DNA of 64,000 nucleotides from Thioclava sp. GXIMD2076. GTDB taxonomy: Bacteria > Pseudomonadota > Alphaproteobacteria > Rhodobacterales > Rhodobacteraceae. Under the pieces are notes generated by a model that searched no databases, had not been told where the DNA came from, and saw only the letters and a program-made list of their open reading frames with translations. The DNA is taken from contig NZ_CP149933.1 of the NCBI RefSeq assembly GCF_037949795.1, forward strand, positions 124,001 through 188,000, in the 5' to 3' direction. Position numbers and translations under genes: made by a program. How positions within the stretch are numbered: position 1 is the stretch's first letter; every line of letters begins with the position of its first letter. This document shows, piece by piece, positions 1 through 64,000 of this stretch.

Positions 1-560
1 GTAGGTGCGGGGGTCACAACGGGCGCAGGCCGGTGCACCGACCATGCCAGCGCGTCATCGGTTTTCTCGGTGAACATGTCGCCATTGACGATGATGACCG
101 CGAGCCCCTTCTTGGTCAGCGCGGCCTGTGCGGCAAGGGTGGTGATCCGGCGCGCCTGATCGGGATGGGAAATCCGCTCGCAAAACACCGATGCCTGTTC
201 GTAGATCGCTTTCTGGTCGACCTCTTGCGGAAAGCCCAGACCTTCCTCGTTACGCGCCACATTTGAGGCAATCAGCACGACCGGCGCGCCGTTGCGGTGG
301 CTCTCGAACAGGCCATTCACGAAATGCAGCGATCCCGGCCCGCAGGTGCCCGCACATAGCGTCAGCTCGCCTGTCATATACGCCTCGCCGCCGGCAGCAA
401 ATCCGCCCGCCTCCTCGTGGCGTACATGCACCCAGTCGATCTCGGATTTGCGCAATGCGTCGGTGAAATGGTTGATTGTATCGCCGACCACACCGTAACA
501 GCGCTTGGCCCCTGCGGCCTGAAGGGTCTCGGTAATGATTTTTGCAACGGATTTGGACAT
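1..560 (-). CDS. poxB: Pyruvate:quinone oxidoreductase (pyruvate oxidase), 5' part
   Basis: The visible 186 residues are the N-terminal thiamine-diphosphate PYR domain and linker of a PoxB-type enzyme, which oxidatively decarboxylates pyruvate to acetate and passes electrons to membrane quinone. The segment YGVVGDTINHF, then the HEEAGGFAAG stretch with the catalytic glutamate near residue 50, and AGTCGPGSLHFVNGLF follow the E. coli PoxB pattern closely. The start ATG at 560 is preceded by GAAAGG. The gene runs off the left edge, so the FAD and C-terminal membrane-binding parts are not visible. It diverges from otsA. An acetolactate synthase paralogue is possible but fits less well. Confidence 0.82.
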   Translation of the reverse strand, partial: MSKSVAKIITETLQAAGAKRCYGVVGDTINHFTDALRKSEIDWVHVRHEEAGGFAAGGEAYMTGELTLCAGTCGPGSLHFVNGLFESHRNGAPVVLIASNVARNEEGLGFPQEVDQKAIYEQASVFCERISHPDQARRITTLAAQAALTKKGLAVIIVNGDMFTEKTDDALAWSVHRPAPVVTPAP

Positions 561-700
561 ATCGCAGCCTTTCGGAGTTGAAATCTGAGTTTTTACGTCT
601 GTCCCTGCAACGTTTTGGCGGGCAGCTCGGATCCTGTCGCGCGCGCACAAGAGTGTGAGGGCGGGGCATGACGCGACGAGAGAGAGCCCGAAAGCAGAAA

Positions 701-715
701 TTGATCTCATATCAA
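701..715. promoter_or_regulatory. TTGAT-N5-ATCAA palindrome in the poxB-otsA gap
   Basis: A 15-bp dyad TTGAT-CTCAT-ATCAA lies in the 240-bp divergent gap. The arms match the FNR/CRP-family half site, but the spacer is 5 rather than the usual 4, so the binding protein is uncertain. A GC-rich self-complementary run, GGCGGGCCCGCC (763-774), lies just upstream of the otsA ribosome site. The rest of the gap shows nothing clear. Confidence 0.35.
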
Positions 716-800
716 GGAACAGCGCCTCCGCCGCTGCGTTACCGCGTAGACTTCATGGAAATGGCGGGCCCGCCCATGTGCGGGTTTTGAGGAGGCTATA

Positions 801-2183
801 ATGGCAGGGCGGCTGATCGTTGTTTCAAACAGGATCCCCACGGGCGATCCTTCCGGAGGGCTGGTTGTGGCGCTGCATGACGCGCTTCTGGCGCGCGGCG
901 GCACATGGATCGGCGCCGATCCCGACCCGTCCGAGGAAGGGCGCGACAGGCTTCACGATCTGGGCAATGTGCCCTACCAGAAGCGCGCCTTCCGTCTGAG
1001 TGCCGCCGAGCGCGCCAATTATTACAGCGGCTACGCCAATTCGGTGCTCTGGCCTGTCTGCCATCGCCGCACCGATCTGGTCGAAATCCGCTCCGAATAC
1101 CGCGCCGATTATCTGGCGGTGAACCTGCGTCTGGCGCGGCTTATCGCCAAGGAGCTTGGCCCGCAGGATGTGATCTGGGTGCATGATTACCATTTTCTGC
1201 CGCTGGCCACGATGCTGCGCTCGCTCGGGGTGACCAACCGGATCGGTTTCTTCCTGCATATTCCTTTCCCCAACATCACCGATCTCGATGTGTTGCCGCG
1301 CCCCGAGGATTTCGCGCGCTGGCTTTCGGGCTATAATCTCGTCGGGCTGCAGACGCGCCGCGATGTAGCGCGTGCGTTCGAGATGTTCCGCGCCGATCCG
1401 CGGGCCGAGTTCCTGCGCGACGGGACGGTGAAATTCGAGGAGAATATCGTCTCTGTGGCGTCGTTCCCGATCGGGATCGACAGCGAGCAGATCGAGGGAA
1501 TTGCCGCGCGCGCCGACACGGGACCTTTCGGGGCGGCCGACCCGCGCGAGCTGATCATCGGTGCCGACCGGCTGGATTACAGCAAAGGCCTGCCGCAGAA
1601 ATTCGAGGCCTTCGGGCGTCTCCTGCAGGGGCGCATCGATCCGCAGGCGCGGCCCACGCTCTTGCAGATCGCCTCGCCCAGTCGCGCCGATGTTGCGGCT
1701 TATCAGCAGATCACCAGCGAATTGCAGGCGATTTCGGGCCGTATCAACGGACGGTATTCCGAGCTGGATTGGCAGCCCTTGCGCTTCGTGCATCGCTCGG
1801 TCGAGCGCGAGCGGCTGATCGGGCTCATGCGCCGTGCCGAGGTGGGACTGGTCACGCCTCTTGCCGACGGGATGAACCTTGTGGCCAAGGAATTCGTCGC
1901 GGCTCAGGCCCCCGAAGATCCGGGAGTATTGGTGCTGTCGCGCTTTGCGGGGGCGGCGGAGGATATGAAAGGTGCGCTCCTGATCAATCCGCATGATCTG
2001 GACGAGACGGCGGGCGCGGTAGAGCTGGCCTTAGCGATGCCGCTGGCCGAGCGCAAATGCCGTTTCGAGGATTGCCTGCAGGTGGTGCGCGACAGCCGGA
2101 TCTCGGTCTGGACGGATCGCTATCTTGCGCGGCTGGCAAGCTGCGTGCCGACCCTGTCACTGGCGCCCAGAGCCAGCGCCTGA
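801..2183 (+). CDS. otsA: Alpha,alpha-trehalose-phosphate synthase (UDP-forming)
   Basis: A family 20 glycosyltransferase of 460 residues, normal length, that joins UDP-glucose and glucose-6-phosphate into trehalose-6-phosphate in the cytoplasm, usually for osmotic or desiccation stress. Visible landmarks are the N-terminal LIVVSNRIP and the glycine-rich loop GGLVVALHDAL, WVHDYHFLPLATMLR in the middle, the nucleotide-sugar site RLDYSKGLPQKFEAF, and the ADGMNLVAKEFVA signature near residue 355. The start has a good ribosome site (GAGGAGG). No trehalose-phosphatase (otsB) is adjacent. The last 27 bases overlap the 3' end of the convergent glycosylase gene. Confidence 0.93.
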   Translation: MAGRLIVVSNRIPTGDPSGGLVVALHDALLARGGTWIGADPDPSEEGRDRLHDLGNVPYQKRAFRLSAAERANYYSGYANSVLWPVCHRRTDLVEIRSEYRADYLAVNLRLARLIAKELGPQDVIWVHDYHFLPLATMLRSLGVTNRIGFFLHIPFPNITDLDVLPRPEDFARWLSGYNLVGLQTRRDVARAFEMFRADPRAEFLRDGTVKFEENIVSVASFPIGIDSEQIEGIAARADTGPFGAADPRELIIGADRLDYSKGLPQKFEAFGRLLQGRIDPQARPTLLQIASPSRADVAAYQQITSELQAISGRINGRYSELDWQPLRFVHRSVERERLIGLMRRAEVGLVTPLADGMNLVAKEFVAAQAPEDPGVLVLSRFAGAAEDMKGALLINPHDLDETAGAVELALAMPLAERKCRFEDCLQVVRDSRISVWTDRYLARLASCVPTLSLAPRASA

Positions 2184-3599
2184 TGACTGCCAGCCTGCGG
2201 CGAGGCCGAGGCTTCTGGTGAACTCTGCCTGCCGCGCCTCGGCTAGCGCGCGGTCGGGCAGGCGCAGAAGGTAGGCGGGGTGATAGGTGATCAGGCAGGG
2301 CGTGCCATCGGGCAGGGTCTCGACCTGTCCCGCGCGCTGGACCAGCCCCTTGCCCGTGCCGGTCAATGACGCGGCAGCGGTGGCCCCCATCGCCACTACC
2401 AGATCGGGACGGACCAGCTTGCGTTCGAGATTTAGCCACCAGCGGCAGGCCTGCACCTCTCCCGCATTCGGGGCCTGATGCAGCCGCTGCTTGCCGCGTG
2501 GCGCGAATTTGAAATGTTTCACCGCGTTGGTCAGCCAGATCTTTTCACGCTTAAGCCCTGCTGCCTGCGCGCAGCGGTCAAATAGTTGGCCGGCTGGCCC
2601 TACAAAGGGGCGGCCCTTCAGGTCTTCCTGCTCCCCCGGCTGTTCACCCACCACCATCACGCGGGCCGCGGTTGCACCTTCGCCCGCCACCCCTTGGGTC
2701 GCGCAGGGGCCGATGGCGCAGCGGCGGCAGGCATCGAGCGCTGGTTTCATCGTTGCAAGCGTCACATCCTCGGGCAGGTCTTTCGGCGCGGGCCGCAGCT
2801 TCTCGGCGATGGCGGCGGCGGGCAGGGGCATGGCCTCCTGCATGGCGCGGGCGCGTTCGGGCGCTTGCCGGATCATCTCGGGGATCAGCCGTGCCTCCGG
2901 CAGGTTCTTCCAGTATTTGCGCGGCATCTCGGAGGTCATCGCCTTCACCATCAGCCGCGCGGGGTTGAAAATATGGGTGAAATAGGTCCGCCACAGCTCT
3001 TCGGTGGCATCCTCGGGGGGTGGAGTGCGATCTTCGGTTTCGGTGTAACTCAACCGGCCGCCCTCGAACCGCGCGGTCAGCGAGGGTGTGGCGATCACCC
3101 AATCCATATCGCCGAAACGTTTGGCAAAGAACGGGGTCGCAGGCTCGACGATAGGGTGGTCCGGCTCGAACCACGCAGCAAAGGCGCGGCGGTTGGCGCC
3201 TTGGGCGGTGATCTCGCGGAAGCGGACAAAAGCATGCATCTTGTGGATATCGCGCCGCACATGCTTGGCCTGTGCGAGGAGCTTGTGTAGCGCCGGATCA
3301 CTGCGGTCGCCCCAGCGTAGGGCCCCGCGCGACAGGCGCAGCACGAGGCCATAGGCGCGGGCAAAGCGCTCGGGGTCGGAATGGTGGAGCGCGCATTCGA
3401 TCTCCGAAAGGGCTGCGCGGGGAAGGGTCAGGGTGACGGGGGCACCCTTGGGCGCGGCACTGCCGCCGAACAGATCGGGGGCCGCCTCTCCCACCCGCCA
3501 GAGGACGGCCTCGGCAGGCACACCGCGCGCGGCCAGCCCTCGCGCCGTCTCGCGCCATGCGGCCACCGTGCCGATGCGGGGCAGGGCGATCTCTTCCAT
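2157..3599 (-). CDS. DUF4130 / UdgX-family uracil-DNA glycosylase fusion
   Basis: A 480-residue two-part protein. Residues about 80-245 form the DUF4130 domain that accompanies this repair system; residues about 285-465 are a family 4-like uracil-DNA glycosylase. Cysteines at 291, 294, 299 and 385 are probable [4Fe-4S] ligands, and GEQPGEQED (318-326) is the active-site loop. GKQRLHQAP (369-377) corresponds to the UdgX R-loop, whose histidine forms a covalent bond with the abasic sugar in characterised UdgX; the histidine (374) is kept, but the usual KRRIH reads KQRLH. The ATG overlaps the stop of the radical SAM gene by 1 base, so the two are translationally coupled and share its SOS promoter. 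Confidence 0.88.
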   Translation of the reverse strand: MEEIALPRIGTVAAWRETARGLAARGVPAEAVLWRVGEAAPDLFGGSAAPKGAPVTLTLPRAALSEIECALHHSDPERFARAYGLVLRLSRGALRWGDRSDPALHKLLAQAKHVRRDIHKMHAFVRFREITAQGANRRAFAAWFEPDHPIVEPATPFFAKRFGDMDWVIATPSLTARFEGGRLSYTETEDRTPPPEDATEELWRTYFTHIFNPARLMVKAMTSEMPRKYWKNLPEARLIPEMIRQAPERARAMQEAMPLPAAAIAEKLRPAPKDLPEDVTLATMKPALDACRRCAIGPCATQGVAGEGATAARVMVVGEQPGEQEDLKGRPFVGPAGQLFDRCAQAAGLKREKIWLTNAVKHFKFAPRGKQRLHQAPNAGEVQACRWWLNLERKLVRPDLVVAMGATAAASLTGTGKGLVQRAGQVETLPDGTPCLITYHPAYLLRLPDRALAEARQAEFTRSLGLAAGWQSSGAGSGRQ

Positions 3600-4825
3600 C
3601 AGAAGAGGCTCAGCTGTTCGGGGGGCGGGGCAAAGCGGGCCCGCAAATCCTGCGCATCGAGGCTGCGCGCCGTCCAGCCCGGTAAGGTGATAAAGGGGCG
3701 GGCATGTTTCATCACGCAGCCGATCTTCACCAGCGTCTCATAGCGCAGCGCGCCATGTTTGCGCGCCGCCAGAATGCGTTCGACCGAGCGGGTGCCGAAG
3801 CCAGGCACCCGCAGGAGCAGCTCCCTGGGCGCGCGGTTCACATCCACCGGAAATTGCTCGCGATGGGCCAGCGCCCATGCCATTTTGGGATCCACCTCAA
3901 GGTCCAGCATCCCCGAGGGTGGCGCGATCTCGCCCGCCTCGAATCCGTAAAACCGCATCAGCCAGTCGGCCTGATAGAGCCGGTGCTCGCGCATCAGGGG
4001 CGGGCGTTTGAGGGGCAGCAGCTTCGAGGCATCGGGGATCGGCGAGAAGGCCGAATAATAGACCCGCGACAGGTGATAGCCCGAATAAAGCCGCGAGGCC
4101 GAATGCAGGATATCGCCGTCATGCGCCGCATCCGCCCCCACGATCATCTGCGTGGACTGCCCCGCAGGCGCAAAGCGGCCCGCACGGCGGCCTTTATGGC
4201 TGCGCTCCTTTGCGGCCTCGCGGCGGTTGCGGACCTCGGCCATCGCGGTGCGGATCTGCTGGGCGCTTTTCTCGGGGGCGTAATCCGAGAGCCCCTTATC
4301 GGTGGGCAGCTCGACATTGATCGATAGGCGGTCCGCCCATTTGCCCGCCTCGTCGATCAGCTCGGGGGCGGCATCGGGGATGGTCTTGAGATGGATATAG
4401 CCGCGGAAGTTCTCCTGTTGCCGCAGCGTGCGTGCGATGCGCACCATATCGGCCATCGTATCATCGGGGCTGCGGATGATGCCCGACGAAAGGAACAGCC
4501 CCTCGATATAGTTGCGGCGGTAGAACTCGACCGTCAGGCTGACCACTTCCTCGACGCTGAAACGAGCGCGTTCGACATGGCTGGAGGCACGGTTGATGCA
4601 GTAGGCGCAGTCATAGATGCAGAAATTGGTCATCAGGATCTTCAGGAGGCTGATGCAACGCCCGTCCGGCGCATAAGCATGGCAGATGCCCGACCCGCCC
4701 GAGGAGCCAAGGCCCTTGCCGTCTTTCGACGACCGTTTCTGCCCGCCCGAAGAGGCGCAGGAGGCATCATATTTGGCGGCATCGGCGAGGATTGCCAGCT
4801 TGTCTGATATTGTGCGTTTGACCAT
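3599..4825 (-). CDS. Putative DNA modification/repair radical SAM protein
   Basis: A 408-residue radical SAM enzyme of the family regularly paired with DUF4130/UdgX. The 4Fe-4S/SAM motif FCIYDCAYC (CxxxCxxC) is near residue 60. A helix-hairpin-helix DNA-binding segment (PRELLLRVPGFGTRSVERIL) is near the C-terminus. The substrate lesion is unknown for this family. The frame is open further upstream, but I place the start at ATG 4825. Homologues begin at this point (MVKRTISDKLAILADAAKYD), and a LexA-boxed promoter ends directly before it, leaving no room for a leader. It is the first gene of a two-gene SOS operon. Confidence 0.85.
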   Translation of the reverse strand: MVKRTISDKLAILADAAKYDASCASSGGQKRSSKDGKGLGSSGGSGICHAYAPDGRCISLLKILMTNFCIYDCAYCINRASSHVERARFSVEEVVSLTVEFYRRNYIEGLFLSSGIIRSPDDTMADMVRIARTLRQQENFRGYIHLKTIPDAAPELIDEAGKWADRLSINVELPTDKGLSDYAPEKSAQQIRTAMAEVRNRREAAKERSHKGRRAGRFAPAGQSTQMIVGADAAHDGDILHSASRLYSGYHLSRVYYSAFSPIPDASKLLPLKRPPLMREHRLYQADWLMRFYGFEAGEIAPPSGMLDLEVDPKMAWALAHREQFPVDVNRAPRELLLRVPGFGTRSVERILAARKHGALRYETLVKIGCVMKHARPFITLPGWTARSLDAQDLRARFAPPPEQLSLF

Positions 4826-4828
4826 GGT

Positions 4829-4843
4829 GTTCATCATATGTTC
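4829..4843 (-). promoter_or_regulatory. LexA (SOS) box of the radical SAM-udgX operon
   Basis: On the minus strand the sequence reads GAAC-ATATGAT-GAAC, equal to GTTC-N7-GTTC, the LexA consensus of alphaproteobacteria. It covers the -10 hexamer of the promoter directly ahead of the repair operon, the expected geometry for repression. Exact matches to this 8-base pattern are expected only about twice by chance in 64 kb on both strands. Finding one on a repair promoter is therefore meaningful. Confidence 0.85.
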
Positions 4844-4861
4844 ACGCATGTTAACGGGCAA
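4833..4861 (-). promoter_or_regulatory. Sigma-70 promoter, apparently leaderless, for the radical SAM-udgX operon
   Basis: The -35 is TTGCCC (4856-4861), the spacer is exactly 17 bases and the -10 is TATGAT (4833-4838). Transcription should start about 7 bases on, at or next to the A of ATG 4825. That predicts a leaderless mRNA and agrees with the absence of a Shine-Dalgarno sequence. The start point itself is inferred. Confidence 0.7.
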
Positions 4862-4901
4862 GGGATTTTTCACGGCCCGCCCATCACAGTTTGGCGGCAT
4901 G

Positions 4902-4927
4902 AAAAAAGGGCCGCCTTGCGGCAGCCC
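4902..4927 (-). terminator. Rho-independent terminator of the alanine symporter gene
   Basis: Read on the minus strand, GGGCTGCC-GCAA-GGCGGCCC forms a GC-rich stem-loop with one mismatch, followed by TTTTTT. It lies about 50 bases past the symporter stop codon and separates it from the SOS promoter of the next unit. Confidence 0.85.
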
Positions 4928-4978
4928 TTCGAGTGGTCTCCTCGGGCGTTCTTATGCGCCCTATGGATCGGTTGTCGC

Positions 4979-6403
4979 TCAGAGTTTCTTGTCCCATGCG
5001 CTGCGGTCGATATCGAGATCCGCATACATATCGGGGTCGAGCACCGGACGCTCCACGCCCGCCTTCAACTGGGCGCGGAAATCGCGCAAGAGGCGCATCG
5101 CCACGGGGAACAGCATTATGATCGCCAACAGGTTCACCAGCGCCAGGACGCCCATCAGCGGGTCCGAGAAGAAGAACACCGCCGTTGCCCCGGGTGCGAG
5201 CGCACCGATGAAGACAATAGCGACGATCGCGATGCGCAGGATCAGGATCGCTACGGGGCTCTCGCTAAAGACCGAAAGCGCGTTCTCGCCCAGATAGTAG
5301 TTGTAGATGATGGACGAGAAGGCAAAGAGCAGCACCGCGATGGACAGGTAGTATTGCGCCCAGTTGCCCAGCTCGCTGGTGACCGATTGCTGGGTCAGGA
5401 CTACACCGTCGATCCCTTCGGCACCGGGGACATAGACATCGCTCAAGAGGATCACGAAAGCCGTGCACGAGCAGATGACGATGGTGTCGATGAAGACCGA
5501 GAAGGACTGCGTGATGCCCTGGCTGATCGGGTGGCGCACCTCTGCGGTGGCGGCCACGTTGGGCGCGGAGCCCAGACCCGCCTCGTTCGAGAAGAGACCG
5601 CGACGCATGCCCTGCATGATGGCCGCGCCCATACCGCCGCCGACGGCCTGTTCGATGCCGAAAGCGTTCTTGACGATCATCGAGAAGACCTGCGGCACTT
5701 CGGTGATGTTGAGCGCAATGACCACCAGCGCCATCAGCAGATACCCCACAGCCATGATCGGCACGATCACGTCAGAGGCTTTCGCGATGCGGTGGATACC
5801 GCCAAAGATGATGATGGCGGAAATGATCGACAGGCCGATTGCCGTCCAGAGACGGTCGATATGGAAGCTGTCCTGCATCGCGCCGGCCACGGTATTGCCC
5901 TGGAACGCATTGAAGCCGAAGCCGAAGGCCGCAATGAGGCAGACCGCGTAGAGCCCTGCAAGCCATTTGTATTCGGGGCCCAGACCATGGATGATCGCAT
6001 AGGCGGGACCACCACGGAAACTGTGTTCGCCCGTGCGGCGCTTGAACAGCTGTGCGATCGAGCATTCGACAAGGCTGGTGGCCATGCCAACAAGCGCCAC
6101 GGCCCACATCCAGAATACGGCCCCCGGACCGCCCAGCGTGATCGCCACGGCAACGCCTGCGATATTGCCGCCGCCTACGCGTCCGCCGACCGAGACCAGA
6201 AGCGCCTCGCGCGCCGAGATCTTGTCATTGTCGGCCGCGTTGTTCGATTTGCGCAGAACGCGGAACATCCGTCCGAAAAAGCGGAACTGCACAAAGCCGG
6301 TTGCCAGAGTGATGAACACGCCGAAGACGACGAGAATCGGGATCAGCGACCAACCCCAAGTCAGATCGCCGATCTTGCTAAAGATCAGCTCCAGAAAATC
6401 CAT
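4979..6403 (-). CDS. Sodium/proton:alanine symporter (AGCS family)
   Basis: A 474-residue polytopic membrane protein of the alanine/glycine:cation symporter family. Family features include GGPGAVFWMWAVALVGMATS in the first third, NEAGLGSAPNVAATAEVRHP in the middle, and about ten hydrophobic segments. It probably imports alanine or glycine with Na+. The frame extends to 6571, but ATG 6403 is preceded by GGGGGAT at correct spacing and starts the family-typical MDFLELIF. It is divergent from an XRE regulator that may control it. Confidence 0.9.
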   Translation of the reverse strand: MDFLELIFSKIGDLTWGWSLIPILVVFGVFITLATGFVQFRFFGRMFRVLRKSNNAADNDKISAREALLVSVGGRVGGGNIAGVAVAITLGGPGAVFWMWAVALVGMATSLVECSIAQLFKRRTGEHSFRGGPAYAIIHGLGPEYKWLAGLYAVCLIAAFGFGFNAFQGNTVAGAMQDSFHIDRLWTAIGLSIISAIIIFGGIHRIAKASDVIVPIMAVGYLLMALVVIALNITEVPQVFSMIVKNAFGIEQAVGGGMGAAIMQGMRRGLFSNEAGLGSAPNVAATAEVRHPISQGITQSFSVFIDTIVICSCTAFVILLSDVYVPGAEGIDGVVLTQQSVTSELGNWAQYYLSIAVLLFAFSSIIYNYYLGENALSVFSESPVAILILRIAIVAIVFIGALAPGATAVFFFSDPLMGVLALVNLLAIIMLFPVAMRLLRDFRAQLKAGVERPVLDPDMYADLDIDRSAWDKKL

Positions 6404-6417
6404 GATATCCCCCATTA

Positions 6418-6443
6418 TTGTCGCGTTTGGTTTTGTTGTCGCG
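6418..6443. repeat. Two direct TTGTCGCG repeats upstream of the alanine symporter
   Basis: TTGTCGCG occurs at 6418-6425 and again at 6436-6443, 18 bases apart. Both lie 15-40 bases before the symporter start in the 149-bp gap shared with the XRE regulator. The repeats could be operator half-sites for that regulator. No family motif is known to me, so this is positional inference. Confidence 0.35.
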
Positions 6444-6552
6444 AATTCGGTGCAAACTAGGGATGCAGTTACGGAATACCATGGTCTATCTTGCATCAGG
6501 CAGACGCGACCGGATACATAAGTAGCGTCAACTAGCATCAAGAGGTGGGCGG

Positions 6553-7365
6553 GTGTCCCAGGATCTGCCACGAAATCTACGACTACTATGTAGTTATCAT
6601 AGCTCGATCGTATCAGTCTGCCAGCAGTTGGGGGTGAATCGTTCGCAGTTCAATCGCTACCTGACGGGGGAGACCTTTCCCTCGCTGCGCTCCATGCGGC
6701 GGATCTGCGACTTCTTCGGGGTGGAAGAGGCCGAGCTGCTGCTGTCGCATGCGCAATTCGCCGAGATCGTCCGGCTGCGCCCGCAAAGCACCGGATTGCG
6801 CACCGAGCTCGATACGGTGGCCCGCACAGCCACCGATTTGCGGGCGGGTTCGGCCAAGGCGTTGATGCCTTATCTGGGTCACTACCTCACATGGTATAAT
6901 TCCATGTCCCATCCGGGGCAGGTGCTTTGCGCGCTGACCAGGCTCTACGAGACCCCTTTCGGGGTGAATGTCAAAAGTGTCGAGAGCGTGGGCCGTGTGG
7001 GGGCGCGCAAGTTTACCTGCAAATACGAGGGCGCCTGTTTCCTGCTGGGCGATCGTCTGTTCATGACGGTGATGGAGACGCTGACCCGTAACGAGGTGAT
7101 GCAGATCATCCTCTATCCCAGTTATAACAATCGCATCCGCTATCTGAGCGGGGTGGTTTCGGGGGTGGCGGCCCGTGCGCCGCGTCCGCCTTCGGCCACG
7201 CAGATGGTCATGGAATATCTGGGCAAATCGGTCGATCTGCGGGCGATGATGCGGCGCTCGGGGCTTTATGCGCCAGATGACAGCCTGATCCCCGAAGAGG
7301 TGCGGCTGATGCTCTCGAACGGGTTGCGACCGGGAAGCCATCTGGTCGAGGCGCCCCTGCCATAA
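6553..7365 (+). CDS. XRE-type helix-turn-helix transcriptional regulator
   Basis: A 270-residue protein starting at GTG 6553 behind AGAGGTG. Residues about 15-65 form an XRE-like helix-turn-helix (VCQQLGVNRSQFNRYLTGETFPS, described here only by position and character), followed by roughly 200 residues without a domain I recognise. The tail looks globular and could be a ligand- or effector-binding region. It diverges from the alanine symporter, which makes that gene the most likely target. No partner gene follows in the same direction before the SOS-controlled ImuA-like gene. Confidence 0.7.
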   Translation: MSQDLPRNLRLLCSYHSSIVSVCQQLGVNRSQFNRYLTGETFPSLRSMRRICDFFGVEEAELLLSHAQFAEIVRLRPQSTGLRTELDTVARTATDLRAGSAKALMPYLGHYLTWYNSMSHPGQVLCALTRLYETPFGVNVKSVESVGRVGARKFTCKYEGACFLLGDRLFMTVMETLTRNEVMQIILYPSYNNRIRYLSGVVSGVAARAPRPPSATQMVMEYLGKSVDLRAMMRRSGLYAPDDSLIPEEVRLMLSNGLRPGSHLVEAPLP

Positions 7366-7369
7366 CCCA

Positions 7370-7399
7370 TTGGCGAATCCGTATGTTCTTGATATGTTC
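7370..7399 (+). promoter_or_regulatory. SOS promoter with LexA box for the ImuA-like gene
   Basis: GTTC (7385-7388), seven bases, GTTC (7396-7399) is an exact alphaproteobacterial LexA box. It overlaps a promoter with -35 TTGGCG (7370-7375), a 17-base spacer and -10 TATGTT (7393-7398). The predicted transcription start coincides with ATG 7405, so the transcript would be leaderless. This is the same layout as the box at 4829-4843. Confidence 0.8.
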
Positions 7400-7404
7400 C
7401 TGAC

Positions 7405-7956
7405 ATGGTCGCCGATTTCCACACATCTATCGCGTTGCGCCGCGGGCGGGTGCATGAGGTCCATGGCGCCGGAGCCATGGCCTTTGCCCTGATCACGACA
7501 CGTAGTGCTGCTGTATTATGGATCCGCGAGGCATGGCGGGCCGAGGGGCTGGACCCGCAGGGATTGATCCGCTTCCGCCCGCCCGAGGGGCTTTTGCTGG
7601 CGCGTCCGTCCGACCAGACCGATGCGCTGGCCGTGGCCGAGGAGGCGCTGAAGGATGGTGCGCTGCCTTTTGTGGTGCTGGAGGTCACGCGCCCGCTGAA
7701 CCTGCGCGAAGGCCGTCGTTTGCAGCTGGCGGCCAAGGCCGGAAACAGTCTGGGGCTGTGCATCATTCCCGAAGGTATGGGTTCAAACGCCGCCGAGACC
7801 CGCTGGCGGGCGGAGCCGGTCTTCGACCCGTTGGGGCAGGGCATGGTGGTGGAGTGGCATCTGAGCAAGAACAAATCCGGCCCGCTTGGCACATGGCGTC
7901 TGGCATGGGAGGCGCAGGCGGGCCGGATGCGGGTTCTGGCGCAGGCGTCTGCCTAA
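7405..7956 (+). CDS. imuA: ImuA-like SOS mutagenesis protein
   Basis: A short 183-residue RecA/SulA-like protein resembling the ImuA of Rhodobacteraceae. It begins with the GRVHEVHGAGAMAFAL segment and contains VLWIREAW, DALAVAEEALKDGALPFVVLEV, GLCIIPEGMGSNAAETRW and a tryptophan-rich C-terminus. ImuA normally works with ImuB and the DnaE2 polymerase in translesion synthesis. The LexA box directly upstream supports SOS induction. The usual imuB-dnaE2 genes do not follow; the next gene is an unrelated hydrolase 111 bases on. The partners, if present, are elsewhere. Confidence 0.75.
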   Translation: MVADFHTSIALRRGRVHEVHGAGAMAFALITTRSAAVLWIREAWRAEGLDPQGLIRFRPPEGLLLARPSDQTDALAVAEEALKDGALPFVVLEVTRPLNLREGRRLQLAAKAGNSLGLCIIPEGMGSNAAETRWRAEPVFDPLGQGMVVEWHLSKNKSGPLGTWRLAWEAQAGRMRVLAQASA

Positions 7957-8067
7957 AAATTGACCCGTCATCTTTCTGCGTCTCTCGCGCGGGCGATTGC
8001 GCTTGTCCGCGCGGTCATGATCTTTAGCAATAGGGCGAACCGACAGATATCGCGTAAAGGTGGCCCG

Positions 8068-8796
8068 ATGAATTTGACCGATTTCAAGATCCTGACGTTT
8101 GACGTCTATGGCACGCTGATCGACTGGGAGAGCGGCATGTTCGAGGGGCTCAAGCCACTGACCTCGCAGCTGAAAACCCCGTTGAGCCGCGATCAGGTCC
8201 TCGAGGCGCATGCCTATCACGAAAGCACCCAGCAGGCCTGGACGCCGGCCATGCCCTATACCCGGCTTCTGGCCACCGTCTATCGCCGTCTGGCAGAGGA
8301 ATGGCAGATCCCCGTGACATGGGAAGAATGCGAGACCTATGGCCGGTCGGTCGAACATTGGCCCGCCTTCCCCGATAGCGCCGAGGCGCTGCGTTACCTA
8401 CAGCAGCATTACAAACTCTGCGTGCTCTCCAATGTGGATGCGGCTTCGTTCAAACATTCCAATGCGAAGCTGGGCGTGACCTTCGATCATGTCTACACCG
8501 CCGAGGATATCGGCAGCTACAAGCCCTCGGACCGGAATTTCGACTATATGATCGGGCATCTGGCGCGGGTCGGGATAGCCAAGGACCAGATCCTGCATAC
8601 GGCCGAGAGCATGTTCCATGACCACCAGCCCGCAAACCGTCACGGGCTGGCCAATGCGTGGATCTATCGCCGCCACGACAAGGAAGGCTTTGGTGCCACG
8701 ATGAATCCGGGCGAGATGCCGAGCTATGATTTCCGCTTCAACTCGATGGCGGAACTGGCGCAGGCGCATAAAGAGGCGGTTGCCGCAATGGCCTGA
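8068..8796 (+). CDS. Haloacid dehalogenase, type II (HAD hydrolase)
   Basis: A 242-residue HAD-superfamily hydrolase resembling L-2-haloacid dehalogenases. The N-terminal nucleophile motif is FDVYGTLIDWE, the serine motif is VLSNVD near residue 120, the lysine region is YKPSDRNFDYMI, and the C-terminal motif is AESMFHDHQPANRHGL. Substrates of such proteins are often not haloacids in vivo, so the natural substrate is uncertain. The start is ATG 8068 behind AAAGGTGG, not an earlier in-frame ATG that lacks a ribosome site. It stands alone and converges on the ugp-like operon. Confidence 0.82.
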   Translation: MNLTDFKILTFDVYGTLIDWESGMFEGLKPLTSQLKTPLSRDQVLEAHAYHESTQQAWTPAMPYTRLLATVYRRLAEEWQIPVTWEECETYGRSVEHWPAFPDSAEALRYLQQHYKLCVLSNVDAASFKHSNAKLGVTFDHVYTAEDIGSYKPSDRNFDYMIGHLARVGIAKDQILHTAESMFHDHQPANRHGLANAWIYRRHDKEGFGATMNPGEMPSYDFRFNSMAELAQAHKEAVAAMA

Positions 8797-8823
8797 GGCG
8801 GGGCGGGAAGTCCCTGACCAAAG

Positions 8824-9624
8824 TCAGGGACCGACGCAGACAGGGGCCTGCACCGTGGGCACCTGCCCAGCCTCGGCCATGAAGGCGCGGAACCCCAGCC
8901 CGTCGAGGAAGATCACGCGGTAATGGGCGTGGCCCTTGGTCCACCACGGATCGGGGCGATCGATCTCGGTGATGAAGCGATGCGCGCAGGCCTGACCCGC
9001 GCTGTAGGCGATGCCTTCGGGCGAGGTGCCCGTGAGCGGCATATGGATATGGCCGAAGACGATATGGCGAATGCCCTGCGGATGGGCGGCCAACCGCGCC
9101 ATCACGCGGCCCTCGTCATGCAGGCTGATATTGGTAAAATGGCCGATCCCGTCATCCATCGGCGGGTGGTGGATGAAGATCGTGGGCGGCAGCGGGCCTG
9201 CGCCTTGCAGGGCCTTGTCCAGAAATTCCATCCGGTCGGGCCCGAAAATGCCGCCGATCACGCCCGCCTCATGGGTATCAAGAAAGATCAGCCGTCCGAA
9301 ATCTGTGTCCTGAACCCCCTGCACATAGCCATTGGCGTCGAGCGGATGCTCGGGGAAGGCGGCGATAAAATTGGGCCGGTCGTCATGATTGCCCAGCATC
9401 AGCCGCACGGGGAAGGGCACAGGCGCCAGGATCTCGCGAAGAAGGTCATAGGCCTCGGGGTCGCCGTGGTTGCACAGATCGCCGGTGATCACCATCAGAT
9501 CGGCGTCTCTATGGCGGTTCAGGATATCGTCGATGGCCGCGCGCATCTGCGCCTCGGGGTCCACCGTGTTGGCCAGTTGGCCCGCGGGCATCAGATGGGT
9601 GTCGGTCAGCTGGATGATCTTCAT
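8824..9624 (-). CDS. Calcineurin-like phosphodiesterase (CpdA/GpdQ type)
   Basis: A 266-residue class III cyclic nucleotide/glycerophosphodiester phosphodiesterase. The two-metal-site motifs are all visible: QLTDTHL at the N-terminus, ITGDLCNHGD, LGNHDDR, FIHHPPMDDG and FGHIHMPL. It is the last gene of the leftward ugp-like operon. That position favours hydrolysis of imported glycerophosphodiesters, as in GpdQ, over cyclic AMP breakdown, although the fold serves both. I take ATG 9624 as the start because the fold's first strand begins there. Confidence 0.82.
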   Translation of the reverse strand: MKIIQLTDTHLMPAGQLANTVDPEAQMRAAIDDILNRHRDADLMVITGDLCNHGDPEAYDLLREILAPVPFPVRLMLGNHDDRPNFIAAFPEHPLDANGYVQGVQDTDFGRLIFLDTHEAGVIGGIFGPDRMEFLDKALQGAGPLPPTIFIHHPPMDDGIGHFTNISLHDEGRVMARLAAHPQGIRHIVFGHIHMPLTGTSPEGIAYSAGQACAHRFITEIDRPDPWWTKGHAHYRVIFLDGLGFRAFMAEAGQVPTVQAPVCVGP

Positions 9625-9677
9625 GGCTCTGCTTTCAAAGGTCATGCGGGAGGCCAGAGCCCCCCGCATGGTTTGGG

Positions 9678-10967
9678 TCATTCCATCAGGGCGTTGGTCT
9701 GTTCCACGATCTGCTTCAGCCCGTCCTCGGGCGAGACCTCGCCGCGCATGACCGTGCCGATGATGTCACGCTGGGTGCGCCAGATACGGACCGAGTCGCC
9801 ACCCGGATAACCCGCCCAAGGCAGCGATTTGTCGGCCTGCAGCGAGGCGGTTTTTACGTTGGGATGCTCGGCGTAATAAGGCGCCAGATAGGCCTCGCCG
9901 GTGGCGTTCTTGTTGGTGGGCAGATAGCCCGTGATGCGCACGATCACGTTCTGCGCCTCGGGGCCGGTGATCCATTTGAGATAGTTCCACGCGGCCTGTT
10001 GCTTGGCCTTGTCCTGCGTGAGGATGACGGCCGAGTTGCCACCCGTGGGCACGCCGCCATTGGTCTTGTCATCCAGCGGGAAGGTCGCGGTGGCCAGATC
10101 GAACCGGTCGCCCACAAGGCCCTCGATCGTCTGCACATGGGCAGGCGTCGAGACCATGAAGCCCGTCTTGCCTGCGCCAAACTGCTGGCGCGCCTGATCC
10201 CAGTCGAAGGTCGGCGCACCGGCCTCGGCGGCCATCTGGCGGATCATCTTCAGCGCGTTCAGCCCGATCTCGTTATCGAAAGCCACCTTGCCGGTGGTCT
10301 CATCGACCAGCTTGCCGCCCTGCTCGAAGATCAGCGCCTGCCAGAGCCAGTCATCCGGCCAGCCCGCGATATCATAGGCCATGCCCGCCATATCGGGGTG
10401 CATCTGGTGGATCTTGGCGCCAAGCGCGATCAGCTCGGGCATGGTGTCGGGCATATGCGCCGGATCGGCGCCCGCCTCTTTCACCAGCTCGGAATTGATA
10501 TAGAGGATCGGCGAAGACGCATTGACCGGCAGGCCATATTGCTTGCCATCGATCTGGCCAAGCGCCGCCATATTGGGCGAGTAGTTCTTGTTGAGGAAGG
10601 ACTGACCGCCCTCGGCTTCGATGAAGGGCCCCAGGTCGGTGATCTGGCCGCGCGGCTCCAGCGTATGGACCAGCTCGGCGGTCAGGTTATAGCCCGAGAA
10701 ATAGACATCCGGCAGATCGCCCGTCACCGCCGAGCGCAGCACCTGCGCCTGACCGTCGGTATAATTGGCGGCGGGTGCTAGGAAGTTGATCTTCACACCC
10801 GGATTGTTCTTCTCGAATTCCTCGGCCAGCGGCTGATGGAATTTCGTAAAGCCCGGCATGTTGTAGAGCACATTCAGCGTGACCTCTTGCGCCATGGCGG
10901 GAAGCGCCATCAGCAAAGCGGCAGAGGTGGTAAGCCCCGTCAGAACGGTGCGGCGGGTGGGATACAT
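9678..10967 (-). CDS. ABC transporter substrate-binding protein, UgpB-like
   Basis: A 429-residue periplasmic binding protein with a signal peptide (MYPTRRTVLTGLTTSAALLM, then an AMA-Q cleavage region). NASSPILYINSEL and ITGYLPTNK correspond to equivalent stretches in the glycerol-3-phosphate binding protein UgpB. It is therefore placed in that subgroup of family 1 binding proteins, though a sugar ligand cannot be excluded. The ribosome site is GGAG before ATG 10967. It is the fourth gene of the ATPase-permease-permease-binding protein-phosphodiesterase operon. Confidence 0.82.
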   Translation of the reverse strand: MYPTRRTVLTGLTTSAALLMALPAMAQEVTLNVLYNMPGFTKFHQPLAEEFEKNNPGVKINFLAPAANYTDGQAQVLRSAVTGDLPDVYFSGYNLTAELVHTLEPRGQITDLGPFIEAEGGQSFLNKNYSPNMAALGQIDGKQYGLPVNASSPILYINSELVKEAGADPAHMPDTMPELIALGAKIHQMHPDMAGMAYDIAGWPDDWLWQALIFEQGGKLVDETTGKVAFDNEIGLNALKMIRQMAAEAGAPTFDWDQARQQFGAGKTGFMVSTPAHVQTIEGLVGDRFDLATATFPLDDKTNGGVPTGGNSAVILTQDKAKQQAAWNYLKWITGPEAQNVIVRITGYLPTNKNATGEAYLAPYYAEHPNVKTASLQADKSLPWAGYPGGDSVRIWRTQRDIIGTVMRGEVSPEDGLKQIVEQTNALME

Positions 10968-11005
10968 GGGAAAACTCCGGTTCGGTTGGGAGGAAGGCGG
11001 ACGGG

Positions 11006-11824
11006 TCATTTGACGCCCGTCATGGTGATGCCCGCGATGAACTGGCGGCGGGCAAGGAGGAAACAGGCGACCATGGGGGCGGTGATCAGGCAGGCCCCCG
11101 CCATGAGCGCGCCGTAATTGGTGCCGGTCTCGGCATCGGCAAAGAACAGCATGCCAAGCGGCGGCGGTGCCAGTTCGGTGCGGTTGACGACGATCATCGG
11201 CCAATAGAGGTCGTTCCAATGGGCGACCACGGAAAATACCGCGAAGGCCGCAAGCGAGGGCAGCGAGGCGCGCAGGACCAGCCGCCAGCAGATCTCCATT
11301 TCCGAAAACCCGTCCAGACGCGCGGCCTCGATGATCTCGTCGGGATAGGAGCGGAAGGACTGGTGGAAGAGGAAGATCGCGAAGACCGACAGGAAGAAGG
11401 GCGCCATCATCGCGAAATAGGTGTTGAGCATCTGCGCCTTCGCAAGCCCCACGAACAAAGGCAGCGCCAGCGCCTGCATCGGCACGCAAAGCGCGGCCAC
11501 AATCACCGATAGCAATATCTTGCGGCCACGGAACCGCAGCTTGGCCAGCGCATAGGCACAGGGCACCGCCGTCAGGACCTGCACGATCAGGATGCCCGCG
11601 CAGACGATCACCCCGTTGAGCATGAACCGCGCCATCGGCACCGAGGTCGCCGCCTGATGGAAATTCTCACCGCCCGCGAAGTCTTTCGGGATCGGCCAGA
11701 GCGAGATGTCGAAAATTTCGGAAGGCGAGCGGATCGCGGTCAGCACCATCCAGTAGAAGGGCAAAAGCATCACCACAGCGCCAAGGCCCAGCACGAGATG
11801 GGGGAGGTATTTCGAGGCGCGCAT
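11006..11824 (-). CDS. ABC transporter permease, UgpE-like
   Basis: A 272-residue inner-membrane permease of the MalG/UgpE type with about six hydrophobic helices. The cytoplasmic EAA loop that docks the ATPase reads EIIEAARLDGFSEMEICWRLVL. Its ATG overlaps the stop of the preceding permease (TGATG), so the two are coupled and form the membrane channel together. ATG 11824 is chosen because the first transmembrane helix starts shortly after it. Confidence 0.88.
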   Translation of the reverse strand: MRASKYLPHLVLGLGAVVMLLPFYWMVLTAIRSPSEIFDISLWPIPKDFAGGENFHQAATSVPMARFMLNGVIVCAGILIVQVLTAVPCAYALAKLRFRGRKILLSVIVAALCVPMQALALPLFVGLAKAQMLNTYFAMMAPFFLSVFAIFLFHQSFRSYPDEIIEAARLDGFSEMEICWRLVLRASLPSLAAFAVFSVVAHWNDLYWPMIVVNRTELAPPPLGMLFFADAETGTNYGALMAGACLITAPMVACFLLARRQFIAGITMTGVK

Positions 11825-12735
11825 CAGTAATGGACCTTCTTTTCGAGATGGAGCGTCTGGCCGATCGAGAGCACCAGAACGAGGCCGAGGAAGATCAGCG
11901 TCAGCGCCGCCGCATAGCCCGTGTTCGAGTAATCGAAGCCCTCGAGATAGAGCGCGTAGAGCAGTGTCTCGGAGCCTGCGCGGCCCTTGGTCAGCACAGC
12001 CACGGTCTCGAACACCTTGAAGGCGGAGATCGAGGTGGTCACCGTGACAAACATCGTCGTCGGCCCCAGCATCGGCCATGTCACGGTCAGGAAACGGTCA
12101 ATCGGGGATTTCGCGCCGTCCAGCTGTGCGGCCTCGTGCAGGTCCTGCGGGATGGCAGTCAGCCCTGCAAGAAACAGCACCATATTGAACCCCACGACCT
12201 GCCAGACGCCGATCAGCGCCATGGTCGGGATCAGAAGCCACGGTGTGCCCAAGAACTGCACCGCATCAAAGCCCGCCCAAGTGATCACGGCATTCACCGG
12301 CCCGAGGGTGGGGTGCAGCAGGAACTGCCAGACGGTCGCCATGGCGACCAGCGTGGCGGTGACGGGCAGGAAATAGGCCACTTCCCACAGGCCCCGCGTG
12401 CGGCTCCGCCCATGCACCAGAAGTGCCACGCCGAGCGCCAGAAAGATGCCGCAGGGGATGACGATGGCGGCATAGAGCACCGTGTTCCAGAAGGCGCGCA
12501 GGAAGACCGCGTCATGGAACGCCTTGGTGAAATTCTGGAGCCCCACGAAGTTCCAGCGGATCGCCCCAAGCTGGTAGTCGGTCAGCGAGAACCCCGCCAG
12601 CGTGAGGAGTGGCAGGATATAAATCGCCAGCAGCAGCACCACGGCGGGGGCGGCAAAAAGCATACCCTTGCTGATTTTGGCACCTGTGCGGGCGCGCGCG
12701 CGGGCGGGGGCATGGGGCAAATCGAGCGCGCTCAT
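11824..12735 (-). CDS. ABC transporter permease, UgpA-like
   Basis: A 303-residue MalF/UgpA-type permease with about six transmembrane helices and the EAA loop DLHEAAQLDGAKSPIDRFLTVTWP. It is the first of the two membrane subunits. Its start overlaps the last codons of the ATPase gene by 4 bases, and its stop overlaps the next permease by 1 base. This is a tightly coupled operon. Confidence 0.88.
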   Translation of the reverse strand: MSALDLPHAPARARARTGAKISKGMLFAAPAVVLLLAIYILPLLTLAGFSLTDYQLGAIRWNFVGLQNFTKAFHDAVFLRAFWNTVLYAAIVIPCGIFLALGVALLVHGRSRTRGLWEVAYFLPVTATLVAMATVWQFLLHPTLGPVNAVITWAGFDAVQFLGTPWLLIPTMALIGVWQVVGFNMVLFLAGLTAIPQDLHEAAQLDGAKSPIDRFLTVTWPMLGPTTMFVTVTTSISAFKVFETVAVLTKGRAGSETLLYALYLEGFDYSNTGYAAALTLIFLGLVLVLSIGQTLHLEKKVHY

Positions 12736-13862
12736 GCCACCACCTTTTGCAGGAGGCGCGCGGTCAGGCGCTGCCCATCGGGGCCGAACACATGCAGCGC
12801 GTCCTGTGCAAAGCCCAGATGGATGATCCCGGCTGGGGCGGGGCCCGAGGCGCTCTGGCGCAGGGTAAGCGAGAGCGTCTCATCGGCCAGAAGCGCACAG
12901 CTCACATAGCGGTCGGCGCCATGGGTCTCGATACGGGTGACCCGCGCAGGAAGCCCTGTTGCCGCCAGATGCAGATCCTCGGCGCGCAGACCGAGCGTCA
13001 GCGGCCCCGCTTGCCGCACCCGCAGATCCAGCACCTCGCCCATCAGGCGCAGCCGGCCATCGGCCATGCTTTCGGCGGGCAGAAGGTTGATCGTGGGCGC
13101 GCCGATAAACCGTGCCACCGTCAGGTTGGCGGGGCGGCGATAGAGCTCTTCGGGTGTTCCCAGCTGTTCGATCCGGCCCTCCGACATCAGCGCGATCCGG
13201 TCGGACATGGTCATCGCCTCGACCTGATCATGGGTGACATAGATGAAGGTCGCGCCAAGGCGTTTGTGCAGGGCGGCCAGCTCGTCGCGCATATGGGCGC
13301 GCAGTTTGGCGTCGAGATTGGAGAGCGGCTCGTCCATCAGGAAGGCTGCCGGATTGCGCACCAAGGCCCGCGCGAGCGCCACCCGCTGGCGCTGTCCGCC
13401 CGAGAGCTGCGCCGGTTTGCGGTCCAGAAGCGCCGAGATCTGCAGCAGCTCGGCGGCATGTTCGACGGCGATCTCGATCTCGCGCAGGGTATCGCGCGGC
13501 GCGGTCAGCCGCCCCAGCAGCGGCAGCCGGTCGATCAGCCGCAGACGGCGCATGCGCAGAGGCGTCGCGATATTCTGGCGCACGCTCATATGCGGATAGA
13601 GCGCATAGGACTGGAAGACCATCGCCAGATTGCGGTCTGTCGGATCGGTGCCGGTAACATCCTCGCCATCGATCCGCACGGAGCCGGTATCGGCAGTCTC
13701 GAGCCCTGCGATGATCCGCAACAGCGTCGATTTCCCGCAGCCCGACATCCCTACCAGCGACAGGAATTCGCCCGCACGGATCTCGAGATCGATCCCCTTG
13801 AGCACGGTCGTCGTGCCGAACCCCTTGCCGATACCGGCAAGTGTCACGGATTGGGAGGTCAT
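12732..13862 (-). CDS. ABC transporter ATP-binding protein, UgpC/MalK-like
   Basis: A 376-residue ATPase. It has Walker A GMSGCGKST near residue 40, the signature LSGGQRQRVALARAL near 140, Walker B FLMDEPLSNLDAKL and the switch histidine in YVTHDQVEAMTM. A C-terminal regulatory TOBE region is typical of the UgpC/MalK group. ATG 13862 follows GAAGGAAAC. It is the promoter-proximal gene of the operon, with a Pho-box-like site 68 bases upstream, which supports phosphate control. Confidence 0.88.
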   Translation of the reverse strand: MTSQSVTLAGIGKGFGTTTVLKGIDLEIRAGEFLSLVGMSGCGKSTLLRIIAGLETADTGSVRIDGEDVTGTDPTDRNLAMVFQSYALYPHMSVRQNIATPLRMRRLRLIDRLPLLGRLTAPRDTLREIEIAVEHAAELLQISALLDRKPAQLSGGQRQRVALARALVRNPAAFLMDEPLSNLDAKLRAHMRDELAALHKRLGATFIYVTHDQVEAMTMSDRIALMSEGRIEQLGTPEELYRRPANLTVARFIGAPTINLLPAESMADGRLRLMGEVLDLRVRQAGPLTLGLRAEDLHLAATGLPARVTRIETHGADRYVSCALLADETLSLTLRQSASGPAPAGIIHLGFAQDALHVFGPDGQRLTARLLQKVVA

Positions 13863-13929
13863 GTCAGTTTCCTTCGCATCTGTTCGGGCTCCAGATGCAG
13901 CGGCAAGGTAACAATCAGGCTTAGCTTTT

Positions 13930-13947
13930 ATGAAAGATTTCCGACAG
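13930..13947 (-). promoter_or_regulatory. Pho-box-like PhoB site ahead of the ugp-like operon
   Basis: On the minus strand CTGTCGG-AAAT-CTTTCAT matches the Pho box layout CTGTCAT-N4-CTGTCAT at 11 of 14 positions, with an A/T-rich N4. It lies 68 bases before the ATPase start. PhoB control of ugp operons is established in E. coli and rhizobia. The call rests on the match plus gene context. The remaining gap up to eutB (13948-14146) shows no B12 riboswitch and no convincing promoter. Confidence 0.55.
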
Positions 13948-14146
13948 CGCCCTGACCGCCGCAAGGCATGCAGCGCGATGGGGCGGTTTCGCCGGATGCC
14001 CGTCCTTCAGGCAGGGCTGCCGGTTTCGGGGGAGATCGCCAAACTTGACAGATCATGACAGTGGCGCCGGTGCGATTGTCATATGCGGTCAAGTCTTGGC
14101 GGGGCAGGATGCGCTATCCTTGCTGCAGACATCTATCGGAGGCCCC

Positions 14147-15538
14147 ATGCCCAGCTATCGCCATATGATCGGTTCCGAAATCTTCCGTTTCGACAGCCTG
14201 ACCGCATTGCTGGCGGCGGCGAGCCCGCAGCGCTCGGGAGACGAGCTGGCAGGCGTTGCCGCCGAGAGCGAGATCGCAAGAGTGGCCGCCCAGATGGCGC
14301 TGGCCGATCTGCCGCTCACCGAATTTCTGGCAGAACAGCTTGTGCCCTATGAGGACGACGAGGTCACACGCCTGATCTGTGATAGCCATGATCGCGCGGC
14401 CTTCGCGCCCGTGGCGCATATGACGGTGGGCCAGTTCCGCGACTGGCTATTGTCGAACGAGGCCAACGCGTCCTCGCTCAAGGCGTTGGCGCCGGGGCTG
14501 ACGCCCGAGATGGTCGCCGCCGTCTCCAAGCTGATGCGCAACCGCGACCTGATCGCGGTGGCCCGCAAAATCGAGATCATCACCGCCTTCCGCACCACTA
14601 TGGGCCTGTCGGGCACCGTCTCGAGCCGGCTCCAGCCCAACCATCCGACCGATGATCCGGCAGGCGTGGCCGCGAGCATCATCGACGGGCTCCTTTACGG
14701 CATTGGCGATGCGATGATCGGCATCAACCCCGCCACCGATAACGTGCCGCAGGCAATGGCCCTGATCCATCTGCTGGATGAACTCCGCGAGCGTCACGCG
14801 ATCCCCACGCAAAGCTGCGTGCTGACCCATGTGACCAATTCTATCGAGATCATCAATCGCGGTGCGCCGCTCGATCTGGTGTTCCAGTCGATTGCGGGCA
14901 CCGAGAAGGCCAATCGGGGCTTCGGGGTGGATCTGGCGATTCTGGCCGAGGCGCAGGACGCGGCGCTGTCGCTCAAGCGCGGCACCGTGGGCCAGAATGT
15001 GATGTATTTCGAGACAGGGCAGGGCGCGGCTCTGTCAGCCGATGCGCATTTCGGGATGGACCAGCAGACCGTCGAGACCCGCGCCTATGCGGTGGCGCGC
15101 GCTTTTGACCCGCTTCTGGTGAACACGGTCGTGGGCTTTATCGGGCCGGAATATCTGTTTGATGGCAAGCAGATCACCCGCGCGGGCCTCGAGGACCATT
15201 TCTGCGCCAAGCTGATGGGCGTGCCGATGGGCTGTGATGTGTGCTACACTAACCACTCCCATGCTGATCAGGATGATATGGACGGTCTGCTGACGCTTCT
15301 GTCGGATGCGGGCTGCCGGTATTTCATCGGCGTGCCGGGCGCGGATGACATCATGCTCAATTATCAGTCGCTCTCCTATCACGACATTCTCTATCTGCGC
15401 GAAAGCTTCGGGCTGCGGGCCGCGCCCGAATTCGAGAGCTGGCTTTCGGCACAGGGGATTGTGGATGAGGGCGGGCGTATCGCGCCTGCGCCGGACCGGC
15501 TGCTGGCGGCGATGACCCGCCCGGCCCTGAGCGCGTGA
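14147..15538 (+). CDS. eutB: Ethanolamine ammonia-lyase large subunit
   Basis: The 463-residue catalytic subunit of the adenosylcobalamin-dependent lyase that splits ethanolamine into acetaldehyde and ammonia. It follows E. coli EutB across its length: RSGDELAGVAAESE, YEDDEVTRLI, SSRLQPNHPTDD, YFETGQGAALSADAHFG, NTVVGFIGPEYLFDG and GCDVCYTNHSHADQDD. An earlier in-frame ATG exists at 14045, but ATG 14147 has a strong GGAGG site and matches the family start. It forms an operon with eutC and a permease. No EutA reactivase is adjacent. Confidence 0.95.
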   Translation: MPSYRHMIGSEIFRFDSLTALLAAASPQRSGDELAGVAAESEIARVAAQMALADLPLTEFLAEQLVPYEDDEVTRLICDSHDRAAFAPVAHMTVGQFRDWLLSNEANASSLKALAPGLTPEMVAAVSKLMRNRDLIAVARKIEIITAFRTTMGLSGTVSSRLQPNHPTDDPAGVAASIIDGLLYGIGDAMIGINPATDNVPQAMALIHLLDELRERHAIPTQSCVLTHVTNSIEIINRGAPLDLVFQSIAGTEKANRGFGVDLAILAEAQDAALSLKRGTVGQNVMYFETGQGAALSADAHFGMDQQTVETRAYAVARAFDPLLVNTVVGFIGPEYLFDGKQITRAGLEDHFCAKLMGVPMGCDVCYTNHSHADQDDMDGLLTLLSDAGCRYFIGVPGADDIMLNYQSLSYHDILYLRESFGLRAAPEFESWLSAQGIVDEGGRIAPAPDRLLAAMTRPALSA

Positions 15539-15547
15539 GGGGATACC

Positions 15548-16309
15548 ATGAGCGATGATCTGACCCGCGACCCCTTCGCCCGCCTTCGCCAAGCCACCCG
15601 CGCCCGTATTGGGCTCGGGCGTTCGGGCGCGGGGCTGCCCACGCCGGCGCTCGCGTCCTTCCGGCTCGATGCCGCGCGGGCGCGCGATGCGGTCCATGCG
15701 CCGCTGGATGTGGCGGCCTTGCAGGCCGAGCTTTCCGAGTTCGAGACGCTGGCGCTCCGTTCGGCTGCGGCCGACCGCTCCATCTATCTCCGCCGCCCCG
15801 ATCTGGGGCGCAAACTGGCCGAAGAGGATCGCGCGGGGCTGGCAAAGGGCGACTATGATCTGGCCTTTGTCATCTGTGACGGGCTGTCCTCGGCGGCTGT
15901 TGCGGCACATGCGGGCGCGACCCTGCGCGCGGCCCATGAGGCGCTTCCGGATCTGTCCATCGCGCCGGTGGCGATTGTCACCCAGGGGCGCGTGGCTGTG
16001 GGCGACGAGGTCGGGCAGGGCTTGGGGGCCCGCATGGTGGCCGTGCTGATCGGCGAGCGTCCGGGCCTGACCGTGGCCGACAGCCTTGGCATCTATCTCA
16101 CCTATAACCCGCGTCCCGGTTGCCCCGATAGCGACCGGAACTGCCTGTCCAATATTCACCTCAGTGGTGGTCAGACGCCCGCTCAGGCGGCAAGCAAACT
16201 GGCATGGCTGGTGCGCGAGGCGCGCAGGCTGGGTCTGACCGGCACCAAGCTGAAAGAAGAGGCTCCCACGCTGGCGGCCTCGGAAACAACCGCAATTCCA
16301 AAGGAATAG
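15548..16309 (+). CDS. eutC: Ethanolamine ammonia-lyase small subunit
   Basis: A 253-residue small subunit that completes the cobalamin site of the lyase. Typical segments are ICDGLSSAAVAAH, PVAIVTQGRVAVGDEVG, LIGERPGLTVADSLGIYLTY and RNCLSNIHLSGG. It starts 9 bases after the eutB stop behind GAGGGGA. The first 45 residues, arginine- and alanine-rich, are less conserved, as usual for EutC. Confidence 0.95.
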   Translation: MSDDLTRDPFARLRQATRARIGLGRSGAGLPTPALASFRLDAARARDAVHAPLDVAALQAELSEFETLALRSAAADRSIYLRRPDLGRKLAEEDRAGLAKGDYDLAFVICDGLSSAAVAAHAGATLRAAHEALPDLSIAPVAIVTQGRVAVGDEVGQGLGARMVAVLIGERPGLTVADSLGIYLTYNPRPGCPDSDRNCLSNIHLSGGQTPAQAASKLAWLVREARRLGLTGTKLKEEAPTLAASETTAIPKE

Positions 16310-16348
16310 GCCCTAAGGGGCATCGAAAAACAAAACGGGGAAAACATC

Positions 16349-17713
16349 ATGTCAACTGGCAAAGCGGGGCTGTCAAAAAGCCTCAACGCCTTCCATCTCT
16401 GGGGTCTCGCAGTCGGCCTCGTGATCTCGGGTGAATATTTCGGTTGGAGCTATGGCTGGGAAAGCGCGGGCACGCTGGGCTTCCTGATCACCACGATCAT
16501 CGTGGCGGCCATGTATACCGCCTTTATCTTCAGCTTCACCGAACTGACCACCGCCATTCCGCGCGCAGGCGGGCCGTTTGCCTATGCCAGCCGCGCCTTC
16601 GGCCCGACGGGCGGCGCCATCGCGGGCTTTGCCACGCTGATCGAGTTCCTGTTTGCCCCGCCCGCCATCGCGCTGGCGATCGGCTCCTATCTCAACGTCC
16701 AGTTCCCCGGGCTTGACCCGAAACTGGCGGCGGTAGGCGCCTATATCATCTTCATCGCACTCAATATCGCGGGTGTGAAAATCGCGGCGACCTTCGAATT
16801 GCTGGTGACGCTGCTTGCGGTCTTCGAGCTCTTGGTCTTCATGGGTGTTGTCGCCCCTGCCTTCTCGGTGACCAATTTCGCGGCCAATGGCTGGGCTGGC
16901 GCCAGCGAGTTCTCGCCCGTGGCCATCGGCGGTATCTTTGCCGCGATCCCCTTTGCCATCTGGTTCTTCCTCGCCATCGAGGGCGTCGCTATGGCGGCAG
17001 AAGAGGCCAAGGACCCGCGCCGCACCATTCCGAAAGCCTATATCGCCGGTATTCTGACGCTCGTGTTCCTCGCCTTCGGGGTGATGATCATGGCAGGTGG
17101 CTCGGGCGACTGGACGCAGCTGTCGAACCTCAATGACCCGCTGCCGCAGGCGATGATCCGTGTGGTGGGTGAAGGCAGCGGCTGGACCCATATGCTTGTC
17201 TGGCTCGGTCTCTTCGGTCTGGTGGCGTCGTTCCACGGCATCATCATGGGCTATGCCCGCCAGATGTTCGCCCTGTCGCGCGCAGGTCTTCTACCGGAGG
17301 TCTTCTCGAAGGTGCATCCGCGCTTCCACACGCCGCATGTGGCCACCATCGCGGGTGGTGTCGTAGGCATCATCGCGATCTATTCGGATAGCCTGATCTC
17401 GGTCGCCGGCATGTCGCTGACCGCCACTATCGTGACGATGGCCGTGTTCGGCGCGCTGGTGATGTATATCATGTCGATGGCCTCGCTCTTCCGTCTGCGC
17501 AAGTCCGAGCCCGATCTGGACCGCCCGTGGAAGGCGCCCCTGTTCCCGGTCCTTCCGGCAATCGCGCTGGGGCTTGCCTGCCTCGCGATGCTGGCGATGA
17601 TCATTTACAACTTCGAGATCTTCGTGATCTTCGCGATCCTGATGATCCTCGGTGTGGGTGTGGCCGCCTTGCTGCGCCGCAAGGTCGACGCGACCGCCAC
17701 GCCGGGCGAGTAA
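16349..17713 (+). CDS. Ethanolamine permease (APC superfamily)
   Basis: A 454-residue transporter with about twelve hydrophobic helices that matches the bacterial ethanolamine permease group of the amino acid-polyamine-choline superfamily. It has the early motif GEYFGWSYGWESAG, TELTTAIPRAGGPFAYASRAFGP, and AIEGVAMAAEEAKDPRRTIP in the middle. It is co-directional with eutBC, 39 bases downstream behind GGGGAAAA, and ends at a strong terminator. It probably supplies the lyase with substrate. Confidence 0.9.
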   Translation: MSTGKAGLSKSLNAFHLWGLAVGLVISGEYFGWSYGWESAGTLGFLITTIIVAAMYTAFIFSFTELTTAIPRAGGPFAYASRAFGPTGGAIAGFATLIEFLFAPPAIALAIGSYLNVQFPGLDPKLAAVGAYIIFIALNIAGVKIAATFELLVTLLAVFELLVFMGVVAPAFSVTNFAANGWAGASEFSPVAIGGIFAAIPFAIWFFLAIEGVAMAAEEAKDPRRTIPKAYIAGILTLVFLAFGVMIMAGGSGDWTQLSNLNDPLPQAMIRVVGEGSGWTHMLVWLGLFGLVASFHGIIMGYARQMFALSRAGLLPEVFSKVHPRFHTPHVATIAGGVVGIIAIYSDSLISVAGMSLTATIVTMAVFGALVMYIMSMASLFRLRKSEPDLDRPWKAPLFPVLPAIALGLACLAMLAMIIYNFEIFVIFAILMILGVGVAALLRRKVDATATPGE

Positions 17714-17737
17714 ACAGGCCTCGCCATATCTGATTTT

Positions 17738-17773
17738 CCACCCGCCCCTTAATTAGGCGGGTGGTTTATTTTT
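17738..17773 (+). terminator. Rho-independent terminator of the eutB-eutC-permease operon
   Basis: A 9-bp perfect stem, CCACCCGCC (17738-17746) with GGCGGGTGG (17756-17764), and a 9-base AT-rich loop, followed by TTTATTTTTT. It lies 25 bases after the permease stop. Confidence 0.93.
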
Positions 17774-17882
17774 TAATCATACTCCATGTTCCACCCTTGT
17801 AAACAAGGCAACCGAAGGCGGCGCGAATTGCTATAAGCGATGGTTGCGTTCATCCCCATCTCCCAGAGATGGAGGGATTCCC

Positions 17883-18905
17883 ATGCAGGCCCAGACACCG
17901 CAGGTTCTCGCCGCAGCCGCGACCGGTATCGACGGATTCATCCGCCGTTACAGGCTGTGCCCTGACAGTTTCTTCGGCAGCCTTGGCTTTGCGCCCGAGA
18001 CCGCGGCCCAGCCGATGAGCCGGATGGATCTCGACCTGTATTGCCGGATGATGGAACTGGGCGCCGAGCGTTCGGGCGATGTGAATTTCGGGCTGGCCTA
18101 CGGGCAGGCCTTTACACCAGAGATGTTGGGGCTGATCGGCTATATCGCGATCAACTCGGCCAGTCTGGGCGATGCCGCGCAAAATCTGGCGGCCTATTTC
18201 CCGTGGCACCAGCAGGGCACTGCGACCGGCTTCCGCGCACAGGACGATCTGAGCTGGATCAGCTACCGTGTGGCCCCGGATCGTGTGCGGATGCGTGATC
18301 AGGACGCGCTGGTGACATTGGGGATGTTCCGCAATGTCCTGCGCCATGCGGGCGGCGAGGATTGGGCGCCCGAATTGATCGAGCTGGAGCAAGCCGATAA
18401 CGGCACCCGCGCCGAGATCGAGGCCGCCTTCGGGGCGCCTGTGCGTTTCGGCCGCCCGACCAATGCGCTGGTCTTCCGGTCTGCCGATCAGGGACTTGCT
18501 ATGCCCAAGGCCGATGGTACGCTCCAGCAGCTGTTGCGCTGTAATCTTCAGGCGCTCAGCCTGCGCGAGACGGGGCCTTGCGTGACCGAGGCGGCCGCCG
18601 AGGTGATCCGGCTGCATCTGAAAGATACCACGCTGGATCTCGACCTTCTATCGGACAGGATGGGGATGCCGCGCTGGACGCTCCAGCGCCGCCTTCAGGA
18701 TTGTGGCACCAGCTTCGCACGGCTTGTCGAGGAGACCCGCCGCGAGCAGGCCTGCCGCTATCTTGAAGGCTCGGGCCTGTCGATCTCGCTGATTGCGGAA
18801 GAGTTGGGCTATTCCGAACCCAGCGCCTTCGTTCGCGCTTTCCGACGCTGGGAAAATACCTCGCCCTCGCAATATCGCAAGGCATTCAACGCCTTGCGAC
18901 ATTAG
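17883..18905 (+). CDS. AraC-family transcriptional regulator
   Basis: A 340-residue regulator. An N-terminal effector domain of about 230 residues resembles the arabinose-binding-type domain of the OruR/QhpR-like group. It is followed by a C-terminal double helix-turn-helix (DLDLLSDRMGMPRWTLQRRLQ, then ISLIAEELGYSEPSAFVRAFRRWENTSPSQYR). ATG 17883 has a GGAGGGA ribosome site. It directly follows the eut operon terminator in the same direction, so ethanolamine genes are the likely target. It is not close to enteric EutR in layout. Confidence 0.82.
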   Translation: MQAQTPQVLAAAATGIDGFIRRYRLCPDSFFGSLGFAPETAAQPMSRMDLDLYCRMMELGAERSGDVNFGLAYGQAFTPEMLGLIGYIAINSASLGDAAQNLAAYFPWHQQGTATGFRAQDDLSWISYRVAPDRVRMRDQDALVTLGMFRNVLRHAGGEDWAPELIELEQADNGTRAEIEAAFGAPVRFGRPTNALVFRSADQGLAMPKADGTLQQLLRCNLQALSLRETGPCVTEAAAEVIRLHLKDTTLDLDLLSDRMGMPRWTLQRRLQDCGTSFARLVEETRREQACRYLEGSGLSISLIAEELGYSEPSAFVRAFRRWENTSPSQYRKAFNALRH

Positions 18906-18936
18906 GGGTGCGGCATCGGAGCGATATCGGGCTGGA

Positions 18937-19869
18937 TCAGTAGCCCCGCTGCATATCGGCCTGATCCTTGCAATGGCCCTGCGCCTCGAATTCCGCGATA
19001 TTGGCGGCCATGATGTGGCTGCCGGTCTCGGGGTCGACCTGTGAGGCAATATGCGGGGTTACCGTCACCCCTTCATGCGTCCAGAACGGATGGTCCTTGG
19101 CCAAGGGCTCCAGCGGGAAAGCATCGAGGATGGCATGGGCGATCTGGCCGCTCTCCAGCGCCTCCAGCAGGGCCGCCTCGTCGAGATGGTCGCCGCGGGC
19201 GGCGTTCAACAGGCGGGCACCTTTGGGCAATTGCGCGAAAAAGTCGGCATTCAGGATATGATGGGTCTCGGGGGTCAGCGGTAAGAGGTTCACCACGATC
19301 TCGCAGCCCTCCAGAAACGCCTTCAGACCCTCGGGGCCATGATGGCAGGTGACGCCGTCGATGGTTTTGGGGCTTCGCGCCCAGCCGCGCGTCTCAAAGC
19401 CGATCTGCGCCAGCAGGGCCGCCGACGCCGCCCCCAGATTGCCCAGACCCAGCACACCGACCGTGCGCTGCCCTGCAACCGGCGCGACCAGCGCCTTCCA
19501 TTCGGCTTTTGCCGCCGCGAGCTGCATCTCGGGCATGTAGCGGTGCAGGTTCAGCACCTGCATCGCCACATATTCGCGCATCCGCTGGGTCAGATCGGTG
19601 CCCACCGTGCGGATCACCGGGATATGGCGCGGGAGTTCTGCATCCGCAGCGATATGGTCTACCCCTGCCGCGAGCGAGATGATGGCCTTCAGATTGGGCA
19701 GCCCTGCCAGAAAGCCCGTCGCGGGTTGCCAGACCGCGGCATAGGTCACGGCCTGCGCATCGAAGGGCTCATGAGCGGAAACGATCTCGGCCTCGGGCAG
19801 CACGCCCTGCAGGCGGGTGACCCATTTGGCGGAGGTTTTCGGATTGGGGAGGTAAACGACGATGCTCAT
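18937..19869 (-). CDS. Glyoxylate/hydroxypyruvate reductase A-type D-hydroxyacid dehydrogenase
   Basis: A 310-residue NAD(P)-dependent 2-hydroxyacid dehydrogenase of the GhrA type. The nucleotide-binding motif is GVLGLGNLGAASAALLAQIG near residue 145, with the GARLLNAARGDHLDEAALL segment and the C-terminal TPHIASQVDPETG holding the catalytic histidine. It probably reduces glyoxylate or hydroxypyruvate. The start is taken at ATG 19869 behind CAGGGAT; an upstream in-frame ATG at 19926 lacks a ribosome site. It converges on the AraC gene. Confidence 0.85.
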   Translation of the reverse strand: MSIVVYLPNPKTSAKWVTRLQGVLPEAEIVSAHEPFDAQAVTYAAVWQPATGFLAGLPNLKAIISLAAGVDHIAADAELPRHIPVIRTVGTDLTQRMREYVAMQVLNLHRYMPEMQLAAAKAEWKALVAPVAGQRTVGVLGLGNLGAASAALLAQIGFETRGWARSPKTIDGVTCHHGPEGLKAFLEGCEIVVNLLPLTPETHHILNADFFAQLPKGARLLNAARGDHLDEAALLEALESGQIAHAILDAFPLEPLAKDHPFWTHEGVTVTPHIASQVDPETGSHIMAANIAEFEAQGHCKDQADMQRGY

Positions 19870-19947
19870 GATGATCCCTGTAGTATAATTTTGCCGGATC
19901 AGAGCAAGAAAACCACGCCGGTGCAAGGCGTGGTTTCAGGGATTTGG

Positions 19948-20967
19948 TTAGCGCCAGCCCAGAGCGGGAGCCACATGGGTCAGGATGCTTTCCAGCACAT
20001 GGACGTTATAATCGACGCCCAGCATGTTCGGCACGGTCAGCAGTAGCGTATCGGCCTCGGCAATCGCCTCGTCCCGACGCAACTGTTCGATCAGGCGATC
20101 GGGCTCGTCAGCATAGCCCCGCCCGAAAACCGAACGGGTCTGGTCTATGAAACCGATCTGGTCCTGATCCTTGGAGCCGTTGCCGAAATACATCCGGTCC
20201 TGATCATTGGTCAGCGCAAAGATCGAGCGCGACACCGAAACCCGCGGGCTGCGCGCGTGACCCGCCTCTTTCCAGGCCTCGCGATAGGCACGGATCTGTT
20301 TGGCCTGCTGGATATGGAAGGGCTCGCCGGTCTCGTCATCTTTCAGGGTCGAGCTTTGTAGGTTCATCCCGAGCTGCGCGGCCCAGATCGCCGTCGCGTT
20401 CGAGCCCGCGCCCCACCAGATGCGTTCCTTCAGGCCCGGGCTCTGGGGCTCGAGCCGCAGCAGGCCGGGCGGGTTGGGGAACATCGGGCGCGGATTGGGT
20501 TGGGCAAAGCCCTCACCGTCGAGCATCCTGAGGAAAACCTCCGTATGGCGGCGTGCCATATCGGAAGGGCTTTCGCCCTCGGCGGGCTGGTATCCGAAAT
20601 GCTTCCAGCCGTCGATCACCTGTTCGGGCGATCCGCGCGAGATACCGAGCTGCAGCCTCTCGCCCGAGATCAGATCGGCGCTGCCGGCATCCTCGACCAT
20701 ATAAAGCGGGTTCTCGTAGCGCATATCGATGACACCGGTGCCGATCTCGATACTTGTCGTGCGTGCGCCCACCGCAGCCAGAAGCGGGAAAGGCGAGGCG
20801 AGTTGGCGGGCATAATGGTGCACACGGTAATAGGCACCATCGACGCCCATCTGCTCCGCCGCAACAGCGAGGTCGATGGATTGAAGCAGAACATCCGAGG
20901 CCGAACGCACCTGCGAGCCACGGTCATCCGCCCAGTGGCCGAAAGAGAGAAAGCCGATCTTTTTCAT
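19948..20967 (-). CDS. LLM-class flavin-dependent monooxygenase
   Basis: A 339-residue luciferase-like (beta/alpha)8 flavoprotein. Typical features are the opening strand KKIGFLSFGHW, LLAAVGARTTSIEIGTGV and GERLQLGISRGSPEQVIDGW, then a long helical C-terminal half. It would oxidise an organic substrate using reduced FMN and oxygen. The sequence does not show which. The ribosome site is GAAAGGATC. It precedes the GhrA-type reductase by 78 bases in the same direction, so co-transcription is possible. Confidence 0.82.
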   Translation of the reverse strand: MKKIGFLSFGHWADDRGSQVRSASDVLLQSIDLAVAAEQMGVDGAYYRVHHYARQLASPFPLLAAVGARTTSIEIGTGVIDMRYENPLYMVEDAGSADLISGERLQLGISRGSPEQVIDGWKHFGYQPAEGESPSDMARRHTEVFLRMLDGEGFAQPNPRPMFPNPPGLLRLEPQSPGLKERIWWGAGSNATAIWAAQLGMNLQSSTLKDDETGEPFHIQQAKQIRAYREAWKEAGHARSPRVSVSRSIFALTNDQDRMYFGNGSKDQDQIGFIDQTRSVFGRGYADEPDRLIEQLRRDEAIAEADTLLLTVPNMLGVDYNVHVLESILTHVAPALGWR

Positions 20968-21180
20968 ACAAGTGATCCTTTCAGTTCCTTCGCATCTAGG
21001 GATGCCGGCGGGGGGGCTGCAAGGGCGCGGGCTGTTCCCTCAGGCGCAGGCGATGTGCACAAGGATCGGGATTGAGGCGGGGACGGGGATCTGCCATCGT
21101 CTGCAGCAGTGATCGGGCCACTCGAATTCGGGGCCGCTTGCACGGTCATTCAATGTATTCTGTAAGTCGGGGAGGAACAT

Positions 21181-21516
21181 ATGCCCATTCTGAAACTCCA
21201 TGTCGACAGGACATGTGACGCACGCATCGATCCGGAGGGGGTCCGGACCCTGCTTGTCGATCTGCGTGCAATCCTTTGCGAGAGACTGTCCTCGGCAGAG
21301 GCGGCCTGCCAGCTGGCATGGCTGCCGGTCACGGGCCTTCCGGACCAGCCGGTGGTCAATTGCGAATTGGCGATCCTGCCGAAGCCCGAGCGGACGCGCG
21401 AAAAGCTTACGGAACTGGCGGAAGTGCTGAAGGCGCGGATCGAGGAGGTGACCGGACCAAAGGTCGCCGTGCGGATCTCGCATCTCGATGCCGCGACCTA
21501 TGTCGCGCTGAAATGA
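21181..21516 (+). CDS. Small tautomerase-like protein
   Basis: A 111-residue protein starting Met-Pro, consistent with the catalytic N-terminal proline of the tautomerase/CHMI superfamily after methionine removal. A beta-alpha pattern (PILKLHVD, a helix around 25-40, then CELAILPKPERTREKLTELAEVLKARIEE and a final strand) fits the fold loosely. The GGGGAGGAA ribosome site is strong. Function is unassigned. It converges on the chemoreceptor gene, with a hairpin between them. Confidence 0.5.
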   Translation: MPILKLHVDRTCDARIDPEGVRTLLVDLRAILCERLSSAEAACQLAWLPVTGLPDQPVVNCELAILPKPERTREKLTELAEVLKARIEEVTGPKVAVRISHLDAATYVALK

Positions 21517-21520
21517 CAGC

Positions 21521-21546
21521 AGAGGCGGCGCGTTGTTGCCGCCTCT
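21521..21546. terminator. Hairpin between convergent genes
   Basis: A perfect 9-bp stem AGAGGCGGC / GCCGCCTCT with an 8-base loop lies between the stops of the tautomerase-like gene and the chemoreceptor. It has no proper T tract on either side, so it may be a weak or factor-assisted bidirectional terminator. Confidence 0.6.
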
Positions 21547-21549
21547 CCC

Positions 21550-23931
21550 CTAGCTCGCCATCCGGTTCGGTTCGTCGAAAAGCTCGACGTCTCCCGTATC
21601 GATCTTGAAGGTTCCGAGCTCGGCGGAAAGCGCCTGTGTCTCGTTGCGCAGGGTCGTGATCGCGGCATTTGTCTCTTCGAACATCGCGGCATTCTTCTGG
21701 GTGGTCTGATCCAGTTCCAGCGTGGCGTTCGAGATTTCCTTGATGCCGATTGTCGTTTCTCGGGTGGCGCCCACAATCCCCTCGATCCGGCTGCGTATGT
21801 CACGCACGCCTTGCACGATTTCCTCGAGTGCCCTACCGGTGGAATTGACCATCGAGACCCCACGTTGCACATCGGCGCTGGATGTCGAGATCATGGTGCC
21901 TATTTCCTGCGAGGCGTCGGCGGAGCGCTGCGCCAGAGCCCGCACCTCGGAGGCCACAACCGCAAACCCACGGCCCGCTTCCCCCGCCCGCGCGGCCTCG
22001 ACGCCGGCATTGAGCGCCAGAAGGTTGGTCTGGAAGGCGATATCATCGATCACCTGCAGCACACGTTCGATCTTGGCCGAGGAGTTCTCGATGCTGCTCA
22101 TGGCGGCGATCGCATCGACCACGACCTCGTGCCCGCGCTCGGCCCGTTCGTTGATATCGGTGACGGTTTTCTGGGTCTCGTCCAGCTCCCGTGACGAACT
22201 GCTGACGGAGGCCGACATTTCGGTCAGCGCCGAGGTGGTTTCTTCCAGCACGGCGGCATTCTTCTCGGACCGGCGGGCCAGATCCGCCGAGGCGTCGGAA
22301 ATCTCGCGGGTCGAGCTTTCGATGCGCTGCGACGAGGCTGCGATGCTCTGCATTGTCGCCGAGAGGGCCTCTGCCGCCTGATTGCTTGACTGGGCGATGC
22401 GGCGGAAGCTGCCGCGAAGGGTTTCGGGCATACGATAGGTAAAATCGCCGCGTGCGAAAGTCTGCATCGACCTCTCGACCTCGCCCAGACCCTGTTCGAC
22501 GCTGGCGCCGATCTCGTTCAGGCCCTGACACAGATCGGCCATGATGCCGTCCTTACCCTCGAGCGGGATGCGTTTGGTGAAATCTCCGCTGGCACAGGCA
22601 TTGACGACATCCCTAACGTCCTTGGCAATCGCCTCATCGGCCGCACGTTTGGCGGTCGTTTCGGCCAAAGCCTGTTCTGAGGCGCGGCGCTCTTCAAGGC
22701 GCAGGACCTCGGATCTCTCGCGCTCGGCATGTTCGCGGGCGAGCTCTTCCTTGGCATGGGTCTCTTCCTTGGCCCGTGCCGTGAGGATACTGCTCCGGAA
22801 GGCCTCGATCGCTTCGTTGATGCGGTCGAATTCGACGATGGTTGTCATCGGCATGTCACTCTCGAGATCGCCGGTCGCCATTTTTGCCGCCCGCTGCGAT
22901 ATGTTGGTAACCTCCTGAACCATACTTCTCGTTATGCGCCGGGCAATAACGAGGATCACAGCTGTCGCGGCAAGCATGGCGAGCGTGTTGAGCAGCAGCA
23001 GCCATAGCTGATGGTTGCGATATGCCGTGGCGACCTCGTTGATATTGCTCCCCAGACTGTCCTCGAAGGTCTTGAGTTGGCCGATGCGGGTCGTGGTCGC
23101 GTCAAAAAACTCCTTGGGAGTGATGCCCTCTACCGAACCCGTATCCGGATAGGCGAAGGCGATCGCGCGTAGCTCGTTCACGCGGGTAAATGCAGAGCCA
23201 TTTTCCAGCGTCGCGAAGGCCGCCACCTGTTCCGGTGTTGCGAACTGGCGGAAGAAAGCAAACCCCATATCCTGTTGGGAGATCAGCCGGTGCAATGTCC
23301 CCAGCCGTGCCGTATCGAAGCGCCCGAGCGCGAAGCCGCCCGAGCCGATAGCCCGCTCGATACCCGCGCGTTCCTTGGCCGCCATGAAGGAGGTGAACGC
23401 GCTCAGACGTTTGGCCATATCTGCGTTCAGCCCCATTTCCGTGAGCTGGCCCAGCATCGCGATCGTGTCGCCGTTGATCTTGGTATAATGTCCCAAAGCG
23501 TCGGGCACCGGAATGGCGAGATCATCGACCTGCGCCCGCACCGCATCATGCTTCGCGATCTGCGCCTGGATCTCGGCATAGGAGCTGGCCAGCTCGGGCG
23601 GCAGGCCATCTGCCACGGCGGACCCGACCTGTGCGACCTCGCGCACCCGCTCATCCGTCAAGGCGCGTTGTGCGGCCAGTTCCTCGGCAAAGGTCGCGCC
23701 CTTGCTGCTGAGATAGATGCTTGTCGCGCCGCGTTCTTTTTGCTGCTCATGCACCAGATTGGAGAGAGAGGAGGCAAATCGCATGAGATGGGTCAGGGTC
23801 TGCGCATCGAGCGCGTTGGAGATCCGCTGTGTGATCATTGCGGCTGAGAACACGACCACGGCGAAAAGCGGAACCATGATCAGGCGCGAGACCTTCTGAT
23901 GCAGGAAGACAGGACGCGAGGGTGCGGACAT
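21550..23931 (-). CDS. Methyl-accepting chemotaxis protein with NIT sensor domain
   Basis: A 793-residue transmembrane chemoreceptor. It has a first helix near 20-40 and a periplasmic NIT (nitrate/nitrite-sensing type) domain recognised by VHEQQKERGATSIYLSSKGA. The second helix is near 305-330 (LWLLLLNTLAMLAATAV), followed by HAMP, a charged coiled coil, a second HAMP-like segment (CASGDFTKRIPL), and the signalling hairpin with the tip [22 protein letters not shown]. It would report to CheA/CheW. ATG 23931 has AAGGTGAG; the earlier ATG at 23961 has none. It ends RMAS, like the second receptor's RLAS, with no CheR-tethering NWETF-type tail. Confidence 0.9.
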   Translation of the reverse strand: MSAPSRPVFLHQKVSRLIMVPLFAVVVFSAAMITQRISNALDAQTLTHLMRFASSLSNLVHEQQKERGATSIYLSSKGATFAEELAAQRALTDERVREVAQVGSAVADGLPPELASSYAEIQAQIAKHDAVRAQVDDLAIPVPDALGHYTKINGDTIAMLGQLTEMGLNADMAKRLSAFTSFMAAKERAGIERAIGSGGFALGRFDTARLGTLHRLISQQDMGFAFFRQFATPEQVAAFATLENGSAFTRVNELRAIAFAYPDTGSVEGITPKEFFDATTTRIGQLKTFEDSLGSNINEVATAYRNHQLWLLLLNTLAMLAATAVILVIARRITRSMVQEVTNISQRAAKMATGDLESDMPMTTIVEFDRINEAIEAFRSSILTARAKEETHAKEELAREHAERERSEVLRLEERRASEQALAETTAKRAADEAIAKDVRDVVNACASGDFTKRIPLEGKDGIMADLCQGLNEIGASVEQGLGEVERSMQTFARGDFTYRMPETLRGSFRRIAQSSNQAAEALSATMQSIAASSQRIESSTREISDASADLARRSEKNAAVLEETTSALTEMSASVSSSSRELDETQKTVTDINERAERGHEVVVDAIAAMSSIENSSAKIERVLQVIDDIAFQTNLLALNAGVEAARAGEAGRGFAVVASEVRALAQRSADASQEIGTMISTSSADVQRGVSMVNSTGRALEEIVQGVRDIRSRIEGIVGATRETTIGIKEISNATLELDQTTQKNAAMFEETNAAITTLRNETQALSAELGTFKIDTGDVELFDEPNRMAS

Positions 23932-24016
23932 TGTGCGGCTCACCTTATTGACAGTGAGCATAGTCTTAAGCGTGATTTATTAAGAGCTACTTTCCCTCAA
24001 GGCGTGTATTTTCATA

Positions 24017-24035
24017 TGCAGAAATTATTTCTGCA
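24017..24035. promoter_or_regulatory. Perfect 9-1-9 palindrome upstream of the NIT chemoreceptor
   Basis: TGCAGAAAT-T-ATTTCTGCA is a perfect inverted repeat in the AT-rich leader, 86 bases before the chemoreceptor start. It could be an operator or a cruciform-type element. I recognise no regulator for it. The surrounding 200-base stretch (23932-24130) is AT-rich and shows no gene. Confidence 0.45.
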
Positions 24036-24130
24036 GCCGCATCCTTATGAAATATTGGGGCAAATTCCGATTATCCGCGATGCACCGAAATTTAGCGTAA
24101 AATCTAGGGTAAATCGGGAAAGCCGTATAA

Positions 24131-24161
24131 AGGGAAATGCCTCCGGCCTAACCGGAGGCAT
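24131..24161 (-). terminator. Terminator of the gabT-gabD operon
   Basis: Read on the minus strand, a perfect 10-bp stem ATGCCTCCGG / CCGGAGGCAT with a 5-base loop is followed by TTTCCCTTT, just past the gabD stop. Confidence 0.8.
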
Positions 24162-24167
24162 CTGGCA

Positions 24168-25643
24168 TTATCTTATCCCGCCGAAGCAGAGATTCTTGAT
24201 CTCGAGATAGTCGTCGCAGCCGTATTTGGAGCCCTCGCGCCCCTGTCCCGATTGCTTGATCCCGCCGAACGGCGCGATTTCCGAGGAGATGGCACCGGTA
24301 TTGATGCCGACCATCCCCGTCTCGAGCGCCTCGCCCACGCGCCATGCGCGCTTGAGATCGCCCGTGTAGAAATAGCTCGCCAGCCCGAATTCGGTGTCAT
24401 TGGCAAAGGCGATCGCCTCGGCCTCGGTCTCGAACTTTACCAGAGGCGCCAGCGGGCCAAACGTCTCTTCGGAGGCCACCTTCATCTCTTGCGTAACGCC
24501 GGTCAGCAGGGTGGGCTCGTGGAAGGTTCCGCCCAGAGCCGAGCGTTTACCGCCTGTCAGAACGGTCGCGCCCTTCGCCACAGCATCCGCGATATGGTCC
24601 TCGACCTTGGCCAGCGCTGCCGCGTTGATCAGCGGGCCGGTGGTCGTGCCTTCCGCAAACCCATCGCCCAAGGTCAATGCGCCCATGGCTTTGGCCAGTT
24701 TCTCGGCAAAGGCGTCATAGACACCGGCCTGCACATAGATGCGGTTGGCACAGACACAGGTCTGACCATTATTGCGGAACTTGGCGATCATCGCGCCCTG
24801 GACCGCCGCATCCACATCGGCATCGTCGAACACGATAAAGGGCGCATTGCCACCCAGTTCGAGCGAGATCTTCTTCACCGTATCGGCGCCCTGACGCATC
24901 AGGATCTTGCCCACGCGGGTCGAACCGGTGAAGGTCATCTTGGCGACCTTGGGACTATCGCATAGCGCCTTGCCGATTCCTGCCGCATCGAGGCCGGTCA
25001 CGATGTTGAACACACCTGCGGGCACGCCTGCGCGCTCGATCAGGACCGTCAGCGCCAGTGCGGACAAAGGAGTGAATTCGGACGGACGCGCGACCATGGT
25101 GCAGCCCGCCGCGAGCGCCGGCGCTAGCTTGCGCGCGATCATCGCATTGGGGAAGTTCCACGGTGTGATGGCGCCGACCACACCCACCGGCTGCTTGACG
25201 ACAACCATGCGGATGTCGGTCGCATGACCGGGGATGAAATCGCCATAAAGACGCTTGGCCTCTTCCGAGAACCATTCGACATAGGAGGCCCCATAAAGCA
25301 CCTCGCCACGGGCCTCGGCCCAGGGCTTGCCCATCTCGGCGGTAAGGATAGTGGCCAGATCATCGGCGTTGGCAACCATCAGATCATAGAGCTTGCGCAG
25401 GATCGCGCCGCGCTCCTTGCCGGTCTTGGCAGCCCAAGCGGCTTTGGCCGCATAGGCCGCGTCGATCGCGCGATTGGTATCGGTAACGGTCAGGTCCGGC
25501 ACCTCGGCCAGCGTCTCGCCGGTCGAGGGGTTCTCGACCGCGAAACGCGTCTCCGACCCCACCCATTCACCATTGATATAGGCGCGCGTCTCCAGAAGAG
25601 ACGCGTCTTTGAGTTTGGCAGCCAGATCGGTGTGATCAAGCAT
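24168..25643 (-). CDS. gabD: Succinate-semialdehyde dehydrogenase
   Basis: A 491-residue aldehyde dehydrogenase that oxidises succinate semialdehyde to succinate, the second step of GABA catabolism. Family landmarks are VGAITPWNFPNAMIARKLAPALAAG (described by position 145-170), the glutamate region LELGGNAPFIVFDDAD and the catalytic cysteine in NNGQTCVCANR, with the C-terminal GINTGAISSEIAPFGG. It overlaps the end of gabT by 8 bases, so the two are coupled. Confidence 0.93.
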   Translation of the reverse strand: MLDHTDLAAKLKDASLLETRAYINGEWVGSETRFAVENPSTGETLAEVPDLTVTDTNRAIDAAYAAKAAWAAKTGKERGAILRKLYDLMVANADDLATILTAEMGKPWAEARGEVLYGASYVEWFSEEAKRLYGDFIPGHATDIRMVVVKQPVGVVGAITPWNFPNAMIARKLAPALAAGCTMVARPSEFTPLSALALTVLIERAGVPAGVFNIVTGLDAAGIGKALCDSPKVAKMTFTGSTRVGKILMRQGADTVKKISLELGGNAPFIVFDDADVDAAVQGAMIAKFRNNGQTCVCANRIYVQAGVYDAFAEKLAKAMGALTLGDGFAEGTTTGPLINAAALAKVEDHIADAVAKGATVLTGGKRSALGGTFHEPTLLTGVTQEMKVASEETFGPLAPLVKFETEAEAIAFANDTEFGLASYFYTGDLKRAWRVGEALETGMVGINTGAISSEIAPFGGIKQSGQGREGSKYGCDDYLEIKNLCFGGIR

Positions 25644-26928
25644 CGGCCAGTTCCTTGATGCCTTTGACCTCTTTGATCGCGGCGGTCAGGATATCCATCG
25701 CCTCGTCGAATTGTGCCTCCGGAATGGTGATCGGCGCGAGGAAGCGGATCACATTGCCATAGACGCCACAGGTCAGCAGCAGCAGGCCACGCTCCAGCGC
25801 TGCCAGACGGATCTTGTTGGTCAGCTCGGTCGCGGGGGTGCCATCGGCATTCATGAATTCAGCCGCGACCATGAAGCCCGGACCACGGATCTCGGCCAGT
25901 TCCGGCACGAGGGTTTTCAGCTCTTCGAGCTTGGTGTTCAGCTTGGCGCCCAGCGTGTTGGCGCGCGCGCAGAGCTTTTCTTCCTCGATCACATCGAGCA
26001 CGGCATTGGCCGCGGCAATCGCCAGCGGGTTGCCGCCATAGGTGCCGCCCAGACCACCGGGGCCTGCCGCATCCATGATCTCGGCGCGGCCAACGACACC
26101 CGCGATCGGGAAGCCACCACCCAGCGATTTCGCCATGGTGATCAGATCGGCATGGGCGTCATGTTGCTCCATCGCGAAAACGGTGCCGGTGCGGGCGAAG
26201 CCGGTCTGGACTTCATCGGCGATCATCACGATGCCATGTTTGTCGCACAGCGCGCGGATACGGGCGGTGAACTCTTTCGGCGCGGGCACGAAGCCGCCTT
26301 CACCTTGCACGGGTTCCAGCACGATGGCCGCGACACGGGCCGGATCGACATCCGCTTTGAACAGCTTCTCGATCGCATTCAGGCTGTCATCGACCGAAAC
26401 ACCATGCGCCTCATAGGGGTAGGGCGCGTGGAAGACATCACCCATCAGCGGGCCGAAGCCGATCTTGTAGGGCGCAACCTTGCCGGTCATCGCCATGGTC
26501 ATGAAGGTCCGGCCGTGGAAGCCGCCCTGGAAGGTGATCACAGCCGAGCGGTTGGTATGCGCACGGGCAATCTTGACCGCGTTTTCAAGCGCTTCGGCAC
26601 CGGTGGTGACAAAGAGGCACTTCTTGGCGAAATCGCCGGGCGCCAGTTCGTTGATACGCTCGGCCAGACGGACATAGTTCTCGTAGGGCACGACCTGATG
26701 GCAGGTATGGGTGAAGGCGTCGAGCTGCGCCTTGACCGCCTCGACCACTTTCGGATGGCGGTGGCCGGTGTTCAGCACGGCGATGCCCGAGCCGAAATCA
26801 AGAAGGCGGTTGCCATCGGCATCCCAGATTTCCGAGTTCTCGGCGCGGACTGCGTAATGCGAGGTGAGGACGCCGACGCCACGGGCGAGGGCTGCTTTGC
26901 GGCGGGTTTCGATATCTGCATTTGCCAT
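25636..26928 (-). CDS. gabT: 4-aminobutyrate aminotransferase
   Basis: A 430-residue class III PLP aminotransferase that converts GABA plus 2-oxoglutarate to succinate semialdehyde plus glutamate. It shows FVTTGAEALENAVKIAR, FQGGFHGRTFMTMAMTGK, IVLEPVQGEGGF, IADEVQTGFARTG and the PLP lysine in TMAKSLGGGFPIAGV. It is the first gene of gabTD and diverges from a PuuR-like regulator. Related substrates such as 5-aminovalerate are possible. Confidence 0.92.
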   Translation of the reverse strand: MANADIETRRKAALARGVGVLTSHYAVRAENSEIWDADGNRLLDFGSGIAVLNTGHRHPKVVEAVKAQLDAFTHTCHQVVPYENYVRLAERINELAPGDFAKKCLFVTTGAEALENAVKIARAHTNRSAVITFQGGFHGRTFMTMAMTGKVAPYKIGFGPLMGDVFHAPYPYEAHGVSVDDSLNAIEKLFKADVDPARVAAIVLEPVQGEGGFVPAPKEFTARIRALCDKHGIVMIADEVQTGFARTGTVFAMEQHDAHADLITMAKSLGGGFPIAGVVGRAEIMDAAGPGGLGGTYGGNPLAIAAANAVLDVIEEEKLCARANTLGAKLNTKLEELKTLVPELAEIRGPGFMVAAEFMNADGTPATELTNKIRLAALERGLLLLTCGVYGNVIRFLAPITIPEAQFDEAMDILTAAIKEVKGIKELADA

Positions 26929-27049
26929 GAGGAGTATCCCTGAAGAGCTGATTTGAGAGAAGCCTAGCGGGATTTGGAAAGTTAAATAGTCTGTTTCTTA
27001 TTGGCTGTAAGTCGTTGTATAAGCGTCATGGAATGGAGGTGTTTGATCT

Positions 27050-27625
27050 ATGGTGAACACTCATAACACGACCTCCCAGGACAAGGAGCTGGGACACCGA
27101 CTGCGCGTGATTCGCGAGCGGGCGGGGCTGTCGCAGCGCGCACTGGCCAAGAAGGTGGGCGTGCCCAATTCGACGATCTCGCTGATTGAATCGGGCAAGA
27201 TGAACCCCTCGGTGGGGGCGCTGCGCAAGATCCTTGATGGTATCCCGATCAGTCTCTCGGCTTTCTTCGAGTTCCAGCCCGATGCCGAGCGCCAGATTTT
27301 CTATGCCGCGGACGAGCTGACCGAGATCGGCAAGGGGAAGCTGTCGCTGCGCCAGATCGGCGGCACGCTCTTTGGCCGCGCGATGATGATCCTGCAGGAA
27401 ACCTACGGGCCGGGCGCCGATACGGGCCGCGTGATGTATGGCCATGAGGGCGAGGAGGGCGGGATCGTCCTCTCGGGGCGGGTGGAGATCACCGTGGGCG
27501 AGGAGCGCAAGGTGCTCGGCCCGGGCGATGCCTACTACTTCGACAGCCGACTGCCGCACCGGTTCCGTCAAGTGGGCGCCGAGCCCTGTGTGGTGTTCAG
27601 CGCCTGCACGCCGCCGACCTTCTGA
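27050..27625 (+). CDS. PuuR-like XRE/cupin transcriptional regulator
   Basis: A 191-residue repressor-type protein. The N-terminal XRE helix-turn-helix (GLSQRALAKKVGVPNSTISLIESGK) is followed by a C-terminal cupin barrel (GHEGEEGGIVLSGRVEITVG, GPGDAYYFDSRLPHRF). This is the layout of PuuR, the putrescine-responsive repressor. It diverges from gabTD across a 121-bp gap with a TATAAG -10-like hexamer at 27018-27023. The ribosome site is GGAGGTG. It probably controls gabTD. Confidence 0.85.
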   Translation: MVNTHNTTSQDKELGHRLRVIRERAGLSQRALAKKVGVPNSTISLIESGKMNPSVGALRKILDGIPISLSAFFEFQPDAERQIFYAADELTEIGKGKLSLRQIGGTLFGRAMMILQETYGPGADTGRVMYGHEGEEGGIVLSGRVEITVGEERKVLGPGDAYYFDSRLPHRFRQVGAEPCVVFSACTPPTF

Positions 27626-27629
27626 GCGC

Positions 27630-28562
27630 TCAACCCGCGCCCACCATCCGCGTGCATTCGCGCACCAGTTCGCGTAGCCAGCGGTTGGCCGGATCACGGT
27701 CCATCCGCGGGTGCCAGATCAGCGAGATCACGATCTCGCCCGTCTCGAAGGGAAGATCGAAGATCTCCGGCCCCTCAAGGCCGAGCGCCATCAGGCGGCG
27801 CTTTTCCATCATGGCATAGGAATGGGGCAGGATCGCCACCAGATCGCTCTGCTGGGAAATGGAGAGCGCCACCAGAAAGGATGGCACCTGAAAGGTCCGG
27901 CGGCGCTTCAGCCCGATCTCGGCAAGTGCCCGATCCACCACATGCGTGAAATTCACCGGCTGGTGCAGGGTGGAGACGATGCTGTCGCTCTCGGCAAAAT
28001 CGCGCGCGGTGATCGGTCGCGCGGCCAGAGGGTGTCCGGGCCGTGTCACCCCCACAAAATAATCACGGGTCAGGCGCTGGACTTTCAGCTCGGGCGCGGT
28101 GTCGCGCAGGATACCCAGCTCCAGATCGCACAGCCCGTCGCGCAGCGCCCGCGCGGGGTTGGGTTCTTTCTGCGCGAAGAGCAGCCGCACACCGGGGGCG
28201 CGTTCGCGCACCAGCCCCAGTAATGTCGCGCCATAGGCGGCGATGAACCCGTCATTGGCACGGATGACGAAATCACGCTGCAGATGGGCGGGGTCCAAGA
28301 GGGTCTCGGCCGGCCTCAGTACGGTCTCGACCTCGGCGGCCAGATGCGGCACGCGCTCCTTGAGGGCCTCGGCATGCGGCGTCAGCACCATTCCGCGCCC
28401 CGCCCGCACCAGAAGCGGGTCGCCCGTGGCCTCGCGCAGACGCGCAAGCGTCCGGCTCATGGCCGAGGTCGACAGCCCCAGCCGCCGTGCGGCCGCAGCC
28501 ACACTCCCCTCGGCCAGAAGCGCATCGAGCGCCCGCAGCAGGTTGAGATCACGCATATCCAT
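27630..28562 (-). CDS. LysR-family transcriptional regulator
   Basis: A 310-residue LysR protein. The N-terminal winged helix (LNLLRALDALLAEGSVAAAARRLG, STSAMSRTLARLREATGDPLLVR) is followed by a two-lobed effector domain. Its stop lies 4 bases from that of the convergent PuuR-like gene. It diverges from an MFS transporter across 137 bases, the usual arrangement for a LysR regulator and its target. The ligand is not deducible. Confidence 0.85.
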   Translation of the reverse strand: MDMRDLNLLRALDALLAEGSVAAAARRLGLSTSAMSRTLARLREATGDPLLVRAGRGMVLTPHAEALKERVPHLAAEVETVLRPAETLLDPAHLQRDFVIRANDGFIAAYGATLLGLVRERAPGVRLLFAQKEPNPARALRDGLCDLELGILRDTAPELKVQRLTRDYFVGVTRPGHPLAARPITARDFAESDSIVSTLHQPVNFTHVVDRALAEIGLKRRRTFQVPSFLVALSISQQSDLVAILPHSYAMMEKRRLMALGLEGPEIFDLPFETGEIVISLIWHPRMDRDPANRWLRELVRECTRMVGAG

Positions 28563-28699
28563 CGGTCCAGCCTAAGGCACCTGCCGCGCGCGCGCCAGCC
28601 GTGGCATGGCGTTTGGTGCAACTATTAAATGCAATGGCTGCGTCTTCTGCATTTCGCCAGAGATGATAGATCTGGCGGCATGACGAAAGGATGATCCCG

Positions 28700-30088
28700 A
28701 TGACCCATGCCGATCCTGCGGCCACGCAAACCACCGTTTACGAGGACGGCCTGCCCGTGCCGCGCCGCTATTTCGCGCTCTTTGCTCTGCTGGTGACGCT
28801 GACGCTGGTGGTGCTCGACGGGGCCATCGCCAATGTCGCGCTTCCGGCGATCCACGAGAGCCTGAATGCCTCGACCTCGAAAACGGTCTGGGTGGTCACC
28901 GCCTATCAGCTGACCCTCGTCATGGGGCTCCTGCCGATGGCGTTTCTGGGCGAGGCCATCGGTCCCAAACGGCTGTTTACCGGTGGGGTCATCCTGTTCA
29001 CGCTCTCCTCGGGGCTCTGTGCGCTGGCGCCCAGCATCGACTGGCTGATTGCGGCGCGGGTGCTGCAGGGGATCGGCGCGGCGCCCATCATGTCGCTGAC
29101 CATCGCACTTTTGCGCTACAGCCTGCCTGCGGGAATGCTGGGGCGGGTGATCGGGTTCAACTCGATGGTGGTGGCGCTGGCGACGGCGGCGGGGCCCGCG
29201 CTTGGCGCGGCGGTCCTGTCGGTGACCGGCTGGCCGTGGCTCTTCGCGCTCAACGTGCCGGTGGGGATCGTGGCGCTTGTGGCATCGGTGGCGCTGATCG
29301 GGCCGCGGGGCACGGGGCGCCGCGCCGATATTCCGGCGATGGTGATGAATGCGCTGGGGTTTGCCGCGCTGATCCTCGGGGCAGGGCGGGTGGCGGTCGT
29401 GCCGTGGCAGGGCTGGGCGATGCTGGCGGCGAGCGTGCTGGTCTTTGCCGCGCTGATCCGGCGCGAATGGCACAAGGAGACCCCCGTCATCCCGCTCGAT
29501 CTACTGCGCCGTCCCGCATTCCGGCTATCGATCATCGTCTCCGTGACGATCTTCGCGGGCCAGATGGCGGGGTTCGTGGCGCTGCCTTTCCTGCTGATGC
29601 GCGGGTTCTCGATGTCGCCTCTGGAAATGGGGCTCGCGATGAGCGCATGGCCGCTGGCTCTGGCGACGACCGGCGCATGGGCGGGGCGGATGGCCGACCG
29701 GATCGATGGCGCGCGGCTCTGTGCTATCGGGGCGCTCGTCATGGCGCTCGGGTTCGCGATCGCCTCGGTCTGGTCGACATCGCTGGTGCCGCTGATCCTC
29801 GGCATGGTGATCTCGGGGGCGGCCTTCGGCTTCGTGCAGGTGCCCAATAACCGCAATATGCTGATGACGGCGCCGCGGGTGCGGGCAGGGGCGGCGGGGG
29901 GCTGCCAGAGCACGGCGCGGCTGCTCGGCCAGACGGTTGGCGGGCTGGCACTGTCGATCATGTTCGCGCTGCTGCCCGAGGGAGAGGTGCCGCAGCTCGG
30001 GCTGGCCTTTGCCGCCATTGCCGCGATTGCGGGCGGGCTGATGAGCCTGCGCCGGAGCGCTGTGGCCCGTTCTGTTATCGCGGGCTGA
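28700..30088 (+). CDS. MFS transporter, DHA2-like drug efflux family
   Basis: A 462-residue major facilitator with about fourteen hydrophobic stretches. The motif-C-like and antiporter segments typical of DHA2 exporters are visible (LDGAIANVALPAIHESL near the N-terminus, RVLQGIGAAPIMSLTIALLR, then GAALLSV-type glycine-rich helix 5). It probably exports a toxic or signalling compound by proton antiport. ATG 28700 has AAAGGATG at good spacing; the ATG 9 bases earlier overlaps the ribosome site. It is probably controlled by the divergent LysR gene. Confidence 0.85.
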   Translation: MTHADPAATQTTVYEDGLPVPRRYFALFALLVTLTLVVLDGAIANVALPAIHESLNASTSKTVWVVTAYQLTLVMGLLPMAFLGEAIGPKRLFTGGVILFTLSSGLCALAPSIDWLIAARVLQGIGAAPIMSLTIALLRYSLPAGMLGRVIGFNSMVVALATAAGPALGAAVLSVTGWPWLFALNVPVGIVALVASVALIGPRGTGRRADIPAMVMNALGFAALILGAGRVAVVPWQGWAMLAASVLVFAALIRREWHKETPVIPLDLLRRPAFRLSIIVSVTIFAGQMAGFVALPFLLMRGFSMSPLEMGLAMSAWPLALATTGAWAGRMADRIDGARLCAIGALVMALGFAIASVWSTSLVPLILGMVISGAAFGFVQVPNNRNMLMTAPRVRAGAAGGCQSTARLLGQTVGGLALSIMFALLPEGEVPQLGLAFAAIAAIAGGLMSLRRSAVARSVIAG

Positions 30089-30095
30089 GGGGCGC

Positions 30096-31337
30096 TCAGC
30101 GGGCACCGTGCCACCGATGGCCCCGCGCGCGTGAGAGCAAGAGCGCGTCGGGCAGGGGGCGCCCCTCGGTCATGGCATCGGCGAGCAATGCGGCGGTGGT
30201 CGGCCCCAGCGTGAAGCCCTGATGCCCGTGGCCGGTATGGATCCACATTCCCCGCTGGCCGGTGACCGGCCCCAGAACCGGTAGCATATCGGCCATACAG
30301 GGCCTCTGACCGGTCCAGACGGGATCCGTGCTGCGCTGCCCGAGATCGAGCAGCTGCCGCAGCGCCGCCTCGCCTCGGGCCAGCTGGCGCGGCGCGCGGG
30401 CGGGATGCGCGCAGAGATCGGCACCGGTCAGGAGCCGCAGGCCGCGGACCATTGGTGCGGCAACCACACCGTAATCGGCATCCAGCACCGGACGCGAGGG
30501 GAGCGCCGCCCCCTCCATATGGCAATGATAGCCGCGTTTGAGCACCATCGGCAGGGACAGCCCGATCAGGGGCGCAAGAAGGGCATTGCTGAACGGGCCG
30601 AGGGCCAGCACCACATGCTGGGCTTCAGCCCCGCCAAGCTCCCAGCCCGATCCTTTGCGCTGCAGCTGTGTCGCATCCGCGTGCATCATGCGCCCGCCCC
30701 GCGCGGTGAAGAGAGCGGCATAGGCGCTCACCAGTGCTCCCGGATCACGGCAGGACCACGCCTCCGGCCACAGGATCGCCCCTGCGGCCCGCGCGGAAAC
30801 CGGCTCGGCGGCGCGCAGGGCCGTGCTGTCGAGAATGTCCGAGGCGACCCCGTAGCTCTCGCGCAGGCGCTGCGCCTCCGTCCAGGCGGTTTCGAGCGCG
30901 CGCGGATCGCGCATCACCATATAGAACCCGTCGCGCCGGATCAGGGGGTCAGCGCCTGCAGCGGCGATCAGGGGCGCGTGATCTGACGTGGCGCGGCGCG
31001 TCAGGGCGGCGTAATGGCGCGAGAGCGCAAGATGGCGTGCGGGGGCAGAGGCGCGGAAATACCGCCAGAGCGCGGGCGCCTGCGCCAGAACCCCGCGCAG
31101 ATCCCATGCCACCTCGTTATTGCGGCCGGTGGCGATGGCCCAGAGGCTGGCCGGATCGCGCGGCATGGCGAACGGCTCGGCGGCCTCGGCCTCGATGATG
31201 CCTGCATTACCGAAGCTGGTCTCCTGTCCTGCAGGCCGCCGGTCGATCAGCGTGACCTCCCAACCGCGTGCCTGAAGCGCCAGCGCCGTGGCGGTGCCGA
31301 CCATTCCGGCCCCGAGGACAATGGCTGTGGGGCTCAT
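30096..31337 (-). CDS. FAD-dependent amine/D-amino acid oxidoreductase (DadA-like)
   Basis: A 413-residue DAO-family flavoprotein. The FAD-binding motif is VLGAGMVGTATALALQARG at residues 7-25, GQETSFGNAGII follows near 40, and the C-terminal GMWIHTGHGHQGFTLGPTTAALLAD closes the flavin site. This resembles D-amino acid dehydrogenases that oxidise amines to imines and feed electrons to quinone. It is the last gene of the leftward ABC operon, separated by 176 non-coding bases from the preceding FAD gene, so it may also have its own promoter. Confidence 0.82.
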   Translation of the reverse strand: MSPTAIVLGAGMVGTATALALQARGWEVTLIDRRPAGQETSFGNAGIIEAEAAEPFAMPRDPASLWAIATGRNNEVAWDLRGVLAQAPALWRYFRASAPARHLALSRHYAALTRRATSDHAPLIAAAGADPLIRRDGFYMVMRDPRALETAWTEAQRLRESYGVASDILDSTALRAAEPVSARAAGAILWPEAWSCRDPGALVSAYAALFTARGGRMMHADATQLQRKGSGWELGGAEAQHVVLALGPFSNALLAPLIGLSLPMVLKRGYHCHMEGAALPSRPVLDADYGVVAAPMVRGLRLLTGADLCAHPARAPRQLARGEAALRQLLDLGQRSTDPVWTGQRPCMADMLPVLGPVTGQRGMWIHTGHGHQGFTLGPTTAALLADAMTEGRPLPDALLLSRARGHRWHGAR

Positions 31338-31513
31338 GGGTGCGGCCTCTTGGGGCCGTTTGTGTCAGGGCAGGGTGCGAGAGAGGAGGCCATGCGCGAT
31401 CAGTATCCGGTAAAACTGTCTGTTTGTCGGCGCAGGATGCCAGCTCGGGCGCGCAATGGTAAGACCCGATCTGTGGCCCGAGGGGGTGTCAGGGGCCGCA
31501 GATCGCGACGGTG

Positions 31514-32848
31514 TCAGATCCAGTGATGCACCGGATGCGCGCGGCCCTGATCGAAGCGCTCGAAGCGGAAGCCTGTTATGTCGATCTCGGGGGGCTCGCC
31601 CGCGATCATCTGCGCCATCAGATAGCCCGCCCCCGGACCGATGGCGAAACCATGCCCCGAGAAACCGCTGGCGACAAAGAGACCCGCCTGCTGCGGCACG
31701 GCGCCGATCACCGGCACCATATCGGGGGTGGCGTCGATCACACCGCCCCAGCTTTCGGCCACGCCCACGCCCTTGAGCACCGGATAGGCCGCCTCGAACG
31801 CCGCCATTCCGCCCGCGACCAGCTTGGGATCGGCGGGGGGATCATAGATGCGGGCATGGTCTTCCTCGAAGGGTGAGGGGCCGGAATTCTTCCATGACCG
31901 GAAGGCGAAAGGCCCGTTCAGCGTCGATTTCGTCAGCGCGAAGGTCAGCTGGTCGCGGCGCAGGAAGAAGAGGTTGCGGAAGGCCCATGCATCGCGCACC
32001 CCCATCGGGGACAGCTCGATCCGGCCACGTCCGCGCAGCCCCACCGTATAGCCGCCATCATCGCGGCGGCGATAGGAAAAGAGCGGGCTGCCCACCCCGC
32101 CTGCATAGAGCTCGGCCCCTGCATTGGTGCGGAAGGCGGTGCCGAAGACACCCGACTGGCGGAACCGGATGCCCTGAGGGCGCAGGAGCATCGACGACCA
32201 TGCCCCGCCCGCAACCAGCACCTTCGCGCAGCGGATCGTGCCGCGCTCGGTGACGACCTCCGAGATCCGGCCCGCAGAGGTTTCCCAGCCGCGCACCGCG
32301 CAATTCTGCACGATGATGGCGCCTTTGGCCTGCGCGCCACGCGCCATCGCGGGCACGGCGATCTGTGGCTCGGCCCAGCCATCCTCGGGAGAGTGGATGG
32401 CATGATGCCAGTCCTCGGCCGTGTCGGGCAGGGCGGCTTTGACCTCATCGGCCTCCAGAATACCGCCGGGGAGGTTGTGATGGGCCATGCTGCGCGCCCA
32501 TGCCTCCCAGCGCTGGCGTTCCCCTGGGTCTTTCGACACAACCATCATGCCGGTCTTGCGGAAGCCCGCATCCTGTCCGATCCGCTGGTCCATCGAGCGC
32601 CAGAGCCGCAGCGACAGGATCGCCAGCTCCTGTTCGACCGGCGAGCGCAGTTGCTCGCGCACCCAGCCCCAGTTGCGGCCCGACTGTTCGCCCGCCACGC
32701 GGCCCTTCTCGAGCACCACGACCTTCAGGCCGCGCTCTGCCAGAAACAGCGCGCTTGTGACGCCGACAATCCCTGCACCGACAACCACCACATCGGCGCT
32801 TTCGGGAAGCACGTCAGAGGTGGTGACGCGATCTACCTTGGGAGACAT
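31514..32848 (-). CDS. FAD-binding oxidoreductase, DAO/OrdL-like
   Basis: A 444-residue flavoprotein. The dinucleotide motif is VVVVGAGIVGVTSALFLAERG near residue 20, then GEQSGRNWGWVREQ. The C-terminal FVASGFSGHGFAIGPGAGYLMA is typical of the OrdL/PuuB-like oxidases that act on secondary or glutamylated amines. It is 32 bases downstream of a polyamine-type ABC permease with a GGAAGGAA ribosome site, so it probably oxidises the imported amine. The precise substrate is unknown. Confidence 0.82.
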   Translation of the reverse strand: MSPKVDRVTTSDVLPESADVVVVGAGIVGVTSALFLAERGLKVVVLEKGRVAGEQSGRNWGWVREQLRSPVEQELAILSLRLWRSMDQRIGQDAGFRKTGMMVVSKDPGERQRWEAWARSMAHHNLPGGILEADEVKAALPDTAEDWHHAIHSPEDGWAEPQIAVPAMARGAQAKGAIIVQNCAVRGWETSAGRISEVVTERGTIRCAKVLVAGGAWSSMLLRPQGIRFRQSGVFGTAFRTNAGAELYAGGVGSPLFSYRRRDDGGYTVGLRGRGRIELSPMGVRDAWAFRNLFFLRRDQLTFALTKSTLNGPFAFRSWKNSGPSPFEEDHARIYDPPADPKLVAGGMAAFEAAYPVLKGVGVAESWGGVIDATPDMVPVIGAVPQQAGLFVASGFSGHGFAIGPGAGYLMAQMIAGEPPEIDITGFRFERFDQGRAHPVHHWI

Positions 32849-32880
32849 GTCCCGTTCCTTCCATTCCTTGTGAAGAGGCT

Positions 32881-33747
32881 TCAGGCCGTTTCCAGCTGGT
32901 CACTGGCCTGTGCGTCCTTTTGCAACTTCCACTGGCGCGTCTGCTCGCGGCGTTTGACCCATTCGAACATCAGCGCCGCGATGATCGTCAGAACGACGAT
33001 GACGGTTGCCAGCGCCGAGATGGTAGGCGAGGAGCCCATCCGCACGCGCGAGGCCAGCACGGTGGTCAGGGTCTTGTCGGCGAGGATGGCGAAAGTGGTC
33101 GCGTTATAGTTCTCGAACGAGGTGAGGAACCCCAGCATCATCGAGGACAGGATCGCAGGCCGCAGATAGGGGAGGAGCACATCCCGGAAGACCTGCGGAT
33201 AGCTGGCCCCCAGATCGAGCGCCGCTTCCTCCTGCGACATATCGAACCGCTGGAGCCGCGCGAGAATGATCAGCATGCAATAGGAAGACACAAAGCTCGA
33301 TTGCGCGAGAATGGTCAGAACTGTCCCGTTGTAAAGCAGGCTGCGCAGCCCCAGAAGCCCCGTAAAATCGCGCCAGAAGACGACCGTTGCGATCCCCAGC
33401 ACGATCCCCGGAATAAGCACCGGTGCCACAACGAGGAAATAGTAATAGGCGCGCGATGTGCCGAAGAGCTGGGTCATTACCAGCGCGCCGGCCAGCCCCA
33501 TTGCCACCGACAGGATCGAGACGCTGATCCCGATGATCACCGAGGTGCGCAGGCCCTCGAGCATCTCCTGATCGTGGAGTAGCTCCCTGAACCAGTCCAG
33601 TGTGACGCCTTCTATCGGCCAGACCTGCGGGTAGTTCGGGGTGTTGAAGGCCGAGACAGCCATCACCAGAAGCGGCCCGAGCAGGAAGATGAAGAACACC
33701 ACAAGATAGATGCCGACCAGAGCGGAATTGATTTTCTGCTGGTTCAT
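32881..33747 (-). CDS. Polyamine-type ABC transporter permease (PotC-like)
   Basis: A 288-residue inner-membrane permease of the PotC type with about six helices. The EAA loop EEAALDLGASYPQVFRDVLLPYLRP is near residue 185. Its start overlaps the preceding permease by 4 bases. It forms the channel of the spermidine/putrescine-type importer encoded by this operon. Confidence 0.87.
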   Translation of the reverse strand: MNQQKINSALVGIYLVVFFIFLLGPLLVMAVSAFNTPNYPQVWPIEGVTLDWFRELLHDQEMLEGLRTSVIIGISVSILSVAMGLAGALVMTQLFGTSRAYYYFLVVAPVLIPGIVLGIATVVFWRDFTGLLGLRSLLYNGTVLTILAQSSFVSSYCMLIILARLQRFDMSQEEAALDLGASYPQVFRDVLLPYLRPAILSSMMLGFLTSFENYNATTFAILADKTLTTVLASRVRMGSSPTISALATVIVVLTIIAALMFEWVKRREQTRQWKLQKDAQASDQLETA

Positions 33748-34751
33748 TTGGTGATCTCCCCGAGTTTGAGACCGGAAATCTTCAACACACCGAAGACGAA
33801 GGTCATACAGGCGATCAGCAGGACGATGGCGTAGGCGGCCCCCTGCGGCCAGTCGAAGAGCTGGTAGAAACGGTCATAGACGATGGGCGTGAACCACAGC
33901 GAATTCGGCCCGCCAAGCACCATGGGTGTAGCAACAGCACCCGCCGTCAGCATGAAGGTCAGCGTCATCCCCGAGGCGATGCCCGGTTTGGCATGGGGCA
34001 TGACCACGAAGAGGTGGATATGCCACCACGGCGCGCCAAGGTCGCGCGCGGCCTCGATCTGGTTGTGATCCTGCGCCTCGATCGCGTTATAGAGCGGGAA
34101 GATCATGATCAGCAGATGCGAATAGCACAGCGCCACATAGAGTGCGATATTCTGGCCGAGGAAGTCGATCGGCCCGCCCGTCAGTCCCAGCCCCTGCAGC
34201 AGCGTATTGAGAAATCCGTTCTCGGCCATCACAATGCGGAAGGCAAATGCGCGCAGGATGTCATTGACCCAGTAAGGGATGATCAGAAGCAGCAACAAAA
34301 GGCGCAGCACCTGCATCCGTGCCGCCTGCGCCATATAATAGGCCAGCGGATAGCTGATGGCGAAGGTCAGCAGCGTCAGCAGGATCGAGATCCCGATGGT
34401 CATGAAGAAGCTGCGCAGATGCAGCCAGTTGAGGCTGTCCATGCTGGTCTTCGAGCCGAAGAGGAACATCCGGTAATTGTCGAGTGTGTAGACATCTTCC
34501 GGCCCGCCCACCTTGGAGGGCGGCAGCTTGTGGTGGAAGGACAGATCCACCATGAACACCATCGGCATCAGGAATGTCATCAGCATCCAGAAGCCCACGC
34601 CGACAATCAGATAGGTTCCGACCATGCCGCCATTGCGCTTGAAAAAGCCGATATGACCGGTTGTTGCGCGCAGGCGATCATAGCGGATCAGGAAGAAAAA
34701 CAGCGCCAGCATCAGCGCCGTTACAATAAAGGTGATCGGCAGGTTGTTCAC
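33744..34751 (-). CDS. Polyamine-type ABC transporter permease (PotB-like)
   Basis: A 335-residue permease with an extra N-terminal hydrophobic helix before the usual six. The EAA loop reads QIEAARDLGAPWWHIHLFVVMPHAKP. It overlaps both neighbours by 4 bases (ATGA-type), so ATPase, PotB-like and PotC-like subunits are translated as a block. Confidence 0.87.
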   Translation of the reverse strand: MNNLPITFIVTALMLALFFFLIRYDRLRATTGHIGFFKRNGGMVGTYLIVGVGFWMLMTFLMPMVFMVDLSFHHKLPPSKVGGPEDVYTLDNYRMFLFGSKTSMDSLNWLHLRSFFMTIGISILLTLLTFAISYPLAYYMAQAARMQVLRLLLLLLIIPYWVNDILRAFAFRIVMAENGFLNTLLQGLGLTGGPIDFLGQNIALYVALCYSHLLIMIFPLYNAIEAQDHNQIEAARDLGAPWWHIHLFVVMPHAKPGIASGMTLTFMLTAGAVATPMVLGGPNSLWFTPIVYDRFYQLFDWPQGAAYAIVLLIACMTFVFGVLKISGLKLGEITK

Positions 34752-35863
34752 GCGGCCACCCCTTCATGCTTGAGAACCACGGCATCGAGCGGATCGAATT
34801 GCAACGTTAATTCGGTGCCGATCTCGGGCAGGGTGCCTGCATTCGAGGTCATGATGGTGGCATCGCATTTGCGGGGCAGACCCGCATCGAGTTCCAGATG
34901 GGTCATCGAGCCCTCGAAGGACAGATCGCGCACCCTGGCGCCGAAACCGCAATTGGGCCGCGCGGCCCCTGCGGGCACCAGTCTCAGCTGTTCGGGGCGG
35001 ACGAAAAGCGAGGCCTGATCGCCCACATCCAGCGCAATCGGGGTCACGCCATCCATGCCCAGACCGATGCGGCCCGTCAGCTGGCCCACCTGCGTATCGA
35101 CATGCACGAGCCCATCGGAGACCGCGGCCACGCGGCCGGGGATCATATTGCTCTCGCCCACGAAGGAAGCAACAAAAGCGCTGCGCGGATTGGCATAGAT
35201 CTCGCGGCCCGAGCCGACCTGCTCGATCCGGCCTGCATTCATCACCGCGATCCGGTCGGACATGTTTAGCGCCTCGCCCTGATCATGGGTGATATAGATG
35301 AAGGTGATGCCCACGCGCTGCTGGATCTCGCGCAGCTCGCGGCGCATATGCTGGCGCAGCTTCAGGTCCAGCGCCGAAAGCGGCTCGTCCAGCAGCAGCA
35401 CCTTCGGCTCGACCGCAAGCGCACGCGCGATCGCCACACGCTGTTTCTGCCCGCCCGAAAGCGCGCTGACCTTCTTATGCGCGTGGGGCGAAAGGGCGAC
35501 CTGATCCAGAAGCTTCAGCGCCCGCGCCTCGCGTTCGGATCTGCCCATACCGCGCACCCGCAGGCCATAGGCCACATTCTCGGCCACGGTCATCATCGGG
35601 AAGAGCGCGAGGTTCTGGAAGATCAGCGCGGTCGGGCGTTTGTTGGGGCCGATCCCGGCCATATCCTTGCCGCCGATCCGCACCTGACCGGAGGTCGGCT
35701 GCACGAAACCGGAGATCGTGCGCAACAGGGTGGTCTTGCCGCAGCCCGACGGACCAAGGAAGGAAAAGAACTCGCCATCATGGATCTGGAGGTCGGTTTT
35801 ATGGACGGCGGTGAAGCTGCCGAAGGTGATCTCCACCTGCTCGAGTTCGATTGCACTCGTCAT
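34748..35863 (-). CDS. Polyamine-type ABC transporter ATP-binding protein (PotA-like)
   Basis: A 371-residue ATPase with Walker A GPSGCGKTTLLRTISGF near residue 38, signature [16 protein letters not shown], Walker B VLLLDEPLSALDLKL and a C-terminal TOBE domain. The start ATG 35863 matches the family start MTSAIELEQVEITFG; the frame runs further upstream without a better start. It lies 83 bases after the frameshifted binding-protein gene. Confidence 0.87.
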   Translation of the reverse strand: MTSAIELEQVEITFGSFTAVHKTDLQIHDGEFFSFLGPSGCGKTTLLRTISGFVQPTSGQVRIGGKDMAGIGPNKRPTALIFQNLALFPMMTVAENVAYGLRVRGMGRSEREARALKLLDQVALSPHAHKKVSALSGGQKQRVAIARALAVEPKVLLLDEPLSALDLKLRQHMRRELREIQQRVGITFIYITHDQGEALNMSDRIAVMNAGRIEQVGSGREIYANPRSAFVASFVGESNMIPGRVAAVSDGLVHVDTQVGQLTGRIGLGMDGVTPIALDVGDQASLFVRPEQLRLVPAGAARPNCGFGARVRDLSFEGSMTHLELDAGLPRKCDATIMTSNAGTLPEIGTELTLQFDPLDAVVLKHEGVAA

Positions 35864-35946
35864 GGGGTCTGCTCTCTTTGAGGAAAAAGATGCCGGCCCG
35901 CCGCAGGGTCTGCGACGGATCGGCCAGTCTGGGGACGGGGAGTGGC

Positions 35947-37114
35947 TCAGGAGACCTTGAAGCGTTCCGCATAGTCGTTGCGGATCGGGTTGAACCATTC
36001 GGGGCTGGCCGGATACCACCAGAGCTTGTCGAGTGCGTCCTCGGGATAGGCGGCCTGGAACAGCTTCTTGTCCTCGGCGGTCATATATTCATCCGCGCCC
36101 GCCACCGAGGGGCTGTAGCCGCCATCAGAGGCGATCTTGCCTGCAGTCTCGGGTTTCAGGATATAGTCGAAGAAGGCATAGACCTCGTCGATATTGCGGG
36201 CCGCAGCCGACATCGCGAAGCCGTCCATCCATGTCAGTGCGCCTTCCTGTGGCGCCATGAATACCACCGGCTCGCCATCCTTGGCCATGGATTTCACCGG
36301 ACCATCCCATGTCTGGCCAATCACGCAGCCATTTTGCGCAAATCCCGAACGAATGCTGTCCGCGCTGTCCCAGAACTGCTTGAAATTCCCCTTGCGCTCG
36401 ACCGCATAGGCGAAGATCTGGTCGTAGATCTTGCGCATCGTCTCCTGATCTTTGTAGCAATCGAGCATGCGGTTCGAGGGCACCTGGCCTGTCGCATCAA
36501 GCCACAGGCCCAGACCGAGAAGCGCCGAGGTCGGGCGAACCTGCGCCTTGCCCGCATAAGTCGGGCTCCCACAGCAGACCATAGCTCGCTTGCGCGTAAT
36601 CGATGCCGGTCGAAGTGTTGAAGGACAGCCCCTCGGTGCCCCAGACATGGGGGATGTGATAAAGCCCATCGTCCCACGTCCACAGACCGGTCGAGGCTTT
36701 CAGGATCGACGGCTGATAGGCCGACAGATCTATGCGATCTTCATCAAAGGCTTGAAGCGCTTCGATATACTTGAACTCCGAAGCACGGTTGAACGACGGC
36801 ATCACAAGATCGAACCCTTCGCCGAAGGTCGATTGCATCTTGTTGATGGCTTCCTCGTTCGAGGAGAAGGGGGTCTTGTTCACCTTGATGCCGGTGGCTT
36901 CCGTGAAGCCCGACATCACCTCCTCGGGCAGCTCGTCGGACCAGCACAGAAGGTTCAGCTCGCCACTGGCGGCAAAGGCACGTTTGACGTAAAGCGGCGC
37001 GGCTATCGTGGCGGCACCTGCGGCAAGCGCCGTGCTCAGGAGGGTCCGGCGGTTGAAACTGCGCGCGGCGGCGGCGGTGAGGGAGGTGCTGGTGGGAGTG
37101 TGCGTCTTGGTCAT
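35947..37114 (-). pseudogene. Polyamine-type periplasmic binding protein, frameshifted
   Basis: A PotD-like binding protein split by a frameshift. The 5' part (from ATG 37114, behind GGAG) has a Tat-like signal region (SFNRRTLLSTALAAGAATIA), then LNLLCWSDELPEEVMSGF and runs in frame to DYAQASYGLLWEPD. There the frame shifts, and the protein resumes one base over as YAGKAQVRPTSALLGLGL through to the normal C-terminus (FNPIRNDYAERFKVS). The break is at the AA of 36558-36559; removing one base restores a continuous protein of about 388 residues. Nothing else is damaged, so it is a recent mutation or a sequencing error. Confidence 0.85.
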
Positions 37115-37173
37115 CAATATCTCCATGTTGGAACAGCAAGCACCGGAGCCGTTGAGGGCGATTATTTTGCGGT

Positions 37174-37203
37174 ATTATAATATTCTATCTGGTGAAATGT
37201 CTT
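37174..37203 (-). promoter_or_regulatory. Promoter of the polyamine-type ABC operon
   Basis: On the minus strand: -35 AAGACA (37198-37203), 18-base spacer, -10 TATAAT (37174-37179), 60 bases before the binding-protein start. The first palindrome of the 35-bp IclR-type element (37183-37197) fills the spacer, so binding there would block RNA polymerase. Confidence 0.65.
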
Positions 37204-37217
37204 GCTGCTTAATAGAA
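37183..37217. promoter_or_regulatory. 35-bp tandem palindrome element 1 (probable IclR operator)
   Basis: Two 15-bp units with centres 20 bp apart. Unit 1 is TTCTA-N5-TGAAA (37183-37197) and unit 2 is TGCTG-N5-TAGAA (37203-37217). The outer arms TTCTA and TAGAA are perfect inverted copies. The same 35-bp geometry recurs at 41684-41718 and 41818-41852. It lies between the ABC operon and the iclR gene. Confidence 0.75.
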
Positions 37218-37294
37218 TGATGAAAAATGGAAGTGAGCACGTCAAGTTTGCCGGAAGCGAAATCGGCAATTTCTCTCATGTCGGAGGATCGGAA

Positions 37295-38053
37295 GTGTCA
37301 GGGGATCAAAAAAGTGGCTATCAGGCACCCGCCAAGCTGAAGACGAAAGGCGTGGAGGCGGTGGACAAGGCGCTGCGTATCCTCAGCCTCTTCGACTCGA
37401 CGACAAAGCGCCTGTCTCTGGGCGATATCAGCGCTCGCACGGGGCTGGTGAAAAGCTCGGTGCTGCGGCTTCTGGTGTCGCTGCAATCGGCGGGCTATCT
37501 GCGTATCAGCGCCGACAAGACCTATGTCATCGGTCCCGAGGCCTTCCGCGTCGGGCGGATCTACCAGTCGACCTTCAGCCTCGAGGGCGAGATCCGTCCG
37601 GTCCTGCAAAAGCTCGTGGCAGTGACAGGAGAGAGCGCCTCCTTCTTCCGGCGCGAGGGGCAGAAGCGGGTCTGTCTGTTCCGCGAGGACTGCAATGAAC
37701 TGCTGCGCGAACATGTCGCGGAGGGCGATGCGGTGGATATCGGCAAGGGCGCTCCCAGCCATGTTTTCATCGACTATGACATGATGCGCGGCGACGAGCC
37801 CGCGCCTCTGGATATCCTCAACGAGCTGCCTGCCGTTTCGGTGGGCGAGCGCGGGCCGGGGATCGCGGGGCTCTCGGTGCCGATCTTCGGGGCGGACGGG
37901 GCGATGCTCGGAGCGATGACGGTCTCGGGGCCCGCCGCGCGGCTGACCGAGGCCAAGATCGACGAGATCCAGCCGATCCTCATGGCGGGGGCCGCCACGG
38001 CCTGCGCCTCGCTCGGCGCGCGGTTCTATGAACTCTGGGAAGGGCGGCTCTAA
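37295..38053 (+). CDS. IclR-family transcriptional regulator
   Basis: A 252-residue regulator. The N-terminal winged helix-turn-helix (VDKALRILSLFDSTTKRLSLGDI, TGLVKSSVLRLLVSLQSAGYL) is followed by the IclR effector domain (FRREGQKRVCLFRED, GPGIAGLSVPIFGADG). I choose GTG 37295, which sits 7 bases behind GGAGG; an upstream ATG at 37202 is open but has no ribosome site and would add about 30 unconserved residues. It diverges from the ABC operon and its last bases overlap the convergent hydroxyacid dehydrogenase. It is the obvious candidate to bind the three 35-bp elements. Confidence 0.85.
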   Translation: MSGDQKSGYQAPAKLKTKGVEAVDKALRILSLFDSTTKRLSLGDISARTGLVKSSVLRLLVSLQSAGYLRISADKTYVIGPEAFRVGRIYQSTFSLEGEIRPVLQKLVAVTGESASFFRREGQKRVCLFREDCNELLREHVAEGDAVDIGKGAPSHVFIDYDMMRGDEPAPLDILNELPAVSVGERGPGIAGLSVPIFGADGAMLGAMTVSGPAARLTEAKIDEIQPILMAGAATACASLGARFYELWEGRL

Positions 38054-39000
38054 TAGCCGCGCACCAGATCCACCACATCCCTCATCGGGTTTCCTGACAG
38101 ATAGGCCGCCAGATTGAAGGCCATCTTGCGCTCGAACCGCGCACGCTCGGACCCGCCCCTGAAGGATTGATGCGGGGTCAGCAGCACATTGGGATGGCCG
38201 TAATAGGGGTGGCCATCCGTCAGGGGCTCGGGCGTGGTCACATCCAGCGTGGCACGCGCAACCGTGCCATCCCCGAGCGCGGCCAGAAGGGCTGCGTCAT
38301 CGACGAGCCCGCCGCGTGCGATATTGATGATATGACAGCCTCTCTTGGCCCCTGCCAGAAAGGCTTCGTTGACCATGCCTTCCGTCTCGGGCGTCAGTGG
38401 CGCGGCCAGCACGATATGATCGGAGGCTTGCGCCACCTCTTGTGGCGAGGCACAGGCGATAACCCCTTCCTCGGGGCTGTCCCACGGGCCACGGCGGCAG
38501 GCGCGCACCTCCATGCCGAAGGCCAGCGCGCGTCGCGCGATCTCCGAGCCGATAGCGCCGTAGCCGATGATACCGACACTGCCGCCCTCGAGTGTGCCAA
38601 GATTGCGCGGCCCCCAGTCGGATGGGCCATGCACCACCGCACCGGCCAGATCCTTCACCATCAGGAGCATCGCCGCCATTACATATTCGGCGATCTGGGG
38701 TGCGGTCAGCCCGCGCCCGCAGCTGACGATCCGGTCCTTTTTCAACCAGTCGGGATAGACCTCGACCCCCGCCGAGAAGGTCTGCACCCATTTCAGTGCG
38801 GGCAGGTCCAGGTGGGCGGGGGCCTGTTTCCAGCCTGGGATATTGCGCGTGACGAGGATTTCCGCCTCGGTGGGCACATCGAAGGGGCGGTCGGCATCCA
38901 GACAATCGATCACCTGTGGTGCTTGCGGCAGAGCGGCCAGAAAGCGGCCGAATTCGGCATCGATCTGGTTGGCGATAACGGGGTGGCGATCGGCTGTCAT
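38050..39000 (-). CDS. D-2-hydroxyacid dehydrogenase
   Basis: A 316-residue NAD(P)-dependent dehydrogenase. It shows VGIIGYGAIGSEIARRALAFGMEV near residue 145 (Rossmann motif), the HIINIARGGLVDDAALLAAL segment and the catalytic histidine in LTPHQSFRG. It probably reduces or oxidises a 2-oxo/2-hydroxy acid produced in this catabolic cluster. It is the last gene of the abrB-like, aldehyde dehydrogenase, hydroxyacid dehydrogenase series (18-base gap) and overlaps the iclR end by 4 bases. Confidence 0.85.
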   Translation of the reverse strand: MTADRHPVIANQIDAEFGRFLAALPQAPQVIDCLDADRPFDVPTEAEILVTRNIPGWKQAPAHLDLPALKWVQTFSAGVEVYPDWLKKDRIVSCGRGLTAPQIAEYVMAAMLLMVKDLAGAVVHGPSDWGPRNLGTLEGGSVGIIGYGAIGSEIARRALAFGMEVRACRRGPWDSPEEGVIACASPQEVAQASDHIVLAAPLTPETEGMVNEAFLAGAKRGCHIINIARGGLVDDAALLAALGDGTVARATLDVTTPEPLTDGHPYYGHPNVLLTPHQSFRGGSERARFERKMAFNLAAYLSGNPMRDVVDLVRGY

Positions 39001-39018
39001 GGATTTTCTTTCAAGGGT

Positions 39019-40503
39019 TCAGAGTGGGAAAGGGTAGGGCGCCTCATCGGCGAGATTGATCCAAACGCTCTTGGTCTGGAGATAGTCATGGATCATCTCG
39101 ACACCGCCTTCGCGACCGATGCCGGAGGCTTTGAAGCCGCCAAAGGGCGAGATATGCGAGCCGCCTTTATAGCTGTTGACCCAGATGGTGCCAGCCTCGA
39201 TCCGGGCGGCGATCTTGTGGACGCGTGCGATATCGCGGGTCCAGAGGCCGGCGCCCAGACCGAAGGCCGTGCCATTGGCGATCTCGACCGCCTGCGCCTC
39301 GGTCTCGAAGGGGATCACCGACAGGACCGGGCCGAAGACCTCTTCCTGCGCGATGCGCGAGGCGGGATCGACATCGGCGAAAATGGTGGGGGCGACAAAC
39401 AGCGCCGCACCGCCCTTCGGGTCGGCCACCGCCCCGCCCCCGCACAGAAGGCGGGCGCCATCTTCCTTTGCCCAAGAGATACAGGTCATGATGCGGTCAA
39501 ATTGCGCCCTGTTGGCGACAGGGCCGATATCGGTGTCAGGCGACATCGGATCGCCGAGGCGGATCTTGTCCGCCAACTCCGTGATGCGTGTCAGGACGCG
39601 GTCATAGACCGACACATGCACCAGTGCCCGCGAGCCCGCCACACAGCTTTGCCCGCCCGAGCCGAAGATGCCCTGCACCACGCCGCGGGCGGCCTGCTCG
39701 AGATCGGCATCGGCGAAGACGATGTTGGGGGATTTCCCGCCCAGTTCCAGCGTTGCGGGGCGCAGGTTATGGGCGGCGGCCATATAGGCCTGACGCCCGC
39801 CGCCAATGCCGCCGGTAAAGGCCACCTTGGCGATCCCGGGATGGCGAGTCAGCGCGGCACCGGCCTCGGCCCCGAGACCCGTCACGATATTCAGCACGCC
39901 CGCCGGAAGCCCGGCCTCCTCGGTCACGATCTGGGCAAAGCGCACGGCAGAGGCAGAGGTATATTCCGACGGTTTCACCACTGCCACATTGCCCGCCGCC
40001 AGCGCCGGTGCCAGCTTCCAGCTGAGTAGCATCAGCGGCGAATTCCACGGCGTGATCATCGCGATGACCCCCAGCGGCTCGTGGCGGGTATAGTTCATCA
40101 TATCGGGGTTCTCGGTGGGCAGGACCGCGCCGTTGATCTTGTCGCAGAGCCCCGCATAGAAGCGATACCATTCGGGGATGCGCCTGAGCTGCGCCAGCAT
40201 CTCCTTGTAGGTCTTGCCGTTGTCGCGGGTCTCGATGCGCGCCAGTTCCTCGGCATGGGCGGTGATCACATCGGCCATACGGTTCATGAGTGCCGCGCGC
40301 TTCGTGGCGGTCAGCCCGCCCCATGCGGGGTCTTTGAACGCTCGGTGCGCGGCGGCCACGGCCAGTTCCACATCCGCCGCATCCGAGCGCGGAATGCGAC
40401 CCCAAGGCGCGGCTTCATAGGGATTGTCGCATTCGAGCCACGCGCCAGATTGCGCGGGGCAGGATGCGCCATCGATAAAGTTCTCAACGGTCAGCAGGGT
40501 CAT
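39019..40503 (-). CDS. NAD(P)-dependent aldehyde dehydrogenase
   Basis: A 494-residue enzyme with ITPWNSPLMLLSWKLAPALAAG in the coenzyme domain, the glutamate segment LELGGKSPNIVFADAD and the catalytic cysteine in GGQSCVAGSR, with the C-terminal INSYKGGSHISPFGGFKASGIG-like stretch. It would oxidise the aminoaldehyde formed by the nearby aminotransferase or amine oxidases. ATG 40503 has AAGGA at good spacing. It is the middle gene of a three-gene operon. Confidence 0.88.
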   Translation of the reverse strand: MTLLTVENFIDGASCPAQSGAWLECDNPYEAAPWGRIPRSDAADVELAVAAAHRAFKDPAWGGLTATKRAALMNRMADVITAHAEELARIETRDNGKTYKEMLAQLRRIPEWYRFYAGLCDKINGAVLPTENPDMMNYTRHEPLGVIAMITPWNSPLMLLSWKLAPALAAGNVAVVKPSEYTSASAVRFAQIVTEEAGLPAGVLNIVTGLGAEAGAALTRHPGIAKVAFTGGIGGGRQAYMAAAHNLRPATLELGGKSPNIVFADADLEQAARGVVQGIFGSGGQSCVAGSRALVHVSVYDRVLTRITELADKIRLGDPMSPDTDIGPVANRAQFDRIMTCISWAKEDGARLLCGGGAVADPKGGAALFVAPTIFADVDPASRIAQEEVFGPVLSVIPFETEAQAVEIANGTAFGLGAGLWTRDIARVHKIAARIEAGTIWVNSYKGGSHISPFGGFKASGIGREGGVEMIHDYLQTKSVWINLADEAPYPFPL

Positions 40504-40574
40504 GTCATCGTCCTTCATGTGCCCTATGGGGCAGGAATGTGAGGCTCCGTGCAAGAGCGGAATGTCAAACGGGG

Positions 40575-41642
40575 TCAGGGCTTAGCGCCACAACGTGCCA
40601 GAAGGCGGCTCAGTATGTGCCAGAACGGTTCGAGCATGAGATTGGCCAGCAGGATGCGGGTGAGGTGGAAGCTCAGCACCAGTGGCACCGAGACCCCCAT
40701 GGCGCGCGCGGCCACCGTCATTTCCGGCATGCCGCCTGGGGACATGCCGAAGAGCAGCGCGGCCTCGTCCATGGTGCTTATCCGCGCCATCGCCAGCGCG
40801 GCCAGGACCAGAAGCACGGTAAGACAGAGGGTGGAGACCGCCGAGACCACCACCAGCCGCAAGGAGCGGCGCAGAAAATCGGGGACCATCCGCGCGCCCA
40901 GCGAGACACCGAGAATGATCTGGCAGACGGTCACGATCCAATGCGGCAGGGTCACCGGATCGAGATCCGTCTGCTGCAGCGCGATGGCGAAGAGGCAGGG
41001 CGCGATCATCCACGGGTTGGGCAGGAAGCTGCGGCGCGCCAGATGCGCCACGCCCACCCCGCCTGCCAGCAGGAGGGCGACCCAGAGGAGATCGGCCGGT
41101 GTGTAGGCCTGTGTTCCGCCCACCGCGGCCGCAACCGCGTCGCGGGTGTGATCGGGCAGGAAGACATGCAGCAGCACCGGATAGCTGAGCACGACCACGC
41201 CGAGCCGCACGGTCTGTGCGAGCACCAAATGCGCCTCCGATGCGCCCGCCCGCTGTGCCTGCACGGCCATCAGCACGACGCCCCCCGGTATGGTGCAGAA
41301 AAACGCCGTCGAAGCATCAAGCTCCGCGCCCTTTGTGAACAGGCCCGTGAACAGCAGGCCGGAGAGCAGCGTGAAGAGGCCACAGGCGAGGATCAGCGGC
41401 AGATAGGCAATCAGTTGGGCCATGATCTCGGGAGTGAAGCTTTGACCCAGCGAGAGCCCCAGCACCACCAGCCCGTAGGCGCGGATACGGTCGATGCGGA
41501 TCGTCATCCCCGCCAGCGTGAATCCCGTGCTGACAAGCAAGGCGCCGATCAGCCAGCCGAGCGGGATATGGGCGGCGGTCGCCAATGCGCCGCCGCCACC
41601 TGCAGCCGTCAGAACCAGAAGGATCTTCCAGAATGTCACCAC
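40575..41642 (-). CDS. AbrB-family membrane protein
   Basis: A 355-residue protein with about ten transmembrane segments, made of two related halves as in the AbrB (ammonia monooxygenase-like, PF05145) family. It has GWLIGALLVS near residue 30 and conserved glycine-proline turns (CTIPGGVVLMA in half one, GMSPGGMPEMT in half two). It starts at GTG 41642 behind AGGAG. The biochemical role of the family is unsettled; a transporter for a product of this pathway is an inference from context. It leads the operon downstream of the 41.7 kb promoter. Confidence 0.78.
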   Translation of the reverse strand: MVTFWKILLVLTAAGGGGALATAAHIPLGWLIGALLVSTGFTLAGMTIRIDRIRAYGLVVLGLSLGQSFTPEIMAQLIAYLPLILACGLFTLLSGLLFTGLFTKGAELDASTAFFCTIPGGVVLMAVQAQRAGASEAHLVLAQTVRLGVVVLSYPVLLHVFLPDHTRDAVAAAVGGTQAYTPADLLWVALLLAGGVGVAHLARRSFLPNPWMIAPCLFAIALQQTDLDPVTLPHWIVTVCQIILGVSLGARMVPDFLRRSLRLVVVSAVSTLCLTVLLVLAALAMARISTMDEAALLFGMSPGGMPEMTVAARAMGVSVPLVLSFHLTRILLANLMLEPFWHILSRLLARCGAKP

Positions 41643-41683
41643 GAAGCGTCTCCTGCGCCGCGCGGGCGTCGTTACTGGAAATA

Positions 41684-41718
41684 TTCTACTAGATAGAACT
41701 TAGTTATGTTAAATAGAA
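41684..41718. promoter_or_regulatory. 35-bp tandem palindrome element 2 (probable IclR operator)
   Basis: Unit 1 is a perfect TTCTA-N5-TAGAA (41684-41698). Unit 2 is TTATG-N5-TAGAA (41704-41718). Centres are 20 bp apart, and the outer arms TTCTA/TAGAA are identical to those of the other two elements. Unit 2 covers the -10 of the abrB-like promoter and unit 1 lies near its start point. Confidence 0.75.
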
Positions 41719-41740
41719 CAATATTCCCTTGGGCTGACAA
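41712..41740 (-). promoter_or_regulatory. Promoter of the abrB-like/aldehyde dehydrogenase operon
   Basis: Minus strand: -35 TTGTCA (41735-41740), 17-base spacer, -10 TCTATT (41712-41717), about 70 bases before GTG 41642. The -10 lies inside unit 2 of the 35-bp element. The same TGTTCTATTTA context surrounds the -10 of the opposite promoter. Confidence 0.6.
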
Positions 41741-41795
41741 GAGCCTAACTTCGAGGCAGTGACGAATATCCTGCACCGGAAAGGCGCCATGCTGC

Positions 41796-41824
41796 TTGAC
41801 GAACGAAAAGGGCGATGTTCTATT
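41796..41824 (+). promoter_or_regulatory. Promoter of the class III aminotransferase gene
   Basis: -35 TTGACG (41796-41801), 17-base spacer, -10 TCTATT (41819-41824), about 100 bases before ATG 41927. The -10 is inside unit 1 of the third 35-bp element. Confidence 0.6.
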
Positions 41825-41852
41825 TATGGAAATAGTGTTCTGCCCAATAGAA
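41818..41852. promoter_or_regulatory. 35-bp tandem palindrome element 3 (probable IclR operator)
   Basis: Unit 1 is TTCTA-N5-GGAAA (41818-41832) and unit 2 is TTCTG-N5-TAGAA (41838-41852), again with centres 20 bp apart and perfect outer arms. It overlaps the -10 and start region of the aminotransferase promoter. An inner dyad CTATTT-N4-AAATAG (41820-41835) is also present. Confidence 0.75.
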
Positions 41853-41926
41853 TAATACTAAACGTTTTCGCGCCATATCCTGACGCGTCGCCCCCGATTC
41901 CGGCACAGTGTTGAAAGGCTGTCTTG

Positions 41927-43297
41927 ATGAATAAACCCCTGCTGAATTCCGTGGCCGCGATGGATGCGGCCCATCAGATCCACCCGCATACCAACCTGCG
42001 TAAACATCTGGAAACCGGCCCGAACGAGTTGCTGGTGCGTGGCGAGGGCATTCAGGTTTTTGATGAGACGGGCAAGGGCTATATCGAAGGGGCCGCGGCG
42101 CTCTGGTGTTCGTCGCTGGGCTTTGGCAACGCGCGTCTGGCCGAGGTGGCCAAGCAGGCGATCACCGATCTGGGCTATTACCACAACTTCCGCGGCTCAG
42201 GCACGCCGCAGGCGGCCCAGCTTTGCTCGAAACTGGCCGATATCGCGCCCGACGGCATGGACAAGATCCTGCTGCAATCCTCGGGCACGGAGGCCAATGA
42301 CACCGCACTCAAGCTCGTGTGGTATTACTGGGATGCGATGGGCGCCCCGCAGCGCCGCAAGATCATCTCGCGTCACGAGGGCTATCACGGCACTGGCACG
42401 CTGACCTCCTGCCTGACCGGCAAGGTGAAGTTCCATGAGGGCTACGGGCTGCCCTTCAGCGAGTTCCACTATGTCACCCAACCCTATTACTACCGCAAGG
42501 CCGAAGAGGGCGAGAGCGAGCAGGAGTTTTCCACCCGCCTTGCCAACGAGATCGAGGAGCTGATCCTGCGCGAGGGCCCCGAGACGGTAGCGGCCTTCTG
42601 GGCGGAGCCGGTCATGGGCTCGGGCGGCGCCATCACCCCGCCCGCCGGATATTTCGAGAAGGTTCAGGCGGTTCTCGACAAATATGGAGTGCTTTTCGTG
42701 GCCGATGAGGTCATCTGCGGCTTTGCCCGCACAGGCGAGATGTGGGGGAGCCAGACCTACGGGATCAAGCCTGACCTGATCTGCTGCGCCAAGGCGCTTT
42801 CGGCGGCGGTAATCCCGATCTCGGCGGTGATCGTGGGCGAGCGCGTGTTTGAGGGGATGATGGCCCAGTCCGACAAGCGTGGCAGCTTCACCCATGGCTA
42901 TACCTATAGCGGACATCCGGTGGCCTGCGCCGTGGCCCATGAGGTGCTGACGATCTACGAGGAAATGGATCTGGTGGCCCATGTGAAATCGCTCGAGCCC
43001 GCCTTCCTTGGCGGATTCAAGGCGCTGGAAGACCATCCGCTGGTCGGTAATATCGATGGTGTCGGCCTGATCGGTGCGCTCGAGGTGGTGGCCGACAAGA
43101 AGACCCGTGCGATACATGATCCGGCGCTGGCTGTGATGCCGATGCTCGACCGGCTGACCCGCAAACACGGGCTGATCACCCGCCTGATCGGCAACCGGAT
43201 CGCACTCGCCCCGCCGCAGATCATCACCGAAGCCGAGGTGGGCGAGATGTTTACCCGTCTCAAGGCCGCGCTCGACGAGGCGCATGCCGCGCTCTGA
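41927..43297 (+). CDS. Class III PLP aminotransferase (amine:pyruvate type)
   Basis: A 456-residue omega-aminotransferase. It shows IQVFDETGKGYIEGAAALWC, LLQSSGTEANDTALKL, RHEGYHGTGTLTSCLTG, the PLP aspartate in FVADEVICGFARTG, and the PLP lysine in CCAKALSAAVIPISAV. This group includes putrescine:pyruvate and beta-alanine-type transaminases. It would produce an aldehyde for the dehydrogenase encoded by the divergent operon. ATG 41927 follows GAAAGG by 8 bases. It ends at a strong hairpin. Confidence 0.88.
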   Translation: MNKPLLNSVAAMDAAHQIHPHTNLRKHLETGPNELLVRGEGIQVFDETGKGYIEGAAALWCSSLGFGNARLAEVAKQAITDLGYYHNFRGSGTPQAAQLCSKLADIAPDGMDKILLQSSGTEANDTALKLVWYYWDAMGAPQRRKIISRHEGYHGTGTLTSCLTGKVKFHEGYGLPFSEFHYVTQPYYYRKAEEGESEQEFSTRLANEIEELILREGPETVAAFWAEPVMGSGGAITPPAGYFEKVQAVLDKYGVLFVADEVICGFARTGEMWGSQTYGIKPDLICCAKALSAAVIPISAVIVGERVFEGMMAQSDKRGSFTHGYTYSGHPVACAVAHEVLTIYEEMDLVAHVKSLEPAFLGGFKALEDHPLVGNIDGVGLIGALEVVADKKTRAIHDPALAVMPMLDRLTRKHGLITRLIGNRIALAPPQIITEAEVGEMFTRLKAALDEAHAAL

Positions 43298-43311
43298 GCG
43301 CACAGGAAACG

Positions 43312-43344
43312 CCCCTACGCCCGCCCGTGCGGCGGGCGTAGGGG
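43312..43344. terminator. Strong hairpin between convergent genes
   Basis: A perfect 14-bp GC-rich stem (CCCCTACGCCCGCC with its complement 43331-43344) and a 5-base loop lie between the aminotransferase stop and the SDR stop. A T tract is missing, but stem strength and position indicate a bidirectional transcription barrier. Confidence 0.75.
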
Positions 43345-43366
43345 ATGACGGAGAAACCGTTGGGGG

Positions 43367-44146
43367 TCAGGCGGCCATCCAGCCGCCATCGACCAGAAGG
43401 TTATGCCCGTTGATGAATTGCGTCTCGGGCGCCGCGAGGAAGGCCACGGCCTCGGCCACATCGCGCGGCTGGCCCAGACGGGGCGAGGGCGTGCGGGCGC
43501 GCGAATAGGCCATCGCCTCCTCGCTGACCGCAGGGCCGCTCTTGCCGGTCAGGATCTTGCCCGGCGAGACGGCGTTGCACACGATGCCGTCGGTGGCATG
43601 ATCGGCCGCGATCTGGCGGGTCATCTGCAGCACGGCCGCTTTCGAGACGCCATAGGCGAAGGAGCGCGGCGAGGCGATCATCCCGTGCTGCGAGCCGATA
43701 TTGATGATCCGTCCACGCTCGCCCTCGGGGCCACGCGGATCCTGCGCCAGCATCTGGCACAGGCTGGCCTGCAGCGTGACATAGACACCCGTCAGATTGA
43801 CCGAGGTGACCCGCTCCCACTCGGCCAGATCGGTATCGGGCAGCGCCCGTCCCCCCGGCACCATGGCCGAGGTCACCACGATATCGAGCCGTCCGTGACG
43901 CGCGGCAATCCCGCGGATCAGATCCTGTGTGGCCAGGGGATCGCGCACATCGAGGCGTGCGAACTCATTGGCCGGTGACAGGGCGCGCAGGGGCGCGCGC
44001 ACGGGATCGCCGCCCTCGACCACATGCTCGGTCACATCGGCGGCGATGGTGGTGGCGCCTTCGGAGGCCAGACGCAGCGCGATGGCGCGACCGATCCCCG
44101 ATGAGGCACCGGTCACAAGGGCGGTCAGCCCGTTCAGGCGGCTCAC
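43367..44146 (-). CDS. Short-chain dehydrogenase/reductase
   Basis: A 259-residue SDR oxidoreductase with the cofactor motif TGASSGIG at residues 13-20, NIGSQHG carrying the catalytic serine, the YxxxK pair in [10 protein letters not shown], and the C-terminal [12 protein letters not shown]. It starts at GTG overlapping the ATPase stop (GTGA). It is the last gene of the AllA/PuuE-like operon and probably oxidises or reduces an intermediate there. The substrate is unknown. Confidence 0.85.
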
Positions 44147-44898
44147 CGGATGATCCGTTCGAGGAAGGCCTTCGCGCGGGGATGGCGCGGGGCGGTGAAG
44201 AAATCCTCGGGCGGACGGCGTTCGAGAATGGCGCCCTGATCCATGAAGACAATCTCGTCGGCGACCTTGCGGGCAAAGCCCATCTCGTGGGTGACGCAGA
44301 TCATGGTCATCCCGCCCGCGGCCAGATCGGTGATCACATCGAGCACCTCGCCGATCATCTCGGGGTCGAGCGCCGAAGTCGGCTCATCGAACAGCATCGC
44401 CTCGGGCTCCATGCACAGGGCGCGGGCGATGGCCACACGCTGCTGCTGGCCGCCCGAAAGCTGGCTCGGAACCTTATACGCGTGATCGGCGATGCGGACG
44501 CGTTCGAGATAATACATCGCGCGGTCCTCGGCCTCGGCTTTGGGCACCTTGCCGATCCGGCGCGGGGCGACGGTGAGATTGTCGAGCACACTCAGATGCG
44601 GGAAGAGGTTGAAATGCTGGAACACCATGCCCACGCGGCGGCGCACCTTGTCGACGCCGCGCCCCGAAGATGTCAGCTCGTTATCGCCGACGCGGATGAG
44701 CCCGTCCTGAAATTTCTCGAGCCCGTTGATGCAGCGGATCAGTGTCGATTTACCGGAGCCCGAGGGGCCACAGATAACGACCTTGCGGCCTTTCGGGACG
44801 TCGAGGGTGATCTCTTTGAGGGCCTGGAACTTGTCATAGAACTTCGAGAGGCCCTGAACCTTGATGAGCGGGTCTGTCGCGGTATCAGAAGCGGGCAT
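44143..44898 (-). CDS. Polar amino acid ABC transporter ATP-binding protein
   Basis: A 251-residue ATPase of the GlnQ/AapP type with Walker [19 protein letters not shown] near residue 43, signature [15 protein letters not shown], Walker [16 protein letters not shown] and switch [16 protein letters not shown] 44898 has GGAG and overlaps the epimerase end by 14 bases. It energises the two permeases upstream in the operon. Confidence 0.9.
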
Positions 44899-45913
44899 AT
44901 ACGGTCTCCGGAGTGTCGGTGTCGGGGAAGTCCGCGCGCCAACGGAGGTAATCCTCGGCGGCGGCGGCAAGGGAGCGGCTCGCGGCGGGGCGCTGGAGGG
45001 CGCGCAGGCTGCGGGCGGTGTCGAGGGGCGGGCGGCCTTGGGCCATGCGCGCGGTCACGCTGGGCGCATGCGCATCGATCCGCACGGGCGGCAGGCCGGT
45101 GAGCGCCGCCCAGTCGGCAGGGCTCGAGAGCTGGCCCGCGCCGATATTGAAGACGGTCCCGTCCGTTCCGGTTTCGGGCCAGAGGCACAGGAGGCCGGCA
45201 ATGATCTCGCCCGCATCGCGCGAATAGAGCCAGTCGGCGCGCATCTCGTGGGGCAGCGTGGCGGGGAGGCCGTCCTGTGCCAGCGCCTCGATTTGGGCAT
45301 GGGGCGAGAGATTGGGGCGCGTGGCCCCCGCCCGTTCCCAAGGCCCGAAGACCGGACCGAGCCGCAGGATCTGCAGCGAGAGGCCGAATTCGGGCGCCAG
45401 AAGGCGGGCCAGATCCTCGGCGGCACCGCGGGTCAGCCCGTAAAGGCTGTCGGGGCAGAGCGGGCCGTCTTCCGTGAGGGTGCTCTGTTCGGGCCAGGGG
45501 CCTTTGGTGCCGTAAAGCGCGACGGAGGAGGTCATTGCGAAGCGGGGGATCCCGAGATCGGCGGCCGCCGTCATCGCGGTGGCGATACCCGCGACATTGA
45601 GCGCCACGATCCGGTCCGCGCTCTGGCGGATCTGGGCCGCATCGGGGGTGAGGGCCGCGAGATGGAGCACCAGATCGGGCTGTGCCTCGGCCAACGCCGT
45701 CTGCACGGAGGCCGGGTCGTGCAGATCGCAGGGATGGAAGCTGGCACCCGCCAGCGCGGGATGGGCCAGCCATCCGGCGGGGGGCGGCGCCAGATCCAGC
45801 AGGGCCACGCGGCAGCCCATGGCGCGTGCCGCCTCGGCACAGGCGAGGCCGATGAAGCCTGCGCCGCCGATGATGGCAATGGCCGGTGTCCGGGGCGTTA
45901 TCGGCATAGACAT
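44885..45913 (-). CDS. NAD-dependent epimerase/dehydratase family protein
   Basis: A 342-residue extended SDR. The cofactor motif [20 protein letters not shown] is at residues 13-33, TSSVALYG carries the serine, and the YxxxK position reads [10 protein letters not shown], where arginine stands in place of the usual catalytic lysine. [12 protein letters not shown] follows. Members act as sugar epimerases or as dehydrogenases of sugar acids. The Lys-to-Arg change is unusual and may mean altered chemistry. It lies inside the ABC operon between permease and ATPase. Confidence 0.78.
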
Positions 45914-45916
45914 CGC

Positions 45917-46591
45917 TCAGCCCCGACGGATGATCGCGCGGCGTTCGAGCACCGACACCCAGCGCGAGAAGGGCCATAGGAGCACGAAGAAGATGATCGC
46001 GGTCGCGGTGAGCGGCGTCGGGTTATAGACCTGTTGCTGGGCCACATTGGCCGAGCGCAGGAGTTCCGGCAGCGCCACGATCGAGGCGATCGAGGTGCCT
46101 TTGGCCAGCTCGAGCGCGTTGGAGGCGCAAGGGGCAGCCACCCGGCGCAGGGCCTGCGGCAACAGGATCCAGATCATCATGCGGATCGGACCGAAACCGA
46201 GCGCCTGCGCGGCCTCGGTCTGGCCCTTGTCGAGTGAGACAAGCCCCGCGCGGAAGATCTCGCCGAAATAGCCAGTATTGTTGAGCACGAGTGCCAGCAC
46301 CACGGCAGAGAAGGCCGAGATCTTGATGCCGACCGAGGGCAGGCTGTAATAGATGACGATCAGCAGGACCAGCACGGGGAACGAGCGCAGAAGGTCGATC
46401 ACGATCACCAGAATACGGCGGGCGGCAGGCGGGGCGAAGGAATAGAGCACCCCCACCAGAAGACCCGATAGCGCGGCAAGCGGCAGGCAGACAAGCACCA
46501 GCTGCATGGTCACCACAAGGCCCTGGGCCAGAAGCGGCCATGTCTGTTTCAGGGAGTCGATATTGGCGAAATTCGCGAGGAAGAGTTCCAT
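45917..46591 (-). CDS. Polar amino acid ABC transporter permease 2
   Basis: A 224-residue HisM/GlnP-type permease with about five helices and the EAA-like loop EAAQALGFGPIRMMIWILLPQALRR. The ribosome site AAGGAG is strong, and it begins one base after the sister permease stops. It forms a heterodimeric channel with that permease. Confidence 0.88.
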   Translation of the reverse strand: MELFLANFANIDSLKQTWPLLAQGLVVTMQLVLVCLPLAALSGLLVGVLYSFAPPAARRILVIVIDLLRSFPVLVLLIVIYYSLPSVGIKISAFSAVVLALVLNNTGYFGEIFRAGLVSLDKGQTEAAQALGFGPIRMMIWILLPQALRRVAAPCASNALELAKGTSIASIVALPELLRSANVAQQQVYNPTPLTATAIIFFVLLWPFSRWVSVLERRAIIRRG

Positions 46592-46592
46592 A

Positions 46593-47270
46593 TCAGGCTC
46601 CTTTGTGCGAGCTGGCGCGGCGTTCGAGCCAGCGGGAACAGGCGACGAGCGGTATATAGAACGCCAGATAGAAGGCGGCGGCCAGCATCAGCGGGGAGGG
46701 GTTCGCGGTGATCGACATGATGCTCTCGGCCGAGCCCAGCGTGTCATTGAGCGAGACCGCCGTGCCGAGCGCCGAGCCTTTGGTGACCGCGATCACGCGG
46801 TTCGTCACAAGCGGCGTGGCGAGCCGCACCGATTGCGGCAGGATGATCAGCCAGAGCGTGCGGAAGGTGCCGAAGCCCAAGGCATGGGCGGCCTCCCACT
46901 GACCTTTGGGCAGCGCCATGATGGAGGCGGTGAAGATCTCGGCGCAAAAGGCCGAGAGCACGAAGCCGAGCGCAAAGGCCGTAGCCACGAAGGGCGAGAG
47001 CGCGATCCCCGCATAGGGCAGCGCGAAGAAGAGGAAGATCAGGATCACGAGCTGCGGCAGGGTGCGGAAGATCTCGATCCACGCCGTAACCAGCGCGCTC
47101 AGCAGCCGCGATCCGGTCAGACGTAACAGGGCCAGCGCCATGCCGAGCACAAGCCCGATGGCGATGATGGCGAAAGAAACCTCGATCGTGATGAGGAAGC
47201 CCTGGAAGACCGATGGCAGCGCCGCGAGCATCACCTCGGTATTGAAGAAATTTTGCGCGAGTTTATCCAT
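46593..47270 (-). CDS. Polar amino acid ABC transporter permease 1
   Basis: A 225-residue HisQ/GlnP-type permease. It has EIFRTLPQLVILIFLFFALP in the first half and the docking loop WEAAHALGFGTFRTLWLIILPQSVR. It follows the binding-protein gene after a 74-base gap that holds a stable hairpin, and precedes the second permease by one base. Confidence 0.88.
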   Translation of the reverse strand: MDKLAQNFFNTEVMLAALPSVFQGFLITIEVSFAIIAIGLVLGMALALLRLTGSRLLSALVTAWIEIFRTLPQLVILIFLFFALPYAGIALSPFVATAFALGFVLSAFCAEIFTASIMALPKGQWEAAHALGFGTFRTLWLIILPQSVRLATPLVTNRVIAVTKGSALGTAVSLNDTLGSAESIMSITANPSPLMLAAAFYLAFYIPLVACSRWLERRASSHKGA

Positions 47271-47304
47271 TGGTTTTCAGTCGTCGCCAGTCTTGTGGGG
47301 GGAG

Positions 47305-47329
47305 GGCCAGAGCCTGACGGGCTCTGGCC
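47305..47329 (-). promoter_or_regulatory. Intercistronic hairpin after the binding-protein gene
   Basis: A perfect 10-bp stem GGCCAGAGCC / GGCTCTGGCC with a 5-base loop and no T tract lies between the binding protein and the first permease. Such hairpins usually protect the upstream message from 3' decay, so that binding protein outnumbers membrane subunits. The role is inferred. Confidence 0.6.
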
Positions 47330-47344
47330 ATAAGGTCTGCGCGA

Positions 47345-48193
47345 TTACTTGCAGTCCAGCTCGTGGGGTTTCTCGTCATAGCCCTCGAAGCCCGGTGCAC
47401 CGAAGCCCGGATAGACGGTCAGGAGCGGGCTGTCTGCGGGCAGCTCGCCGCCATACCATTTGTCATAGAGCTTCTTGAGCGTGCCATCCTCTTTCATGCA
47501 TTCGAGCGCGGTCTCGACCTTGTCGCGATAGGCAACGTCTTCCTTGCGGAAGGCATAGCCGAACATCCGCCCGTCATAATCGGAATAGGCCAGCTCGATG
47601 GCGGGGTTCTTGGAGGCCGCATAGGAGGCGGTCGGGATCTCGTTGGCGGCGGCAAAGGCGCGATGGGTGATCACGGCCTGAACGGAATCGGGGAAGCTGT
47701 CGAAACGCTGCACGGTGAAGCCGTATTTCTCGGCATTCTCGGTGCCCCATTTGTCCTGCGTGGTGCCGCGGTTCACGGCCAGAACCTTGCCCTTGAGGTC
47801 CTCGAGGCTTGCGATCTTCTCGCCCTTGGCGGTGATGAAGCCGTTACCGGTGGCCATGAAGGGCTCGGTATAGAGCATGGTCTTGGCACGCTCGGCGGTG
47901 ATGTTGAGCGGGTTCGCCGTCATCTCGATACGGCCCGACAGCAGCGCGGCGAAAAGACCCGAGAAGGCGATGTCATCGACCTTGGCCTCGGGGCGACCGA
48001 TGCGCTTGGCGATATCCTGGATCATGTCATAGCCGAAGCCCTCGGGGCCGTCGACGGAGCGCATCATCCACGGGGCCACGCCGAAATCGGAGCCCACGAG
48101 CAGCGGCTGGTCTGCGGGGTGTTCATCGGCCATTGCGAAGGAGGGCACAGCCATGACCGAGGCGAGGGCGAGAGCATAGAGAGATTTTTTCAT
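47345..48193 (-). CDS. Polar amino acid ABC transporter substrate-binding protein
   Basis: A 282-residue periplasmic binding protein of family 3. It has a signal peptide (MKKSLYALALASVMAVPSFA cut before DEHP), then GFGYDMIQDIAKRIG, MTANPLNITAERAKTMLYTEP, and LKGKVLAVNRGTTQDKWGT. AGGGAAA precedes the ATG. The ligand is probably a small polar amino acid or ureido/amide compound, given the AllA- and PuuE-like genes upstream. The 96 bases before it contain only weak stem-loops. Confidence 0.88.
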   Translation of the reverse strand: MKKSLYALALASVMAVPSFAMADEHPADQPLLVGSDFGVAPWMMRSVDGPEGFGYDMIQDIAKRIGRPEAKVDDIAFSGLFAALLSGRIEMTANPLNITAERAKTMLYTEPFMATGNGFITAKGEKIASLEDLKGKVLAVNRGTTQDKWGTENAEKYGFTVQRFDSFPDSVQAVITHRAFAAANEIPTASYAASKNPAIELAYSDYDGRMFGYAFRKEDVAYRDKVETALECMKEDGTLKKLYDKWYGGELPADSPLLTVYPGFGAPGFEGYDEKPHELDCK

Positions 48194-48289
48194 GATTTCC
48201 CTGTTGGGTTGGATTGGAGAGAAGGTTCTTGCTTTTGGGCCCTGCGGGGAGCGGGGCCAGAGACGGAAGCAGGGCTTCCGGCTATCGGG

Positions 48290-49198
48290 TTACGCCTTTG
48301 CAGGCGGATGGGTCTTGGCCCAGTGATGCGCGATATCGCTGCGGCGGCAGATCCAGACATCGTCGCGCTCCTTGACCCAGTCGAGGAAACGGCGCAGCCC
48401 CAGAGCGCGGCCCGGATGGCCCGCGACCCGTAGATGCAGCCCGACCGAGAGCATGCGCGGCTCTTCCTCGGCACAGAGGAACTCGACGCTGTCGCGCAGA
48501 TATTCGAAGAAGTCCTGCGCGGTCGCGATGCCGCCGCGCATGAATTTGGCGTCATTGGTGGCCAGCGAATAGGGCAGGACCAGATGGTCCTTGCCATCGA
48601 CGCGCGTCCAGTAGGGTAGCTCGTCATTATAGGCGTCGCTGTCATAGAGGAAGCCGCCATGCTCGACCAGAAGCGCGCGGGTGTTCAGGCTCGGCCCGTA
48701 GCGGCAATACCAGCCCTCGGGCGGTGCGCCAAGGAGGCGCTTGAAGCAGTCCACAGTGCGTGCGATGCGGGCGGCCTCGTCCTCGCGGCTGAGCTTGCGG
48801 TGATGTTCCCAGCGCCAGCCATGGGCGCAGACATCGAACTCCGACTGCCTGATCCATTCGGTGATCTCGGGATTACGCTCGAGGGCCAGCCCGCAGGCCA
48901 TGGCGGTGGCAGGCAGGCCGCGCTCGGCAAACATCTTGGCGATGCGCCAGAATCCGATCCGGCTGCCATATTCGAACATGGTCTCGGCGGCCAGATTGCG
49001 CCCCGGCATCGGGTCGCCCCCGGCCTCGGTCAGCCCCTGTTCGGTCGCTTCATCCCCGTCGGGGACCGAAGGCTCGGAGCCTTCCTCGATATTGATCACG
49101 AAGTTCAGCGCGAGACGGGCGCCATTGGGCCATTGCGCTTGCGGCAGGGCACCGGCATAGCCGCGAAAATCGCGTTCGAGATGGCTGTTATCGGTCAT
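48290..49198 (-). CDS. Polysaccharide deacetylase-fold hydrolase, PuuE (allantoinase)-like
   Basis: A 302-residue NodB-fold protein following the PuuE pattern: WPNGARLALNFVINIEEGSE, ETMFEYGSRIGFWRI, FDVCAHGWRWEHHRKLS, PPEGWYCRYGPSLNTRALL and GGFLYDSDAYNDELPYW. PuuE is the metal-independent allantoinase that opens the allantoin ring. Its neighbour resembles ureidoglycolate lyase, which fits ureide chemistry, but no urate or allantoate genes are here. ATG 49198 overlaps the stop of that neighbour (ATGA). Confidence 0.8.
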   Translation of the reverse strand: MTDNSHLERDFRGYAGALPQAQWPNGARLALNFVINIEEGSEPSVPDGDEATEQGLTEAGGDPMPGRNLAAETMFEYGSRIGFWRIAKMFAERGLPATAMACGLALERNPEITEWIRQSEFDVCAHGWRWEHHRKLSREDEAARIARTVDCFKRLLGAPPEGWYCRYGPSLNTRALLVEHGGFLYDSDAYNDELPYWTRVDGKDHLVLPYSLATNDAKFMRGGIATAQDFFEYLRDSVEFLCAEEEPRMLSVGLHLRVAGHPGRALGLRRFLDWVKERDDVWICRRSDIAHHWAKTHPPAKA

Positions 49199-49698
49199 AG
49201 CGCGCGCTCCGTCGCACAAGAGGCGATCGTGGCGAGCGGCAGGGGCGCATCGAGATCCACGAACACATCGTCGTCAGGCAGCCCCTTGCGCATCATCACG
49301 ACGAACTCGGCGGGGGCATCGAATGTCTGCATGCCGGCATGCCAGATATTGCGGTGGAACAGCACGCCCGTGCCCGGCTCAGCCATGAAAGCGCGCGCGG
49401 TGTCTGCTGCGGGTTTGCCGTTCGCGTCGTCACAGACCACCACCAGAAAGCGTTGGCCGCTGAGTGGCACGAAGAGCTGGTCGGTATGGGGATGGCGTTC
49501 GAAGCTGGTGAGGGCCATGTCCTCGGCCAGCGGTGCGGCAATGCGCGAGACCCAGCTTGTGACAGAGGTTCCCGTGACATCATCGCCGATATCGGAACTG
49601 AAATAGGCGCGACGTTCCTGTCCCTTATGGCGGATGACCTTGCCATAGGGAGCAAAGGCTTCCTCGGTCAGGGAAGGGAGAGAGGCTGGCAGAGACAC
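49195..49698 (-). CDS. Ureidoglycolate lyase (AllA) family protein
   Basis: A 167-residue cupin-fold protein of the AllA family, which splits ureidoglycolate into glyoxylate and urea. It shows AFAPYGKVI at the start, SFERHPHTDQLFVPLSG with the metal/substrate histidines, and GTGVLFHRNIWHAGM. It starts at GTG 49698 behind AAGGA. It is the first gene of an eight-gene operon and diverges from a GntR regulator. Related AllA-like proteins of other function exist, so the exact reaction is uncertain. Confidence 0.8.
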   Translation of the reverse strand: MSLPASLPSLTEEAFAPYGKVIRHKGQERRAYFSSDIGDDVTGTSVTSWVSRIAAPLAEDMALTSFERHPHTDQLFVPLSGQRFLVVVCDDANGKPAADTARAFMAEPGTGVLFHRNIWHAGMQTFDAPAEFVVMMRKGLPDDDVFVDLDAPLPLATIASCATERAL

Positions 49699-49723
49699 TT
49701 CGGAACGTCCTTTATTACTATTC

Positions 49724-49740
49724 GTATCCCGGTGGGATAC
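49724..49740. promoter_or_regulatory. 17-bp palindrome, probable GntR operator
   Basis: GTATCCC-GGT-GGGATAC is a perfect 7-3-7 inverted repeat, 26 bases before the AllA-like start and 90 before the divergent GntR gene. GntR/FadR-group operators typically have GT...AC ends, as here. The remaining 132-bp gap shows no second copy. Confidence 0.65.
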
Positions 49741-49830
49741 CAGTTAGATGCCATCTGGATATTGCGCTGGCAAGAGAGATTTGCCAATGTCGGACAGATA
49801 AGAAATTTTGTCATAGGGATTGCTGAAAAT

Positions 49831-50493
49831 ATGGGCGATGGCGAAAATCTGGAGCTGGAAAAAGCCAGCAGCCTATCGGAACAGGCCTATCAATATGTCC
49901 GCAGCCTGATCCTCACGGGCGAGTTGCAGCCCGGCGCGGTGTTTACCGAAAGAAAGCTGGCAGCCCAACTGGAGTTCTCCCGCACGCCCTTCCGCACGGC
50001 GATCACGCGGCTGATCGGTGAGGGGCTTGCCGAACGGCTCTCGAACGGGACACTGGTCATCCGCGAGGTGCCGCTTGACGAGCTGTTGCAGATCATGGTC
50101 ATCCGCCGCCAGCTGGAAAGTGAAGCGGCGGCACAGACGGCATTGCGCGCCGACACGGCCGAGCTGTCCGCGCTGATCGACGAGACCCGCGAGATCATGT
50201 CCACGCCACAGACCGAGCTCGAGACCTTCTGGGCCTATGATGACCGCTTCCATAATTTCGTGGCCAATGCGAGCTGCATGCCGTTGCTGGCCAAGATGAT
50301 CCGCGAGAATCGCGACCGCGTGCGTATGTGTAACGTGGCGCGGATGGAGCGTAATTTCTCGGATCAGGCGAAGGAGCATCTCACGGTGCTCGAGGCGATT
50401 TCGGACCGCGATGCGGATCGGGCGCGCGCGGCGATGGCCGAGCATGCCCATCGAGTCCGTGAGCGGTTCCTGCGCTGGTATACGGGGATGTAA
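49831..50493 (+). CDS. GntR-family transcriptional regulator (FCD/FadR group)
   Basis: A 220-residue regulator. The N-terminal winged helix (QAYQYVRSLILTGELQPGAVF, LAAQLEFSRTPFRTAITRLIGEGL) is followed by an all-helical FCD ligand domain with metal-binding-type residues (YDDRFHNFVA, EHLTVLEAI, AEHAHRVRERF). ATG 49831 is used because an open frame reaching back to 49339 runs through the opposite AllA-like gene and is not credible. It probably represses the divergent operon through the 17-bp palindrome. Confidence 0.83.
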   Translation: MGDGENLELEKASSLSEQAYQYVRSLILTGELQPGAVFTERKLAAQLEFSRTPFRTAITRLIGEGLAERLSNGTLVIREVPLDELLQIMVIRRQLESEAAAQTALRADTAELSALIDETREIMSTPQTELETFWAYDDRFHNFVANASCMPLLAKMIRENRDRVRMCNVARMERNFSDQAKEHLTVLEAISDRDADRARAAMAEHAHRVRERFLRWYTGM

Positions 50494-50501
50494 CTCCGCG
50501 C

Positions 50502-51389
50502 CTAGCGCGGCGCGCCCGACAGGAAGGTGCAGCCCGCGCGACGGCATCCCTCGATCACATCGCGCAGCGCCTGCAGGTTGGCGGCGCGCGGCGAGGTGCG
50601 CGGTGTGACCAGCGAGACGGTCCTGCCATATTGCGCCCCGTCGGGCAGGGGGGAGGCCCCTTGCAGTTCCGGCCAGTCCGGCACCAGCGCGGCCCCTGCT
50701 CCCCGCGCGACAAGGGCCGATATCGCCTCCAATGCGTCCAGTTCGCATAAGACCACCGGCTTCAGCCCGTGATCCCGCAGATAACGCTGCGCGATGGCCC
50801 CGCCCCAGGACTGTGGGTCATAGGCCAGCAGTGGCAGGTCCTCGAAGATCCGCGCAAGGGCCTTTTCCCGACAGGCGGGCGGTGCCAACAGGCAGAGCGG
50901 CTCGCGCCGTAGCACCTGTGCCTCGAGGCTATCGGGCAGATCGAAGGGCGGCTCGACCAGCAGCGCCGCATCCAAGTCGCCCGCCAGAAGCGCCTCGTAA
51001 AGCTGGGCCGAGCTGCCCGGTGTGATGCGCAGCTCAACCTTTGGCGCGCGCTTGGGCATATGTTCCAGAATATCGGGCAGAAGGGCTGTCAGCACCGTCG
51101 AGATCGCGCCCAGCTTCAGCGGGCCAGCCGCCTCGGAGGGCTTGGCCGCCTGCTCGAGGGCGCGCGCCTGCGTTACCAGCTGGCGCATGGCGGGTAGCAG
51201 GTCGCGGCAGGCAGGGGTAGGGAGCGCCGCATTGGCCTGCCGGTCCAGCAGGCGCAGGCCCAGATCGCGTTCGAGCACCTGAATCCGCTGGCTCACGGCC
51301 GCAGGGGTCAGCCCCTGAGCGCGCGCGGTGGCCACGATCGATCCCAACTCGCTGACCGCGATCAGGCTTTCAAGAAACCGGATATCCAT
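50502..51389 (-). CDS. LysR-family transcriptional regulator
   Basis: A 295-residue LysR protein with the usual N-terminal helix-turn-helix (LIAVSELGSIVATARAQGLTPAAVSQRIQVLERDLG, residues 8-43) and effector domain (KLGAISTVLTALLPDIL onwards). It diverges from the VOC/FAA hydrolase pair across 93 bases and is their likely regulator. Confidence 0.85.
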   Translation of the reverse strand: MDIRFLESLIAVSELGSIVATARAQGLTPAAVSQRIQVLERDLGLRLLDRQANAALPTPACRDLLPAMRQLVTQARALEQAAKPSEAAGPLKLGAISTVLTALLPDILEHMPKRAPKVELRITPGSSAQLYEALLAGDLDAALLVEPPFDLPDSLEAQVLRREPLCLLAPPACREKALARIFEDLPLLAYDPQSWGGAIAQRYLRDHGLKPVVLCELDALEAISALVARGAGAALVPDWPELQGASPLPDGAQYGRTVSLVTPRTSPRAANLQALRDVIEGCRRAGCTFLSGAPR

Positions 51390-51482
51390 CGGTTTTTCTA
51401 TCTCTCAGACAAAGAATTTCCAGCTTTTCCTTTCTCTACGGTTTCTCTACCCAAAAGGCCAATACGCAATTGGAGAGCCTTT

Positions 51483-51896
51483 ATGAAATCCCTGTTCCAC
51501 CTTGCCATCCACGTTACCGATCTCAACGAGACGCGCCATTTCTACGGCGATGTTCTGGGCTGCGAGGAAGGCCGTTCGACCGATACCTGGGTCGATTTCG
51601 ACTTCTTCGGTCATCAGCTGTCCTTCCATCTGGGCAAGCCTTTCGAGACCACCCGCACCGGTAAAGTCGGCGATCATATGGTGATGATGCCGCATATGGG
51701 TGCGGTTCTGGCGCTGGATGACTGGAAGGCTCTGGCCGACCGTCTGCAGTCGAAAGGCATCGCCTTCGACATTCCGCCGGTCATCCGTTTCGAGGGGCAA
51801 CCGGGCGAGCAACGCACCATGTTCTTCTTCGACCCGTCGGGTAACCCGATCGAGATCAAGGGCTTTGCCGATTTCGACGGGCTTTTCGCGAAATGA
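51483..51896 (+). CDS. VOC-superfamily protein (glyoxalase/extradiol dioxygenase fold)
   Basis: A 137-residue metalloenzyme-fold protein. The first metal histidine is in LFHLAIHVTDLNETRHFYGDVLG, with paired beta-alpha-beta units and a C-terminal FFFDPSGNPIEIKGF carrying the typical glutamate. Members include glyoxalases, dioxygenases and isomerases. The downstream FAA hydrolase, whose ATG overlaps this stop (ATGA), suggests a role in an aromatic or dicarbonyl degradation step. The exact reaction is unknown. Confidence 0.78.
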   Translation: MKSLFHLAIHVTDLNETRHFYGDVLGCEEGRSTDTWVDFDFFGHQLSFHLGKPFETTRTGKVGDHMVMMPHMGAVLALDDWKALADRLQSKGIAFDIPPVIRFEGQPGEQRTMFFFDPSGNPIEIKGFADFDGLFAK

Positions 51897-52591
51897 GCGA
51901 GTATGTCTTCACGCCGCCGCCCGTGCCCTCGTTGCCGGTCGAGGGTGAAACCGCGCGCTTTCCGATCCGGCGGATCTATTGCGTCGGGCGTAACTATGCC
52001 GAGCATGCCCGCGAGATGGGGCATGATCCCGATCGCGAGCCGCCATTCTTCTTCTCGAAACCGGCCGATAGCATCACCGAGGGCGGGCAGGATCTGCCCT
52101 TCCCGCCGCAGACCGAAGACCTGCATTACGAGGGCGAGCTGGTGGTCTGCCTCGGCTCGGGCGGGCGCGATCTGGATCTGGAGGCCGCATCGCGCACCAT
52201 CTTCGGCTATGCCGTGGGCAATGATCTGACGCGGCGCGACATGCAGGCGCTTGCCAAATCGCTGAAACGCCCGTGGGATCTGTCCAAGGGCTTCGATGGC
52301 GGAGCGGTCGTGGGCCCGGTGCATCGCCATCTTGTGCAGGACCGCGCCGATGTGCTTACCGCCGGTGCGATCCGCAGCTTCGTGAATGGTGAGGAGCGCC
52401 AGTCCGGCGATCTGGCGCAGATGATATGGACGATCCCCGAAGTGATCTCGGCGCTTTCCGCCTCGGTCACTCTGGGGGCGGGCGATCTGGTCTTCACCGG
52501 CACACCGGCGGGTGTCGGACGCCTCGAGAAAGGCGATCTGGTTGCCGTCGAGATCGACGGTCTTGGCCGGATCGAGACGCGGATCGTGTAA
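51893..52591 (+). CDS. Fumarylacetoacetate hydrolase-family protein (fumarylpyruvate hydrolase-like)
   Basis: A 232-residue C-C bond hydrolase. It has IYCVGRNYAEHAREMGHDPD near residue 25, FFFSKPADSI, the metal-site glutamates in HYEGELVVCLGSGGRD, GYAVGNDLTRRDMQ, and FTGTPAGVGRLEKGD. The layout fits fumarylpyruvate hydrolases of the gentisate pathway, but no gentisate dioxygenase or isomerase is adjacent, so the assignment stops at family level. A strong terminator follows. Confidence 0.85.
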   Translation: MSEYVFTPPPVPSLPVEGETARFPIRRIYCVGRNYAEHAREMGHDPDREPPFFFSKPADSITEGGQDLPFPPQTEDLHYEGELVVCLGSGGRDLDLEAASRTIFGYAVGNDLTRRDMQALAKSLKRPWDLSKGFDGGAVVGPVHRHLVQDRADVLTAGAIRSFVNGEERQSGDLAQMIWTIPEVISALSASVTLGAGDLVFTGTPAGVGRLEKGDLVAVEIDGLGRIETRIV

Positions 52592-52660
52592 GTCTCGCGG
52601 CCGGAGTGCGGATCCTGCGGGAGCCGCGCCCCGGCGCTATTTCCGCCGAACGGGACAAGA

Positions 52661-52693
52661 AAAAACCGGAGCACCCAAGGTGCTCCGGTTTTT
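52661..52693. terminator. Bidirectional rho-independent terminator
   Basis: A perfect 15-bp stem with a 3-base loop: the left arm runs from AAAAACCGG into GAGCACC and the right arm ends GGTTTTT. It gives T tracts in both directions and serves both the FAA hydrolase gene and the convergent dctA. Confidence 0.95.
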
Positions 52694-52736
52694 CGTGCTT
52701 TGCCGGTGGGAGGACCGGACTTGGGGAGGAAGGGGA

Positions 52737-54095
52737 TCAGGCCTGGTGGGGCTCTGCCACGTCGCTCGTATGGACGGTGGAGTGCTGGATCGGGGGCAGC
52801 TCGCCATTCAGGGCGCGGTTGAGCTGTTCCTTGTCGAGCTTGCCTTCCCAGCGGCTGACGACGATCGTGGCGACCGCATTACCGATGAAGTTGGTCAGCG
52901 AGCGGCATTCCGACATGAAGCGGTCGACACCGAGGATCAGCGCCATACCGGCGACCGGCACAGTGGGCACCACCGAGAGGGTCGCGGCCAGCGTGATGAA
53001 ACCTGCACCCGTCACACCTGCAGCGCCTTTGGACGAGAGCATCGCCACGAGCAGAAGCAGGATCTGGTCACCGAGGCTGATGTCGATATTCATCGATTGG
53101 GCGATGAAGAGCGCGGCCAGCGTCATGTAGATATTGGTGCCGTCGAGGTTGAAGGAATAGCCGGTCGGGACCACGAGACCCACCACGGGGCGGGCACAGC
53201 CTGCGCGTTCCATCTTCTCCATCAGTGCGGGCAGCGCGGATTCCGAGGACGAGGTGCCCAGAACCAGCAGCAGTTCGGCCTTCAGATAGGCGACCAGCTT
53301 GAAGATCGAGAAGCCGCAGAGCTTGCCGACAATGCCGAGCACGCCGAAGATGAAGATCGCCGCCGTCAGGTAGAAGGTGCCGACCAGCATCGCGAGGTTC
53401 GCGATCGAGCCGATACCGTATTTCCCGATAGTGAAGGCGAAGGCCCCGAAGGCACCGATGGGCGCGGCTTTCATCAGGACCGCCACCAGACGGAAGATCA
53501 CCAGCGAGAGTTTCTCGCAGAATTTCACGACGGGCTGGGCGGGTTCACCGACCATGATGCAGGCGACGCCGAAGAGGATCGCAACCAGCAGGACCTGCAG
53601 GATGTTGCCATCGACAAAGGCCGAGACCAGCGTGGTCGGGATGATACCCATGAGGAAGCCCTGAAGCGAGGTCTCATGCGCTTTTTCCGCGTAGCTCGAT
53701 ACTTTCGAGGCATCAAGCGAGGCGGGGTCGATATTCATGCCAGAGCCCGGATGGACAACATTGGCCACGACCATTCCGACGATCAGGGCGAGCGTCGAGA
53801 AGAACAGGAAGTAGCCGAAGGCCTTGGCCGCAACCGAGCCCACATGTTTGAGCGAGCCCATGCCCGCAAGACCCGTCACGATGGTCAGGAAGATGACCGG
53901 AGCGATGATCATCTTCACCAATTTGATGAAGGCATCGCCCAGCGGTTTCATCGCTTCACCGATGCTGGGGTAGAAATGGCCAAGTGCCGCGCCAAGGATG
54001 ATGGCAACGAGAACCTGGAAATATAGGTGACGATAGAACGGGATATGCCGATGGGCGGCCGTGCCGCCGGTCTCGAACTGCATCTGCTCCTCCAC
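52737..54095 (-). CDS. dctA: C4-dicarboxylate:cation symporter
   Basis: A 452-residue DAACS-family transporter that imports succinate, fumarate and malate. It shows [20 protein letters not shown] (residues about 24-43), [18 protein letters not shown] (serine-rich reentrant loop), [21 protein letters not shown] and the helix 8 region [17 protein letters not shown]. The ribosome site GGAGGAG is strong. It diverges from dctBD, the classical rhizobial arrangement for control of dicarboxylate uptake. Confidence 0.93.
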
Positions 54096-54211
54096 ATGCT
54101 TTGAGATCTGCGGATGAGCATAGTTAGATCGAAATTGAAGTCCCGATTTCGCTGAAAATTCGCTAACTGTCTATATTTCCGTCATATTTGTAAAAGTCTC
54201 GGGGAAAATAT

Positions 54212-54259
54212 GTTTCGCTTTCCACACAGGTTGATTTACGATAATGCGGAAAGTGAAAC
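54212..54259. promoter_or_regulatory. Long inverted repeat in the dctA-dctB gap
   Basis: Left arm GTTTCGCTTTCCACA (54212-54226) and right arm TGCGGAAAGTGAAAC (54245-54259) are complementary at 13 of 15 positions with an 18-base spacer. It is a candidate site for the DctD-like regulator. I see no TGGCAC-N5-TTGC sigma-54 promoter in the gap. Confidence 0.65.
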
Positions 54260-54296
54260 AGCTTGAACCCAAGCCCCTCCGGATCAGACTCGTCCC

Positions 54297-55943
54297 ATGA
54301 CCCAGACCGCTTCCCGTCCCAAATCCTCGCGTCGCGCGTTGCTGGCGGCCCTGGCGGTGGTGCTCGGGCTCGTGCTGGTCTATCTGGTCTGCGATTACGA
54401 ACTGTCGAGGCGGCTGAGGGCGGATGCGCAGGTTGATGCCCATATGCGCGTTCTGGCGATCGCCTCGGAGCTGGCGCGCCAGCAATCGGTGGGGGCGGTG
54501 CTGGCAAGCGATCCCGAGATCATCACCACGCAGGAGAGGGCCGATGCGGGCGACTGGCAGGCCCTGTCGCAGCGGCTCGAGGCGCTGAATGCCGATATCA
54601 GGGCCTCCGTTCTCTATGTGACCGATGCCAAGGGCCGCGCGATTGCTGCCTCGAACTGGCGCGAGGAGGAATCCTTCGTGGGCACGTCCTACGGGTATCG
54701 CAGCTATATCCGCGAGGCGCTGGAGACCGGAGAGGGGCGTGAATATGCGCTGGGGTCGGTCTCGCACCAGCCGGGGCTCTATCTGTCGCGGCGCATCGAC
54801 GGGCCGGAAGGGCCGCTGGGGGTGGTGGTGGTCAAACTGACCTTCGAGACGCTCGAGACGGGCTGGCGCAGTAGCGAGAATGCCGCATGGGTCAGCAACC
54901 GTCAGGGGATCGTGACGGTCACCTCCGATCCCGCGTTGCGCTTCCAGCCCTCGCCCGAGCCGCAGCCGGTGACGGTCTCCGAGCCGGTGCCGGGCTCGGA
55001 CTGGGTGCTCTGGCTGCATCTGCCGATCTGGCCCGTTCGCAGTGTGGCGGCGGCGGTCACCGGCGCTGCGGCACTGGGGATGGTCACGCTCTGGCTGGCA
55101 TGGCGCTCGCTCCGGCGCCGTCAGGTCGAGGCCGCGCTCTATCGCGACCGGCTCGAGCGTGATGTCGAGGCGCGGACACTGGCGCTGACCCGCCAGATCA
55201 GGGAGCGCGAGGAAGCCGAGGCGCAGCTGGCGGGCATGCAATCGGCGCTGGTGCAGGCCAATAAGCTGGCCTCGCTGGGGCAGATCTCGGCAGGCGTGGC
55301 CCACGAGATCAATCAGCCGCTCTCGACGATCCGCCTTCTCGCCGAATACGGGCAGGACGCGGTCCCCGAAGGCGCGGACCATGATCTTTTGCGCAGCAAT
55401 CTGGGCCAGATCGTGGAGATGTCGCAGCGGATCGGCACGATCACCTCGGATCTGCGGGGCTTTGCGCGCAAGGCGCGCGGAAACCGCGAACCGGTCTCGC
55501 TGGCGCAGGCGTGGCAGGCCTCGCTGCGCCTCGCGGCCAGCCGTCGCGCCTCCGAGGCGGCCGAAATCCATGCGCCGCCGATCCCCGAAACACTGATGAT
55601 CGACGCCGAGGCGGTGCGGCTCGAGCAGGTTTTGGTGAACCTGTTGCAGAACGCGCAGGAGGCACTTTCGGGCCAGTCCGATGGACGGATCTGGCTCGAG
55701 CTTGTGCCACATGGCCGATCGATCTCGCTCTATATCGCCGATAACGGACCGGGGCTGGACCCTGATGTGGCCCGTGCGCCCTTCACGCCATTCCAGACCA
55801 CCAAACCCAAAGGGTTGGGGCTGGGACTGGTGATCTGCCAGTCCATCCTGCGCGATTTTGGGGGCGAGTTGACCTATGATCCGCGCGCGGGCCAGACAGG
55901 CGCGCGCTGGCGGATCGATCTCAATCTATGGGAGGCCCTATGA
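54297..55943 (+). CDS. dctB: C4-dicarboxylate sensor histidine kinase
   Basis: A 548-residue membrane kinase. The first helix is at about 14-32, followed by a periplasmic PAS-like (dCache) sensor with the FVGTSYGYRSYIREAL segment. The second helix is at about 248-268, then a coiled coil (residues 275-325). The phosphoacceptor histidine 336 is in SAGVAHEINQPLST, with N box LVNLLQNAQEAL, G1 DNGPGL and G2 GLGLGLVI. This matches DctB. It passes phosphate to the DctD-like partner, whose start overlaps its stop (ATGA). Confidence 0.92.
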   Translation: MTQTASRPKSSRRALLAALAVVLGLVLVYLVCDYELSRRLRADAQVDAHMRVLAIASELARQQSVGAVLASDPEIITTQERADAGDWQALSQRLEALNADIRASVLYVTDAKGRAIAASNWREEESFVGTSYGYRSYIREALETGEGREYALGSVSHQPGLYLSRRIDGPEGPLGVVVVKLTFETLETGWRSSENAAWVSNRQGIVTVTSDPALRFQPSPEPQPVTVSEPVPGSDWVLWLHLPIWPVRSVAAAVTGAAALGMVTLWLAWRSLRRRQVEAALYRDRLERDVEARTLALTRQIREREEAEAQLAGMQSALVQANKLASLGQISAGVAHEINQPLSTIRLLAEYGQDAVPEGADHDLLRSNLGQIVEMSQRIGTITSDLRGFARKARGNREPVSLAQAWQASLRLAASRRASEAAEIHAPPIPETLMIDAEAVRLEQVLVNLLQNAQEALSGQSDGRIWLELVPHGRSISLYIADNGPGLDPDVARAPFTPFQTTKPKGLGLGLVICQSILRDFGGELTYDPRAGQTGARWRIDLNLWEAL

Positions 55944-57259
55944 GCCACGGTTCCATCCGCTTGATCGAGGATGATACAGCCCTTCTGGCGGCACAGGCAC
56001 AAGGTCTGCGCATGGCGGGCTTCGATGTGGAGGCCTTCGATGACCCTCTTGCGGGCATCGAGGGAATCACGGCCGACTGGCCTGGTGTGATCCTGTCGGA
56101 TGTACGCATGCCCAACATGGACGGGATCACGCTGGCGCGCCGGATGCGCGGGATCGACCCCGAGCTGCCGGTGATCCTGATCACCGGCCATGGCGATGTG
56201 GAGATGGCCGTGGGGGCGCTGCGCGACGGGGTCTATGATTTCCTGACCAAACCGGTGAGCCGCGCGACACTCGAGGCGACATTGCACCGTGCGCTGGCGG
56301 CGCGCCGACTGGTGCTGGAGAACCGCGAGCTGCGGGCGGCGCGCGATGAAAGTGGTCTTGCCCCCGGTCTGATCGGCGACAGTCCCGCGATGCGCCATCT
56401 GCGCGAGACTGCCCAGCATATCGCGGCATCGGGGATGAACGCGCTGTTTCTGGGGGAGGCGGGTGTCGGCAAGGAACGGCTGGCGCGCCATATCCATGCC
56501 GCCAGCGCGCGCCGCACGCGGCCCTTTGTGGCGGTGAATTGTGCGGCCCTCTCGCCCGAGCGGTTCGATGCCGAATTCTTTGGCTCTGTCGGCGGATCGG
56601 GATCGCATATCCGTGCCACGGGCCGCATCGAGAGCGCCTCGCGCGGGCTTCTCTATCTGGGCGGGATCGAGGCGCTGAGCCCCGAGATGCAGGCGCGGGT
56701 GCTGGAGGTCATCGAGACGGGGCAGCTCTGGCCGGTGGGGGCGACCTCGCCGCGTCCCGTCGATCTCTGGGTGATCGCGGGCACCCGCATCGATCTGGGA
56801 GCCGAGGTGGCGGCGGGGCGGTTCCGCGACGATCTCTATTACCGCTTGGGTGGCCTGAGCTTAACCCTGCCGCCTTTGCGCGCGCGGCGCGAGGATATCG
56901 GCCCGCTCTTCAGGCATTTCGTGGCGCGGGCAGCCGCGCGGCGGGGCGGGGTGGTGCCGCCCCTGACCGAGGTCGATCAGGCCCATCTCGATGCCCATGA
57001 CTGGCCCGGAAACCTGCGCGAGCTGGAACAATTCGCCGAAACCTTCAGTCTGGGGCTCGATGGTCGTCCCGATGCCCGGACCGCGCCACAGGCCTCGCTT
57101 TCGGATATGGTGACGCGCTACGAGGCGGCGTTGCTACGCAATGCCTTGCGCGCGGAAAGTGGCAATGCCACCGCCGCCATGGCGCGTTTGCAACTTCCCC
57201 GTAAGACATTTTACGATAAACTGGCAAAACATGGCATCCGCAGCAGTGATTTCCGCTGA
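55940..57259 (+). CDS. dctD: DctD-like response regulator with degenerate AAA+ domain
   Basis: A 439-residue NtrC-family response regulator. The receiver domain has phosphoacceptor Asp54 (ILSDVRMPNMDG). The central AAA+ domain has a Walker A-like GEAGVGKE (172-179), and a C-terminal Fis-type helix-turn-helix closes the protein. Two key features are missing: the sigma-54-contacting GAFTGA loop (residues 214-228 read FFGSVGGSGSHIRAT) and the Walker B acidic pair (LLYLGG at 237-242 instead of LFLDE). The arginine-finger region FRDDLYYRL is kept. It probably binds DNA without driving sigma-54 open-complex formation. Confidence 0.88.
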   Translation: MSHGSIRLIEDDTALLAAQAQGLRMAGFDVEAFDDPLAGIEGITADWPGVILSDVRMPNMDGITLARRMRGIDPELPVILITGHGDVEMAVGALRDGVYDFLTKPVSRATLEATLHRALAARRLVLENRELRAARDESGLAPGLIGDSPAMRHLRETAQHIAASGMNALFLGEAGVGKERLARHIHAASARRTRPFVAVNCAALSPERFDAEFFGSVGGSGSHIRATGRIESASRGLLYLGGIEALSPEMQARVLEVIETGQLWPVGATSPRPVDLWVIAGTRIDLGAEVAAGRFRDDLYYRLGGLSLTLPPLRARREDIGPLFRHFVARAAARRGGVVPPLTEVDQAHLDAHDWPGNLRELEQFAETFSLGLDGRPDARTAPQASLSDMVTRYEAALLRNALRAESGNATAAMARLQLPRKTFYDKLAKHGIRSSDFR

Positions 57260-57355
57260 GCGGCGCTGTGACGGAATGTCGCAATTTCTGACCGGAATCT
57301 CTTGCGATTTCGTGGTGATGGTCTAAGACGAGACAGAGCTAATCGGAGGACGTTC

Positions 57356-57667
57356 ATGCGCGCACGTATCTACCAACCCGCTAAGACGGCGATGCAATCG
57401 GGTGTGGCCAAAACCAAGCAGTGGTATCTGGATTTCACCCATGAGGGCGCGCGCGATATCGATCCGCTGATGGGCTGGACGAGCTCTTCGGACACGCAAT
57501 CGCAGGTCCGCCTCCGCTTTGACACCCGCGAGGAAGCCGAGGCTTATGCCAAGGAGAAGGGGCTGGATTACACCGTGACCGAGCCCCACAAACGCGCCGC
57601 CAACGTCCGCGCCCGTGGCTATGGCGACAATTTCTCCTCGGATCGCCGCGGGAACTGGACGCATTGA
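57356..57667 (+). CDS. NADH dehydrogenase accessory subunit, NDUFS4-like (ETC complex I subunit)
   Basis: A 103-residue protein of the 18-kDa Fe-S-assembly/accessory family found in alphaproteobacterial and mitochondrial complex I. The family core is visible: [54 protein letters not shown] and [15 protein letters not shown]. It sits on the cytoplasmic arm and helps stability. ATG 57356 follows CGGAGGA. It is monocistronic, followed by a terminator. Confidence 0.92.
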
Positions 57668-57730
57668 GGGTGTAAAACTAACCTGAGTTTTTCCCGAAGC
57701 AGGCTAAGTTTTCCCGAGATCTATATATAG

Positions 57731-57752
57731 GGCGCCCAATGGGCGCCTTTTC
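57731..57752 (+). terminator. Rho-independent terminator of the complex I subunit gene
   Basis: A perfect 7-bp stem GGCGCCC / GGGCGCC with loop AAT is followed by TTTTC. It lies 63 bases after the stop codon. The rest of the 151-base gap (57668-57818) is AT-rich and shows no gene. Confidence 0.85.
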
Positions 57753-57818
57753 TATATGTTGATTTCCCTTCGCTGTCGGCTAGGCTAAGCCGATCTCTTA
57801 GACCCAAGGGCGTATTTC

Positions 57819-59252
57819 ATGGCCAGCAAGCCCCTCAATAAAGCCAATCTGACCGCGCTCGGGGCCGAGGTGCTGGCCGATCTACTCCTTGAGGCGGTGA
57901 AGGGGGATGCCGCGCGGCAGCGCAGGGTGCGGATGGCCTTAGCGGCCGATGAGGGGCCCGAGACGGTTTCCGCCGATATCCGCAAGCGCTTTGCCGCGAT
58001 CCGGCGGGCGAAAGGCTTCCTGAACCGCCCCTCGCAGAAAAAGCTGGCGCAGGAGTTGACCGAGGCCATTCAGCTGATCGAGACCCGCATCGCGCCCACA
58101 GCGCCTGGCTTGGCTTTTGACCTGCTCTGGACGCAACTTCATCTGGCCGAAGGCATCCATGAGCGCACCGATGACAGCTGGGGGACCATCGGCGACACGA
58201 TGCGCGCGGCGATGCAGGCGATTGGTGAGATCGCCCCGCACCTGACGCTTACCTCCGACACGCTGGCCGAGCAGATCCTTGAGGCCACGCTTGCAGATGG
58301 TTACGGCGCTTTTGATCGCGCGATCGAGGTCCTCGCGCCCGCACTTGGCCCAGAGGGGCTGGCCGCGCTGAAGGACAAAGCCACTGCCGCTTTTGAAGCG
58401 CCGATCGCCGCCAGCGACCTTGCCCACTATGATTATGGCCGCCCGTCCGAACGCGAAAGCCGCGCCCGTCAGTATCGTAGCAGCACGCTGGAACGCATCC
58501 TGCAGGACGTGGCCGATCAGCAGGGCGATGTCGATGGCTGGATGGCCAAATACACGCCCGAACAGTTGGCCTACCACACCATTGCCCCCGATGCCGCGAC
58601 CCGTCTCTTGGATGCAGGCCGCGCCGAGGAGGCCCTCGCGCTGATCCGCACTGCCCTCGCCGCGCAGAAACCTGATCAGCGGTCCGACTGGCACGACCCG
58701 CGCGAGCTCGATGATGCGCATTTCGCCTGCCTCTCGGCGCTCGGGCGCAAGGCGGAGCTGCGTGAGGCTCTTTGGGCGCGGTTCGAAGCGCGGCTCTGTC
58801 CCGATGCGCTGCGCCATCATCTGAAACTGTTGCCGGATTTCGAGGATATCGATGCGGAGGATACTGCCCGCGCAATCGTGCTGGCCTATCCTTCGATGAC
58901 CAAGGCGCTGTGGTTTTGCCATACCACGCAGGATCTACAGCTGGCCCGCCAGCTGATCGACGCCCGCTACGCTGAACTGAATGGAAATGTCTACGAGATC
59001 CTGACGCCGCTGGCAGAGGAACTGGCTCCAAACCACCCGCTTCAGGCGGCGCTCCTCTGGCGCGCCCTGATCGATTTTGCACTCACCCAGCAGCGCAAGG
59101 GCCGCTACGGCCACGCCGCCCGCCACCTCCAAAGCTGTGCCGAGGCCGACACCCGCATCAGCGACTATCGTCCGCACCTCTCGCACGCCGCCTACCTGCA
59201 GGCGCTAGAGGACACCCATGCCCACCTTGCAGCCTCGAAAAGAAGAAACTGA
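57819..59252 (+). CDS. DUF6880 family protein
   Basis: A 477-residue, mainly helical protein of the DUF6880 type seen in alphaproteobacteria. Recognisable stretches are KANLTALGAEVLADLLLEAVKGDAARQRRV (residues 8-37), a KRFAAIRRAKGFLNRPSQKKLAQEL segment, GYGAFDRAIEVLAPALG and a histidine-containing MTKALWFCHTTQDL. The repeat-like helical pattern suggests a TPR/HEAT-type scaffold. No signal peptide or membrane segment is visible. Function is unknown. It stands alone, downstream of a terminator. Confidence 0.75.
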   Translation: MASKPLNKANLTALGAEVLADLLLEAVKGDAARQRRVRMALAADEGPETVSADIRKRFAAIRRAKGFLNRPSQKKLAQELTEAIQLIETRIAPTAPGLAFDLLWTQLHLAEGIHERTDDSWGTIGDTMRAAMQAIGEIAPHLTLTSDTLAEQILEATLADGYGAFDRAIEVLAPALGPEGLAALKDKATAAFEAPIAASDLAHYDYGRPSERESRARQYRSSTLERILQDVADQQGDVDGWMAKYTPEQLAYHTIAPDAATRLLDAGRAEEALALIRTALAAQKPDQRSDWHDPRELDDAHFACLSALGRKAELREALWARFEARLCPDALRHHLKLLPDFEDIDAEDTARAIVLAYPSMTKALWFCHTTQDLQLARQLIDARYAELNGNVYEILTPLAEELAPNHPLQAALLWRALIDFALTQQRKGRYGHAARHLQSCAEADTRISDYRPHLSHAAYLQALEDTHAHLAASKRRN

Positions 59253-59293
59253 CAGGTTTCGTGCTCAAACTCAGATCGAACCGATCAGCTGCG

Positions 59294-61660
59294 TTAACTG
59301 GCCAGTCTGCTTGGAGCGTTCTGGCGCGACGGTTCGACGGATACGTTGAAGGATGACATCGCCTCGGCGAGACCTTGCGCTTCGATCTGAAGTGACGCGA
59401 CTGCGGCATTGGTCTCCTCGAAGAGGGCTGCATTTTGTTGTGTGGTCCGGTCCAGTTCGGACGTGGCGGTTGTAATTTCCTGAATGCCGCTCGCCAATTC
59501 CGAGGCCGACTGGGCTATCGTGCGGATCATTTCCGCGACGGTCATAATACCTTCGACGATCTCGGACAGCGCATTTCCGGAGGCGTCAACCATCTGCACG
59601 CCCTGACGGACATTGCTATCCGACAGTTCGACAATCTCCGCGATCTCGCGTGCAGCGTCGGAAGACCGTTGGGCCAGGCCCCGTACTTCTGACGCGACCA
59701 CCGCAAAACCACGGCCGGCATCCCCCGCGCGCGCGGCTTCGACCCCGGCATTCAGAGCCAGAAGATTTGTCTGGAAGGCGATATCGTCTATCACCTGAAG
59801 CACACGGGCGATTTGGGAGGACGATTTCTGGATCTCGCCCATCGCCTCGACCGTCTTGGTGACGACGCGGCTTCCATGCTGCGCCTTATCGGAGATGGTC
59901 CCGATCGTGCGGCCAGCCTCGGAGGTCGAGGAGGCTGATTGCTTGACGGTGGCCGACATCTCTTCCAGCGCCGCAGAGGTCTGCTCCAGCATGGCCGCAC
60001 TACGCTCGGTACGGCGGGCAAGATCATCCGCGGTCGAGGCGATTTCGCGCGCTGCGGTGTCGACGGAACCCGAGGCCATGGCGATACCGGACAGGGCGTC
60101 GCGCAATGTGTCATTCGTTCTATCGACGGCCGTGGCGATATCCTTGAAGATCCCTTTGAAATTATCGGGCATCCGGTAACTCAGATCCCGCTCTGCGAGA
60201 TGTTCGAGGGCTGCCGAGACCGCTCCGAGACCTTCCCCCGCAGCCTGACCGACGCGGTTCAGGCCGTTGCAGATCTCGGCCAGAAGTCCGTCTTTTCCCG
60301 AAAGATCGATGCGATGCGAGAAATCGCCAGCGGCACAGGCCTCGACCACCCGCCCGATCTCTTCCGCAACGATCTTGTCCGATCTCGCCTGTTCCTCGGC
60401 CTCGAGCTGCTGGGCGCGCGCCTTTTGGGCGTCCTGTGAAATCCGGTCCCGCTCCTGACGGGCCAATTGCTCGCGCTGTTCGAGTTCGCGCAACTCGGCG
60501 GCGCGCGCATTGACTTCCGTTTGTTTCTGACGTTCGAGAATATCGCGGAACTCGCTCAATGCGTCGCGCAATTCACCCAGCTCGTTGCGGCTATGCCATT
60601 CGGGGAGAGGGGCCTCGAGATCCCCGCCGGAGAGCTTCTGGATGCTGCCCGTGACATCTTCCAACCGGTTGACGAAACGGCGTTTCACCAGCGTAAAGGC
60701 GGCAAGCGCAAAGGCCAGCTGCAGAAGGGCCGCGCAGAGAACGACGGTAAACGAGGTCGATTTGACGGAGGAGAATTGGGACAATCCGCGCGACATTTCG
60801 ATATTTAGGTTTTCCACGAGCGCATCGGCGCTTGTCTGGAACGCGCGGAAGGCCTGATCGAAATCCTGGTAGTCGGCAAGACTTTCGGCGGCGACCTTCG
60901 CTGCGGTATCATAGCGTTCGTCGGCTATCTGCGCGAAGGCCGTCAGTTCCGACACGAGGTCCGCCTTGCTGCCAGACAAAGGCAGATCGTCGACGAGTTG
61001 CGCGGCACGGGATATGTTGGCGACGGCGAGCGAAAAATCCTCTCCGGTATCTCCGCCGAGAATTTCTTCTACCTTCAGGTGGCCAAGCGTGACAAGAAAC
61101 AGTGCCTGACCGAGTGTGTTCTGCATCTCGGTGGACTGGGTTGCGGGAGAACTGGCCAGAGTGGAGAATTTCTCGGTAATCCCGTCGAAGAGGGCGTCGA
61201 ATGTTTCATCAGCCCCCGATCCGGCCCCTTGCCGTTGGGCTGCTCCCTCGATGCGTTCCAGAGCCTTTGCCTGCAGGACCTTCAGGCTGCCTTCCATCGA
61301 TGACATGTCTGAAAGGAGTTCGGGCGCATTGGGAGCGGGCAGCGACAATCCGTCGATCTCGCCTCCGTTTATCAGGGCATGAAGGAGTTTATCCGCATGA
61401 GCGAACATTGTTTCCATTTCGGATCTGAAGGTATCGTCCCCGTTAGAAATATACTCCTCGAGGTCCAGATTGGCTTGGGCGATCGTCTGTTCGAGCAGCA
61501 TTGCAGCCTCGATTTCCTGCGCAAGTCGCTCGCCGATCTGATCGCCGACGGTCGACATATGGTCGACCTGCCATATTGTAAAGGCACCACTTAAAAGGGT
61601 GATGCCGAGAAAAACACCGAAGCCCAACTTGAGTTGGTTGGAAATTTTTGACTGCGCCAT
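59294..61660 (-). CDS. Methyl-accepting chemotaxis protein
   Basis: A 788-residue transmembrane chemoreceptor. The first helix is at about 10-30, followed by a long helical periplasmic domain (four-helix-bundle type, no NIT motif). The second helix is near 290-310 ([20 protein letters not shown]), followed by HAMP, coiled coil, a second HAMP-like unit ([12 protein letters not shown]) and the signalling hairpin with tip [23 protein letters not shown]. From HAMP onward it closely parallels the receptor at 21550-23931, and it ends RLAS. ATG 61660 follows GAGGTG. Confidence 0.9.
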
Positions 61661-61816
61661 GGAACACCTCAAGGTTACCTTCGTAAATTCCACAAAAACC
61701 CTGAAGATATCGTTTCCCGAAAGGCGGTTCGGACAGAGATTTTTGTCGGAAGCGGCAAGCGTGCTTCCAGCACCGCGCGATCCCGACCCTTTGGAGCGAG
61801 GTTGGGGTCGCGGTCG

Positions 61817-62080
61817 TGATCCGTCTCACTTGAGTGGTCCGGTTTGAAAGTCAGTGCATGGCGGTCGTTGGTCTAAGGGCACGATGCTTTCCGGCGCTGG
61901 AGCACGGTATCGCGGAGAACTGCGCAAGTGGACCGTATTGCAATGCTGGCGTCAGCGTTCAGCTCGGGATCTGAACCTTCCTAGGCGCGACTAGCAGACC
62001 TTTCCATCGTGCAATTCCCTACATGATCTGGCGTTGACGCTCTCCACATATCCGTTCACTCAGGGCGATACAGGCCGATT
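61817..62080 (-). pseudogene. IS3-family transposase (OrfB) C-terminal relic
   Basis: Read on the minus strand from about 62068 to the stop at 61851-61853, the translation gives SP-stop-VNGYVESVNARSCREL, then RQHCNTVHLRSSPRY, RAPAPESIVPLDQRP. These match the end of IS3-family OrfB integrases (pattern SPWENGYVESFNARLRDEL, W-R-x-HYNTVRPHSSLGYRPPAP). In-frame stops and at least one frameshift are present, and the catalytic core upstream is gone. TGATCCGTCTCACTTGAG at 61817-61834 looks like the outer end of the element. Confidence 0.75.
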
Positions 62081-62264
62081 TGGCGCGACCGCACCGTTCT
62101 GGTTCCGTAGCCTGATAGCGGCAGGGTGGTCTGTTACGCGCCCAGCATCCGTCTGCTCGAGTTCCTTCCACCAGCGTTGTTTTTTAGATTACACGTCACC
62201 ACGCTGATGCAGTCCCATAATGATATTTCGAAAAATCTATACAACGAAACCGGGCGCAAATATG

Positions 62265-62298
62265 AAAACGACCGCATAGAAATATATGCGGTCGTTTT
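62265..62298. terminator. Terminator hairpin downstream of rutA
   Basis: A perfect 14-bp stem AAAACGACCGCATA / TATGCGGTCGTTTT with a 6-base loop, flanked by A and T runs, so it can act in both directions. It is 95 bases past the rutA stop and appears to end that transcript. Confidence 0.85.
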
Positions 62299-62392
62299 GG
62301 TCCGGTCCGATTTCGGTCAATCGCCTGCGTGATGATATCCCGCCATGGCGAATACGACAGACCAATAGAGAAAATGTATTTATATCAGTGCT

Positions 62393-63475
62393 TTATTCAG
62401 CAGCTTCCAGAACGTCCTGTCGGCATTCCATCAGCGGCTGGATCTTCTGGCCGAACATATCGAGCCCCTCGAGGAAATCATCGAAGGTCAGCATCAGCCC
62501 TTTCACACCCGGCACCGAGGCCGCCTCGTCGAGCATCCGCGCACAGCTTTCATAGGAGCCCACGATCGTGCCCATATTGAAGTTCACCGCCCCCTCGGGG
62601 AGGTTGATATGCGCGGCGGTCGAGTTCTCGCCGGCGAAGCTGTCCTTGGCGCCCTCGACGCCCATATAGGCCAGCGCCTCCATATCGGCGCCATCATGAT
62701 AGAGCTTCCATTTGGCCATGGCCTTCTCGTCGGTCTCGTCCGAGATCACCATCATCAGGATATAGGCCCCGACATCGCGGCCGGTCTTCTCGGCGGCTTC
62801 CAACAGGCGCTCGCAGGTGGGGGCAAAGGCTTTGGGCGTATTGATGCCAAGGCCGTTCACGAAGGAATAGTTGGTGTAGTTCGACGAGAACTCCATCCCG
62901 CGCGGCGACTGGCCTGCGGCCACAATCTCTATCGGGGCCGAGGGGGCCGGCGACATCTTACAATCGTCCATGGTGAAATACTCGCCCTTGAAATCGGAGG
63001 AGCCGGTTTCCCACAGCTCTTTCAGGACCTTCACATATTCGGTCGCATAGTCATAGCGGTAGCCGAAATACTCGTTGCCCGGCCAGATCCCCATCTGGGT
63101 ATATTCCGACGGCGCCCAGCCGGTCACGATATTGATCCCGAACCGGCCCGGCGCGATGGAATCGACGGTGCTGGCCATGCGCGCCACGATCGCTGGCGGC
63201 AGGGTCAGGATGGCGGAGGAGGCGAAGAGCTTGATCTTGGTGGTCACGGCGGCAAGCCCCGCCATCAGCGTGAAGCTTTCCAGACCGTGATCCCAGAACT
63301 CGCTCTCGCCGCCGAACCCGCGCAGCTTGATCATCGACAGGGCAAAATCGAAGCCATAGCTTTCGGCCTTCTGCACGATCTGCTTGTTCAGCTCGAAGCT
63401 GGGCATGTATTGCGGCGAGGTCTTCGAGATGAGCCAGCCATTGTTGTTGATCGGGGTGAAGACGCCGATATCCAT
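62393..63475 (-). CDS. rutA: Pyrimidine oxygenase (RutA)
   Basis: A 360-residue FMN-dependent monooxygenase that opens the uracil ring between N3 and C4. It follows E. coli RutA along its length: [20 protein letters not shown]-like [79 protein letters not shown] and [23 protein letters not shown] 63475 has AGGAGAA. It follows a GntR/UTRA gene and is followed by a terminator. No rutB-F genes are downstream. Confidence 0.92.
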
Positions 63476-63627
63476 GGAAATTCTCCTGTTGGTATGACTT
63501 TGTCCGTACCTTGGCAGGAGGAGGCGCTCTTGACTAAAGCATAATTTTGAGGGGCTCGGTTCAAAAAACTCAGCCACCCGGATAACAGGCCTGCGATGGA
63601 GCGCAGGCCGGCCCCCATGCGCCCCGT

Positions 63628-64000
63628 TCAGGTCGAGGACAGCGTCGAGGAATAGGAGAATTTCTCGGCCGGATAATATTGCACCGCATATTCCAGAAGC
63701 CTGCGCCCCGAGCCGTAATAGCGCCGCGTCATCTTCACGCAATAGCTGCCCGCCGGATAACCCAGATGGGTGGCGATCTCCTCGCTCATAGGCACCGCGC
63801 GGATATCCTGCCGGATCTCTTTTACACGGTCGCCACCCGCAGCCTCGATCAGGGTGAAAAGCGCGATATTGAGGCTGTCATGACCGTCGAGGACCGGTTT
63901 GTGGCTGGGCGAGATATAGGCCTCGTTATAGCACAGGACCGTCTCCTCGCCCTGATTATATCTTTTGCCTGCAATATGATAGAACCTCTTCCCCGAACGC
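63628..64000 (-). CDS. GntR-family regulator, UTRA domain (3' part)
   Basis: The last 123 residues of a HutC/FarR-type regulator, visible as an open frame from the right edge to the stop at 63628. It contains the UTRA ligand-domain pattern: [11 protein letters not shown], a helix with [70 protein letters not shown]. The helix-turn-helix part lies outside the window. It precedes rutA by 152 bases in the same direction and probably regulates it. Confidence 0.83.

Follow-up and report, generated by a model that had tools for sequence, protein, structure and literature searches.

Three tandem-palindrome elements as probable operators of an IclR-type regulator in a putative amine-catabolic cluster of Thioclava sp. 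GXIMD2076

Genes of the cluster

The window, the whole 64,000-nucleotide stretch of contig NZ_CP149933.1 analysed here, contains a cluster of catabolic and transport genes around a gene for an IclR-type regulator (Table 1). The regulator belongs to the IclR family by both of its domains, HTH_IclR (51.4 bits; cut-off 22) and IclR_C (32.6 bits; cut-off 24). The substrate-binding gene of the importer is a single CDS in CP155823.1, and the PDB relatives of that copy bind polyamines. The nearest solved relatives of the cluster proteins are linked to class III transamination, polyamine binding and L-amino acid deamination, and by this homology alone the substrate of the cluster would be an amine. 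An earlier note on this DNA had joined these genes, together with a second FAD oxidoreductase (30096-31337), into one catabolic circuit. This membership holds only in part: of the 11 loci tested, the near-identical plasmid L035 alone yielded the second oxidoreductase, and no relative of the hydroxyacid dehydrogenase was found at the Pseudooceanicola locus.

Table 1 Genes, elements and proposed promoters of the cluster (window coordinates; L and G numbers denote comparison loci and genomes).
Feature	Position	Strand	Remarks
FAD oxidoreductase gene	31514..32848	-	nearest solved relative an L-amino acid deaminase
Importer permease gene, PotI/PotC-like	32881..33747	-	
Importer permease gene, PotB/PotH-like	33744..34751	-	
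Importer ATPase gene	34748..35863	-	
PotD/PotF-like substrate-binding protein gene	35947..37126	-	two ORFs, one-base frameshift in this assembly
Element E1	37183..37217	.	predicted operator between ABC-importer operon (-) and iclR (+); exact TTCTA-N25-TAGAA; conserved in Pseudooceanicola (L016:9879) and G273 (L018:2301)
Proposed ABC operon promoter	37217..37245	-	TTGACG-N17-CATCAT; last base common with E1; -35 hexamer conserved in L016 and G273
iclR regulator gene	37295..38053	+	GTG start, 252 aa
D-2-hydroxyacid dehydrogenase family protein gene	38050..39000	-	
Aldehyde dehydrogenase gene	39019..40518	-	
AbrB-type membrane protein gene (PF05145)	40575..41642	-	putative permease
Element E2	41684..41718	.	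predicted operator upstream of abrB - aldehyde dehydrogenase - hydroxyacid dehydrogenase operon (-); exact TTCTA-N25-TAGAA; conserved at L016:13449 (1 mismatch)
Proposed abrB operon promoter	41712..41740	-	TTGTCA-N17-TCTATT; -10 inside E2 outer half-site; conserved in L016; coordinates by eye
Proposed aminotransferase promoter	41796..41824	+	TTGACG-N17-TCTATT; -10 inside E3 outer half-site; conserved in L016; coordinates by eye
Element E3	41818..41852	.	predicted operator upstream of aminotransferase gene (+); exact TTCTA-N25-TAGAA; conserved at L016:13595 (2 mismatches, 32.5 bits)
Class III aminotransferase gene	41927..43297	+	PRK06105 580.7 bits (cut-off 517); PDB relatives

Layout and rarity of the elements

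The window holds three matches to TTCTA-N25-TAGAA against 0.12 expected (up to one mismatch), a number reached in none of 100 shuffles. Each of E1-E3 consists of two units whose centres are separated by 20 bp; the three elements and their inner structure are thus as the earlier note had described them. All three have exact outer boxes, and their inner boxes agree with TTCTA at 2-5 of 5 bases. Across 26 elements, the outer boxes match at a mean of 4.23 and 4.08 of 5 bases versus 3.81 and 3.88 for the inner boxes, an asymmetry that we do not interpret because the search itself was seeded on the outer boxes.

Many copies in unrelated places had been named as evidence against a regulon. The 4.15 Mb genome (G000; 4,145,446 bases, 99.63% complete) has no exact copy beyond those of the window, and 29 further places with one mismatch. 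The reversed pattern, used as a control, is commoner than the forward one (152 versus 32 places with up to one mismatch, 8 versus 3 exact), and the copy number of the element in the genome is therefore not itself high. The unusual feature is that all three copies lie within 4.7 kb. Scored with a matrix of the window elements, these reach 38.4, 43.0 and 40.5 bits, and the best of the 30 outside places 23.8, 19.2 and 18.8 bits. A genome-wide search with the four-box pattern, allowing up to three mismatches, gave three additional places, one of them new, and no convincing further operator. The highest-scoring outside place (C1:1516586, 23.8 bits) follows the end of a predicted ORF and is itself followed by the 3' end of a convergent ORF. 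Another place (C2:87816, 15.0 bits), a few bases ahead of a predicted ORF start, may be a weak extra operator.

This iclR is absent, at E 1e-45, from all 15 other genomes of the genus. Three of them contain a total of four exact copies of the framework, with scores of -3.6, 4.7, 12.3 and 28.0 bits. The highest-scoring copy lies within a predicted coding sequence with no adjoining iclR, which indicates that single scores up to 28 bits are attainable by chance.

Conservation with iclR and the proposed promoters

E1-E3 recur at orthologous positions in Pseudooceanicola (L016), where the absence of the pattern next to a retained iclR would have spoken against the earlier proposal. With a matrix built from the three window elements alone, a match was found upstream of iclR in all 13 relatives of at least 40% iclR identity (p <= 0.005), scoring at least 32 bits in ten; no more than five of the 18 loci of lower identity pass with the same matrix. 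Among the loci added later, five of eight have a strong match (28.8-37.1 bits) and three a weak match or none. In 15 regions where the spacing of the units was tested, 20 bp was best alone in 13 and tied best in two. The iclR-side elements of Palleronia (17.9 bits) and Neorhizobium (15.2 bits) are weak, with box counts at spacing 20 not above those of the best shuffles, and three loci (L023, L028, L041) retain just three good boxes. The orthologue samples comprised 16 genomes of the genus, 295 of the family, 390 of the order, 385 of the class and 398 of the phylum; besides the genome itself, only G273 exceeds 60% iclR identity in them. A scan of genome contigs gave one locus, a search of plasmids a single record of more than 60% identity among the 20 of 139 records listed, and a homologous-protein search with IclR 83 relatives, which come without genomic context.

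These comparisons argue strongly against the elements being a chance resemblance of AT-rich promoters. The AT-richness of the promoters, the shortness of the boxes and the single 28.0-bit copy in the 15 other genomes lend this explanation some plausibility, but the shuffle tests, the three copies in 4.7 kb, the 20-bp spacing and the conservation at orthologous loci make it extremely improbable.

The link between the elements and IclR, formerly the weak point of the proposal, now has good support: the layout is found with iclR in other gene neighbourhoods, at the same 20-bp spacing, and the genome has no comparable extra copy. In the Variovorax and Burkholderia loci, the element is present upstream of iclR; seven queries from the window cluster, namely six proteins and part of the substrate-binding protein, found no relative there at E 1e-15. 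A point against the proposal is that a relative of the aldehyde dehydrogenase likewise recurs in most of the relatives' loci. The elements might instead be bound by another regulator encoded within about 15 kb, for which a PuuR-like cupin regulator (27050-27625), a LysR protein (27630-28562) and a GntR or LysR protein near 49-51 kb are candidates. We consider this very unlikely, given that the element recurs with iclR elsewhere and that three loci with an element upstream of iclR (L036, L038, L040) have no annotated LysR-, GntR- or PuuR-type gene, in an annotation that is incomplete and lists one unclassified helix-turn-helix protein in L038. The elements are very probably control sites of the adjoining IclR-type regulator.

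The earlier note had each element overlapping a promoter, which is borne out in part. A consensus scan does find promoters within E2 (TTAACA-18-TAGAAT) and spanning E3 (TGGAAA-18-AATAAT), which probably come near to those that the note had in mind. However, the second hexamers of these internal candidates are lost in the Pseudooceanicola alignment, while TTGTCA and TTGACG outside the elements are kept; we therefore prefer the latter as -35 hexamers. In the first set of elements, a -35-like hexamer (at least five of six matches to TTGACA) lies outside the element in 15 of 18, with a spacer of 17 or 18 bp in nine, 23 in five and 16 in one. In Neorhizobium, the aminotransferase gene precedes abrB and the aldehyde dehydrogenase gene on the same strand and has one strong element upstream of it (L036:15817), arranged as in the E3 promoter. 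Ten further elements, mostly from distant relatives, have such a hexamer in two cases (L024, L055; spacers 15-24, either side), against a chance rate of 490 of 9108 positions. This speaks against a combined promoter and operator as a general rule, and we limit the claim to the nearer relatives.

A predicted mechanism and its relation to known IclR systems

We propose that each element is an operator of four half-sites (boxes) of alternating direction, 10 bp apart. The boxes would form two 15-bp palindromes of the TTCTA-N5-TAGAA type, and the 20-bp distance between their centres would let two IclR dimers, or a tetramer, bind from one side of the helix. Each window operator would begin in or just after the proposed -10 and extend across the expected transcription start, a position from which IclR in the absence of inducer would block three promoters. 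The repressed sets would be the ABC importer with the FAD oxidoreductase; the abrB permease with the aldehyde and hydroxyacid dehydrogenases; and the aminotransferase. Since E1 also lies upstream of iclR, the regulator probably controls its own gene. The inducer that releases IclR could be a cationic amine or omega-amino acid, or a product derived from it. Taken as a whole, this model of IclR operators, tandem dimers, repression of three promoters and release by an inducer appears likely to us. What it takes from observation are the sites with their conservation and spacing, and the fact that they accompany iclR; the binding by IclR, the dimer-of-dimers and the inducer are inferred, and repression is deduced from position alone.

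Alternatively, IclR could bind the elements to activate transcription or to exert dual control instead of simple repression. Activators and dual regulators both occur in the family, according to a comparative survey (PMC8222616, Suvorova and Gelfand 2021), and a dual role has been proposed for BhcR of Paracoccus denitrificans (PMC11323563). However, in the window the operators overlap the proposed -10 or come immediately after it, where repressors usually bind, whereas BhcR has its site, described only as a potential palindrome, upstream of the -35 of bhcA. We therefore regard activation or dual control as unlikely and retain repression as the preferred reading.

That IclR sites can occur in tandem, two helical turns apart, has already been published as a general principle. 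The survey reports such sites 18-22 nt apart for 94 of 181 groups and reads them as bound by a tetramer whose two dimers lie on one side of the helix (PMC8222616); E1-E3 are alike at 20 bp. They also resemble the regulons described there in a unit of GTT-11-AAC length and in the predicted control of the regulator's own gene together with one or two operons next to it. Against the Group 1 consensus GTTYCRYW3RYGRAAC, the length and the outer TT...AA agree, whereas box position 4, a C in the TTYCR box of the survey, is mostly T in our elements. L023, L028 and L041, with their three boxes, are comparable with the three-box site of PcaU, whose boxes are of the GTTCGAT type (PMC8222616, Table 1), unlike those described here. 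The window IclR scores 83.8 bits with the PcaR/PcaU/PobR model of the same protein family, below its cut-off of 284.75 (TIGR02431). Its top NCBIfam model is that of BhcR, at 84.4 bits far under the equivalog cut-off of 350 (NF045644); a tetrameric DNA-binding form has been suggested for BhcR, akin to the dimer-of-dimers proposed here (PMC11323563).

The blcR-blcA intergenic region on plasmid At of Agrobacterium fabrum (L052) has two palindromes with centres 20 bp apart by eye count, as in our elements. BlcR binds DNA as a tetramer. Its box sequence differs (7.2 bits with the window matrix), and a tblastn search with the window IclR gave no match in L052 at E 1e-8 and hence no sign of a sequence relationship to BlcR. 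Among open-licence papers in PubMed Central, none combines IclR and Thioclava, and none was found by title on this regulon or on the BlcR operator.

More tentatively, a branch of IclR proteins may carry a fixed promoter-operator cassette. It would consist of a TTGAC-type -35, a spacer of 17-18 bp and a four-box operator with 20-bp unit spacing whose first half-site contains the -10; in a variant, the arrangement is offset by 6 bp. Among near relatives the cassette could be re-used before different catabolic modules, and distant relatives including beta-proteobacteria would keep the operator, lose the promoter part and in some cases keep only three boxes. For the window, this reading would link a polyamine-type importer and an aminotransferase with an L-amino acid deaminase-like oxidoreductase and two dehydrogenases in an undescribed amine pathway. 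This broader proposal is possible, and we hold it with clearly less confidence than the model of repression.

With these results, an unstudied regulator gains a concrete, testable predicted operator and a predicted regulon of three operons, and nine genes besides iclR are joined in one pathway hypothesis. Corresponding sites are predicted for relatives among the alpha- and beta-proteobacteria, and the natural range of the operator from four to three boxes makes the published idea of two modes of IclR dimerisation testable.

Occurrence of the elements in the genome

All three elements lie exactly where the earlier note had placed them and match TTCTA-N25-TAGAA with no mismatch. With one mismatch tolerated, 0.12 matches are expected in the window, and three were reached in no shuffle. 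The window sits on a 693,503-base contig of a 4.15-Mb genome, in which a reversed control pattern is commoner than the element pattern (8 versus 3 exact copies; 152 versus 32 with one mismatch), so the element count by itself is unremarkable. The remarkable feature is the clustering of the three elements, not their number. Many copies in unrelated places would have spoken against a regulon; the whole-genome search gave no fourth exact copy, and the best of 30 other places, collected by two pattern searches, reaches 23.8 bits versus 38.4-43.0 bits for the window elements. In 15 other genomes of the genus, no window-type iclR was found at E 1e-45. Three of these genomes hold four copies of the exact framework, one of which (28.0 bits) lies inside a predicted gene with no iclR close by.

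Elements, genes and neighbouring clusters of the window, with sites from two other loci
Feature	Position	Strand	Description
E1	37183-37217		between iclR and ABC operon (-), predicted regulon: substrate-binding protein, ATPase, two permeases, FAD oxidoreductase
E2	41684-41718		before second operon (-), predicted regulon: AbrB-type membrane protein, aldehyde dehydrogenase, D-2-hydroxyacid dehydrogenase
E3	41818-41852		before third unit (+), predicted regulon: aminotransferase
iclR	37295-38053	+	proposed regulator
potD/potF-like gene	35947-37126	-	substrate-binding; one-base frameshift gives two ORFs
Second FAD gene	30096-31337		176 bp beyond the first
GABA/putrescine cluster (predicted)	25636-27625		GABA transaminase (737 bits, cut-off 724) adjoining PuuR-like regulator (127 bits, cut-off 211)
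Second catabolic block	43367-49698		short-chain dehydrogenase, amino-acid ABC importer, PuuE-type deacetylase (344.5 bits versus cut-off 424.6), ureidoglycolate lyase-like gene; no TTCTA-N25-TAGAA operators
Palleronia weak elements	L037:8784, L037:7896		18.8 and 17.6 bits, either side of iclR; one stands before a gene for a different type of substrate-binding protein
blcR-blcA intergenic region, Agrobacterium plasmid At	L052:23180-23234		two palindromes, centres 20 bp apart by eye; sequence differs from window elements

Association with iclR in related genomes

On plasmid p2 of Thioclava sp. 'Guangxiensis' (CP155823.1), IclR is 99.6% identical to that of the window and the gene order flanking iclR is the same. 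In Pseudooceanicola endophyticus (IclR 87% identical), where loss of the pattern would have counted against the operator reading, all three orthologous places hold elements. An exact element separates iclR from the substrate-binding gene in the related genome G273 (IclR 63%). Neorhizobium sp. NCHU2750 (IclR 58.6% identical) retains the cluster, but there the aminotransferase gene comes first and abrB, aldehyde dehydrogenase and hydroxyacid dehydrogenase come after it on one strand, with a strong element (43.8 bits) upstream of the aminotransferase gene and a weak one (19.6 bits) upstream of iclR. Element number thus appears to track promoter number.

In 31 loci, the region before iclR (450 bases at most) was scanned with a matrix derived from E1, E2 and E3 only. 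Where IclR identity is at least 40%, all 13 loci contain a match with p ≤ 0.005 (resampling floor 0.001) and 10 score at least 32 bits; these loci are partly dependent, since L035 is a plasmid almost the same as the window and three are close Azospirillum relatives. Below 40% identity, 5 of 18 pass. Eight later loci, found afterwards in a phylum-wide sample and scored with the unchanged matrix, gave five elements at 28.8-37.1 bits, one at 11.4 and two loci practically without an element. A tree was made from 32 IclR rows, of which 31 differ; those with at least 14 bits, 18 in number, are clustered on it (5 changes versus 10.8 in shuffles, with 0 of 500 shuffles as low) but do not form one clade.

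The Palleronia locus (L037) contains relatives of the window's aminotransferase, abrB, aldehyde dehydrogenase and hydroxyacid dehydrogenase genes. In Roseibium, Azospirillum and Agrobacterium larrymoorei, aldehyde dehydrogenase is the one cluster gene with a relative (33-53% identical), and other modules lie beside it. The Variovorax and Burkholderia stagnalis loci hold no relative of any of seven window cluster queries at E 1e-15, and despite this unshared cluster their elements upstream of iclR reach 39.0 and 38.9 bits. The Variovorax iclR (L042) is adjoined by an importer and deacetylase set similar to the window's second catabolic block. An aldehyde dehydrogenase 50-69% identical to the window's lies near iclR in L036 (Neorhizobium), L037 and three further loci (L039, L040, L046), whose clusters otherwise differ; this recurrence suggests that an aldehyde, or the corresponding acid, may be a shared effector.

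Anatomy of the proposed operators and promoters

As the earlier note had described, each element comprises two 15-bp units with centres 20 bp apart. When spacing was left free (14-32) in 15 regions, 20 was the sole best value in 13 and shared first place in the other two; the value at 20 exceeded all 200 shuffles in 13 regions, but not in L036 (iclR side) or L037. Read as boxes, the element consists of four in 10-bp steps and alternating direction, matching TTCTA at a mean 4.23, 3.81, 3.88 and 4.08 of 5 positions over 26 elements. In L023, L028 and L041, whose iclR genes are more distant, the element upstream of iclR lacks the fourth box and the remaining three keep their alternation, which makes it resemble the three-box sites of 32 IclR groups in PMC8222616.

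A hexamer with at least 5/6 matches to TTGACA precedes an outer box, with a spacer (counted to the TCTA of that box) of 17 or 18 bp in nine of the first 18 elements, 23 bp in five and 16 bp in one; it is missing in L037 (iclR side), L042 and L043. Among 10 further elements, only those of L024 and L055 have it at spacer 15-24. The chance rate for any such spacer on either side is 5% (490 of 9108 positions), and the counts include related, hence non-independent, elements. The proposed -10 lies within the first half-site in E2 and E3 (TCTATT) and ends at the element's first base in E1 (CATCAT). A protein bound here would lie over the -10 or the transcription start, an overlap that favours repression as its predicted effect.

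Predicted regulon and known IclR systems

Two FAD enzymes had been assigned to the circuit. The first stands, within the ABC operon. For the second, L035 was the one locus of 11, several of them short or of another cluster type, to give a relative at E 1e-15; with no promoter or terminator match found in the 176-bp gap, this enzyme is a candidate member of that operon. At the same threshold and in the same loci, the hydroxyacid dehydrogenase has relatives only in L035, L036 and L037.

The closest solved relatives of the aminotransferase are class III transaminases, the top entries probably being the Pseudomonas jessenii enzyme. PMC6061476 reports that this enzyme acts on 6-aminohexanoate. The first FAD enzyme is closest to an L-amino acid deaminase, and the intact substrate-binding protein of CP155823.1 to putrescine and spermidine binders. 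From these homologies, a cationic amine or omega-amino acid is a fair guess for the substrate. The potD/potF-like gene is a single reading frame in CP155823.1 and P. endophyticus; its frameshift in the window may come from misassembly, or it may be genuine, in which case the importer would be disabled. CP155823.1 also carries a succinate-semialdehyde dehydrogenase gene beside those for GABA transaminase and the PuuR-like regulator.

Among 181 orthologous groups of IclR regulators, Suvorova and Gelfand 2021 (PMC8222616) describe tandem palindromes 18-22 nt apart for 94, and they explain these by binding of a tetramer whose dimers face the same side. The earlier proposal of two IclR dimers on one DNA face thus fits the family, but the idea is not new. 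In length and in its outer TT...AA the window unit agrees with the 17-bp GTT-11-AAC frame of the consensus reported there, but at box position 4 it mostly has T where the consensus has C. The tests made ruled out BhcR, PcaR/PcaU and BlcR as the regulator.

Overall, the elements are real and conserved, and as predicted sites they were in essence correctly interpreted as IclR operators. Our search of open-licence PubMed Central found no description of this regulon; its operator layout is a known family trait, and some new detail lies in how operator and promoter fit together in the nearer relatives.
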